This document shows positions 1 to 40,385 of a DNA stretch of 40,385 bases, piece after piece (position 1 is the first letter of the stretch; each line of letters begins with the position of its first letter). The position numbers and the translations under genes were made by a program. The notes under the pieces are model-generated. The model did no database searches. It saw only the letters and a program-made list of their open reading frames with translations, and had not been told where the DNA came from. Source of the DNA: Specibacter cremeus (GTDB taxonomy: Bacteria; Actinomycetota; Actinomycetes; Actinomycetales; Micrococcaceae); the NCBI RefSeq assembly GCF_003946885.1, contig NZ_RWKQ01000046.1:1-40385 (forward strand), read 5' to 3'.

Positions 1-163
1 GGGGCAATGCGGGGGCGTGATTCGACATGACCCAAGCTTAACCCTCAAAACATGAACTATTTTGGAGACACGCCACTAGAATCGGACCGTTGACTGCCAC
101 ACACCATGAAGCATCATTCGATCGTCTGTTACGATAGAAGTTATCGATTGTTCAATTGGCAGT
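1..163. other. Left-edge noncoding stretch
   Basis: No convincing gene is visible before the end of the Lrp-type regulator at 164. The stretch is AT-richer than its surroundings, especially at 30-80 and 105-165, as expected of a promoter or terminator zone. Its right end holds an inverted repeat, listed separately. A gene reading leftward off the window could start here, but this cannot be judged from the sequence shown. Confidence 0.4.
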
Positions 164-170
164 TCAATCG
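145..170. promoter_or_regulatory. Inverted repeat CGATTG...CAATCG, candidate Lrp-type site
   Basis: CGATTG at 145-150 is mirrored by CAATCG at 165-170, with a further CAAT half at 153-156. The same CAATC/GATTG half-sites form a tighter inverted repeat at 1181-1194, on the other side of the Lrp-type gene. Lrp/AsnC proteins bind degenerate AT-rich palindromes, often in several copies. This copy overlaps the 3' end of the regulator gene, so it may instead serve a leftward gene or be chance. Confidence 0.3.
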
Positions 171-1087
171 GCGGGGTTCAGTGGACCGCTGTAGTTCTCC
201 TTCACCACGGCATAGTGGATCCAGCTGTGAACACACCCCACCCCGGGCAGGGCCCGCAATTGGTCGGTGACGCGGGAGACGTGATGGAAGTCCGGCGCCT
301 CGATGGTGCCGAACAGGTCCGCCCAGCCCAGCGCACTGGCCACGAAGCTGATCTCTGGCAAGTCCAGCACCCGCGCCACGTCAAAAAGCTCCTGGTCGGC
401 GACGATCACGGCAAAGCCGCCCATCCTGGCCGTGGCGCGGATCCCCGGCGTGAGGGTGCGCACCGCGCAGGCCCCGCTGTCGATGAGCTTGAGCGTGCGG
501 GCGCGCACGGCCGCAGGGGAGAGGCCCACGCCCTCGGCGAGCTCGGCGAAGGAAAGGCGGCCGTCACTCTGCAGGCGGGACATGATGGCCCGGTCATGGC
601 GGTCGATGTCCACGGCCTCCAGGGGCTGCCAGCGGGAGTTCGGATCCCGGTGCACGCGCGAGTAGAGCGCCGTTCTGGCCCCCCGCACACCGGGCACCGC
701 ACGCAGCGCCCAGATGGCCTTCTCCAGGTCGCCGGGCGAACCGCAGCGCAGTTCCGCCACCACGGGAAACTCCCCCGTGGAGAGGGTGACGTAGACGGCC
801 GCGCCGATCGTGGCGGCTATCCGCTCGGCCACCGGCCATGCCGGCCCATCAGTGTCGACGGACAACCTGGCCGCATGCGTCATGCCGAGCAGTTCCGGAT
901 GGACCACCCCGACGATCTTGATGATGCCCGCCTCGCTGAGCCGGCGCACGCGTGAACGGGCGGTGCTCTTGGAGATCCCCAGCTCGACGCCCAGGTGCTG
1001 GTAGGACGCCCTGCCATCCAGCTTCAGGAGTGCGATGATCCGCTCATCCACGTGGTCCGGCAGGTCACTGCCAACGCTCTCAGTCAT
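164..1087 (-). CDS. Lrp/AsnC-family transcriptional regulator, double-length
   Basis: A 307-residue DNA-binding regulator made of two Lrp/AsnC units in tandem. The first winged-helix domain spans about residues 14-60 (DERIIALLKLDGRAS, then GISKSTARSRVRRL). It is followed by a RAM-like ligand domain, a second helix-turn-helix at about 162-205 (RLSFAELAEGVGLSPAAVRA), and a second RAM-like half. Single Lrp proteins are about 150 residues, so this is the two-in-one form common in actinobacteria. It diverges from the 2-hydroxyacid dehydrogenase/decarboxylase pair with 132 bases between, and so is the likely local regulator of that pair, probably answering to an amino or oxo acid. The ligand cannot be read from the sequence. 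Confidence 0.9.
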   Translation of the reverse strand: MTESVGSDLPDHVDERIIALLKLDGRASYQHLGVELGISKSTARSRVRRLSEAGIIKIVGVVHPELLGMTHAARLSVDTDGPAWPVAERIAATIGAAVYVTLSTGEFPVVAELRCGSPGDLEKAIWALRAVPGVRGARTALYSRVHRDPNSRWQPLEAVDIDRHDRAIMSRLQSDGRLSFAELAEGVGLSPAAVRARTLKLIDSGACAVRTLTPGIRATARMGGFAVIVADQELFDVARVLDLPEISFVASALGWADLFGTIEAPDFHHVSRVTDQLRALPGVGCVHSWIHYAVVKENYSGPLNPAD

Positions 1088-1180
1088 GCACCGATCCTAG
1101 GCGCTGCACCGCGGCTCCCGGCCGGCCGAGCGACCGACATCACAGTAACAAGCGAAAGTGCAGTAATATAGCGCTCTAGA

Positions 1181-1194
1181 CAATCATTCGATTG
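1181..1194. promoter_or_regulatory. Candidate Lrp operator CAATC-ATTC-GATTG
   Basis: A perfect 5+4+5 inverted repeat lies 26 bases before the dehydrogenase start and inside the divergent promoter region shared with the Lrp-type gene. Its half-sites match those at 145-170. Repression or autoregulation from this site is inferred from position and symmetry only. Confidence 0.4.
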
Positions 1195-1219
1195 CATGGT
1201 TTTGTTGTTGTAGCCAAAT

Positions 1220-2221
1220 GTGCTGAATCGAGGAGAATCCATGCTGGAAGACAAGCCGCGGGTCGTCATCACGGACGCCGATGACCTGGACTACACGATC
1301 GCCCTGGAGTTGCTGGCCGCCGCCGGCATCGAGGCGGCCTACCTGGACACCCGGGACCGGCAGGTCATTCTTGACGCCGGACGCCACTGCGACGGGATCA
1401 TCGTCGGCTACGCCGCGCTGGATGCGGACATGATCGACCGGATGCCGAAGCTGCGCGCCATTGCCACCATGTCCGCCGGGTTCGACATGGTGGACGTGGC
1501 CGCGGCCGCGGCCCGCGACATCCCCGTGTGCACCGTGCCGTCGGTGGCCACGAAGGACGTCGCCACCCATGCGTTCGCCGGCCTGCTCTCGCTCATTCGT
1601 GAACTGCCGCGCAGCCACGCGGCCACGCTGCGCGGGGACTGGACCGGCGAGGGCCTGCCCGTGCCGCCGCGCGTGAGTGAACTGACCCTGGGCATCGTCG
1701 GGTTCGGGCGCATCGCCCAGTACCTGGCCGAAATCGCCCGGCCCGTGTTCGGTTCCGTCATCGCTTGCGACCCCTTCGTGGCGCCGGAAAACTGGCCGGA
1801 CTGGGTCCGGCGCGGGGACCTGCCCGACGTCCTCGCCGCCGCCAACGTGCTGAGCCTGCACACGCCGCTGACTGACCAGACCCGGCACATCCTCGACGCC
1901 GAGGCGCTCGCGCTGCTGCCCGCCGGCGCCTACGTGGCGAACGTGGCCCGCGGCGCCCTCATCGACGAGGACGCGCTGCTCGACGCCCTGGCCACCGGCC
2001 GCGTCGCCGGAGCCATGCTGGATGTCCTCGAACAGGAGCCCGCCCCGGCCGACCATCCCCTGGTGAGCCACCCCCGCGTCATCGTCACACCGCACGCCGC
2101 CTACCGCAGCAATGTCTCGCTGCGCGAATACGTGGCCCTCCCGGCCCGCAACATCATCGCCTGCCTGCAGGGCCGTGAACCCGAAACCCCGCTCCGCCAG
2201 GCCCTGGCGGCCGCGAAGTGA
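1220..2221 (+). CDS. D-isomer-specific 2-hydroxyacid dehydrogenase family protein
   Basis: A 333-residue NAD(P)-dependent oxidoreductase of the phosphoglycerate/lactate/glyoxylate dehydrogenase superfamily, which interconverts 2-oxo and 2-hydroxy acids. The cofactor motif is GIVGFGRIAQYLAEI at about residue 155. The catalytic Arg lies in NVARGALIDEDAL, the Glu in MLDVLEQEPAP, and the His in VTPHAAYRS near the C-terminus, so the Arg-Glu-His triad is complete. Length is normal. AGGAG precedes the ATG at 1220. The stop codon (2219-2221) overlaps a possible GTG of the next gene, a 2-oxoacid decarboxylase, so both enzymes probably act on the same 2-oxo acid pool under the divergent Lrp regulator. 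The exact substrate is not predictable; phosphoglycerate dehydrogenase is unlikely given the context. Confidence 0.9.
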   Translation: MLNRGESMLEDKPRVVITDADDLDYTIALELLAAAGIEAAYLDTRDRQVILDAGRHCDGIIVGYAALDADMIDRMPKLRAIATMSAGFDMVDVAAAAARDIPVCTVPSVATKDVATHAFAGLLSLIRELPRSHAATLRGDWTGEGLPVPPRVSELTLGIVGFGRIAQYLAEIARPVFGSVIACDPFVAPENWPDWVRRGDLPDVLAAANVLSLHTPLTDQTRHILDAEALALLPAGAYVANVARGALIDEDALLDALATGRVAGAMLDVLEQEPAPADHPLVSHPRVIVTPHAAYRSNVSLREYVALPARNIIACLQGREPETPLRQALAAAK

Positions 2222-2244
2222 CCACCACCGACCAGGAAAGCGCC

Positions 2245-3855
2245 ATGACCACCCACATCCCCACCGACAACGCCGGCCTGGCCGTCATGACGACGCTGCG
2301 CAACTACGGCATCGACGCCATCTTCGGCATTCCCGGCACGCACAACCTCGAGTTCTACCGGCATCTTGAACCGCTGGGCATCCGCGCCGTCACCACCCGG
2401 CACGAGCAGGGCGCCGGCTACGGAGCCGATGGCTGGGCACAGCAGACCGGCCTGCCCGGGGTCGTCATCACCACCTCCGGCCCCGGACTGCTCAACGCGC
2501 TCTCCGCCGCCGGGACCGCGTATTGCGAATCCCGCCCGCTGCTCATCCTCTCCCCGGGCGTGGCCCGCGGCATGGAGGGCACCGACATCGGCACGCTGCA
2601 CGAGACGAAGGACCCCACCGGCGCCGTCGGCGCCATCGTCGAATGGAGCCGGCGCGCCACCTCCGCCGCGGACGCGGTAGAGCTGGTCCACGAGGCGTTT
2701 GAGCTCTTCCGCTACGGCCGGCCGCGCCCGGTCCACATCGAGGTGCCGCTGGACATCCTGGAGGCGGAGTCGGGCGTGGCGCCCGAGCTGCTGCAGGCAC
2801 GGCCACGGCGCGCGCCGCAAAAGGCCGACGACGGCGCCCTCGACGCCGCCGTCAAGGTGCTCCTGGGTGCCACTCGCCCCGTGATCCTCGCCGGCGGCGG
2901 CTCGCTTCGACCCGGGACGCGGCTGCATGAACTCGCCGAGGCGTTGCAGGCCCCGGTGGTCACCACGATCAACGGCAAGGGGGCCATCCCGGAGAGCCAC
3001 CCCCTGTCCGTCGGATCGGAGATCCGGCTGGCGCCGGCCCAGGAGCTGTGCAACAGCGCCGACGCGCTGCTGGTCATCGGCTCCAAGGTGGGCGAGTGCG
3101 AGCTCTGGGGCGGCACCATCGCCCCGACCGGTTCCTGCATCCGGATCGACATCACGGCCGCGCAGCTCAACACCAACGTCACGGCCGACATCGGGCTGGT
3201 AGGCGACGCATCCGCCGTCGTCCCCCAACTCCTGGACGCGCTGGCCGGGCACGCGACACCGGCGGCCCCTCACGTTGACATTGCCGCGCTGCGGCGGGCG
3301 TTGCGGGACGAGGCGCGGCGGTTCGCCCCGGATCTCGCGGCGATCTGCGAATCCATCGCCGGGGTGCTGCCGTCCGACACGATCGTCGGCGGGGATTCGT
3401 CCCAGGTCACCTACCTCGGGACCACCACGTTCATCCCGTCGGAACGGCCGCACCGCCTGCTGTACACGCCCGCCTACGCCACGCTCGGCTACGGGCTTCC
3501 CGCGTCCATCGGGGCCAAGATTGCCGCGCCGGACCAGCCCGTGGTCTGCGTCGTGGGCGACGGGGCGCTGATGTTCGCCATCCAGGAGCTGATCACGGCC
3601 GTGGAGCAGGGCGTCACCCTGGTGGTGGTGTGCGTGGACAATGGCGGTTACGGCGAGATCCGGCAGAACATGCGCGACCGCGACCTGGCCCCGGTGGGCG
3701 TCAACCTGACCCAGCCGGACTGGGTGCGCCTCGCCGAGGGGTTCGGCGCCACGGGACTGGCCGCGACGGAGGCGACCCTGCCGGCCGCGCTCGAGAAGGC
3801 GCTCTCCCTCTCCGGCCTGACCCTGGTGCACCTGAAACTCGGCGCCACCGCCTGA
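2245..3855 (+). CDS. ThDP-dependent 2-oxoacid decarboxylase, AruI-like
   Basis: A thiamin-diphosphate enzyme of the acetolactate synthase/benzoylformate decarboxylase superfamily, 536 residues from the ATG at 2245, which has AGGAAA six bases upstream. A GTG at 2218 overlapping the previous stop would add nine residues. The N-terminal domain has the activating Glu in TTRHEQGAGYGADGW. The C-terminal ThDP/Mg site is GDGALMFAIQEL... ending VDNGGYGEI. The opening FGIPGTHNLEFYR and overall pattern resemble the 5-guanidino-2-oxopentanoate decarboxylase AruI of the arginine transaminase pathway. AruI would turn 2-ketoarginine into 4-guanidinobutanal. No partner aminotransferase or guanidinobutyrase is adjacent, so the substrate assignment is tentative. 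Acetolactate synthase proper is unlikely because no small subunit follows. Confidence 0.85.
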   Translation: MTTHIPTDNAGLAVMTTLRNYGIDAIFGIPGTHNLEFYRHLEPLGIRAVTTRHEQGAGYGADGWAQQTGLPGVVITTSGPGLLNALSAAGTAYCESRPLLILSPGVARGMEGTDIGTLHETKDPTGAVGAIVEWSRRATSAADAVELVHEAFELFRYGRPRPVHIEVPLDILEAESGVAPELLQARPRRAPQKADDGALDAAVKVLLGATRPVILAGGGSLRPGTRLHELAEALQAPVVTTINGKGAIPESHPLSVGSEIRLAPAQELCNSADALLVIGSKVGECELWGGTIAPTGSCIRIDITAAQLNTNVTADIGLVGDASAVVPQLLDALAGHATPAAPHVDIAALRRALRDEARRFAPDLAAICESIAGVLPSDTIVGGDSSQVTYLGTTTFIPSERPHRLLYTPAYATLGYGLPASIGAKIAAPDQPVVCVVGDGALMFAIQELITAVEQGVTLVVVCVDNGGYGEIRQNMRDRDLAPVGVNLTQPDWVRLAEGFGATGLAATEATLPAALEKALSLSGLTLVHLKLGATA

Positions 3856-3864
3856 CCTTGCGTT

Positions 3865-3912
3865 TGCCCCATAAAGCGTTTGCCCCGTAAGGCGACTGCC
3901 CCGTAAAGCGGC
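3865..3912. repeat. Three tandem copies of a 16-base unit
   Basis: The unit TGCCCCRTAARGCGNN occurs three times head-to-tail at 3865-3880, 3881-3896 and 3897-3912, differing at a few positions. It starts nine bases after the decarboxylase stop and runs into the terminator stem. It is too short and has no spacers, so it is not CRISPR. Function unknown. Confidence 0.8.
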
Positions 3913-3953
3913 CCGGGGCCGGCCACCGGTACTTCCGGCGGCCGGCCCCGGGC
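3911..3953 (+). terminator. Rho-independent-type terminator after the decarboxylase
   Basis: A 14-bp GC-only stem (GCCCGGGGCCGGCC at 3911-3924, complement at 3940-3953) with a 15-base loop, followed by TTTCATG. It lies between the convergent decarboxylase and amidohydrolase genes and may act in both directions. The T-run is short, as is usual in actinobacteria. Confidence 0.75.
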
Positions 3954-4001
3954 TTTCATGTCCGGTCTGCTCTTTGGTTGGTCACCCGCGCGCCGCAAAC
4001 A

Positions 4002-5678
4002 CTATGCTGCGGCGTGGCGGCGCTCGCCACCGACCCAGGTCTCCACCACGTTCACCGCGGCGATGTCTTCGGGGGCCACGGTGAACGGGTCGGCGTCGAG
4101 GACGGCGAAGTCGGCGAACTTGCCCACGGACAGGCTGCCCAGTTCATCCTCGCGGCCCAGCACCCGCGCGCCGTTGATGGTGTGCGCGGCCAGCGCCTGC
4201 TCCACCGTCAGGCGCAGGTTGTCCGCCCCCAGCCGGTGGCCGTTGCGCGTCACCCGGGTGACGGCCGCCTGGATGGCCTCCAACGGCTTCGGCTCCGCGA
4301 CCGGGGCGTCGGAGCTGATGGTGATGGGCAGCCCGGCCTCATGGAACTCGCCGAGCGGGTTGAAGCGCTCCCCCGGCGTTCCAATCGCGGCGGTGACGCC
4401 CTCACCCCAGTTGTAGTAGTGCTGTGGCTGGTTGACCGGGTAGACGCCCAGCCGGATCATCCGCTGGATCTGCTCCGCGGTGGGCAGGCCGCAGTGTTCG
4501 ATCCTGTGCCGGGCATCCGTGTCCGGCCGTTCCGACTGGGCGGCCTCGATGGCGTCCAGGACCATGTCGATGGCGGTGGGCGATTGTGCGTGGGTGGCGG
4601 TCTGGAGCCCGACGGCGTGTGCCTTGCGGATGAGCGCGGCGTATTCGGCCGGCTCGTGGTAGAGCTGGCCGGTGCGGCAGGGATCCCCCACATACCCGTC
4701 GGGGAAGTAGGCCGTCCAGCCGCCCAAGGTGCCGTCGGCGTAGAGCTTGATGCCGCCGAAGGAGAGGTATGCGTTGCCGAACGCGCCCTGCATGCCGATC
4801 TCGATCGCCTGGTCGAGCAGGTGCGAGAGCAGGTACATGCTCACCCGCAAGCCCAGCCCGTCCTCGGCGGCCAGGCGCAGGTACATGTCGAATTCGCGGC
4901 GGGACACCTGGGCGTCGCCGATGCTCGTGACCCCGCCGGCCAGGAAGTTTTGTTGGGCCGCGCGCAGCTGGCGCAGATGTTCCTCCGGGGCGTCCTCCAG
5001 GTGGAAGTTGGGCCCGTGGTGGCCGATCTTCACGCCGTGCACGCCGGTGAGAATGTTGCAGGCGGCGTCGGAGAGCTCACCGGTCAGCTTGCCGTCGGCG
5101 TCGTGGAAGAACTCCCCACCCTCGGGGTTGGGGGTGTCGCGGGTGATGCCGTTGATTTCCAGCGTGTGGCTGTTCACCACACCGCCGTGGCCGCTGGCGT
5201 TCATCAGGTAGACCTCGCGCCCGGTCCCCACCTGGTCCAGCTCCTGGCGCATCGGGTGCCGGCCCTCGGCCAGGTTCTTGTGCTCGTAGCCGAAGCCGCG
5301 CACGGGGACGCCGGCGGGCAGCTGCGCGGCCGCCTGCTGCAGCAGCGTCACGATTTCGGGGATGCTCTTGGCCTTGTCAGGGCCGCAATCAACCCACGAC
5401 ATCATCTGCCCGTACATGAGCGGGTGGGCGTGCGCGTCGATGAACCCGGGGACGATCGTCTTGCCGGCCAGGTCGAGGACGGCGGGCTCGCCGGGCACCA
5501 GCGTTGCGGCCACCGTCCGGCACTGTGCCTCGGTGCCGAGCGCCGCGATCCGGGTCCCATGGACCAGGAACGCTTCCGGGCGTGCCTGGTCCGCATCAAG
5601 GCTGTGGATGGTGGCGCCGGTGACAACGGTGCAGGTGGCCCGAAGTGGCGAGGAGTCGAAGTGGTTGAGTTTGCGCAT
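4002..5678 (-). CDS. Amidohydrolase family 3 protein (YtcJ-like)
   Basis: A 558-residue metal-dependent hydrolase of the amidohydrolase superfamily. The N-terminal beta-sandwich (GATIHSLDADQARPEAFLV) precedes the barrel. Metal-site motifs are HxH in FIDAHAHPLMYG, a His in ATHAQSPTAID, a His in HRIEHCGLP and the Asp in ISSDAPVAEP, so the site looks intact. The C-terminus has the usual GSLSVGKFADFAVLDADP. AAGGA lies before the ATG at 5678. Relatives cleave exocyclic C-N bonds of amides or cyclic amides; the real substrate is unknown. It is monocistronic between the terminator at 3911-3953 and the second Lrp-type gene, which reads the same way 221 bases upstream. It could act on products imported by the nearby ABC system. 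Confidence 0.88.
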   Translation of the reverse strand: MRKLNHFDSSPLRATCTVVTGATIHSLDADQARPEAFLVHGTRIAALGTEAQCRTVAATLVPGEPAVLDLAGKTIVPGFIDAHAHPLMYGQMMSWVDCGPDKAKSIPEIVTLLQQAAAQLPAGVPVRGFGYEHKNLAEGRHPMRQELDQVGTGREVYLMNASGHGGVVNSHTLEINGITRDTPNPEGGEFFHDADGKLTGELSDAACNILTGVHGVKIGHHGPNFHLEDAPEEHLRQLRAAQQNFLAGGVTSIGDAQVSRREFDMYLRLAAEDGLGLRVSMYLLSHLLDQAIEIGMQGAFGNAYLSFGGIKLYADGTLGGWTAYFPDGYVGDPCRTGQLYHEPAEYAALIRKAHAVGLQTATHAQSPTAIDMVLDAIEAAQSERPDTDARHRIEHCGLPTAEQIQRMIRLGVYPVNQPQHYYNWGEGVTAAIGTPGERFNPLGEFHEAGLPITISSDAPVAEPKPLEAIQAAVTRVTRNGHRLGADNLRLTVEQALAAHTINGARVLGREDELGSLSVGKFADFAVLDADPFTVAPEDIAAVNVVETWVGGERRHAAA

Positions 5679-5899
5679 GGCAGGTCCTTACGGCGTGGGG
5701 GGCTCGGAAACGTCGCCTGGCAACGGCGTCCTCCGAGCGTACGATCCACCGCGCCTCCAGTCAACAGCAGTTTATTCTTCCTTGATACGATGGACAAACG
5801 ATTTGTGGCAGATGGATCATTTTCCGTACATATCAGCGGCTGTTATGTCCACCAGACCGATGATGTGTCTCGCCAGGGGTTGACCGCGGTCGGAGGCGG

Positions 5900-6829
5900 T
5901 CAGGATCCGCTGGCGGCCGCCAGGTGTGCGGGCACCAGCTTGTCCAAGGTGTCCTCATAGCGCTCCAGCAGCACGCTGGTGTGCAGCCAGGTGTCGACCC
6001 GGAGCACGGAGGGCAGGGCCCGGATCGAGTGCACGATCCGGTTGTAGGCCGATTGGGAATCCACCCCGATGGTCACCACAAGCGAGTACCGGCCCACGGT
6101 GCGCGCCACGAATTCGACGCCGTCCACTCGCGAGAGCAGGTCCAGGATCTCCTCCGTGTCCCCACTGAGCGTCACCCCGGCCCCGAACACCACGGCCCCG
6201 TTCTGTTCACCGCGCCGGACAATCGCGCCGACCTGCATGACATTGGCGTCCACGAGCCGCAGCACGCGGGCCCGGCACGCGCTCATGGACAGGCCCACCG
6301 ACGCGCCCAGCTCGGCGAATCCCACCCGGCCGTCGCGTTGCAGGATGGTCATGATGTCTATGTCCGTCCGATCCAGCACCATCCCCTCAAGGGCAGGCTC
6401 CTCGCCGAGGAACCAGCTGCGGATGACGTGTTCGTAGACCAGGACTTCGACCTCCAGGACTTCCGGCAGGGACCGGATGTGAGCCATCACGTCGTACAGC
6501 TCGCCCATCGTGGCCAGGTGTACCTCGAGGACGAGCTGGTAAGGCCCGGTGGTTTCGGCGATGTACACGGCCGCGTCCAGGTCCGCGATGCCCCGGAAGG
6601 CAGCCGAGCCGTCGTTGGCCACCTTGACGGCCATATGCGCCAAGACGAAGCGCCCCAAGACGCGCGGGTGGACCGCGGCGACCACCCGGACCTCCCCGGA
6701 ACCCAGGAGCTGGTTCACGCGCGCCGCGACCGCCGTCCTGTTGCTGCCGACGGCTTTGGCCAGGTCGCTGAAGGACGCTCGGCCGTCCTTCTGGAGCTGG
6801 TGCACCAAGGACTTGTCCAACTCGTTCAT
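5900..6829 (-). CDS. Lrp/AsnC-family transcriptional regulator, double-length
   Basis: A second two-unit Lrp/AsnC regulator, 309 residues, from ATG 6829 (protein MNELDKSLVHQLQ). This start is chosen because AAAGG sits five bases before it, while the upstream in-frame ATG at 6904 would add 25 residues unlike the family. Helix-turn-helix domains are at about residues 3-45 (ASFSDLAKAVGSNRTAVAAR) and 155-200 (RVGFAELGASVGLSMSACRA), each followed by a RAM-like domain. It diverges from the amino-acid-type ABC importer with about 240 bases between, where two inverted repeats lie. It probably controls that importer and itself. It is a paralogue of the regulator at 164-1087, but clearly diverged from it. 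Confidence 0.9.
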   Translation of the reverse strand: MNELDKSLVHQLQKDGRASFSDLAKAVGSNRTAVAARVNQLLGSGEVRVVAAVHPRVLGRFVLAHMAVKVANDGSAAFRGIADLDAAVYIAETTGPYQLVLEVHLATMGELYDVMAHIRSLPEVLEVEVLVYEHVIRSWFLGEEPALEGMVLDRTDIDIMTILQRDGRVGFAELGASVGLSMSACRARVLRLVDANVMQVGAIVRRGEQNGAVVFGAGVTLSGDTEEILDLLSRVDGVEFVARTVGRYSLVVTIGVDSQSAYNRIVHSIRALPSVLRVDTWLHTSVLLERYEDTLDKLVPAHLAAASGS

Positions 6830-6910
6830 TCGACCTTTATACCAGTCGAGCGGGATGAACCCGCCGATCCGATCGCGCACCGCCACAAGTTCCTTGAGGC
6901 CCAACGTTGA

Positions 6911-6928
6911 CTGAAAATATGACTTCAG
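6911..6928. promoter_or_regulatory. Inverted repeat CTGAA-N8-TTCAG, candidate Lrp site
   Basis: A 5+8+5 inverted repeat in the divergent region between the second Lrp-type gene and the ABC importer, followed at 6933-6938 by another CTTCAG. The 18-base span and AT-rich centre suit an Lrp-type dimer. It sits where it could cover the regulator's own promoter. Inferred from symmetry only. Confidence 0.35.
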
Positions 6929-6971
6929 ATTGCTTCAGGATCGTCCGTTTTTTGCTTCTAGTGAGGTTTCT

Positions 6972-6984
6972 ACAGAAATTCTGT
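6972..6984. promoter_or_regulatory. Palindrome ACAGAA-A-TTCTGT abutting a -35 box
   Basis: A perfect 6+1+6 palindrome whose last base is the first T of the TTGACA at 6984-6989. Its position implies steric control of the importer promoter, most likely by the adjacent Lrp-type regulator. Confidence 0.45.
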
Positions 6985-7012
6985 TGACAATGAGTGAACC
7001 GTGTCACACCAT
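6984..7012 (+). promoter_or_regulatory. Candidate sigma70-type promoter of the ABC importer
   Basis: A perfect TTGACA (-35) at 6984-6989 is followed 17 bases later by CACCAT, a weak -10 matching TANNNT at only two positions. The weak -10 is compatible with an activator or with a different start point. The expected transcript would begin about 50 bases before the binding-protein ATG at 7069. Confidence 0.4.
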
Positions 7013-7068
7013 GGATTGAACCACCACGGCCAACCCGGGCCAGACACCCGTTTCGCAGGAGACCCCCC

Positions 7069-7920
7069 ATGAAGACGTTCCTCAAGTTCGCAGCCATTGC
7101 ATCCCTCGGCGCCCTGGCCCTTGCCGGTTGCTCGGCGGGCGGATCCTCCGGCGACAATGCCGCCCACGGCAACAGCAAGACGCCCAAGGATCTGGTCAAC
7201 GCCGGCCAGGTGACTCTGTGCATCGACCCGGAGTACCCGCCGCTCGAGTACTACGCCAACGGCTCCGGCGGCGACATCATCGGCTTCGACGCGGATGCCG
7301 GCCGGGCCCTGGCCGACTACTGGGGTGTCAAGGTCAAATACGAGGTCACGTCCTTCGACGGGCTGATGCCCGGCCTGCAGAGCGGACGCTGCGACATGAT
7401 CCTCGGCGGCCTGTACACCAGTCCGGCCCGCCTCCAGGTGGCCGATGCGGCACCCATCATGAACGCCGGCCCGGCCGCGATCGCCGCACCCGCACTGGCC
7501 CCGGACCTCAAGACGAAGCTTGACCTGTGCGGGCGCAAGGTGGTGGCGCAGGCGGCCTCCAGCAACGCCGCCTCGGTCAAGGCGCTGGGAGCGGAATGCG
7601 CCAAGGCGGGCAAGGCCGCGCCCATCCTCTCGGAGTACCCCAAGACCTCGGACACCGTCCTTGCGGTCCTCAACGGCAAGGCGGATGTCCTGGTGGAGAC
7701 CAACGTCGCCGCCGCCTACATGGTTGCGCAAAACAAGGGCCGGCTGGCGGTCGCGAGCCAGGTCTTCGACCCGAACACCACGTTCGGCGTGTTCAGCAAG
7801 AAGGGCGGCCCCCTGACCCCGGCCATCGCCACGGCGTTCAAGGCCCTGCACGCCGACGGAACGCTCGGCAAGATCGCCTCCAAGAACAACCTGGACCCCG
7901 CCATCCTGGACGTTCGCTGA
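7069..7920 (+). CDS. ABC transporter substrate-binding lipoprotein, polar amino acid type
   Basis: A 283-residue family-3 solute-binding protein. The ATG at 7069 is preceded by AGGAGA and opens a lipoprotein signal, MKTFLKFAAIASLGALALAG, with lipobox LAGC and lipidated Cys21. An in-frame ATG at 6994 would put 25 arginine- and proline-rich residues before the signal and is rejected. The mature domain starts GQVTLCIDPEYPPLEYY and holds GFDADAGRALADYWG, typical of His/Gln/Lys-Arg-Orn-binding proteins. It captures ligand outside the membrane for the permease and ATPase that follow in the same operon. Ligand not predictable; an amino acid or small amide conjugate is likely given the following M20 gene. 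Confidence 0.92.
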   Translation: MKTFLKFAAIASLGALALAGCSAGGSSGDNAAHGNSKTPKDLVNAGQVTLCIDPEYPPLEYYANGSGGDIIGFDADAGRALADYWGVKVKYEVTSFDGLMPGLQSGRCDMILGGLYTSPARLQVADAAPIMNAGPAAIAAPALAPDLKTKLDLCGRKVVAQAASSNAASVKALGAECAKAGKAAPILSEYPKTSDTVLAVLNGKADVLVETNVAAAYMVAQNKGRLAVASQVFDPNTTFGVFSKKGGPLTPAIATAFKALHADGTLGKIASKNNLDPAILDVR

Positions 7921-7983
7921 TCCCATGCGACCCGTTGACACCCGTGGGCCGGTGCCCACCCCCGTTCCGAGAGTAGTGAGCTA

Positions 7984-8721
7984 ATGCTTTTCGATCCGAA
8001 TGTCTTCCTCCAACAACTCGTCAGCACCGACTACATGTTGGGTGCGGCACTCTCCGTTGCCGTCGCGGTCCTGTCGCTGGTCCTGGCCACCGTCATCGGG
8101 TTCTTCATGGCGATCGGCCGTACCGCCCGCCAGCCGTACTTGCAGGCGCCGGCCCACTTCTACGTGTGGTTCTTCCGCGCCATCCCGGCCCTGCTGGTCC
8201 TGCTGATCATGTGGAACGCCCTGCCCCAGCTCATCCCGGCATTGCGCGCCGACTGGTTCTCCCCCTTCCTGGCAGCCTCCGTGGGGCTCGGCCTGGTGGA
8301 GGCCGCGTTCATGTCCGAGATCATCCGCTCGGCCCTGTTGAGCGTTGACGACGGCCAGGCGCTTGCTGGCCGGGCGCTGGGCATGTCGCCCACCAAGGTC
8401 ATGGTCAAGGTGGTGCTTCCGCAGGCGATCCGCATCGCCCTGCCGCCCACCGGCAACGAACTGATCGGCCTGGTCAAGTACTCGTCGCTCGCCTCGGTCA
8501 TCTCCCTGCGCGAATTGCTCACGACCGCCCAGGTCGGCGTCAACATCACGTTCCGTTACGCCGAGTACTACGCCGCGGCGATCGTCTACTACCTGGTGAT
8601 CGTCTCCGTGTTGTCCTTCCTGCAAAGCCGCGTCGAGAAGAGGTTCGCCTGGACCTCGCGCACCAAGACCACCAAGAATCTCACGGCCGCCATGGAGGCC
8701 AACACCGTGGGGATCTCATGA
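7984..8721 (+). CDS. ABC transporter permease, HisM/GlnP family
   Basis: A 245-residue membrane protein with hydrophobic segments at about residues 18-42, 58-80, 92-112 and 190-215. The EAA-loop signature is AGRALGMSPTKVMVKVVLPQ followed by AIRIALPPTGNE, where the ATPase docks. Its length matches polar-amino-acid permeases. Its stop overlaps the ATPase start in an ATGA arrangement (8718-8721), so they are translationally coupled. Only one permease gene is present, so it probably works as a homodimer. Confidence 0.92.
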   Translation: MLFDPNVFLQQLVSTDYMLGAALSVAVAVLSLVLATVIGFFMAIGRTARQPYLQAPAHFYVWFFRAIPALLVLLIMWNALPQLIPALRADWFSPFLAASVGLGLVEAAFMSEIIRSALLSVDDGQALAGRALGMSPTKVMVKVVLPQAIRIALPPTGNELIGLVKYSSLASVISLRELLTTAQVGVNITFRYAEYYAAAIVYYLVIVSVLSFLQSRVEKRFAWTSRTKTTKNLTAAMEANTVGIS

Positions 8722-9566
8722 AAACCGCCGTCGAACCCGCCCAGGAGTCCACCGTGACCGACCCTTCCCCCAGGGAGCAGACCCTCCCCGCCCACGCGAT
8801 CCCGGCCCAGCCCGTTCTCCAGGTCCGTGACCTGCACAAGACCTACAACGGCAACGCCGTCCTGAAAGGCGTCGAGTTTGATATCGCCCGGGGACAGGTG
8901 AAGGCGGTGTTGGGACCGTCCGGATCCGGGAAATCGACCATGCTGCGGCTCATGGCCCTCCTGGAAACGGCCGATGCCGGCGAAATCCTGCTCAACGGGA
9001 CCCGCATCGGCGGCCGGACCCATCGGGGGCACAGCGTGCACCTGCCGGAGCGGCAACTGGCCATGCAACGCCAGGACATCGGCATGGTCTTCCAGCGCTT
9101 CAACCTGTTTCCACACCTGACCGCGGTCCGCAATGTGATGCTTGGGCTGACCAGCGTCAAGGGCATCTCGCACCATGATGCGCGGTCCCAGGCCATGGAC
9201 ATGCTGGCCAAGGTGGGCTTGGGAAACCGGGCCGACCACTTCCCGTCCGAACTCTCCGGCGGGCAGCAACAACGCGTCGCCATCGCCCGCGCACTGGTCC
9301 TGAACCCGTCCGTCATGCTTTTCGACGAGCCCACCTCCGCGCTGGATCCCGAGTTGGTCGGCGAGGTACTGGAGGTCATGGAGCGCCTGGCCGAAACCGG
9401 CATGACCATGATCGTGGTCACGCACGAGGTGCGCTTCGCCCGACGCGTGGCCAACGAAGTGACCCTGTTCGACGGCGGCGTGATCGTCGAACAGGCGGAG
9501 CCGGAACAATTCTTCACCAACCCCCAACATGAGCGCACCAGGAAATTCCTCAGCCACGTCCACTGA
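8718..9566 (+). CDS. ABC transporter ATP-binding protein, polar amino acid type
   Basis: A 282-residue cytoplasmic ATPase that powers the importer. Walker A is GPSGSGKST, the signature LSGGQQQR, Walker B VMLFDEPTSALD, and the switch His lies in IVVTHEVRFARRVA. The first about 30 residues (rich in Pro and Gln) precede the usual family start at VLQVRDLHKTYNGNAVLKGV. A GTG at 8754 could be an alternative start giving a tighter protein, but the ATG overlapping the permease stop is favoured. The insertion GRTHRGHSVHLPERQLA between Walker A and the Q-loop is the usual one for this subfamily. Confidence 0.92.
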   Translation: MKTAVEPAQESTVTDPSPREQTLPAHAIPAQPVLQVRDLHKTYNGNAVLKGVEFDIARGQVKAVLGPSGSGKSTMLRLMALLETADAGEILLNGTRIGGRTHRGHSVHLPERQLAMQRQDIGMVFQRFNLFPHLTAVRNVMLGLTSVKGISHHDARSQAMDMLAKVGLGNRADHFPSELSGGQQQRVAIARALVLNPSVMLFDEPTSALDPELVGEVLEVMERLAETGMTMIVVTHEVRFARRVANEVTLFDGGVIVEQAEPEQFFTNPQHERTRKFLSHVH

Positions 9567-9635
9567 GGCTGCCATCGCGGCAGGCCCGCCCGGGCAGCCT
9601 TCGCACTCCAACCCGCACACGAACAAGGACAGCAC

Positions 9636-11270
9636 ATGAGCATCAGCACACCCGGGGCCACCCATGCGGTTCCCCCGGCCGGGGCCGCCTTGACGGCCGC
9701 CGCGAAGGCGACCGCGCAGGCGTGGATCGATGAGAACATGGACCGGCTCTCGGCCTGGCACCGGCACATCTGGGAACTGGCCGAGCCGGCGTGGCGCGAG
9801 TACCAATCGGCCAAATGGTATGTCAACCTGCTCCGGTCCGAGGGCTTCACCGTCGAGGCCGGCAGCGCCGGGATGCCCACCGCGTTCAGCGCCGAATGGT
9901 CGCTGGGCGCCGGCGGGCCGGTGCTGCTGACGTACGCCGAGTACGACGCCGTCCCGGGCAACTGCCAGGCCGCCGGCACGGCCCCGGCTCCCCGCGACGG
10001 GCTCAGTTCCCACGCCCCGGGCCACACGGATCCGCATTCGGCGCTGGGCGTCTCCACGCTGGCCGGGCTGTTGGGCACCAAGCATGCCATGAGCGTCCAC
10101 GGCATCGCCGGTACGCTGAGGTACACGGGCGAGCCGGCCGAGAAGGTCCAGGGCTCCAAGGTCGTCCATGGACTGCGCGGCTACTACGACGGCGTGGACG
10201 CGATCGTCAGCTTCCACCCCTTCTACATGCTGCCGCTGTGCAACACGGCGCGGTGGGACACCCAGTGCGGCAGCTACTACTCCAAGGTGTACACGTTCAC
10301 CTGCGACGAACCGGAAACCTGGCAGCTGGGTGCCAACCCGAACTCCCCCATCCCGGCGTCCCATTCGGCAGCCCGCGCCCCGGGCGCCAACGTGGCGTTG
10401 ATGTCCATGTACACCGCGTCCCGGGTCATGCAGGACGCCATGCTGCCCAGCTTCGGCGGCTGGAGCCTCTCCGACGCCCTGTTCACCTACGGCCAGGCGA
10501 CGGCGGACAACCTGCCGGCCCGGGTGGCGCAGATCCAGTATTCCTGGCGCTGCCCCACGCTGGAGATGGCGGAGCATGTGCTGGCCGTGCTGGATCGCAA
10601 CGCCGAACACGCCGCCGCCGTCGCGCACTGCAAGGTCGAATCGACCTGGGTGGCCCGGAACCGGCCCGGCCGCACCAACCATGTGCTCGCCGCTGCGCTG
10701 TATGCGAATCTTGAATCCGTGGGGGCGCCGCGGTACGGGCCCCCGGCGATCGCGGCCGCACAGCACATCCAGCGGACGCTGGGCATGACGCCGATGGACC
10801 AACCATTCCTGGACGAATGCGAACGGTTGATCAGCCCGCAGGACGCCGAGGCCGCCCTGCGCGAGCACCTGGCCCCGTGGCAGAAGAACTGGACCAGCGA
10901 CGACTACGTCGAGATGACGCACTACGCCCCCACCGTGCGCTTCTACATCTCCCGCCCCGCCCTCAAGCACGCCCCCGGCCAGGGCGCCTACCCGGGCTGG
11001 GTCATGAATGCCCTCGGCGGCATCGCCGAAACCATCGACCCCACCATCGAGGTGGCTGGCAAGACCATCGCCGGCACGTTCGTGGACCTGCTGACCACCC
11101 CCGAGATCCTGGCAGCGGCGAAGGCCGAGTTCGACTGCCGCGTCGCCGCAGACCCCATGCCCGCCCTCCTGCCGGCCGACTTCACCCCGCCCACCGAATT
11201 CGCCTGGCCCGACTACGCCACCACGGCCGACGGCGACCGCGCCTGGTACCCGAAGGACGGGGTGGGCTGA
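9636..11270 (+). CDS. M20-family amidohydrolase-like protein (AbgB-related) with altered metal site
   Basis: A 544-residue relative of AbgB, the p-aminobenzoyl-glutamate hydrolase subunit (about 480 residues). AAGGAC precedes the ATG. The region equivalent to the usual CGHN reads PGHTDPHSALG, so the Cys ligand is replaced by Asp. The usual PAEE reads GEPAEKVQG, so the second Glu, normally a metal ligand, is Lys. The late PGHS-like motif reads PGQGAYPGW. The C-terminal GTFVDLLTTPEILAAAKAEF is typical of the family. It follows the ABC importer after 69 bases and is probably co-transcribed, which suggests it acts on the imported compound. It could be a hydrolase with a rearranged metal centre or a non-hydrolytic relative. 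Family sure, activity not. Confidence 0.8.
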   Translation: MSISTPGATHAVPPAGAALTAAAKATAQAWIDENMDRLSAWHRHIWELAEPAWREYQSAKWYVNLLRSEGFTVEAGSAGMPTAFSAEWSLGAGGPVLLTYAEYDAVPGNCQAAGTAPAPRDGLSSHAPGHTDPHSALGVSTLAGLLGTKHAMSVHGIAGTLRYTGEPAEKVQGSKVVHGLRGYYDGVDAIVSFHPFYMLPLCNTARWDTQCGSYYSKVYTFTCDEPETWQLGANPNSPIPASHSAARAPGANVALMSMYTASRVMQDAMLPSFGGWSLSDALFTYGQATADNLPARVAQIQYSWRCPTLEMAEHVLAVLDRNAEHAAAVAHCKVESTWVARNRPGRTNHVLAAALYANLESVGAPRYGPPAIAAAQHIQRTLGMTPMDQPFLDECERLISPQDAEAALREHLAPWQKNWTSDDYVEMTHYAPTVRFYISRPALKHAPGQGAYPGWVMNALGGIAETIDPTIEVAGKTIAGTFVDLLTTPEILAAAKAEFDCRVAADPMPALLPADFTPPTEFAWPDYATTADGDRAWYPKDGVG

Positions 11271-11302
11271 CCTTGTCCCCGGGCCACTTGCCCTGACGGT
11301 AG

Positions 11303-12716
<1,414 letters not shown>

Positions 12717-12727
<11 letters not shown>

Positions 12728-13940
12728 CGGCGGTCTCCATTTCAAGCGGCAGTCCGGTGCTCTCCGGCAGAATCCATGCGGCCCCGAGGCTGACCAGCCG
12801 TTCGCGTATTCGGGCGTCGACAGCCAAGTCGATGCAGGTGTGGGCCATGGCCTTGGCCGCATCGATGACGGCGCGGTCCGCGGCGGCCGTAATGCACGCG
12901 GCGGCGAATTCCATTTGGTGGTTGACCGCAGGCAAAGATCCAATGCCGATGTAGGGATGGATGGCCGGCAGCACCTGGGACACGTTGCCCATGTCCGTGG
13001 ACGCGCGGTTCATCCGCATGTCGGGACCCGTGCTGGTGAACTCGCGGCCCAGCGCCGTGGCGTTGGCGACGTAGAGGTCCAGCATCACCTCGTCTGTGGA
13101 AAATTCGGCGTAGGGCTTGCTTTCCGCCTCGATCTCAAGCTCGCAACCGGTGGACAGTGCCCCGGCCTCGAAGCAACGGCGCACCTTGTCCTCCAGCACC
13201 GCCAACTCGGCCAGCGAGCCGGCCCGGACGTACCAGCGGCCCTCCGTCACCTCGGGGATGGCGTTGGGGGCTTCTCCCCCGCCGGTCACCACGCCATGGA
13301 CCCGCACCCCGGATTCGAGCTGCTGGCGCAACAGCCCGATGGCCACCTGGGCGACAGTGAAGGCGTCCGCCGCGTTCACCCCACGCTCGGGGTAAGCCGC
13401 GGCGTGGCTCGCCTTGCCGCGGTAGCGGATCTTGCTGTGCGAGACGGCGTACGGCTCGGCCCGGGCAACATCCAGGGGACCGGGGTGGACCAGCATGGCC
13501 GCGTGCACGCCGTCGAACGCGCCGCCCTCCAGCAACTCAATCTTGCCGCCCCCGCCCTCCTCCGCCGGCGTGCCGAAGACGGTGAGCGTAATGCCCAGCG
13601 CGTCCACCACCGGGGCCAGCGCCGCCGCCGCGCCCACGGCGGACGCGGCAATGATGTTGTGCCCGCACGCGTGACCCAGGCCCGGCAGGGCGTCGTATTC
13701 GGCGCATATTCCCAGATGAAGGCTGCCACTGCCGATCGTGGCGGCAAACGCCGTCGGCAGTCCGCACAGGCCTTCCTGCACGCTGAAGCCCACGCCGGCA
13801 AGCTCGGCCGCCACCCAGGCGGAGGAGTTGACCTCCTCCCAGGCCACCTCCGGATGGGCGTGGATGCGGTGCGAGAGCGCCAAGAGCCGTCCCTCCAGGG
13901 CGTCTACCCGGGCGGCGACGATATCCTTCATCTTGTTCAC
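12717..13940 (-). CDS. M20 (M20D-type) amidohydrolase
   Basis: A 407-residue zinc-type amidohydrolase with an intact catalytic centre: GHACGHNIIA for Cys/His ligands and GTPAEEGGGG for the general-base and ligand Glu pair. SHSKIRYRGKASHAAAYPERG is the lid-domain signature. Relatives cleave N-acyl amino acids, aryl-amide conjugates and aminobenzoyl-glutamate. The GTG at 13940 is preferred because it overlaps the DUF1028 stop as GTGA and has GGGGGA before it; an ATG at 13931 is the alternative, three residues shorter. It ends inside the start of aspartate ammonia-lyase. The pairing suggests the released amine is aspartate. It acts in the cytoplasm; no signal peptide. Confidence 0.88.
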
Positions 13941-14611
13941 AGGTCCCCCGGGACTCCGTAGCTTGGCGCGGTGTCTGGGCGGACGGCCCGGGTGTAATAG
14001 TCCAGCTTTTGCGGCTCCCACAGCTGCCAGATCTCCGCAAGCTTGGCAATCGGATCTTCGTCGTCCCAGTCCACGCGCAGGTCCGTCACCGGCCACGTAG
14101 CCTGGTCGACGACGACGAGACCTGCCGAGTGCTGTGGGCCCTCCTCGCCGCCGGCGTCGCGGCCGGCGGCCAGACCGGCAAGCAGCCGATCCTCAAAAGC
14201 CCCGGCCGTCGAGGTGTAGGCCGCCATGATCGCATCCACCACGTCCGGGGACGAGAGCAGATTTCCCGCGGCCACGGCGCCGTCGCCCTCCACCGTCCGA
14301 TGCGTGCCCAGCGTCCCGGATCCGCTGAAGGCGGCGGTGCCGCCGCGGGCGTCGACCAGGCTCAGCTGGCGATAGTCGATGTTCGGCGTGCCAGCCACCA
14401 GCTTGGCCATCGCCTCGTCCGCCGGCGCACCGGACTCGAGCAGGTCCAGCAACTCCGCGCCCAACCCCGGATCGGTGATGTTCTGCGAGGAGGCGCCGCC
14501 CACGCCCTGGCGCAGGTGCACGCAGCGGGCGGCAACGGCGGGCGACGACGAGGTGACCACCATACCGAACGCGCCGGTCTCCGGATCGCGGGCCACAAGG
14601 GAAAACGTCAT
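13937..14611 (-). CDS. DUF1028-family protein
   Basis: A 224-residue protein with the DUF1028 opening MTFSLVARDPETGAFGMVVT and the conserved stretch CVHLRQGVGGASSQNITDPG. The family has an Ntn-hydrolase-like fold and is often found with amidase and amino-acid genes; its reaction is not established. AGGAG overlapping the upstream HpaB stop serves the ATG at 14611. Its stop overlaps the M20 gene by four bases. The C-terminal extension (VDWDDEDPIAKLAEIWQLWE) is the usual one in bacterial members. A role in hydrolysing an amide or lactam ahead of the M20 step is possible but unproven. Confidence 0.85.
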   Translation of the reverse strand: MTFSLVARDPETGAFGMVVTSSSPAVAARCVHLRQGVGGASSQNITDPGLGAELLDLLESGAPADEAMAKLVAGTPNIDYRQLSLVDARGGTAAFSGSGTLGTHRTVEGDGAVAAGNLLSSPDVVDAIMAAYTSTAGAFEDRLLAGLAAGRDAGGEEGPQHSAGLVVVDQATWPVTDLRVDWDDEDPIAKLAEIWQLWEPQKLDYYTRAVRPDTAPSYGVPGDL

Positions 14612-14619
14612 GGGAACTC

Positions 14620-16116
14620 CTATTTGTTGATGAGGGCGGCAGGGATGCCGGTGCTCGGGCGTTGCCCGCCGGTGACCTTGTCGGAGAGGTCCGCGGCCTG
14701 GCGGACCAGGTCCAGCGGGCCGTCGAAGTCGAAGTTGCGGTACACGGCGCCGAGCTGGGCGAAGGGCGGGGACTGGGCGAACAGCTGGAATGTCAGGCGG
14801 TGCCCGGCGTAGTCGGAGTTGAGCAGGTCGCGGGCGAAGGCCAGCAGCTTGCGCCGGTCATCGGCGACCCAGTTCTCGTTGACGTTGTAGTACTTCTCCA
14901 GCCAGGACTTCGTTTCCGGGTCCTCGAACGCGGCCGCGTCCGGGGTGATGCAGATCTGCCCGCCGCACAGCTCGCGGGCGGTGTGCATCATGGCCGGCAG
15001 CTGCGAGAGCGCGGTGACCCGGCCCGTGTACAGCAGCGACTGGTTCGGCATAAGCAGCCCGCCCGGGCTGGGCTCGGCCAGCGCGATCGAGGCGGTCAGG
15101 TGGGCGTTGATGGTTTCCCGGTAGACGGCCAGTTGGGCCAGTTTCTCCTGCACGGCCTGCTGCTTCTCCAGGCCGGTCTGCTTGACGTTCCACAGCGCCG
15201 CGCCGATCATCAGGTCGGCCAGGTGCTGGGTGCGCTGGACGAAAGGGAACGCCGAGTAGCGGTGCAGGGTGGAGCGGATGAACGCGGCGGCCCGGGTGTG
15301 CCGGTAGAACAGCACGTCCTGCCACGGGATCTCGACGTCGTCGAAGATCACCAGCGACTCCACCTCGTCCACGTGGTTGGAGAGCGGGTAGTCGCGTTCC
15401 GGGGCGCGGCCGGCGAACCCGGTGCGGGAGATGAACTTCAACCCCGGGCTGGAGAGGTCCGCGACGAATCCGACCGCGTAGTCGGAGAGTTCGCTGTTGC
15501 CCCAGTTGGCGATGGTCGGCTTCGTGAACGCCTGGTTGGCGTAGGCGGCCGCCGTCTCGTACTTGGCGCCGCGCACCACGATGCCGTTGTCGGTTTCGCG
15601 GACCACGTGCAGCAGCATGTCCGGGTCCTGGTCCTGCGGGGCCTTGGACCTATCGCCCTTGGGGTCGGTGTTCGCGGAGATGTGGAACGGGTCCATCTTG
15701 ACGGCTTGGTCCAGATGGCGGCGGATGTTCGCGGCGAAGCGCGGGTCCACCTCGTTGAGCACGTCCTGGCCGTCGAACAGGCTCCACATCTCACCGATCG
15801 TCTCATCACCGACCCGGGTGATGACACCGCCGGCCTCACGCTGGACCAGGTCCACGGCGCGGCGCTTGTCCCACCAGTCCTCCTGCGTGCGCGGCAGCCG
15901 GTTGCCGATCGAGTTCAGCTCCCCGGTCTCCGGATCCGTGTACGTCATGGCGGCCTGCGTCGACTCCTCGTGCGCCAGGTCGTAGATCCGGGCCCGGCGG
16001 TCCACGATCGGCTTGAACATCGGGTGCGTGGTCACATCCGTGACCGTTTCGCCGTTGACATAGACCTTGCGGCCGTCGCGGATGGACTCGCGGTACTCAT
16101 CGCCTGTGCGGATCAT
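14620..16116 (-). CDS. HpaB-family flavin-dependent oxygenase (4-hydroxyphenylacetate 3-hydroxylase-like)
   Basis: A 498-residue group D flavin monooxygenase, the oxygenase half of a two-component system. The family opening MIRTGDEYRESIRDGRKVYV is present, with the middle acyl-CoA-dehydrogenase-like beta domain (YPLSNHVDEVESLVIFDDVE) and helical C-terminal domain (YYNVNENWVADDRRKLLAF). It uses reduced flavin and O2 to hydroxylate an aromatic or heteroaromatic ring. Its ATG overlaps the stop of the flavin reductase gene, the obvious partner. Pyrrole-2-carboxylate and other heteroaromatic oxygenases also belong to this family, so hydroxyphenylacetate should not be assumed. The next genes are amide hydrolases and aspartase, not ring-cleavage genes, unlike classical hpa operons. 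Confidence 0.9.
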   Translation of the reverse strand: MIRTGDEYRESIRDGRKVYVNGETVTDVTTHPMFKPIVDRRARIYDLAHEESTQAAMTYTDPETGELNSIGNRLPRTQEDWWDKRRAVDLVQREAGGVITRVGDETIGEMWSLFDGQDVLNEVDPRFAANIRRHLDQAVKMDPFHISANTDPKGDRSKAPQDQDPDMLLHVVRETDNGIVVRGAKYETAAAYANQAFTKPTIANWGNSELSDYAVGFVADLSSPGLKFISRTGFAGRAPERDYPLSNHVDEVESLVIFDDVEIPWQDVLFYRHTRAAAFIRSTLHRYSAFPFVQRTQHLADLMIGAALWNVKQTGLEKQQAVQEKLAQLAVYRETINAHLTASIALAEPSPGGLLMPNQSLLYTGRVTALSQLPAMMHTARELCGGQICITPDAAAFEDPETKSWLEKYYNVNENWVADDRRKLLAFARDLLNSDYAGHRLTFQLFAQSPPFAQLGAVYRNFDFDGPLDLVRQAADLSDKVTGGQRPSTGIPAALINK

Positions 16117-16733
16117 TTGGCGTTCTCCTTGGTGTTGGTGCCGTCAGTGTTCTTGCGGTATGTGGGGCCCGAGCCAGGGTAGTCATCGAAGACTGACGGC
16201 GGGACGGGGAGGGGCTTGGCGTAGGTTTGGGCGCTGTAGATCAGGGGCTCCCCGCCGTGTGTTTCAACGCTGGTGACAAGGCCGATATGGATCTGGTGGG
16301 TGCCGGCCTCCACCACTTGGTGGATGCTGCAGTCGAAGCTGGCCACGGCGTCGCGGATGCGTGGCGATCCGGAGGGGGCCTGTTCCCATTCCCCACAGGA
16401 GAAGTCCCACGGGTCCTTGCCGGGCCAGGGTCGTCCGGCGAACGTGTCGGCGACGTGGTCGTGCTGGCTTCCCAAGACATTCACGGTGAAGACCCCGTTG
16501 GTGCGGATGGCCTCGTTGATGGGGCTGCGGCTGTTGATGCAGACGAGGACCAGGCGGGGGTCGGCGGAGACGGAGCACATGGCGCTCACCGTCTGGGCAA
16601 ACCGGCCTGTTTCACCATCCGTCGCCACCACTGTGACGCCGGTGGCCACCGCGCCCATTGCGGCAATGAACGGGTCGTACGGATGTGCGGCCGGCGGTGC
16701 GTCCGCAGAGGTCGTTTCGGCTGAAACAGTCAT
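16113..16733 (-). CDS. Flavin reductase (HpaC/RutF-like), partner of the HpaB-type oxygenase
   Basis: A 206-residue NAD(P)H:flavin reductase that supplies reduced flavin. The family pattern is clear: MGAVATGVTVVATDGETGRF at the N-terminus, SVSADPRLVLVCINSRSP for flavin binding, then VFTVNVLGSQHDHVADTFAG. ATG 16733 is chosen over 16772 because AAGGAG lies nine bases before it. It is the first gene of the five-gene operon, with its stop inside the HpaB start (ATGA). An inverted repeat with LysR-box character lies 62-76 bases upstream. Confidence 0.9.
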   Translation of the reverse strand: MTVSAETTSADAPPAAHPYDPFIAAMGAVATGVTVVATDGETGRFAQTVSAMCSVSADPRLVLVCINSRSPINEAIRTNGVFTVNVLGSQHDHVADTFAGRPWPGKDPWDFSCGEWEQAPSGSPRIRDAVASFDCSIHQVVEAGTHQIHIGLVTSVETHGGEPLIYSAQTYAKPLPVPPSVFDDYPGSGPTYRKNTDGTNTKENAK

Positions 16734-16794
16734 CGTGTGCTCCTTTTGTCCTGTTGCGGAGTTGGTCTGCAATCAGTATTGGGAGCGGCGTCGA

Positions 16795-16809
16795 TATGTG
16801 TCCAACATA
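16795..16809. promoter_or_regulatory. TATGT-N5-ACATA inverted repeat, candidate LysR box
   Basis: A perfect 5+5+5 inverted repeat of T-N13-A form lies 62-76 bases before the flavin reductase start. LysR regulators bind interrupted dyads of this kind at about -65. The LysR gene at 16906-17823 ends 97 bases upstream of the repeat and reads the same way. Inferred from position and symmetry. Confidence 0.4.
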
Positions 16810-16905
16810 ACTTTCAGACCATTGCCTTCGGTTTTTTAGAAACCATGGGGCGGGCGTGGATACGTTGGCGCATGGAAACCAAGGCTGGTTCTGAGCCGAT
16901 GCCTG

Positions 16906-17823
16906 CTATCCGCCGGTGCGCAGCGATATCCGGCACTGGTCGATGAAGGCGGTGGCCCGCCGGGTCAGCCGGACGCCACTGAGGTGCACGGCGCCCACAT
17001 TGAGCCCAGGCAGGGCACCGGTCAGGGGCCGGGTGACGAATCCCCGTCCCTCGTAACTCATGTTGATGTTGGTCCGCTGGCTCAGGATGGAGTAGCCCAG
17101 GCCCCGCGCGACCAGGGCGCGGACCATCTCAAAGCTGGTGGTGCGGTAACGGATGTTGGGGGTCAGGTTCTCGTCCGCAAAGAAGGACAGGAAATAGTCG
17201 CCTCCCGGGGGCAGGTCGAACAGGATTAGCGGCCGTGCTGCCAGCTCCGTGAGCGAAAGTCTCTCACGGTTGGCCAGCTCATCGTGCTCCGGCAGGATGA
17301 CGTATGGAGGCGTGGAGACCACCACGTTGACCGCCAGGTCCTTGGGCAATTGGCTCCTGCCGATGTCGTATTCGTACATGATGGCCAGGTCCAGCGAGCC
17401 GTCGCGCAGCCGCTCCTCCATCTGGGTGTGCGATCCCTCGATGAAGCTCAGGTCCACCGCCGGATGGTTTTCGGTGAAGTCCGCGATGATGCCCGGGAGC
17501 AGGATGGGCGCCAGCGTGCTGTAACAGCCCACCACCAGCTTTCCGGAGAGGGACTCACTGGATTCCCGGGCAGAGTTGCGCAGATCCTCGACGCCGGCCA
17601 CCAGCCTGCGGGCATCCGTCAGCACCTGCTGGCCCACATTGGTCAGCGAGAGTCCGCGGGGATGCCGGATGAAAATCTGCACGCCAAGCGCCTCTTCCAG
17701 GTCCGTCAATGCCGTCGACACGGCCGATTGGGAAAGGTAGACGCGTGCGGCGGCGGCCGTTACACTTCCGGTTTCTGCCGCCGCGATCAGGTACTCGAGT
17801 TGGCGCAAGCTGACGTTAGACAT
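16906..17823 (-). CDS. LysR-family transcriptional regulator
   Basis: A 305-residue regulator with the N-terminal winged helix (LRQLEYLIAAAETGSVTAAA, then SQSAVSTALTDLEEALG) and a periplasmic-binding-like effector domain from about residue 90 (LVVGCYSTLAPILLPGIIADF). Full length. It diverges from the M20/ABC operon at 17931 with 107 bases between, and lies upstream of the flavin reductase/HpaB operon in the same direction. It may control either or both. Linking the two operons would make sense if the imported compound is the substrate of the oxygenase/hydrolase operon. Confidence 0.92.
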   Translation of the reverse strand: MSNVSLRQLEYLIAAAETGSVTAAAARVYLSQSAVSTALTDLEEALGVQIFIRHPRGLSLTNVGQQVLTDARRLVAGVEDLRNSARESSESLSGKLVVGCYSTLAPILLPGIIADFTENHPAVDLSFIEGSHTQMEERLRDGSLDLAIMYEYDIGRSQLPKDLAVNVVVSTPPYVILPEHDELANRERLSLTELAARPLILFDLPPGGDYFLSFFADENLTPNIRYRTTSFEMVRALVARGLGYSILSQRTNINMSYEGRGFVTRPLTGALPGLNVGAVHLSGVRLTRRATAFIDQCRISLRTGG

Positions 17824-17930
17824 CGATTTAACCGAAACCCTTCTTCGAATACATCTGTTTTACACGGTGTGTGATCCGCTGCATAGTCGTTCTCAGCACC
17901 GACGTAGGCGCCAGACCCAAGGAGAAGACC

Positions 17931-19076
17931 ATGACCGATCCAGATCTTCAGCTGTTGCTCGACACCCTCGCCATCGATTCGACGTGGGGGCGCGAACGTG
18001 AGCTGGCCGAGTTCATGGCTGAGCAGCTGCGCGGTTGGGGTGTGGACGACGTCGAACTTGTCGAGTCCATGCCCGGCCGGCCCAGTGTTGGCGGCCGGAT
18101 CCGTGGCACGGGAGGCGGAAAATCGCTGATTCTCAACGGGCACCTGGACATCTACGAGACGTCGCCGGACTGGACCAAGGATCCGTTTGGCCCCGTGGTG
18201 GAGAACGGCCGGGTCTATGGGGCCGGCATTGCAGACATGAAAGCGGCGACGACGGCGGCGCTGGCCGTCATGCGGCGCATCGCCACCTCCGGCGAGCGCC
18301 CGCGCGGCGACGTCATATTCCAGGGCGTGTCATGTCATTTTGAGGGCGGCGTGGGAACCCGCTCACTGCTCGAGGCCGGTTTCAACGCCGACGCCGCCAT
18401 CTGCGGCGAGCCCACCGACAACACCATCGGCACCGTGCACAGGGGCGCCGCGTACCTGAAGATCACCACCTTCGGCAGGCAGGCACACACCTCCGCCAAG
18501 GAGCTGGGCCTGAACGCCATCGAAACCATGGAACCGATCCTCGCCGCCATGCGGGAGTTGGAAGGCGTCATGCCCTACACCCCCCACCCGGACCTCCCGG
18601 GCGGCCCCAACCTGAACATCGGCACCATCCACGGCGGCACCAAGCACAACCAGGTGCCGGACCGCTGCGAAATGACCTGCGACATCCGCCTGCTCCCGTC
18701 ACAGGACCCCTACGACGTCAAACTCCAGGTGGAACAGATGATCAGCAACCTCAAGGCCACCGATCCCCGCATCCAAGCGACGGTGGAATTCAGCGACCAC
18801 TGGCTCAGCGGACCCCGCCTCCCCTATGAAATCGACCGCTCCTCCGACATTTCCACCACCGTCGCGGCCGCCGTCGCCGCCACGGACACAGACCCCGTAT
18901 ATCAGGGCATCCAGTTCTGGACCGACATGGTGCCGCTGAAACAGTTCGGCGTCCCCGCCGTCAACATCGGCCCCGGCACCCCGCCATACAGCTGGGCCGA
19001 CGAATGGGTCGAACTCGGCAAGTACCGGCAGATCATTGACGTCTACGCCAACGCCGTCGGCCTCTGGTGCAAGTAA
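17931..19076 (+). CDS. M20-family (ArgE/DapE-like) protein with degenerate catalytic motif
   Basis: A 381-residue M20-fold protein; ATG 17931 follows AAGGAG, and the open frame back to 17871 is not used. Retained metal-site elements are His in LNGHLDIYE, Asp in VYGAGIADMKAA and Glu in AAICGEPTDN. However, the usual DEExGG catalytic motif reads SCHFEGGVGT, so the general-base Glu is His and the ligand Glu is Phe. The C-terminal AHxxDE motif reads PYSWADEWV, losing the His. The lid domain and dimerisation segment appear normal. It heads an operon with a binding protein and a fused permease/ATPase. It may be a hydrolase with altered metal use, or a non-peptidase relative such as an epimerase or binding protein. 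Family sure, activity unsure. Confidence 0.85.
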   Translation: MTDPDLQLLLDTLAIDSTWGRERELAEFMAEQLRGWGVDDVELVESMPGRPSVGGRIRGTGGGKSLILNGHLDIYETSPDWTKDPFGPVVENGRVYGAGIADMKAATTAALAVMRRIATSGERPRGDVIFQGVSCHFEGGVGTRSLLEAGFNADAAICGEPTDNTIGTVHRGAAYLKITTFGRQAHTSAKELGLNAIETMEPILAAMRELEGVMPYTPHPDLPGGPNLNIGTIHGGTKHNQVPDRCEMTCDIRLLPSQDPYDVKLQVEQMISNLKATDPRIQATVEFSDHWLSGPRLPYEIDRSSDISTTVAAAVAATDTDPVYQGIQFWTDMVPLKQFGVPAVNIGPGTPPYSWADEWVELGKYRQIIDVYANAVGLWCK

Positions 19077-19105
19077 GCGCCCTCCGCGAAAGGAACATTG
19101 CTCCC

Positions 19106-19969
19106 ATGAAAAACCTCAACAGAATCGCCGCCCTCATAGGCGCGGCCATGGCGGCCACGCTCGCCCTCTCCGCCTGCGGGGGTGCGGCACCCGCCGCCGA
19201 CGCCGGCAAGTCCCCCACCGTGACCACCAAAACCTCCGGCATCCTGAGCATCGGCAGCGACCTCACCTACCCGCCGTACGACATGCTGACCAACGGCAAG
19301 CCCGCCGGATTCGACGTCGACGTCATGAGCGCCATTTCAGCCGACCTTGGGCTCAAGCCACAGTTTGCCGACACCCGGTTTGCCCAGATCGTCGCCGGCA
19401 TCAAGGCCGACCGCTACGACGTCATCGCCTCCACCCTGTACGTCTCCGCCGCGCGAAGCAAGGAAGTGGACTTCGTCCCCTACTTCCAGACCGGCAACTC
19501 GATCGTGGTCCCCAAGGACGCCACACCACTGACCAATGCCCAGGACCTGTGCGGCAAGAAGGTCTCGGTAGTCACCGCCACGGTGATCGCCAAGCTCCTG
19601 CCCACCACGGAGAGCGAGAAGTGCAAGGCCAACGGCAAACAGCCCATCACCGTCCAGGAATTTCCCACCGATCCTGAGGCCACCCAGGCCCTGCTCTCCG
19701 GACAGGTGGACGCGCAGATGACCGACGCCGCGGTCGCCAAGACCGTCGTGGACAAGTCGAACGGACGCGTGAAGATCAGCTCCGATGCCCTGATCTACCC
19801 GGTCGCCGTCGGCCTGGCCGTGAAGAAGGGCAATGCGGCCCTTCAGGACGCCCTGACCAAGAGCATCGATAACTTGAAGACCTCCGGCGCGTATACAAAG
19901 CTCCTGAAGCAGTACAACCTGGAGCCCGTCAACCCCGCCGTCCTGGCCGAATCTCTGAAGCAGGGCTAG
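19106..19969 (+). CDS. ABC transporter substrate-binding lipoprotein, polar amino acid type
   Basis: A 287-residue family-3 binding protein. ATG 19106 opens the lipoprotein signal MKNLNRIAALIGAAMAATLA and lipobox LSAC with Cys24. AAAGGA lies upstream; an in-frame start at 19067 would precede a normal signal with unrelated residues. The mature part begins GILSIGSDLTYPPYDML and contains GFDVDVMSAISADLGLKPQF, as in Gln/Arg/opine-binding proteins. It ends two bases before the permease/ATPase fusion and delivers ligand to it. Distinct from the binding protein at 7069, with low visible identity, so the ligand probably differs. Confidence 0.92.
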   Translation: MKNLNRIAALIGAAMAATLALSACGGAAPAADAGKSPTVTTKTSGILSIGSDLTYPPYDMLTNGKPAGFDVDVMSAISADLGLKPQFADTRFAQIVAGIKADRYDVIASTLYVSAARSKEVDFVPYFQTGNSIVVPKDATPLTNAQDLCGKKVSVVTATVIAKLLPTTESEKCKANGKQPITVQEFPTDPEATQALLSGQVDAQMTDAAVAKTVVDKSNGRVKISSDALIYPVAVGLAVKKGNAALQDALTKSIDNLKTSGAYTKLLKQYNLEPVNPAVLAESLKQG

Positions 19970-19971
19970 CC

Positions 19972-21531
19972 ATGACCTTCGACTGGGCTTACATGTTCTC
20001 CCTCTTCGGAGATCCCGACCTCTGGAAGGCCGCCGGCGTCGTCGTCGCACTTAGTGTTCTCGCCTGGGTCATTGCGAACATCGCGGGAATCCTTCTGGCC
20101 CTGATGAAGGAATCGCGGTCCAAGCTGCTCTCCAGGGTTGCCGGCGTCTACGTCTGGCTCTTCCGGTCGCTGCCGCTACTGGTGCTGCTGGTCTTCGCGT
20201 ACAACATTCCGCAGGTCTTCCCGGCCACCCAGGTGATCCTGGGCTCCTCGTTCAACGCCGCGCTCATTGCACTGGTCCTCAGCGAGGCCGCCTACATGGC
20301 CGAAATCCACCGCGGCGGCCTGCTCGCCGTCTCCATCGACCAGCGCGAGGCGGCACGCGCACTGGGCTTGCCGTACGGACACGTCCAGCGCCACGTGGTC
20401 ATTCCCCAGGCCTTCCGGATTGCGCTCCCCGCACTGGGCAACGAGTTCATCTCCATCCTGAAGCTGACGTCGCTGGCCAGCGTGATCTCACTGCAGGAGA
20501 TCCTGTTGGTGGGCCAGCGCCTGTACACGCAGAACTTCCTGGTACTGGAAACGCTGCTGGCCGTCGCCGTCTTCTACGTCCTGCTGGTGACGGTGTTCGA
20601 CCAACTCCGTGCCCTGTTGGAGCGCAAGCTCGACGTCAACAGACGGCGCCCGGCCCTGCAGACCGAGCCGGACTGCGCCGCCGATTGCCGGGTGGCCCGC
20701 GGCCGCGAACGCCGCACCCATGACGGCGAGAAGCTGGTCCATGCGCGGGGCGTGACCAAGTCCTTCCACGGCAACCAGGTGCTCAAGGGCGTCGACGTCG
20801 ATGTCCATGCCGGCGAGGTGGTGGTGGTGATCGGCCCGTCAGGCTCCGGCAAGACCACGCTGGTGCGCACGCTGAACCATCTGGAACCGGCCGACGGCGG
20901 CGTGATCGAGGTCAACGGCCAGCTGCTTGGCAACAAGCGTGGCCCGCAGGGGCGGATTGTTGCCCTGTCCGACAAGGACATCGCGCTCCAGCGGCGCAAT
21001 GTGGGCATGGTGTTCCAACGGTTCAACCTCTTCCCGCACAAGACCGTGCTGGAAAACGTGACACTGGCACCCGTCCAGCTACGGCAAATGTCCGGAGCCG
21101 AGGCCGAGGCCTTCGGCATGGAGCTGCTCGGCAAGGTGGGCATGGCCGCCCATGCCAAGAAGTACCCGCACCAGCTCTCCGGTGGCCAGCAGCAGCGCGT
21201 GGCCATCGCCCGGGCGTTGGCGATGAAGCCGTCCGTCATGCTCTTCGACGAACCCACGTCAGCGCTGGATCCGGAGCTCGTCCAGGAGGTGCTCGCGGTC
21301 ATCGCCGACCTGGCGCAGGAGGGCATCACCATGGTGATCGTCACCCACGAAATGAAGCTGGCCCGCGACGTGGCGGACTGGGTGGTCTTCATGGAGGACG
21401 GGGCCGTGGGTCAACAGGGTCCGCCGGAATCGGTCTTTGGACCCAACGCCGACCCGCGCATCAAGCGGTTTGTGCAGACCGTCTCCGATGTCCCCCTGAC
21501 CGCAGCGTCCCCCGTCGTCGCAGCACTGTAG
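19972..21531 (+). CDS. Fused amino acid ABC permease/ATP-binding protein
   Basis: A 519-residue protein joining both core parts of the importer. Residues about 1-215 are a HisM/GlnP-type permease with TM segments (for example AAGVVVALSVLAWVIANIAG) and the EAA loop AARALGLPYGHVQRHVVIPQ. A charged linker at about 218-250 follows. Residues about 255-505 are the ATPase, with Walker A GPSGSGKTT, signature LSGGQQQR, Walker B VMLFDEPTSALD and switch His in IVTHEMKLARDVA. Such fusions are known in actinobacterial amino acid importers. A homodimer would give a complete transporter core. The frame is uninterrupted, so this is a true fusion and not an error-joined pair. A terminator starts at its stop codon. 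Confidence 0.92.
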   Translation: MTFDWAYMFSLFGDPDLWKAAGVVVALSVLAWVIANIAGILLALMKESRSKLLSRVAGVYVWLFRSLPLLVLLVFAYNIPQVFPATQVILGSSFNAALIALVLSEAAYMAEIHRGGLLAVSIDQREAARALGLPYGHVQRHVVIPQAFRIALPALGNEFISILKLTSLASVISLQEILLVGQRLYTQNFLVLETLLAVAVFYVLLVTVFDQLRALLERKLDVNRRRPALQTEPDCAADCRVARGRERRTHDGEKLVHARGVTKSFHGNQVLKGVDVDVHAGEVVVVIGPSGSGKTTLVRTLNHLEPADGGVIEVNGQLLGNKRGPQGRIVALSDKDIALQRRNVGMVFQRFNLFPHKTVLENVTLAPVQLRQMSGAEAEAFGMELLGKVGMAAHAKKYPHQLSGGQQQRVAIARALAMKPSVMLFDEPTSALDPELVQEVLAVIADLAQEGITMVIVTHEMKLARDVADWVVFMEDGAVGQQGPPESVFGPNADPRIKRFVQTVSDVPLTAASPVVAAL

Positions 21532-21568
21532 ACGAAAGAATCCCCGCCATGGCGGGGATTCTTTCGTC
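21531..21568 (+). terminator. 38-bp perfect palindromic terminator
   Basis: The left arm GACGAAAGAATCCCCGCC (21531-21548), a central AT and the exact complement (21551-21568) make an uninterrupted palindrome, followed by TTTGC. It begins at the last base of the fusion gene's stop. The AT-rich base and GC-rich tip are typical, and the symmetry allows it to work in both directions. Confidence 0.9.
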
Positions 21569-22245
21569 TTTGCAGGGCGTGGCTTCTGGATATTTGCCTT
21601 CGAGGAAGGTGGCATCGTCTCCACACAGGCCGGGAACGGACGACCGCATACCAGGCGTCGTACACGCTCGGCTCCGGATCCGCGTGAATGGACCTCTACT
21701 ACCTTCGAAGGTCAGGGCGACCACCTTCGACAAAGATTCGACAAAGAATGGAGTCTGTCCATGCCACATAGCGGTAGCGGGCGTGGATGCGGATTGCAGG
21801 CTTCAGGCGTGTAAGCAGAAGGCCTCACAAGAGATCCGTGCACCAGGCGGAGAGGTAAGATCCGGCGGGCGCTGGACGGACCCGGCATGCCGAACGACGA
21901 CGACGCTGAGCTGATTGCCTACCTCAAGTTCGTCTCCGTGCGGGATCACCTCCTCGCCGACATCCCCGGTCTCGACGAGCCTATGTCCGACCTGCTCCGG
22001 GGCCAGACGAAGTCACCACGCTGGGCCCGCGTCGATCGGGTCGAGCAAGTGCTCCCCCCCTCTACGCTCGAACCGACCGGCAGGACCTCGAAGCCGACCC
22101 GGCCTACCGCCTGGCCCAACTCACGGACCGGCTCGTTGGCGCCGGCCTCGTCTCCGACTGGGCCATGAACAAGCAGACCTCCCACCAGCCGCGGTACACG
22201 CGCAGACCGGGAATCGCAGGGATGGACCCGGTGCGATAGTCCCCC
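21569..22245. other. Junction region between the two catabolic halves
   Basis: 677 bases with no intact recognisable gene. At 21728-21747 a short direct repeat TTCGACAAAGA appears twice. From 21887 a small broken or frameshifted frame runs to 22239 (listed separately). It separates the plus-strand M20/ABC operon from a long minus-strand aromatic cluster and so may mark a past insertion or deletion boundary. No att site, IS end or tRNA was seen. Confidence 0.6.
21887..22239 (+). pseudogene. Small unknown reading frame broken or frameshifted at a C7 run
   Basis: Frame 1 from ATG 21887 reads MPNDDDAELIAYLKFVSVRD and stays protein-like up to the seven Cs at 22054-22060. After that, protein-like sequence continues only in the -1 frame (LYARTDRQDLEADPAYRLAQ) to TAG at 22237-22239. 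The joined product would be about 117 residues, acidic and helical. I do not recognise the family. The Cs are phased as C-CCC-CCC relative to frame 1, which is the register required for -1 slippage, but loss of one C is the simpler explanation. The frame-1 tail alone (to 22168) looks like random GC-rich sequence. Confidence 0.5.
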
Positions 22246-23904
22246 TTACTTCGCCATGACGCGGTGGGCCCCACGCAGGCAGGCCAAGAGCGTCGTCGCG
22301 TCGGCAGGCACCTCGGTGCCGCGCCAGACAACGTGCTGGTCCTGCCGCACGAGCGTGAGCGGATAGCGGTATTCCTCGGGCAGCAGCTCGGGAGCCACCT
22401 CGATGACGGTGAACGGCACGCCGTTGGCATGTGCCTCTTCGACGAGCTGAGAGGTATCGCTCCCGCGCACCGCAATGAGGCTGTACCCCTGCGAGAAGTG
22501 GTCATACAGGGAGCTGCCGTCCTCGAGCCAGAAGTGCGGCGCCCGGCAACCCGGCACCGTCGAGGCGGTGAAGCTGCCCATCGTGTAGTCTGGGGCGCTC
22601 TCGTCGTCGTACGAGATGATCGGCGAACCGTCGTAGACATAGCCGTAGTTCAACCCTGCGGCGGCGAACTGCTGTGTATTGAGTTCGGTGACGGCCTGGC
22701 CGAACCGCCGGCGCGAGGCCTCCCCCTCGGGGCCGTCCTCCTCGAGGTCCACCGGCATGTTCGGCCGCGCCAGCTTCTGCTGGTGGCTCATCGCAAAGCG
22801 CGAGACCTGGTCTGTAATCGGCTGGCGCTCGGCCTCGTAGGCATCGAGGATTCCCTCTTCCGCCCAGCCGTTCAGGTGTGCGCCGAGCAACCAGGTGAGG
22901 TTCAGGACGTCGGCGATGCCGGCGTTCATCCCGAATCCGGCGAACGGCACCCACAGGTGGCTCGCATCCCCGGCAATGAAGACCCGCCCATCGCGGAAGC
23001 TGTCAGCGAGCAGCCGGCGCGCGATCCAGTCCTCCTCCGAGATGACATCGTATTCGAAGTCAGCATCCACGCCCAGGATCGCGCGGATGGCCGACTCCCG
23101 GTCGACCGACCTGTCCGCCACCTCCTCCGCCGTCAGGTAGGTGTGCACGAGGAACGTCTCATGCCCGTCGATGGAGTACACGTGCCCGGAGCGCCGGTTG
23201 TTGAACGTGTAGTAGCCCCAGGCCCGCGGTTCCTCGGCGCCCATCAGCCCGTAGAGCTTATCGGTGCGGATGCAGGTGGACTGCACGTGCGCCAGCACCG
23301 GGTCGCCACCCAATGTCAGCCCCAGCTGCTTGCGCACCTTGGAGCTTCCGCCGTCGGCACCTATCACGTAGCCTCCGCGCAGGGTGCGCGGGTTGCCCCC
23401 GTCCAGGTCAGTGATCTCGACCGAAACCGAGGCCTCGTCCTGCGCCAGCGAGACGAACAGCGTGCTGTTAAGCAGTGTCACGCCCGGGGCCTGGGCAACG
23501 TGCTGGGTGAGGATCGGCTCGAGGAAGGTCTGATTGATGCGGTGTGGCGGTTCGGGTGTGCGCCACGAGGTGTCCGGCCCGGTGGTGGAGGTGTACCGAT
23601 CCCCGCTCGCGGGAATCGGAATCCGCCCGAACTCGAGGCCGGTCAGGGACGTGCGGAACGCGACGTCCTGCGGGTGGTCGGTCGGCAGGCCCGAACGGCG
23701 CACTTCCGCGGCGATGCCGAGCCTGCGGAAGCTCTCCATCGTGCGTGAGGCTACGTGGTTGCACTTCACGTTCGGTGGCTCGAGAAACTCGCGCTTCTCG
23801 ACAACGATGCTGCTGATCCCGCGGGAACTCAGGTCGAGTGCCGCGACGAGCCCCACGGGGCCCGCCCCGATGATGATGACTTCTGCATCCAGTGATTCTG
23901 ACAT
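22246..23904 (-). CDS. FAD-dependent aromatic hydroxylase (PheA/TfdB/MhpA type)
   Basis: A 552-residue group A flavoprotein monooxygenase, a single-component NAD(P)H-dependent ring hydroxylase. The FAD motif is VIIIGAGPVGLVAALDLSSR at about residue 9, followed by VIGADGGSSKVRKQLG, then GDASHLWVPFAGFGMNAGIA, whose Asp contacts the ribityl chain. The C-terminal 90 residues form the thioredoxin-like tail of the phenol hydroxylase group (LTLVRQDQHVVWRG). GGAG precedes the ATG. It is the last gene of the eight-gene operon starting at 30494, 36 bases after the flavin reductase-FCD gene. It probably hydroxylates an aromatic intermediate to a diol or triol before ring cleavage. Exact substrate unknown. 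Confidence 0.9.
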   Translation of the reverse strand: MSESLDAEVIIIGAGPVGLVAALDLSSRGISSIVVEKREFLEPPNVKCNHVASRTMESFRRLGIAAEVRRSGLPTDHPQDVAFRTSLTGLEFGRIPIPASGDRYTSTTGPDTSWRTPEPPHRINQTFLEPILTQHVAQAPGVTLLNSTLFVSLAQDEASVSVEITDLDGGNPRTLRGGYVIGADGGSSKVRKQLGLTLGGDPVLAHVQSTCIRTDKLYGLMGAEEPRAWGYYTFNNRRSGHVYSIDGHETFLVHTYLTAEEVADRSVDRESAIRAILGVDADFEYDVISEEDWIARRLLADSFRDGRVFIAGDASHLWVPFAGFGMNAGIADVLNLTWLLGAHLNGWAEEGILDAYEAERQPITDQVSRFAMSHQQKLARPNMPVDLEEDGPEGEASRRRFGQAVTELNTQQFAAAGLNYGYVYDGSPIISYDDESAPDYTMGSFTASTVPGCRAPHFWLEDGSSLYDHFSQGYSLIAVRGSDTSQLVEEAHANGVPFTVIEVAPELLPEEYRYPLTLVRQDQHVVWRGTEVPADATTLLACLRGAHRVMAK

Positions 23905-23940
23905 TTCACTCCATGTGTCTCTGAGGCGGTGCCTCGTGAT

Positions 23941-24933
23941 TCAGTGCAGGATGCCCACGGCGACTGTGCCCAGGTGCTCCGACATCAGGCGGCGGGCGGC
24001 GTCCTCGTCACGGGCCTCGATCGCCTCGAGGATCCACCGGTGGGCACCTGCTGCACGGCTGGCCCGCTCCGAGGTGGTGTCCGCCGCGTAACGGCTCTCG
24101 CGCGGGCGGTTAAGTGCCGAAACGGCGGCAGCGATCGCAGGGTTTCCGCTCAACAGCCCGAGCCGGTCGTGAAATTCCAGCGACAGCGGGTTGAAGCATG
24201 CAGCATCGCCGGTGTGCAGCTCGGCCTCCTCGACCAGGGCACGCAACTGGGCGATCTGCTCGTCGTTCGCATCGCGTGCGGCAAGGGCGGCGGCCTCCGG
24301 TTCGACGGCTTGCTGGGCCTCGATCAGCTGGGCGGTGCTCATCCCATGCATGTGCAGCTGCACCGAGAGGGAATCGGCGATCCGGTGGATGTCATCGGTG
24401 AGCGCGTTTTCCTCGGCCGCGTTCTGCTCTTCCTGCCCGAGCTCGCGGTAGTTCCCCGACCAGTACAGCAGCGGCTCGCCCGTGCCGCCGCCGGCGGCCT
24501 TCACCTCTCCCACCAAGATCGTGTGGTCCCCGCCGTCGAGCATGGTGTGCACCGTGCAGTCGAACCAGCTGAGCGCGCCGGTGACCACCGGGGCACCTGT
24601 CGTCTCGACGTGCGCCTCGACCTCGTCGAAGGCGCCCTTGCTCCGGCCGCGGCCGCGGCGGGCGAAGTACGAGGAAACGTGCTGTTGGTCGTTGGCGAGC
24701 ACGTTGATCGCGAACACCCCACTGCCGCGGATCTCGTCGAGCATCGGGCTGTTCACGTTGATCGACACCGTCACCAGCAACGGGTTCAGTGACAACGACA
24801 CGAATGACGTTGCAGTGATGCCGTAGACGTGGTCGTCGTAGGCCGTTGTCACGACGGTGACGCCCGAGGCGAACCTGCCTGCCGCCTGGCGGAAGCTGTC
24901 GAGTCGGTGCTGCTGTTCTTCATCGGTGGACAT
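23941..24933 (-). CDS. Flavin reductase fused to a GntR-type FCD ligand-binding domain
   Basis: 330 residues from ATG 24933 (GAGG five bases before; the open frame to 25032 is not used). Residues about 10-165 are a complete flavin reductase: AAGRFASGVTVVTTAYDDHV, FVSLSLNPLLVTVSINVNSP, FAINVLANDQQHVSSYFA. Residues about 175-325 match the FCD effector domain of FadR/GntR regulators: IEAQQAVEPEAAALAARDAN, EFHDRLGLLSGNPAIAAAVS, then AHRWILEAIEARDEDAARRL. His255, His298 and His320 have the spacing of FCD metal-ligand histidines. No DNA-binding domain is present. The likely role is reduced-flavin supply for the HpaB-type oxygenase of this operon, gated by an aromatic ligand. This is analogous to the reductase of Acinetobacter 4-hydroxyphenylacetate hydroxylase, which carries a MarR-like tail. 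Gating is inferred. Confidence 0.85.
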   Translation of the reverse strand: MSTDEEQQHRLDSFRQAAGRFASGVTVVTTAYDDHVYGITATSFVSLSLNPLLVTVSINVNSPMLDEIRGSGVFAINVLANDQQHVSSYFARRGRGRSKGAFDEVEAHVETTGAPVVTGALSWFDCTVHTMLDGGDHTILVGEVKAAGGGTGEPLLYWSGNYRELGQEEQNAAEENALTDDIHRIADSLSVQLHMHGMSTAQLIEAQQAVEPEAAALAARDANDEQIAQLRALVEEAELHTGDAACFNPLSLEFHDRLGLLSGNPAIAAAVSALNRPRESRYAADTTSERASRAAGAHRWILEAIEARDEDAARRLMSEHLGTVAVGILH

Positions 24934-24940
24934 GGCTACC

Positions 24941-25615
24941 TCACAGGTGGTTTGGTGCTGTTTGTTTGGTATCTGAAACGGGTGATCCCAGGGGGCGGAG
25001 GCCATACAGGTCAAGCGTCGTCTCCCCCGCACGCAGGCGTTCCATGATGCGCTCCTCCTTGGCCGCGCGGCCCCGGGCCGCGTCGAGGATCGCTACGTAG
25101 CGCCCGGCGGGAAGGATGGCCACCCCGTCGCGGTCTGCCACCACCACGTCGCCTCGGCGGATAACACGCCCACGCAGCGTCACAGGTGAACCGAGCACGC
25201 CCGGCCACTGCTTGATCGTTCCACGGATGGAGATCGAGGTGCTGAAGGCCGGGAAGCCCAACTGCGCAAGCCGCGCCGTGTCGCGGACGCCTCCGTCGAT
25301 CACTAGCCCGCGGATGCCGCGGTTCAGCGCAGCAACTGCCATGACCTCGCCCCAGTAGCCGAACCGTGCCCCGCCGCCATCGACGACGAGCACGTCCCCG
25401 TCCCCGGCCTCCTCGATGCCGTGGTGCAGGGCGAGGTTGTCCCCAGCCTGCGCGCTCAGCGGCAGCGCCCGGCCGACGAACTCGGCCCCGTCCCAGGCCG
25501 GCCGGAAGTCGGCATCCAGGAAGCAGTCGCTGCCCGATGCCTCATACAGGGTCGCCGACCCGAGCCGCAGCAATTCGGCGCTGTCGGCATCGAGGTCGGC
25601 CTCGAACTCGCTCAT
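24941..25615 (-). CDS. RraA/LigK-fold protein, copy 1
   Basis: A 224-residue member of the RraA-like family, which includes 4-carboxy-4-hydroxy-2-oxoadipate (CHA/HMG) aldolases. The core reads YWGEVMAVAALNRGIRGLVI then DGGVRDTARLAQLGFP. The Arg-Asp pair that binds pyruvate and metal is present, but the following Asp/Glu of the aldolase signature RDxxE/D is replaced (RDTAR). The ATG overlaps the stop of copy 2 (ATGA at 25612-25615), and the gene ends seven bases before the flavin reductase-FCD start. An RNase E inhibitor role is implausible in this catabolic setting. It may be an oxaloacetate/CHA-type decarboxylase-aldolase, or a partner of copies 2 and 3. Confidence 0.85.
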   Translation of the reverse strand: MSEFEADLDADSAELLRLGSATLYEASGSDCFLDADFRPAWDGAEFVGRALPLSAQAGDNLALHHGIEEAGDGDVLVVDGGGARFGYWGEVMAVAALNRGIRGLVIDGGVRDTARLAQLGFPAFSTSISIRGTIKQWPGVLGSPVTLRGRVIRRGDVVVADRDGVAILPAGRYVAILDAARGRAAKEERIMERLRAGETTLDLYGLRPLGSPVSDTKQTAPNHL

Positions 25616-26268
25616 GATGCGCCCTTCCGCTGCAGGTTGTGGTAGCCGAACCGGGCACGGGCCTCGGCAATAGTGGCCCCGGCCAGCGCCGCGGCCAGGA
25701 TCGACTCCTCGCGCTCCCCGATCGACTCGGCGATCTCCAGGACCTCTTCCTCGCAGTCACGGGGAATCGCGACGACGCCGTCCGAGTCGCCCAGCAGGAT
25801 GTCACCGGGGCGGACTGTGACGCCGCCGATGGTGACCGGGCCCTGTTCCTCAGCCACCTCGACCCGGTCCTTGCCGGTGCGCATGAAGCGGCCGCGGCTG
25901 AAGATCGGGTAGTTGATCGACAGGGCCCGGTACGTGTCGCGGCAGACCCCCTCGATCACAGTGCCGGAGATGCCGCGGTGGCTGGCGACTGCTGTGAGGA
26001 TGTCCCCCCAGACTGTGCAGTCAACGCGCCCGTCGTTATCCAGCACCACGACCTGGCCCGGCTCGACCTGGTCGATGAAATCGCCAACCGTGCCGGCCGG
26101 GGTCTGTGCGCTGACATACCGCACTGTGAAGGCGCGACCGATCATGTGCTGGTTATCTGCCAGCGGCGCCATGCCCAGCATGCTGCCGGGCCGGCCTAGC
26201 TTGTCCAGCGCGTCAGAGACGGTGGCGGTGCCGAGCTTGGCGAAACGGGTGATGATTGGTTCTGTCAT
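25612..26268 (-). CDS. RraA/LigK-fold protein, copy 2
   Basis: A 218-residue RraA-like protein. The core is WGDILTAVASHRGISGTVIE then GVCRDTYRALSINYPIFSRG. The Arg-Asp pair is kept but the residue at the aldolase-signature acid position is Arg (RDTYR). The N-terminal region FAKLGTATVSDALDKLGRPG is typical of the family. GGAG precedes the ATG, three bases after copy 3 ends. It shares the fold and general pattern with copies 1 and 3 but is clearly diverged from both, so this is an old triplication or separate recruitment, not a recent duplication. Confidence 0.85.
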   Translation of the reverse strand: MTEPIITRFAKLGTATVSDALDKLGRPGSMLGMAPLADNQHMIGRAFTVRYVSAQTPAGTVGDFIDQVEPGQVVVLDNDGRVDCTVWGDILTAVASHRGISGTVIEGVCRDTYRALSINYPIFSRGRFMRTGKDRVEVAEEQGPVTIGGVTVRPGDILLGDSDGVVAIPRDCEEEVLEIAESIGEREESILAAALAGATIAEARARFGYHNLQRKGAS

Positions 26269-26271
26269 GGT

Positions 26272-26940
26272 TTACTCCGCTGTGACAGTGGGGAACTGGG
26301 AATCATGCATGACCTCGCTGACGTCGCGGCCGGCGCGTACCGCCTCGGCCATGCGGGCCTCGCGCTCGACGATCCGCTGGGCGAGCCCGACGACGCGCTC
26401 AGCGTGCTCAGCAGCGACGAATACGACGCCGTTGACATCGGCAATGACGTAGTCATGCGGGGCGACTGCGACGCCGGCGACCTGGATGCGCTCGTCCATG
26501 GCCTGCTGGACGATGCGGCCGCGGGCGCTGACCGATACGGCGTTCCGGGCGTAGAGGCCCAGTCCGAGCGCAGCGCTTTCCTGGACGTCGCGGCAGGCGC
26601 CGTCAACGATGACCCCGGCGATGCCGCGCTGCACAGCCGCCTCGGCGAGCAGTCCTCCCCAGCAGGAAACGTCTCTCCGGCCATGGTTATCGATCACCAC
26701 TACGTCATCGGGATCGGCGCCGGCCACGAGCGAGGTGGCAATGTGGGTTGCTGGCCCCGCACTGGACTTGGGCGCCGCGCTCACTGTACGCACACGTCCG
26801 GCAGTCACGCTGCCCGAGGGCCACATCGGTGCAAGGCCCATCACGGCACCGGGCAGCCCGAGGGTGTCGAGCGCATCCGAGACGGCACAGCTGTCGAGCC
26901 CGCGCAGTGCGGCAATGGTTTCAGCAGGTGTCTGTCCCAT
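26272..26940 (-). CDS. RraA/LigK-fold protein, copy 3, probable CHA-type aldolase
   Basis: A 222-residue RraA-like protein. The core WGGLLAEAAVQRGIAGVIVD then GACRDVQESAALG keeps the complete RDxxE signature reported for 4-carboxy-4-hydroxy-2-oxoadipate/4-hydroxy-4-methyl-2-oxoglutarate aldolases, which split the hydrated ring-cleavage product into pyruvate and a second oxo acid. It lies directly after the LigB-type dioxygenase (two-base gap, AGGA inside the dioxygenase end) and one gene after the LigJ-like hydratase, the order of steps expected in protocatechuate 4,5-cleavage or gallate pathways. Of the three paralogues this is the best aldolase candidate. Confidence 0.87.
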   Translation of the reverse strand: MGQTPAETIAALRGLDSCAVSDALDTLGLPGAVMGLAPMWPSGSVTAGRVRTVSAAPKSSAGPATHIATSLVAGADPDDVVVIDNHGRRDVSCWGGLLAEAAVQRGIAGVIVDGACRDVQESAALGLGLYARNAVSVSARGRIVQQAMDERIQVAGVAVAPHDYVIADVNGVVFVAAEHAERVVGLAQRIVEREARMAEAVRAGRDVSEVMHDSQFPTVTAE

Positions 26941-26942
26941 TC

Positions 26943-27959
26943 CTAGCCACGCTCCCAGACGACGAAGCCCATGGCGTTGCCGGTGCCCGCCTCGGTGCGG
27001 TAGGCCGGCTCGTAGTCGACCTTGGTGACGGAGAGGCCCACCTCGTCGGTGATGCCGGCCACGGCGATCCAGTTGCGCAGTTCAGAGGCACCGGACATCA
27101 TCTCGGAGGCCGGAACGCTGGAGAGGTACTCCGCGTCGTGGTTCCGCATTGCCTCGCAGAACTCGTTGTCGAGCTTCTCATCGATGACGAAGTGGCTGAG
27201 CCCACCGGAGGCGACGACGCCGACGCGCAGGTCACCCGGGAAGGACTGGATCGCCCGTCCCAGCGCACGGCCGAAGTCGTAGCAGCGTTTGGCCGTCGGC
27301 GGGTTCGGCTCCCAGAAGGTGTTGATGAACACCGGGACCATCGGGACCATCGAGTCCTCCCCCATGAACCGCTGATAGATGAAGCCGAAGCCATGCGGAA
27401 TGGTGTGGTTCCCGTAGCGCCCAGCCGGTAGCACCTCGGACGCCGAGACGTCGAAGTCCTCCTGCTGCACGGACTGGATCAGGTGCCGTCCCAGGGCCCG
27501 GTGCGTGGGGCGTTCGATCGGGTGGTCCGGAACGTCGCCCGTGGCCGCCTCGGCCAGGCCCGGCGCCATCGCGTCGAGCTGTTCCTGCGTGTAAGGCACG
27601 TGCTGCACCGAGTCGCCCCAATAGATGGCGAAGGGTGAGAGCAGCTCGTCGCCGTACGTTTCCTTGTGGTCGCTCGAGACGATCACCAGGACGTCGACGT
27701 CCTGTTCCTTGATGAATGCGGACAATTTGTCCATCGAACCCTGGCAGCTGTCCCAGCGGCGCTGCATCACCTCGTGGGTGATCTCGTGCGAGAAGTCCTC
27801 ACGTATTTCGCGCAGTTCTTCGTAGGAGTAGGTGCCTCCGCGGAATTTCAGGTTCTTGCTCTTGCGGTCCGCGACACCACGAGTCTCCCAGGCCGCGGGC
27901 GGTGCTGCCTTGAGTTGTGGGCCGTGCGAGGTGCCGATGCCGGCAACGATCTCGGTCAT
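26943..27959 (-). CDS. LigB-type class III extradiol ring-cleavage dioxygenase
   Basis: A 338-residue non-heme Fe(II) dioxygenase of the LigB superfamily. Expected iron ligands are His12 (GIGTSHGPQLK), a His at 58 or 62 (DFSHEITHEV) and Glu217 (NTFWEPNPPT); the acid/base His is His189 (TIPHGFGFIYQ). No LigA-type small subunit gene is adjacent, and the chain is longer than LigB (about 300) but shorter than gallate dioxygenases (about 420), so the subunit type is between the two. It opens a catecholic or hydroxypyridine ring at meta position. AAAGGA precedes the ATG. It sits between the LigJ-like hydratase and the aldolase candidate, supporting a 4-oxalomesaconate-like cleavage product. Confidence 0.9.
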   Translation of the reverse strand: MTEIVAGIGTSHGPQLKAAPPAAWETRGVADRKSKNLKFRGGTYSYEELREIREDFSHEITHEVMQRRWDSCQGSMDKLSAFIKEQDVDVLVIVSSDHKETYGDELLSPFAIYWGDSVQHVPYTQEQLDAMAPGLAEAATGDVPDHPIERPTHRALGRHLIQSVQQEDFDVSASEVLPAGRYGNHTIPHGFGFIYQRFMGEDSMVPMVPVFINTFWEPNPPTAKRCYDFGRALGRAIQSFPGDLRVGVVASGGLSHFVIDEKLDNEFCEAMRNHDAEYLSSVPASEMMSGASELRNWIAVAGITDEVGLSVTKVDYEPAYRTEAGTGNAMGFVVWERG

Positions 27960-27983
27960 GGATGATCCTTTCTGGTCTCTGGG

Positions 27984-28985
27984 CTACAGTCGGAACAGCT
28001 TGCGGGCGTTACCTTCGAAGACGGCCTCGCGGCCCTCCGTCTCAAGCCAGTCGATGTCGTTGATGAGCAGGTGGATGTCGTCGAACCAGCGGCCGGTCTC
28101 GGGATCGATCTGCGAACCGGTGCCCGGCTTCTCCGAGCCGAACAGCACGCGGTCGGTGCCGACGACCTTCATCAGCAGTTCGAGGCTGTCCTGGGTGTAC
28201 AGGCAGGAGTCGAAGTACAGGCTGCGCAGCTTGTCGAGGTAGGAGACGCCGGTGCGCACCACAGAGGGGAGGAAGCGGCCGACCTGATACGGGATGGCAC
28301 CGCCGCCGTGCGAGACGATGACCTTCAGGTCCGGGAAGTCCTTGAGCACGTTTGAGTTGATCAGGCTCCAGATGCCGACAGTCTCCTCCTGGATGAAATG
28401 CAGGCTGTACGGTTCGCGTGCCGGTGGCTTGCATCCGGCGGCGTGGATCAGCACCGGGACGTCCAGTGCACAGAGTTCCTCGTACACCGGGTACCAGTAC
28501 TCGTCGCCGAGCGCCGGCGGGGCCTGCATACCCTCGTGCGGGTCCGGGTTCAGCATGGCGCCGACAAAACCCAGCTCGGTGACGGTGCGGCGCAGTTCCC
28601 TGGTCCACTGTGCCGGGGTGAAGTCCGGGCTCTGCGGCAGTCCGGCGACGCCCTTGAAGCGGCCCGGGAAGAGTTCGGTGGTGCGGTAGATCAGGTTGTT
28701 CGTCTCTTCGGTGAACCAGTCAACAAGCTTGGCCGGGCGCTCGCTGTGCATCATCTGGAACGGGCGCGGCGAGATCAGCTGCAGGTCGATGCCGGCCTTG
28801 TCGATGTGCTCCATGTGCGAGATGTTCCCGAAGCTGGGGTGCGGCTCATGGTACGAGGCGATGAGCGCATCGTCGCTGATGACCGGCGGCTTTCCGCCGT
28901 GGGCGCCGCGGTGCGAGAGCAGCGAGGCCTTCCAGGCGTAGTAGTCGTTCGGGGCTGACATGTGTCCGTGGACGTCGATGATCAT
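27984..28985 (-). CDS. LigJ-like hydratase (amidohydrolase-2 family)
   Basis: A 333-residue TIM-barrel metalloenzyme closest in pattern to LigJ, 4-oxalomesaconate hydratase. Metal ligands line up with those described for LigJ: His6 and His8 (MIIDVHGHM), His181 (VLIHAAGCK) and Glu285 in LFGSEKPGTG, where decarboxylases and hydrolases of the family have Asp. VSHGGGAIPYQVGRFLPSVV also matches the LigJ HGGGAVPY stretch. It would add water to an unsaturated tricarboxylate from ring cleavage, giving the substrate of the RraA/LigK-type aldolase. A related decarboxylase activity is the alternative, but the Glu argues for hydratase. It lies 24 bases before the dioxygenase in the same operon. Confidence 0.87.
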   Translation of the reverse strand: MIIDVHGHMSAPNDYYAWKASLLSHRGAHGGKPPVISDDALIASYHEPHPSFGNISHMEHIDKAGIDLQLISPRPFQMMHSERPAKLVDWFTEETNNLIYRTTELFPGRFKGVAGLPQSPDFTPAQWTRELRRTVTELGFVGAMLNPDPHEGMQAPPALGDEYWYPVYEELCALDVPVLIHAAGCKPPAREPYSLHFIQEETVGIWSLINSNVLKDFPDLKVIVSHGGGAIPYQVGRFLPSVVRTGVSYLDKLRSLYFDSCLYTQDSLELLMKVVGTDRVLFGSEKPGTGSQIDPETGRWFDDIHLLINDIDWLETEGREAVFEGNARKLFRL

Positions 28986-29018
28986 GAGTTCCTAATCCTT
29001 CTGTGGTTTCGGGGATGC

Positions 29019-30494
29019 TCAGGCGCCGGCGAGGGCCGGGTCATTCAGCGGGGCGCTGATCAGCTTCTCAACGCGAGCGTCGATGGCCGACGTGTCGTAG
29101 GTGCGCAGCAGTCGAGTGCGGCCGGCTCCCGGATCCCCTCGGTGCAGGTATTCGTAGAGTTCCTGGCGCATGCCGAAACCGGAACCGGCGAGTTCCCAGC
29201 CGAGTCGGAACAGGCGGGCCTTCTCGGCGGCACCGATGTCGTGTCCGCGCATGTAGAGGTCGAGGAATGGGCGCAGCTCGGGGCTGGCCAGGTCCGCCTC
29301 GGTCGGCTGCATGATCAGGCCCGAGGCGGCGATCTGGCGCATGATCTGGACCATGCGCGCTGAAATGTCGGCTGACCAGAAGCCCAGTCCGTTGCTGTGC
29401 GCGGGGACCAGGTGTCCCGCCGGGCTGAAGCCGGAGTCTGCCTCCGCGCCCTTGATGCCGAGCTCGAGCGTCTGGGCGTAGGAGACGAGCTCGCCGAGCT
29501 GCTCCTGAATGCCGCGGAAGGTGTCAACGCCGATGGCGTGGGCGAGCTTCTTGGCGACCGAGGTGAAGAACTTCATGCGGGCCAGGAAGCGGATGTGGGT
29601 GCTTTGCAGGCTCCAGGCGTTGATCCGGCCCAGGCCTTTGAGGGCGCGCAGGCTGTCCCCGAGCAGGAAGATGCGTTCGCGCGGCAGAAAGACGTCGTCG
29701 AAGAACAGCATTGCGTCCTGCTCGTCGTACTTGTTGCTCAGCGGGTGGCTGTGGCCGCTTTCCGGGTTCCCGAGCGGTTCGCGCAACAGGATCTTCAGTC
29801 CGGGTGCGTTCATCGGCAGCGCGAACCAGATGACGAAGTCCTCGGCGCCGCGGGCGGCCGTCACCCCGTTGAGGTAGACGAGCACCTCGTTGGAGAACGG
29901 GGCAAGAGTCGCCAGCTGCTTCGCGCCGCGCAGCACCACGCCGTCCTCGCGTTCCTCGACGACGCGCAGCGCCAGGTCGGGATCGTCGAGCGGGCTGGCG
30001 CCGCGATCGATCTGCGGGTCACCGAGCGCGTGCGTGAGCACGAGGTCGTTCTCCATCGCATAGCGGTGGTAGTTGCGTGCGTTCCGACCGAAACCCGGGC
30101 GGTTCCCCTCGAGCTCGTCCGCGTAGTCGACGAGGCCGGCGACGACGTTGGACATGAAGTCGGGCGAGCGGCCGAGCTGGCCGAGGCTCTCGTTCATCCA
30201 CCACTCCGAGGCGGCGAACTTCGCGCGCAGCTCCTGCTTCGTCTTCGGAAGCGAGAATGCGCAGCTGACCTGGTTGCCGGTCTCCGCCGACTCGAAGAGC
30301 GTGGTGGCCCGCGTTTCGGCCGTCTCGAAACGCAGGTCCAGCAGGCGGGCGAATTCGTCGACTGTTGGCTTGAGGGCGGGATGTTCGGCAACGTTGTCGA
30401 TGCGCTTCCCATCCAGCCACACATCGCGGCCGTCGTTCAGGCTCCGTTTGAATTGTTCGCCGGTCATAGCACCCGTCGAGCCGGAAATATCCAT
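29019..30494 (-). CDS. HpaB-family flavin-dependent oxygenase
   Basis: 491 residues from ATG 30494, preceded by AAGGAG; the open frame to 30698 has no homology and crosses a large palindrome. It is a group D flavin monooxygenase with the opening MTGEQFKRSLNDGRDVWLDG, then the central domain HPLSNKYDEQDAMLFFDDVF and the helical C-terminal region. First gene of the eight-gene operon. Its likely reductase is the flavin reductase-FCD protein six genes downstream. It differs strongly from the HpaB-type protein at 14620 (for example, the central and C-terminal segments), so the two serve different substrates. It probably installs the hydroxyl that makes the substrate competent for extradiol cleavage. 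Confidence 0.9.
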   Translation of the reverse strand: MDISGSTGAMTGEQFKRSLNDGRDVWLDGKRIDNVAEHPALKPTVDEFARLLDLRFETAETRATTLFESAETGNQVSCAFSLPKTKQELRAKFAASEWWMNESLGQLGRSPDFMSNVVAGLVDYADELEGNRPGFGRNARNYHRYAMENDLVLTHALGDPQIDRGASPLDDPDLALRVVEEREDGVVLRGAKQLATLAPFSNEVLVYLNGVTAARGAEDFVIWFALPMNAPGLKILLREPLGNPESGHSHPLSNKYDEQDAMLFFDDVFLPRERIFLLGDSLRALKGLGRINAWSLQSTHIRFLARMKFFTSVAKKLAHAIGVDTFRGIQEQLGELVSYAQTLELGIKGAEADSGFSPAGHLVPAHSNGLGFWSADISARMVQIMRQIAASGLIMQPTEADLASPELRPFLDLYMRGHDIGAAEKARLFRLGWELAGSGFGMRQELYEYLHRGDPGAGRTRLLRTYDTSAIDARVEKLISAPLNDPALAGA

Positions 30495-30606
30495 CGTCTG
30501 ACTCCTTACTTCTGCCGCTCGACTCCCGCGTCGGGCAGACCAATAATCTGTAATTCGACAGTATGTGAACCCGTCTTGCAGAAGATCAGCTGGCTGCGGG
30601 AATCTC

Positions 30607-30645
30607 GCGCTGCCCGTTCCGACACGGTGTCGGAACGGGCAGCGC
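30607..30645. promoter_or_regulatory. 39-bp palindrome, arms of 19 bp, upstream of the HpaB operon
   Basis: The left arm GCGCTGCCCGTTCCGACAC (30607-30625), one central G and the exact complement (30627-30645). Its core CGACACGGTGTCG recurs at 38497-38509, also 110-160 bases upstream of an operon start in this cluster. Near-absence of a loop and of a T-run fits an operator. A terminator for readthrough from the aldehyde dehydrogenase gene is equally possible. Confidence 0.5.
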
Positions 30646-30687
30646 TCACCTGTTTTCGGGCCCTCCCTGGCACGCAAAAGGCGGGGC

Positions 30688-30707
30688 CGGGCTGCCAAAA
30701 CAGCCCG
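30688..30707 (-). other. Small stem-loop CGGGCTG-N6-CAGCCCG
   Basis: A 7-bp GC-rich stem with loop CCAAAA, between the aldehyde dehydrogenase terminator and the 39-bp palindrome. It may reinforce termination. Too short to call on its own. Confidence 0.3.
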
Positions 30708-30727
30708 CCTCCGCCTCCCCCGTGCGG

Positions 30728-30766
30728 GCCCTCGAGCGCGGGGCGAATCACCCCGCGCTCGAGGGC
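30728..30766 (-). terminator. GC-rich hairpin straddling the aldehyde dehydrogenase stop
   Basis: A 16-bp stem (GCCCTCGAGCGCGGGG at 30728-30743 with its complement at 30751-30766) and a 7-base loop. Part of the stem lies in the last codons of the aldehyde dehydrogenase, and the stop codon is in the loop/stem border. No T-run follows, but the stem is very stable. Confidence 0.65.
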
Positions 30767-32196
30767 ACCGTCACCCACTGCCAGAACGTGAACTCGTCAA
30801 GGTTCCAGTGCCCGCCGTGCCGGCCGCCGTTGCCCGAAGCCCCCAGGCCGCCCATCGGGATGTGGGCCGCGTCGTAGATCGTCTGGCCGTTGAGCGCGAC
30901 CATGCCAGCGCGCAGCCTGGAAGCGAACCCCAGTGCCCGGGAGATGTCCCGGCTGTGGATCGACGCCGAGAGCCCGTATGCGCTCTCGTGTGCGAGCTCG
31001 AGCGCCTCTTCTTCCGTGGCAAAGCGGGTCACCGGTGCCACCGGGCCAAAGATCTCCTGCTGGAATGCCACATTGCCGGCGTCGACGCCTTCGAGCACGG
31101 TTGGCTGGTAGAACGCGCCATCGTGCGTGCCGCCCTGCACGATCCGCGCCCCGCCGGCCACCGCGTCATCGACAATGCGTTGCACACGCTCCGCCTGCGT
31201 CTGGTTGATAAGCGGGCCAAGGGTGACGCCCTCGCCGAGCGGGTCGCCGACACGCATCTTAGCGGCGGCCGCACCGAGTCGCGCCACGTACTCATCGGCG
31301 ACGCTCTCGTGCACAAGGTGGCGGCCGGTGGCCATGCAGATCTGCCCCTGGTGCCGGAAGCTGCCGGCAACCCCGTTCGCCACAGCAACGTCTAGGTCTG
31401 CATCACGCATCACGATCGCCGCGTTGTTGCCGCCGAGTTCCAGGATCACGCGTTTCATCAGGCCTCCGGCGACCTCACCCACGCGCTTGCCGGCCACAGT
31501 GGAGCCAGTGAAGGCGATGACGCTCGTGTGCGGGGAGCTGACAAGCGCTTCCCCCGTGTCCGGCCCGCCCGGAAGGATGTGCAGGAGGTCCCGCGGAAGT
31601 CCTGCCCGCTCGAAAATTTCCGCGATGACGGCGCCGCCGGAGAATGCCGTTTTCACATCCGGTTTCACGATTACCGCGTTGCCCAGGGCAATGGCCGGGG
31701 CCACCGAGCGCATGGCGAGCATGAGCGGTGCATTCCATGGGGCAATGACACCGACGACGCCCACCGGGACGCGACGGGCCAGGCCCAGCACGCTCGGGTC
31801 CTCCACCGGGAGGATGTCGCCCTGCGACAGGGTGACAAGGCTCGCCGCCGCGATGAGTTCGTCGATGGCCTTGTCCACCTCGTGGGCTGCCTTGGTCGGG
31901 AGCGAACCGCTTTCGCGCACGAGCACGAGCTCGAGATCGGCCCGCGTCTCGCGCAGGACAGCAGCGGCTCGGGTCAGCACATCGGCGCGTTCGCGGTACG
32001 GGGCCCTGCCCCAAACCACTTGTGCCTCGGCGGCGAGAGCACCGGCACGTTCCACATCATGCCCATCGGCGATGCCGATCCGTCCGATGGTGCCGCCGTC
32101 GCCCGGCGAGGTCACCTCAAGCACTCCGCCGCCGCCCTCGCGCCAGCCGCCCGAGTAGATGCGGCCCTCGGCTTCGCCCAGATCCCAACGATTCAT
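30748..32196 (-). CDS. Aldehyde dehydrogenase family protein
   Basis: A 482-residue NAD(P)-dependent aldehyde dehydrogenase, closest in style to benzaldehyde/vanillin or semialdehyde dehydrogenases. GVVGVIAPWNAPLMLAMRSV lies by the cofactor site, FTGSTVAGKRVGEVAGGLMK is the Rossmann segment, ILELGGNNAAIV carries the general-base Glu and FRHQGQICMATGRHLV the catalytic Cys. AAGGA precedes the ATG. Hairpins at both ends (32221-32249 and 30728-30766) suggest it is largely transcribed alone or at a different level from the flanking operons. It could oxidise an aromatic aldehyde entering the pathway or a ring-cleavage semialdehyde, as LigC does by other chemistry in the 4,5-pathway. Confidence 0.92.
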   Translation of the reverse strand: MNRWDLGEAEGRIYSGGWREGGGGVLEVTSPGDGGTIGRIGIADGHDVERAGALAAEAQVVWGRAPYRERADVLTRAAAVLRETRADLELVLVRESGSLPTKAAHEVDKAIDELIAAASLVTLSQGDILPVEDPSVLGLARRVPVGVVGVIAPWNAPLMLAMRSVAPAIALGNAVIVKPDVKTAFSGGAVIAEIFERAGLPRDLLHILPGGPDTGEALVSSPHTSVIAFTGSTVAGKRVGEVAGGLMKRVILELGGNNAAIVMRDADLDVAVANGVAGSFRHQGQICMATGRHLVHESVADEYVARLGAAAAKMRVGDPLGEGVTLGPLINQTQAERVQRIVDDAVAGGARIVQGGTHDGAFYQPTVLEGVDAGNVAFQQEIFGPVAPVTRFATEEEALELAHESAYGLSASIHSRDISRALGFASRLRAGMVALNGQTIYDAAHIPMGGLGASGNGGRHGGHWNLDEFTFWQWVTVPSSAG

Positions 32197-32220
32197 GATT
32201 GTCCTTCACGCTTATAAAAG

Positions 32221-32249
32221 GATGCGGGCGACTGTTTGTCGCCCGCATC
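32221..32249 (-). terminator. Terminator after the Rieske ferredoxin gene
   Basis: A perfect 12-bp stem, GATGCGGGCGAC and complement, with a 5-base loop. On the minus strand it is followed by CTTTTAT, and it begins 17 bases after the Rieske stop. It closes the transporter/oxygenase operon before the aldehyde dehydrogenase. Confidence 0.85.
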
Positions 32250-32266
32250 GCCTTGGAGGGGTGTTG

Positions 32267-32650
32267 CTAGATGGAAATGATGACTTCGCCGTCCTCCACG
32301 CGAACGGGAACCGACCGAAGCCCCACCCGCTGGTCCGCCGGATGCTTGCCGGTGAGCACGTCGAACTCAAATCCGTGCCACGGGCAAACGATGTTGCGGT
32401 CGGTGGGGTGGAAACCCGGGCCGCCGCTCTTGCGGTCGCCCACCACCAGCTGCACGGTGCGTGGCATCATCTTGCCCTGGCATACCGGTCCGCCCGAGTG
32501 CGGGCAGACGTTGGACCAGGCGCGGACCTTGTCGGCGTAGAAGTACAGGCCGACCTCGGTGCCGTCCGCGTCAACGACGATGCGCTCGCGCTCCTTGAGA
32601 TCCTCAAGCTGCGCGACGACGAAGTCGCGCTTCTGTTTGGTCGCGCTCAT
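32267..32650 (-). CDS. Rieske [2Fe-2S] protein with an extended inter-ligand loop
   Basis: A 127-residue soluble Rieske ferredoxin-like electron carrier. Cluster ligands are Cys49-Pro-His51 and Cys89-Pro-Trp-His92, followed by GFEFDVLTGKHPADQ. Between His51 and Cys89 there are 37 residues, against about 15-17 in ordinary Rieske ferredoxins, an insertion of roughly 20 (around MMPRTVQLVVGDRKSGG). No oxygenase alpha subunit of the Rieske type is near, so it does not belong to a standard ring-hydroxylating dioxygenase. Its ATG overlaps the stop of the 102-residue protein (ATGA), which follows the amidohydrolase by one base. The three are translationally coupled, implying that it feeds electrons to that pair. 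No ferredoxin reductase gene is present. Confidence 0.9.
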   Translation of the reverse strand: MSATKQKRDFVVAQLEDLKERERIVVDADGTEVGLYFYADKVRAWSNVCPHSGGPVCQGKMMPRTVQLVVGDRKSGGPGFHPTDRNIVCPWHGFEFDVLTGKHPADQRVGLRSVPVRVEDGEVIISI

Positions 32651-32955
32651 TCCGCCCTCCTGAACCAGATCGCCATGTCAAAGAGATTGATGTCGGCCGC
32701 GTCGAGCAGGGCCGTCACCAGGACAACCGTCTCGGTGGCGTTCAGGGCGTCCGGCGTGATCGGCCAGGCGAGCTTGCCCACGCGGTCGGTCTTGGCGGAG
32801 AAGAGCCGCGCCGCTGCGTAGAGCACGTCGGCAATCTGCTTATCCGACACGTCGGCGGCGAGCTGCTGCTCGGTGACCTGGCGTGTCAGTTCGGTCAGTC
32901 GCTCAACCGTCTCGGAGAGTTCGGTCAAGGTGTCTTTGGTGGTCACAGTAGTCAT
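32647..32955 (-). CDS. Small protein of unknown family between amidohydrolase and Rieske genes
   Basis: 102 residues, not recognised. The sequence suggests an all-helical protein: an N-terminal amphipathic stretch rich in Thr, Glu and Leu (TLTELSETVERLTELTRQVT), a middle part VSDKQIADVLYAAARLFSAK and a hydrophobic C-terminal helix ending NLFDMAIWFRRAE. No Cys, no metal motif, no signal peptide. The start is one base after the amidohydrolase stop and the stop overlaps the Rieske start, so translation of all three is linked, as expected for subunits made in fixed ratio. It may be a small structural or effector subunit of an oxygenase complex. Function unknown; real gene judged by coupling and codon pattern. 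Confidence 0.8.
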   Translation of the reverse strand: MTTVTTKDTLTELSETVERLTELTRQVTEQQLAADVSDKQIADVLYAAARLFSAKTDRVGKLAWPITPDALNATETVVLVTALLDAADINLFDMAIWFRRAE

Positions 32956-32956
32956 G

Positions 32957-34222
32957 TCAGGAGATCCCGGGTCGTTCCTGGAGCACTTGCTCCGCTGATG
33001 GCTTCATTCGGTCGGTGGGGAGGTTGAACACCCGTGCGGCATTGAGCCCCAGGATGTTGCGCTTGGCCTGTTCGGAGAGGAACGGCAGGTCCGTAATGGT
33101 TGACGGGGAATCCCAGTCCCAGTGCGGCCAGTCGGAGGAGTAAAGCAGCTGGGTCTCGGCATTGAAGGCCTTCATCGTCGCCTCGAGCAGCTCCATGTTG
33201 TTGCGCTCCATCGGCTGGGTCGAGTAGTACATTTCCTTCATGTACTCGCTCGGAAGCTTGGTGAGCCCCGGCGCCTCACTCGGACGCATCAGCACCTCGT
33301 GGTCCAGGCGCTGCATCAGGAACGGAATCCAGGCAAGGCCGCTCTCAACCCAGATCATCTTGATCTTCGGGAAGCGTTCGGGCATTGCGTTGATGATCCA
33401 GTTGGTCACGTGGATCTGGTTGTAGTGCGTGAAGGAAAGCGCGTGCATCGACAGGAACCGGTTCAGCTGCGCGAACGACGGGTCGCCCCAGTGGTATCCC
33501 GAGTGGAATGCCAAGGGCTTGCCGCTCTCCTCTATCAGCGAGTACAGGCGGGTGTAGACATCGGAGTGCACGGGGTTGTTGCGCGTGGAGCACACGGTGT
33601 ACCCGATGATTCCGGGGTGGTCCGCGTACTTCTCGACGAGCTCTTCACAAACCTCGGGGGTGTTGTACGGCAGGTACAGCATGCCCTTCAGCCGCGGGTT
33701 CTTCGGCAGGATGACCTCGGTAAGCCAACGGTTGAAGGCGCGTCCCAGGACAACTTCGATCTCCTCCTGGGGGTGCATGCCCAGCAGCAGCATCGCGCTG
33801 GGGAAGACCACCTGGTAGTCAAGGCCCATGGCGTCCATGCCGCGCTTGGCGGCGGTGACGAACGGGTGGCCTTCGGTGCCCTCGACGGGTTCCTTGCGGC
33901 CCTGGTGCCCGATACGGCCGCCTACACTCTGGTGGGACAAACCCGGGGAGATGTTCAGCAGGGCGTTGTTGCCTGCGAACTTGTCAAATTGGTCCATGCC
34001 GATTTGCTTCCACACATCGTTGTCAATGAGCTCGAGCACCTCGCCCCAGAACTGGTCTTCTGAGACGTGGGCGTCAATGTCGACAATGAAGTAGTCGTCG
34101 AACTTCTCCTTCGCCTGCTTTGTCGCGTGCGCCAGGACATCTCGCGTGTCCGTGCGCCCACTGATTTCCGCAAGCTCGCGAACGAGGCCCTCGTCGGACT
34201 TGAGGCCGGTCATTTGACTCAT
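32957..34222 (-). CDS. ACMSD-type amidohydrolase, possible catalytic part of an oxygenase
   Basis: A 421-residue TIM-barrel protein of the amidohydrolase-2 family. The usual HxH reads Asp50-Ala-His52 (IVDIDAHVSE). Other likely ligands are His240 (AFHSGYHWGD), possibly His271, Glu293 (IWVESGLAWIPFLMQRLD) where decarboxylases have His, and Asp364 (SSDWPHWDWD). AAAGGA precedes the ATG. Family members are mostly decarboxylases or hydrolases, but PtmU3 of platensimycin biosynthesis is a diiron oxygenase from this superfamily. Translational coupling to a small protein and a Rieske protein suggests an oxygenase here. It follows the ABC importer genes in the same operon, so it probably takes the imported compound as substrate. 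A plain decarboxylase is the alternative. Confidence 0.82.
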   Translation of the reverse strand: MSQMTGLKSDEGLVRELAEISGRTDTRDVLAHATKQAKEKFDDYFIVDIDAHVSEDQFWGEVLELIDNDVWKQIGMDQFDKFAGNNALLNISPGLSHQSVGGRIGHQGRKEPVEGTEGHPFVTAAKRGMDAMGLDYQVVFPSAMLLLGMHPQEEIEVVLGRAFNRWLTEVILPKNPRLKGMLYLPYNTPEVCEELVEKYADHPGIIGYTVCSTRNNPVHSDVYTRLYSLIEESGKPLAFHSGYHWGDPSFAQLNRFLSMHALSFTHYNQIHVTNWIINAMPERFPKIKMIWVESGLAWIPFLMQRLDHEVLMRPSEAPGLTKLPSEYMKEMYYSTQPMERNNMELLEATMKAFNAETQLLYSSDWPHWDWDSPSTITDLPFLSEQAKRNILGLNAARVFNLPTDRMKPSAEQVLQERPGIS

Positions 34223-34253
34223 GTGGTTTCCTTTCTATGAATCTTGGTGCGCG

Positions 34254-35420
34254 TCAGCGGGGTGCAACAAGTGCACTGGTCTTCGTTGTCAGGAATTCGT
34301 CGCTCTGCGGCTCTTCACGCTGGATCACATCAATCACCACGGCGCGTGCCGGATTCACCGAGAAGCCGAGTCGGTCGCCGACGGCCGGCATTTCGTCGAT
34401 GCGTAGATCTGACGTTTCAAGTCGTACGCGCAGCGGAAGTCCATCCGCGCGGATCAGCAGGTTCGTGGCGTTGCCCAAGTACGTGGTGCGCTCGACGATG
34501 CCTTCGAATCGGCCGGGGTCGCTCGTCGCATCCGCATGCACGCGAATGTGCGCGGCGCGGAAAGCGACGTTGACCCGGTCCCCGAGGGTCGCCCGGGTGG
34601 TTGTCGTGCCGCTGACTACCAGTGACGTCTCGTCGATCTTGACATCTGCAATGCCGTTGTCCACGCCAACGACTTCTCCGGGGAGAATGTTTTGGAATCC
34701 CATGAAGTCGGCCACGTAGGCCGAGTTCGGTCTGTCGAACAGTTCGGCAGGCGAGCCGTCTTGCATGATCTCGCCCTCGTTCATCACGACGATCCGGTCC
34801 GAAAGCGTGATCGCTTCCTCCTGGTCATGGGTGACGTATACGGAAGTCGTCTCGAATTGGTCGTGCAACGAGCGGACCTGCTGGCCCAGCTGGTAGCGCA
34901 ACTTGGAATCGAGGTTGGAGAGGGGTTCGTCGTAGAAGATGATGCCCGGCCGGGCGGCCAGGGCGCGAGCGAGAGCCACGCGCTGCTGTTGGCCACCCGA
35001 CAGGGCGGTCACCTGACGCTTTTCGTAGCCGGCCAGGCCGACTGCGTCGAGCATCTCGTGAACCCGCTGCTGACGGTCCTGGCTTCCGAGTCGTGCGACC
35101 TTGAGGGGGTACGCGACGTTTTCGGAAACGCTCATGTGAGGCCACAGCGCGTAACTCTGGAAGACCATGCCAACCTTCCGCTTGTCCGCGGGCACGAAGA
35201 CCCCGCGTTCGGTGTCGACCACGGCCCGACCACCCATGGTGATCGTGCCGGTGGTTGGTCGCTCGAGGCCGGCAAGGCAGCGCAGCGTTGTCGTCTTGCC
35301 GCAGCCCGAGGGGCCGAGAAGCGTGACAAATTCTCCGGGTGCGATCTGCAAGTCGAGCCCGTGGAGGGCCAGCTTGCTGCCGTACCGTTTGGTCAACCCA
35401 GAAACCAGGACTTCAGTCAT
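34254..35420 (-). CDS. ABC transporter ATP-binding protein, PotA/FbpC type
   Basis: A 388-residue ATPase of the iron/polyamine/phosphonate importer class. Walker A is GPSGCGKTT, signature LSGGQQQR, Walker B IIFYDEPLSNLD and switch His in YVTHDQEEAITLSDR. A C-terminal TOBE domain starts at about residue 280 (GDRVNVAFRAAHIRVHADAT). It powers import through the two-domain permease at 36587. It starts 20 bases after the binding-protein gene and ends 31 bases before the amidohydrolase. Only a weak ribosome site is visible before its ATG, suggesting coupling to the upstream gene. Confidence 0.92.
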   Translation of the reverse strand: MTEVLVSGLTKRYGSKLALHGLDLQIAPGEFVTLLGPSGCGKTTTLRCLAGLERPTTGTITMGGRAVVDTERGVFVPADKRKVGMVFQSYALWPHMSVSENVAYPLKVARLGSQDRQQRVHEMLDAVGLAGYEKRQVTALSGGQQQRVALARALAARPGIIFYDEPLSNLDSKLRYQLGQQVRSLHDQFETTSVYVTHDQEEAITLSDRIVVMNEGEIMQDGSPAELFDRPNSAYVADFMGFQNILPGEVVGVDNGIADVKIDETSLVVSGTTTTRATLGDRVNVAFRAAHIRVHADATSDPGRFEGIVERTTYLGNATNLLIRADGLPLRVRLETSDLRIDEMPAVGDRLGFSVNPARAVVIDVIQREEPQSDEFLTTKTSALVAPR

Positions 35421-35440
35421 TTCTGATCGATACTCTCTTC

Positions 35441-36565
35441 TCAGGACTTCTTGAACAGCTTGGTGATGTAATCGAAGTACGGCGCGTTGAATTTCGGGTC
35501 CGGGTTCGCGAACGGGAGGTGCTTGAGCTCAGCGAGCGGCGGCGCTCCGGCCGGGCCAGGTGCCGTGGGAAGCACCCCGTAGGACTGGTTTTTCTCGCCA
35601 AGCGCGTCCTGGCCCTCCTGGGTGAACAACCAGTTCAGGTAGAGCGAAGTGGCGTCAGGGTGCGGCCCATCCTTAATCTGGCACAGACCCGAGCGCGACA
35701 GGAAGTTCCCGCCGTCATCAAGCGGGAAGACCATGTTGAGCGGCGCGCCCTTGCTCTTCTGGCCATCATAGAAGCCCGAGTAAACACCGATGCCGATTGG
35801 GAATCGACCGCTTGCCACATCAGAGGGCACGGTCGGCTCGGACTGGCTGAAGTTCAGATCCTGCTTGGCCAGCTGCTCCATGAACGGCTTGCCCCACTTC
35901 GCCTCGGTTTCTGGGAGCATCATCGAGGTGACGATGTATTGCATACCGCCGGGCACCGTCGGGTCGCCGATGAGAATCTTTCCCTTCCACTTGGGATCGA
36001 GCAGATCGTGCCAGGACTTCGGGGCTTCCTCCTTCGTCACCATGTTGGTGTTGTAGACGAAACCAAAGTATCGGTAGGCGAAGAGCAGCAGCTTTCCGTC
36101 GTTTTGGGCGGGAACCTTGAAACCAGCGGGGGTGGTTTGGATATCGACAGGCGTGCAGATGTTGTCCTTTGCCGCGGCCTGGGGCGATTCACCACCAATA
36201 TAGAGGTCCGCGATGCGGTTCCCGCTCGCGGCCTCAACATCGAGCTTGGTCAGGGTCTGCGCGTCCGCCTGATCCTGCGGCACGATCTTAATGCCCGGGA
36301 AGCGGTCAAGGAACACCTGGTTCAGGGCCTTGTTTGCGCTCGGGGAGGGCCCGTACATGACGATATCCGTCTTGCCGGAGGACAGCGCTTCCTGATAGAG
36401 CTTGTTCATGAACTCGTTTGCCTTAGCCGAGGCGCCGGGCACTTCAACCGGGGCGCCGCCCGCCTTGACTTCGGGTGCCCCGGATGAACATGCGGTGAAT
36501 GCGAGCGAGCCAACCAGGGCGAACCCGAAGGCCGTCATCAATTTATTGCGGTAGAACATCGTCAT
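35441..36565 (-). CDS. ABC transporter substrate-binding lipoprotein, FbpA/PotD-like
   Basis: A 374-residue extracellular binding protein. The lipoprotein signal (residues about 4-25, GFALVGSLAFTAC) ends at Cys26. Body motifs LNQVFLDRFPGIKIVPQDQA and SWHDLLDPKWKGKILIGDPT are typical of the Fe3+/putrescine/2-aminoethylphosphonate group. The tyrosine pair used by ferric-binding proteins near the C-terminus is not evident, so iron is unlikely. In this cluster the ligand is presumably the aromatic acid or a conjugate. GAGGAAG precedes the ATG; ATG two codons later is an alternative start. Confidence 0.9.
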   Translation of the reverse strand: MTMFYRNKLMTAFGFALVGSLAFTACSSGAPEVKAGGAPVEVPGASAKANEFMNKLYQEALSSGKTDIVMYGPSPSANKALNQVFLDRFPGIKIVPQDQADAQTLTKLDVEAASGNRIADLYIGGESPQAAAKDNICTPVDIQTTPAGFKVPAQNDGKLLLFAYRYFGFVYNTNMVTKEEAPKSWHDLLDPKWKGKILIGDPTVPGGMQYIVTSMMLPETEAKWGKPFMEQLAKQDLNFSQSEPTVPSDVASGRFPIGIGVYSGFYDGQKSKGAPLNMVFPLDDGGNFLSRSGLCQIKDGPHPDATSLYLNWLFTQEGQDALGEKNQSYGVLPTAPGPAGAPPLAELKHLPFANPDPKFNAPYFDYITKLFKKS

Positions 36566-36586
36566 TCTTCCTCTCGGTTGTGTGTA

Positions 36587-38359
36587 TTAGGACGCAATGT
36601 GGGTCAGGGACGATACACCAGTCGGTGCCTTGCCGGCGCGGCGCTGGATACGGTTTGCGAAGTACATCGACAGGCCGGAAAGTACGGCGACGGCGGCGGC
36701 CGCAATCAGGATGACCATGAACAACGCCGCACCGCCGGACATGTCTCCCACCAGGAACATCTGGAATGCGGTCTGCGAGACGGGCTGCAGGCCGGGAGGT
36801 GCAAGCAGCATCGGGATGGCAAGGTTGCCGGATATAAACAGCATGGACAAGAACCAGCCGGCTAGGAAGCTCGGCACCACCAGGCGCAGCACAATGGTCA
36901 CTAGGACGCGCAGGGCGTTCGCGCCGGAGGTGCGGCCGGCTTCCTCCAGTTCCGGGGAAAGCTGTGCCAGTGCGCCTTCGGCGATCCTGCTCGAGAGCGG
37001 GATGGTGCCGACGACGAGGACCAGGATCATCAGCGTCGCTGTGCCATACAGCCCGCGCGTTGCCGGGATCGAGAGCACGGCGAAGAGGTAGGCAAGGGCC
37101 AGTACGATGCCGGGCAGTGCCCAGGGAATCCAAACGGCAAGCGAGGTGTACGACTTGATGAACCCGCGGCGGCGAAGCACCACATAGCTTGTCACCAGGG
37201 CAGCGCACATCGAGAGGAGCCCGCCCAGGATCGACATCCAAGCGGTCAGCGTCAAGCTCGAGCTGAGCTGGGGGTCGGTGAGCACACGCACATAGTTATC
37301 AAGCGTGAGCCCGGTGCTCATCACGCCGAAAATCGGCTGGAGGCTGCCCAGCACCATGGCGAACAGCGGCAGCAGGAAGTTCAGCACCATGAACAGCACG
37401 ATGACGATGGAGAAGACCCAGCGGACCGGGCCAAGCTCTTGCGGTTCGCGTCGCGAGGTCTTGCCCGTGAGCGTGGTGAAGTTGCGTCCGCGGAGCATCC
37501 ATCGCTGCAACAGGAAGAGCAGGATCACCAGGACGATCAGCACCAGTGACAGCGCAAACCCGGCCGTGTATTTGCCGGGCGTCTCATCACGAATGTAATG
37601 ATAGATCTGCGTCGAGAAGACGTAGATGCCTGCCTGCCGCCCAATCAGCTGCGGGGCATCGAATGCCTGGAAAACCAGCACCATGATGAGAATCGCGGCG
37701 CCGGATATTGCTGGGCCGATCGATGGAACCGTAATCGTGAAAAAGGTTCGCAGCGTCCCCGCTCCACTGATCTGCGCGGCCTCGTCGAGTGACTGATCGC
37801 GATTCTTGAACGCACCAAGCATGAGCAAGTAGGCAAACGGCATGTAGCCCAGCGACATGAGTAGACAGAGGCCGCCCCAGGACTGGATATTCATGATCGA
37901 TCCCTCGATCCCCAGGGTCCGCGCGAACTGATTGAGCAACCCGTTCTGCTGGTTTCCGAGCATCAGCCATCCGAAGGTGTTAAACAGCGGTGGCACAAAG
38001 AGGTTGATGACCATCAGCGGAGTCAAGAGACGCCGGCCCGGCACGTTGGTGCTGGCGGCGATCCATGCGAAAAACCCGCCGCCCACCGTCGCGATTGTGC
38101 CGCAGACGAGCACCAGAATTATCGAGTTGCTCAGCGTGGTCCACGTATCCTCAGAGGTGACGGCCTGGACGAGGCCTTCCATGGTGAACGGCATCTTCTG
38201 CGAGGGAAGGCCGTCACGGAATGCGCCGATGACGATCATCAGCACGGGATAGACGAAGATCACCGTGAGTGCCATGAGGAAAACACTCCACATGGCACCG
38301 CTCGTGATGGAGCGCCGTGCTGAGGCCCGCCGGTCAGCGAGCAGGTCCATATCAGGCAC
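36587..38359 (-). CDS. ABC transporter permease with two membrane domains, FbpB type
   Basis: A 590-residue protein containing two fused permease domains. Domain 1 is about residues 15-285 and domain 2 about 310-570, each with roughly six TM segments (for example WSVFLMALTVIFVYPVLMIV and WVFSIVIVLFMVLNFLLPLF). Each has a cytoplasmic loop resembling the EAA motif: DEAAQISGAGTLRTFFTITV and EEAGRTSGANALRVLVTIVL. The start is GTG at 38359 with AAGGG upstream; ATG 38350 is an alternative. First gene of the operon that runs through the binding protein, ATPase, amidohydrolase, small protein and Rieske gene, tying transport to the first catabolic step. Confidence 0.9.
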   Translation of the reverse strand: MPDMDLLADRRASARRSITSGAMWSVFLMALTVIFVYPVLMIVIGAFRDGLPSQKMPFTMEGLVQAVTSEDTWTTLSNSIILVLVCGTIATVGGGFFAWIAASTNVPGRRLLTPLMVINLFVPPLFNTFGWLMLGNQQNGLLNQFARTLGIEGSIMNIQSWGGLCLLMSLGYMPFAYLLMLGAFKNRDQSLDEAAQISGAGTLRTFFTITVPSIGPAISGAAILIMVLVFQAFDAPQLIGRQAGIYVFSTQIYHYIRDETPGKYTAGFALSLVLIVLVILLFLLQRWMLRGRNFTTLTGKTSRREPQELGPVRWVFSIVIVLFMVLNFLLPLFAMVLGSLQPIFGVMSTGLTLDNYVRVLTDPQLSSSLTLTAWMSILGGLLSMCAALVTSYVVLRRRGFIKSYTSLAVWIPWALPGIVLALAYLFAVLSIPATRGLYGTATLMILVLVVGTIPLSSRIAEGALAQLSPELEEAGRTSGANALRVLVTIVLRLVVPSFLAGWFLSMLFISGNLAIPMLLAPPGLQPVSQTAFQMFLVGDMSGGAALFMVILIAAAAVAVLSGLSMYFANRIQRRAGKAPTGVSSLTHIAS

Positions 38360-38496
38360 TGTTAAATCCCTTCATGCAAACGGATGGGGGCACGGAAACC
38401 GGCCGATATGCGACGTTGTCCGCTGCGTACCTCAGCGTATGAGTGCGTGGTGATCTGGGTCATCATGCAGCCTTCCGAAGAGCGGCCCGCTGATAT

Positions 38497-38509
38497 CGAC
38501 ACGGTGTCG
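38497..38509. promoter_or_regulatory. Palindrome CGACACGGTGTCG upstream of the transporter operon
   Basis: A perfect 13-bp palindrome, flanked by GCTG/CAGC partial arms, in the 162-base gap between the aminotransferase stop and the permease start. It is identical to the core of the 39-bp palindrome at 30607-30645. It lies 138-150 bases before the permease start and could be an operator shared by both operons, or a terminator of the aminotransferase gene. Confidence 0.45.
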
Positions 38510-38521
38510 GGCAGCGACTGT

Positions 38522-39571
38522 TCAGCCGAAGACGGCAAGTGCTGCGTCATTCTCGGCGGGTGCCCCAATGGTGATGCGGACGCCGCCGGCATGCGGGAAG
38601 GGGCGCGACATGACGCCCCGGGCCTCGAAACTCCGGGTCAGGTCGGCCACGTCGCCGTGGATGAACACGAAGTTCGACTGGGTCGGCAGGTGGGAGACGC
38701 CCGCGGTGCGCAGCGCAGCAAGGAATCGCTCACGCTCCGCGACGATCTCCCCGACACGCGCCTCGGCGATCGCCAGTCCCGCCGGGCTGAATGCTGCAAT
38801 GATGGCGGCTTCTGCCACCGAGTTCAGGGCGAATCCGACGGAGCTGCGGCGAAGCCCGAGCGCGATCGGTTCCTGGGCGATGACGTAGCCCGCACGGACC
38901 CCGGCGAGCCCAAAGGATTTGGACAACGTCCGCACGATGGCGAGGTTCCCGAACTCGCGCACGAGGGCAATGGTTTCCGAGGCCGACTCGGCCGTGACGA
39001 ACTCGCGGTAGGCCTCGTCCAAGACAACCAGGATGTTTTCGGGAACGCTGTCCATGAAGTCCCGGAGTTCGTCGATGCCAATGAAGCCGCCGGTGGGGTT
39101 GTTGGGGTTGCACACGTGCACCAGCCGGGTCGACTCGTCGATCGAGGCACGCAGCGCCGCGAGATCCATGGCACCCTCGGCGTTGAGGTCGGTCGGCGAG
39201 GGGGTGCCGCCGGCGAGGGAGACGGAGGCGGGGTAGGCCTCGAAGGACGGCCACCCGTAGACGGCATTCTTGCCCGGTTCGATGACGAGCCGGGCCAGTC
39301 CATGTAGCAACGATCCCGAACCGTTATCCACTGCCACCCATTCGGCCGGGACTCCCGCTGCATCGGCGACTGCGGCGCGGGCCGCAGTGCGATGGTAGTC
39401 GGGGTAGCGGTTGACCGTCTGGAGCGCTTCGATCATGGCGTTGAGCACCAGCTCAGGGGGGCCCCACGGCAGCTCGTTCTGGGACAGTCGGATCGGCGTG
39501 GGTGCGTTGCGCTTGGGCCGATCCGGGGTGGCCGTCATCTTGTCAATCACACTGCGGAATTCAAGCGTCAT
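38522..39571 (-). CDS. Histidinol-phosphate aminotransferase-like (HisC family) aminotransferase
   Basis: A 349-residue fold-type I, class I/II PLP enzyme. ATG 39571 is chosen because GAGGAG lies before it; an upstream ATG at 39598 adds nine residues over the AT-rich promoter side. The PLP lysine is in RTLSKSFGLAGVRAGYV, the PLP-phosphate and ring contacts in NGSGSLLHGL and NPNNPTGGF, and LDEAYREF holds the Asp and Tyr. No other histidine genes are near, so a biosynthetic HisC is unlikely; it may transaminate an aromatic or other amino acid into the cluster's pathway. It stands upstream of the transporter operon with a 162-base gap carrying a palindrome, and has its own AT-rich promoter region. 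Confidence 0.88.
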   Translation of the reverse strand: MTLEFRSVIDKMTATPDRPKRNAPTPIRLSQNELPWGPPELVLNAMIEALQTVNRYPDYHRTAARAAVADAAGVPAEWVAVDNGSGSLLHGLARLVIEPGKNAVYGWPSFEAYPASVSLAGGTPSPTDLNAEGAMDLAALRASIDESTRLVHVCNPNNPTGGFIGIDELRDFMDSVPENILVVLDEAYREFVTAESASETIALVREFGNLAIVRTLSKSFGLAGVRAGYVIAQEPIALGLRRSSVGFALNSVAEAAIIAAFSPAGLAIAEARVGEIVAERERFLAALRTAGVSHLPTQSNFVFIHGDVADLTRSFEARGVMSRPFPHAGGVRITIGAPAENDAALAVFG

Positions 39572-39599
39572 GCGGCTCTCCTCGTGAAGGCTAAACATT

Positions 39600-39621
39600 A
39601 ATAATGAATATAAACATTATT
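39600..39621. promoter_or_regulatory. AATAATG-N8-CATTATT inverted repeat before the aminotransferase
   Basis: A 7+8+7 inverted repeat within a very AT-rich block (39590-39625), which also contains TAAACATTA as two direct copies 19 bases apart. It begins 29 bases before the aminotransferase start. It probably overlaps the promoter and is a candidate operator for an unknown regulator. Confidence 0.45.
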
Positions 39622-39681
39622 TCTGCATGCATCAGCCCGTGTCAAGGGTCACAATTGGACATGAAAACACTACCTTGCGGC

Positions 39682-40305
39682 CAGGGCCTGTTCAAAGTCG
39701 AGTTGTCGGCGTGGCGGGGTGACAACACGCCGGGGAGGGTGTATAAACGGCACGGGCACGGCGCCCGGTCGGATCGTGGGAGGTGTTCAAAGCCATTCAC
39801 GAGTCCTGGAGGCTGCCGTGCTGTTGTGCGCACCCGTATCATCGGTCGTCCGCGCCCCCGATGGCCAATCAGACTTGCCTGACTCGCAGGGGCGCATCGA
39901 GTTGTGGCAGGTCCTCTCCTTTCGCTGCCGGACCCGCGCAAACCGCAGGGTGTGCGCCCTGCGCTGGCGACCGTGCTGACGCTGGCCCTGGCGGCGATGG
40001 CCGCCGGTGCCCGGTCCCTGTCCTCGATCGCCCGTTGGGCGGAGGACGTGCCGGCCGTCTTCCGGGCCCGGTTGGGCGTCGGTCGGGCCGTTCCCGGACT
40101 CTCGACGTTCCGGCGGGTGCTGGGAGCGGTGGACCCGGATGTGCTGGATGCGGTGCTGCACGCCTGGCTCGCCGCATGGTCTGCCCCCCACGGTGCGGGC
40201 GGTGGCGGTGGACGGCAAGAGCGCCCGCGGCGCCCACCAACCGGACGGCTCCCGCACCCACCTGTTCTCCACGGTCGTTTCATGCCACCGGCGTCCCGGC
40301 CGCTT
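39682..40305 (+). mobile_element. Decayed ISAs1-family insertion sequence, 5' part
   Basis: Begins with CAGGGCCTGTTCAAAGTCGA at 39682, the style of end (CAGGG...) that I recall for ISAs1 elements. It then contains an N-terminal portion of an ISAs1-type transposase. The similarity stops near 40305, where base composition changes abruptly. Only the 5' part is present in the window, and the reading frame is broken more than once, so it is not active by itself. The left boundary is approximate. Confidence 0.6.
39904..40305 (+). pseudogene. ISAs1-family transposase, N-terminal fragment with frameshifts
   Basis: The transposase-associated N-terminal domain is clear: LPDPRKPQGVRPALATVLTL, AAGARSLSSIARWAEDVPAV, LSTFRRVLGAVDPDVLDAVL. 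At about 40195 the frame shifts and continues as AVAVDGKSARGAHQPDGSRT, the start of the DDE domain (VDGKxxRG). At about 40275 it shifts again to a frame reading HATGVPAA before stopping. Residues further upstream may belong to the protein in yet another frame. At least two frameshifts and loss of the catalytic C-terminal part make it a pseudogene. Confidence 0.75.
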
Positions 40306-40361
40306 AGGGTTTGCGAAATTATGACTTAGGATTTTGGTTCGTGTCCCCTTAAACTCGTGCC

Positions 40362-40385
40362 ATGGCCGACCTCTCCCAGCATGCC
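40362..40385 (+). CDS. Possible start of a truncated gene at the window edge
   Basis: ATG 40362 begins MADLSQHA and runs off the end. It follows an AT-rich block (40306-40350) unlike the transposase fragment before it, which may be the terminal region of another mobile element inserted there. Eight residues are too few to identify it. Confidence 0.3.

Follow-up and report, generated by a model that had tools for sequence, protein, structure and literature searches.

The three genes described here most likely encode a member of a separate clade of the amidohydrolase-related dinuclear oxygenases (AROs), in which a Rieske-fed, two-metal amidohydrolase-superfamily protein would activate O2 and hydroxylate a C-H bond, with a small protein as a non-catalytic component. 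They lie in a window of 40,385 nucleotides from Specibacter cremeus (contig NZ_RWKQ01000046.1), the window being the whole stretch of DNA that was analysed. We refer to the amidohydrolase-superfamily protein as AHS, and to AHS, the 102-residue small protein and the Rieske protein together as the trio. An amidohydrolase-fold oxygenase fed by a Rieske protein had been proposed in the initial annotation, and homology favors it: the trio is conserved, the ligand set of the ARO subunit AibH2 is complete in AHS and the nearest structures are AROs. Because the metal site is the published ARO signature (PMC7782822, PMC10401708, PMC10811679), the idea is not new as such, and given the full ligand set and the AROs at the top of both sequence and fold ranks, an ARO with a Rieske partner is an already known kind of system. 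What is new relative to the accessible part of the ARO literature, in which we found no account of a small third gene, is this third component.

Layout of the trio and its operon

The three genes are locked together as the initial annotation described, since the coordinates of the open reading frames (Table 1) leave a single base (32956) between the AHS and small-protein genes and a four-base overlap, ATGA (32647-32650), between the small-protein and Rieske genes. Because AHS starts 31 bases past the end of the ABC ATPase gene, co-transcription of the trio with the ABC importer is plausible. A HisC-like aminotransferase gene is kept upstream of the importer in Microbacterium-type loci, and its neighbour cluster occurs in 18 of 86 loci. 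The proposed role of the trio in attacking the imported substrate first was not upheld, as an aminotransferase and a decarboxylase in the neighbourhood allow other orders. Among the remaining genes of the operon, the LigY-like hydrolase matches 6e6i better than it matches 4-oxalomesaconate hydratase (7.5e-64) and has, by eye, an HxH metal site; it is not an ARO. We take the extradiol dioxygenase to be possibly LigZ-like, and the real start of the HpaB-type gene is probably downstream of the listed TTG.

Table 1. Features of the trio, its operon and the predicted metal site of AHS
Feature	Position	Strand	Basis
Three consecutive RraA-family aldolase-like genes	24941..26940	-	PF03737 in all three
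LigB-family class III extradiol dioxygenase	26943..27959	-	PF02900 4e-20; 1b4u 1.1e-9
LigY-like C-C hydrolase, amidohydrolase superfamily	27984..28985	-	6e6i 1.1e-102
HpaB-type two-component flavin monooxygenase	29019..30698	-	PF11794, PF03241; PDB 2yyk 1.4e-80
Aldehyde dehydrogenase	30748..32196	-	PF00171 1.4e-146
Rieske [2Fe-2S] ferredoxin, putative electron donor	32267..32650	-	127 aa; PF00355 6.5e-12
Small four-helix protein, unnamed family, clade-specific third component	32647..32955	-	102 aa; model and co-occurrence
AHS, candidate catalytic oxygenase subunit, ARO class	32957..34222	-	421 aa; PF04909; ARO top ranks; ligand set DHHEDHD
Predicted ligands Asp364, His367 and second-sphere Asp369 (AibH2 Asp337, His340, Asp342)	33116..33133	-	
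Predicted metal ligand Glu293 (AibH2 Glu265)	33344..33346	-	invariant, n=51
Predicted metal ligand His240 (AibH2 His211)	33503..33505	-	invariant, n=51
Predicted metal ligands Asp50-x-His52 (AibH2 Asp25, His27)	34067..34075	-	invariant, n=51
ABC importer, whole	34254..38359	-	ATPase, solute-binding protein and fused permease
ABC importer ATPase	34254-35420	-	
ABC importer solute-binding protein	35441-36565	-	
ABC importer fused permease	36587-38359	-	
HisC-like (PRK03321 subfamily) aminotransferase	38522..39598	-	NCBIfam NF002878 1e-94, under family cut-off

The probable oxygenase subunit and its Rieske partner

AHS matches Pfam Amidohydro_2 (PF04909) at 3.4e-18. A phmmer search of the PDB has chains of ARO entries in its first nine places, as far down as PtmU3 (5.1e-12) and the AibH1 subunit, and decarboxylases first appear behind them, at 2.8e-8. 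In accordance, among the best 50 of 1118 Foldseek matches of the AlphaFold2 model (pLDDT 83.2), ranks 1-21 are all ARO entries, including 8sm6 at 4.6e-19, with PtmU3 at rank 21. Compared with the metal ligands of AibH2 as published (PMC7782822), AHS holds all six, together with the acidic second-sphere residue, in the predicted site D50-x-H52, H240, E293, D364, H367, D369. Across 51 aligned sequences, with the window's among them, these seven residues are invariant, as they are in each of the 60 trio-clade sequences of a second alignment; the equivalent of Asp369 is Gln or His in five AibH1-like second subunits. Ligand set, fold and sequence ranks taken together, AHS is most likely a member of the AROs. 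The initial annotation had thus read DxH and Glu293 correctly, but its term non-standard does not apply to a pattern that is the signature of a class, and of its iron-dependent enzyme the metal-dependent part stands by homology whereas the restriction to iron does not, as AibH2 and SfbO perform best with Mn/Fe.

Identity to ARO chains is 18-25% in fold alignments; to AibH2 chains it is about 19-23%, a value from Foldseek alignments rather than a global identity, to be set beside the survey cut-off for AROs of more than 24% identity to AibH2 (PMC10401708). Because identity is this low, we infer oxygenase activity across a long branch of 1.25 changes per column. Among distant relatives the full ligand set is found in 16 of 31 rows, the first two ligand positions are unaligned in 14, several of these being trimmed, and one row ends the set in Asn; therefore, not every distant relative is a proven ARO. 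A clade-specific loop of AHS, residues 83-110, is modelled with low confidence and contains Gly102 and Arg103, which all 60 trio-clade rows share; it may be considered a candidate docking site.

The Rieske ligands, C49-x-H51-(37 residues)-C89-x2-H92, are invariant in 30 aligned sequences. Textbook dioxygenase ferredoxins have about 17 residues between the two ligand pairs, and by this measure the loop is indeed enlarged, as noted before; it is not special to the window's protein, however, for its length is 36-39 residues in 89 of the 90 Rieske frames taken at trio loci. At distant-relative loci, some of which overlap, the 62 frames have 31-38 residues there, most often 32. The long loop is a family trait.

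AibH1H2-AibG-AibF is the alpha-aminoisobutyrate monooxygenase of Rhodococcus wratislaviensis (PMC7782822, PMC10401708). Its catalytic subunit, AibH2, belongs to PF04909 as AHS does and shares the six predicted ligands and the second-sphere Asp of AHS, and like the trio locus its cluster has an adjoining Rieske ferredoxin and an importer. The partner of AibH2, however, is a second, mononuclear amidohydrolase, AibH1, whereas that of AHS is the small helical protein; no AibH1-type subunit lies beside the Rieske gene, the operon's other PF04909 protein being LigY-like. The Aib system also has a dedicated FMN reductase, AibF, whereas no reductase gene linked to the trio is found in the window's operon, nor does a dedicated one recur among the annotated neighbour clusters (about 20 of the 45 most frequent). 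Several flavoprotein candidates for a reductase lie elsewhere in the genome, unlinked to the trio. SfbO and the "TruffO" proteins (PDB 8SM6-8SM9), the solved structures nearest to AHS by sequence and fold, are shorter (351-388 residues) and 19-25% identical to it in fold alignments (PMC10811679). In the accessible text of that paper SfbO, like the trio, has an operon with a Rieske protein, no small third protein is mentioned, the gene-map figure aside, and AROs are presented as a class only recently described, with its structural determinants and its choice of metal still to be explained. PtmU3 (6OMP), the beta-hydroxylase of the platensimycin pathway, has the fold and dinuclear site of AHS but is a far relative, acting on CoA-bound diterpenoids according to the accessible part of PMC7782822.

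The small protein and the trio clade

The 102-residue protein had been described as unrecognised and helical, and both descriptions hold: it is an unnamed four-helix family without a convincing PDB, Pfam or NCBIfam match. Its model (pLDDT 88.3) has helices at residues 6-29, 38-59, 73-87 and 91-101. No Pfam or NCBIfam family passes its cut-off with the window's own sequence, and among 51 family members the matches to CENP-H in Pfam (three members, best 1.4e-4), to SecE in NCBIfam (four members, best 1.1e-3) and to other weak profiles (one or two members each) were treated as chance. Against the PDB, Foldseek, which can miss small helical folds, gives a best E of 4.9, and a profile search a best value of 0.46 to an unrelated protein. 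Bacterial multicomponent diiron monooxygenases combine an oxygenase with a Rieske ferredoxin (in some) and a small cofactor-free effector such as MmoB or TmoD. Their outline of parts is like that of the trio, but their oxygenase is a four-helix diiron protein; Foldseek and profile searches revealed no fold or sequence homology of the small protein to MmoB or TmoD, a result that has no bearing on whether they function in a similar manner.

We find that the arrangement of the trio is far beyond chance. The co-occurrence of the three families across genomes, which the initial annotation had proposed as a check, was counted in the loci of the nearest 80 of 313 relatives: the small gene lies beside the AHS gene in 75 and a Rieske gene within 4 kb in 78. 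Five loci have no small gene next to AHS. For four of them gene loss was rejected, as a search of their genomes showed that each encodes one elsewhere; the fifth locus (L075) is at a contig edge. Of 15 trio genomes that were searched, all 15 carry the small gene. It is present in 5/5 close and absent from 24/24 distant loci of an actinobacterial sample (loci from 30 of 35 positive genomes, window included), and present in 5/5 close (one of them the centre genome itself) and absent from 25/25 distant loci of a proteobacterial sample, so that it is missing from all 49 distant-relative loci pooled, some of them overlapping. The AHS genes of the distant proteobacterial relatives are paired in 21 of 25 loci, again with some overlap. 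Trio AHSs and a few small-less kin form one clade in the tree (SH-aLRT 100).

In two Rhodospirillales genomes one small and one Rieske gene accompany four to five tandem AHS genes. Given a single copy of each for so many oxygenase genes, the small protein is probably a coupling subunit common to several oxygenase paralogues. We propose that a host reductase encoded away from the trio would supply electrons to the Rieske protein, which would hand them to the two-metal centre (Fe2 or Mn/Fe) in AHS; this centre would activate O2 and hydroxylate a substrate C-H bond. The small protein would be a component regularly required by the trio clade, most likely coupling or docking the Rieske protein to the oxygenase, and one such protein could be used by several paralogues of one genome.

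Neighbour genes, substrate and alternative readings

Of 64 loci that have the small gene, 39 show a TPP (thiamine-diphosphate) decarboxylase within 10 kb, versus 0 of 23 loci that lack it, where the 64 count one place twice (L036 = L184) and include several near-identical Microbacterium, Amycolatopsis and Neorhizobium loci, and the 23 include two trio-clade loci (L041, L052). After dereplication, which left 28 rows extending 6 kb or more to either side and excluded the window, the decarboxylase is found in 14, with eight changes on the tree, and none is in reach in the other 14. The window's own TPP enzyme (2218-3855) was rejected as an ortholog of this neighbour cluster, being at most 33% identical; the ortholog (72%) is encoded on a different contig of this genome. 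In three loci (L051, L054, L055) a 2-hydroxyacid oxidase and a TPP enzyme precede AHS-small-Rieske, and in a fourth (L197) two such oxidases and one TPP enzyme stand beside the trio; the oxidase alone, in 6/64 versus 0/23 loci, is not significant (Fisher 0.33). We name it the lactate/mandelate type because two long L-lactate oxidase chains (2.7e-91, 3.3e-88) outscore (S)-mandelate dehydrogenase (8.9e-83). The recurrent TPP decarboxylase, sometimes with this oxidase, therefore suggests, rather than proves, that the trio clade performs alpha-hydroxylation of an acid. We tentatively consider that the product may be a 2-hydroxy acid, or may otherwise feed a 2-oxo-acid decarboxylase, and so start an oxidative pathway that shortens an acid, perhaps one of the aryl-acetate type, by one carbon, which in the window would lead into aromatic breakdown by the HpaB, extradiol, LigY-like and RraA-type enzymes. 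Among the papers listed in a literature search on bacterial phenylacetate alpha-hydroxylation, none was relevant.

The trios of an Afipia subgroup have a molybdenum hydroxylase and a TctC-type binding protein as neighbours, which fit N-heteroaromatic ring chemistry better than alpha-hydroxylation of an acid. The four-component systems PicB (PicB1-4) and HpoBCDF are said to hydroxylate 6-hydroxypicolinate and 2-hydroxypyridine, respectively; by this description they would resemble the trio in having several components and in N-heterocycle hydroxylation. The trio might belong with them and hydroxylate a ring carbon of an aromatic or N-heteroaromatic compound, a reading that we regard as possible but doubtful: the small protein is the fastest-evolving of the trio, as PicB2 is fast-evolving (47% similar between two genera against 60-80% for other Pic proteins, in the accessible part of PMC10142695), yet no pic-type lower-pathway genes were recognised among the annotated neighbour clusters, about 20 of the most frequent, in which TPP decarboxylase and aldehyde dehydrogenases recur instead.

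Alternatively, the small protein could help to assemble the dinuclear site or bring metal to it as a metallochaperone, and not act as a coupling subunit in turnover. In favor of this, a single copy can be enough for several paralogues, and some copies stand alone with no AHS nearby. In genome G1102, two of three small genes are not directly next to an AHS gene (L195 14972-15352, L196), and around one of these two neither AHS nor Rieske was detected in 9 kb; in genome G1101 another Rieske-small pair lies separate from the AHS array. Both observations also count against the preferred reading. The assembly role is nonetheless rather unlikely, since the small gene sits between oxygenase and Rieske in both arrangements where all three are present, and none of its Cys or His residues reaches 90% conservation. 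It is very improbable that AHS is an ordinary hydrolase or decarboxylase, as its PF04909 annotation would allow, and that the Rieske protein serves the operon's HpaB-type monooxygenase or extradiol dioxygenase: the decarboxylase/hydratase site, taken as in the initial annotation (HxH, and His instead of Glu293), is absent from AHS, whose ligand set is by eye also unlike that of the LigY-like paralogue; HpaB-type enzymes use a flavin reductase, and a profile search finds Flavin_Reduct genes; and the trio is also conserved where LigY or LigZ genes are missing from the locus. Cleavage of the extradiol type requires no electrons from outside, though the trios keep their Rieske gene, and the operon already has a separate extradiol dioxygenase. 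We thus give hardly any credence to AHS as an enzyme that cleaves rings with O2 in the manner of KpiC. This 3,4-dihydroxypyridine dioxygenase of Arthrobacter belongs to the amidohydrolase family and, in the accessible part of PMC7356986, proves the superfamily capable of ring cleavage.

Beyond the preferred reading of a Rieske-fed, two-metal hydroxylase, the trio might, speculatively, be a third ARO architecture beside the "single" (SfbO) and the "paired" (AibH1H2) forms. The small protein would then be a functional counterpart of MmoB with an unrelated fold, one small and one Rieske protein would be the power supply for whole sets of oxygenase paralogues, and acid alpha-shortening would proceed by C-H hydroxylation, oxidation and TPP decarboxylation. 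If the trio clade needs its dedicated small protein, it would allow the coupling of electron delivery to O2 activation in a TIM-barrel oxygenase to be tested cleanly, a problem to which an unrelated small protein would then be a second solution. With their common electron supply, the tandem arrays would offer matched sets of substrate specificities, and the recurring TPP decarboxylase, lactate/mandelate-type oxidase and aldehyde dehydrogenase point to the substrate class to try first.

Oxygenase class and predicted metal site

The reading of the frames bears out the initial description of three open reading frames joined by a one-base gap and an ATGA overlap, which encode an amidohydrolase-superfamily protein (AHS), a small protein and a Rieske protein, here the trio. 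The Rieske ligands are C49-x-H51 and C89-x2-H92, 37 residues separating the pairs. Pfam assigns the AHS to Amidohydro_2 alone, and a search of NCBIfam matched no family. In the PDB sequence search, the nine top chains all belong to entries of the oxygenase class named amidohydrolase-related dinuclear oxygenases (ARO) in the available text of PMC10811679. The ranking runs 8SM7 (2.1e-35), SfbO (7.9e-27), AibH2 (5.2e-23), 8SM9, 8SM8, PtmU3 (5.1e-12) and then AibH1, while decarboxylases start only at 2.8e-8, below the ARO chains. With the AlphaFold2 model of AHS (pLDDT 83.2), Foldseek places AROs at ranks 1-21 and human ACMSD at rank 22, among the best 50 of 1118 matches.

The initial annotation regarded the metal site as non-standard. 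The residues are as it stated, but the site is not odd. The ligands of AibH2 given in the available text of PMC7782822 are Asp25, His27, His211, Glu265, Asp337 and His340, plus second-sphere Asp342; aligned to them are D50 (in D50-x-H52), H52, H240, E293, D364, H367 and D369 of AHS, and the site is therefore the signature of an oxygenase class already described. The seven residues are invariant in 51 of 51 aligned sequences and, separately, in all 60 trio-clade sequences. As an internal contrast in the latter alignment, five AibH1H2-like second subunits carry Gln or His at the last place, which fits the statement in the same source that AibH1 lacks the acidic second-sphere residue. AHS does not exceed the published survey cut-off for identity to AibH2. 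By nearly every computable feature AHS is an ARO, its metal site and activity being predicted.

Conservation of the trio and its small helical partner

The initial annotation had taken the three genes as one multicomponent oxygenase, and their co-occurrence across genomes is conserved. A search of genome contigs gave 313 AHS relatives, of which the best 80 were retained; a match to the small-protein profile adjoins AHS in 75 of these loci, and a Rieske gene is no more than 4 kb away in 78, the two others (L065, L075) lying at contig ends. The orders AHS-small-Rieske and Rieske-small-AHS are both seen, with the small gene in the middle wherever all three occur, and the small protein was detected in all 15 trio genomes covered by a search. 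Among plasmid records, Rieske-small-AHS triads occur in Neorhizobium, Mesorhizobium and Salipiger, and a haloarchaeal plasmid carries AHS and Rieske, lacking the small gene. On plasmid pAA01 of Aminobacter aminovorans, AHS is 77.5% identical and the small protein reaches 51.5% identity over 65% of its length; the plasmid also encodes a Rieske protein and, downstream, a pathway resembling that of the window.

Contrast sets separate close from distant relatives. An AHS relative was found in 35 of 396 actinobacterial genomes; in loci from 30 of these 35, the small protein accompanies 5 of 5 close AHSs (window excluded) and 0 of 24 more distant ones, 20 of which still have the Rieske gene. Likewise, 15 of 398 proteobacterial genomes have a relative; there, 5 of 5 close loci (one being the centre genome, already known) encode the small protein, as against 0 of 25 distant ones. 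At least two AHS frames lie side by side in 21 of these 25 loci, some of which overlap, an arrangement like AibH1H2. In a tree of 80 AHS proteins built by a quick method, one clade unites 44 trio rows and 5 rows that lack the small gene next to AHS (SH-aLRT 100; stem 1.25 changes per column), the small gene being present already on its earliest branch; the placement of the distant rows is unsure owing to long branches.

The small protein is predicted to be a confident four-helix structure (pLDDT 88.3). Neither the fold search of the model nor the profile search matched anything in the PDB, and the family alignments contain no Cys or His conserved at 90%. The available text on AROs, figures aside, makes no mention of a third small protein (PMC10811679, PMC7782822, PMC10401708); picB1B2B3B4 are named in the available text of PMC10142695. 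The novelty lies in the clade and its small helical partner, unless PicB1-4 or HpoBCDF, raised in the initial annotation as possible relatives, have the same parts.

For four of the loci without an adjacent small gene the genome was searched, and in all four the small protein is encoded elsewhere in it. A complete second trio is present in two of them (L197, L198), whereas the remaining two, which are Rhodospirillales metagenome-assembled genomes, contain an array of one Rieske, one small and four or five tandem AHS genes. Therefore one small protein can apparently support several oxygenases, which points to a general role in coupling, docking or assembly and away from a substrate-specific one. 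The same genomes have further small genes with no AHS directly adjacent, and such lone copies suggest that the protein may have other partners too.

Features located by the analysis (window positions unless a locus or contig is named)
Feature	Location	Strand	Detail
AHS	34222-32957	-	421 aa
Small protein	32955-32647	-	102 aa
Rieske protein	32650-32267	-	127 aa
Aminotransferase to third RraA gene	39598 to 24941	-
Transposase fragment	39904-40329		window end; DDE_Tnp_1_assoc 1.2e-19; presumably ISAs1
D-2-hydroxyacid dehydrogenase gene overlapping start of TPP decarboxylase-like gene	1220-3855	+	PRK07524, below cut-off
Flavin reductase-FCD fusion	23941-25032	-	residues 52-198 and 235-355
Second HpaB-type monooxygenase overlapping flavin reductase gene	14620-16772	-	monooxygenase below NCBIfam cut-off
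Rhodospirillales array	L194 10692-16505		every AHS with full ligand set
Rhodospirillales array	L195 4108-11129		every AHS with full ligand set
Lone small gene	L194 4543-5091		with Rieske
Lone small gene	L195 14972-15352
Lone small gene	L196		neither AHS nor Rieske in 9 kb
TPP-enzyme ortholog	L189, G000:C67:1-6400		near contig start

Neighbouring genes and the likely reaction

Clustering of the genes around 86 AHSs shows a thiamine diphosphate (TPP) enzyme in 37 loci and components of an ABC importer in up to 35; an aldehyde dehydrogenase occurs in 25 loci and a HisC-like aminotransferase in 18. The TPP enzyme is NCBIfam PRK08266, above cut-off; its next-best family is PRK07524, a 2-oxo-acid decarboxylase, below cut-off. 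Of 64 loci that have the small protein, 39 carry this enzyme no more than 10 kb away, as against 0 of 23 control loci that lack the small protein (Fisher 5e-8, the rows being related). After dereplication it is found in 14 of 28 rows, with 8 changes on the tree and several relative positions, which speaks for a repeated functional association with the trio.

In L051, L054 and L055 a 2-hydroxyacid oxidase and the TPP enzyme stand ahead of AHS-small-Rieske, L078 has an aldehyde dehydrogenase in addition, and in L197 two such oxidases and a TPP enzyme adjoin the trio. The L054 oxidase is of the lactate/mandelate type: two long L-lactate oxidase chains rank top (2.7e-91, 3.3e-88) and (S)-mandelate dehydrogenase next (8.9e-83), its best NCBIfam match being L-lactate dehydrogenase, below cut-off. 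A mandelate-type route proceeds through a 2-hydroxyacid oxidase, a 2-oxo-acid decarboxylase and an aldehyde dehydrogenase. On the simplest reading, which we infer from gene context, the trio would make the 2-hydroxy acid by hydroxylation of the carbon adjacent to a carboxylate, in keeping with the aliphatic C-H hydroxylation by AibH2. Against this reading, the association with the oxidase does not reach significance by itself (6 of 64 versus 0 of 23), no TPP gene is in reach in half of the loci left after dereplication, and in an Afipia subgroup a molybdenum hydroxylase occurs nearby in its place. In these Afipia-type loci (L066, L070, L071, L073, L077, L079, L087), a three-gene molybdenum hydroxylase lies about 5-9 kb from the trio, along with a NIPSNAP protein and, in most, a cluster-10 amidohydrolase, neighbours pointing to a different substrate.

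The pathway of the window and its origin

The genes of the stretch that runs from the aminotransferase through the third RraA gene, as listed, all share one strand, and the largest intergenic gap, counting firm starts only (that of the HpaB-type gene is uncertain), is 162 bases, 5' of the permease gene; a single long catabolic operon is plausible. On the 3' side of the trio are an aldehyde dehydrogenase, an HpaB-type monooxygenase, a LigB-family extradiol dioxygenase, a hydrolase closest to LigY (1.1e-102) and three RraA-type proteins. Following the logic of lignin-dimer catabolism, these suggest that a substituted catechol acid would undergo extradiol cleavage, C-C hydrolysis and aldol cleavage. 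Gene roles for such a pathway are given in the available text of PMC12997858. The flavin reductase domain fused to an FCD ligand-binding domain, in which a domain search detected no DNA-binding domain, may be a ligand-gated reductase that serves the HpaB-type monooxygenase. A second HpaB-type gene overlaps a flavin reductase gene elsewhere in the window.

The trio-linked TPP enzyme is absent within the window; the 2-hydroxy-acid module at its start is not orthologous and was rejected. An ortholog, 72% identical, lies on another contig of the same genome, where the ORFs beside it match the GntR regulator and a further regulator gene of a Microbacterium locus in the same order, and another ORF was judged by eye to be an aldehyde dehydrogenase; together these genes correspond to the remainder of the Microbacterium-type operon. 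Within the family, AHS occurs in 1 of 295 sampled genomes, the window's own. Given this, and that its nearest relatives are in Microbacterium (up to 89%) and Amycolatopsis (up to 88%), AHS was likely acquired horizontally.
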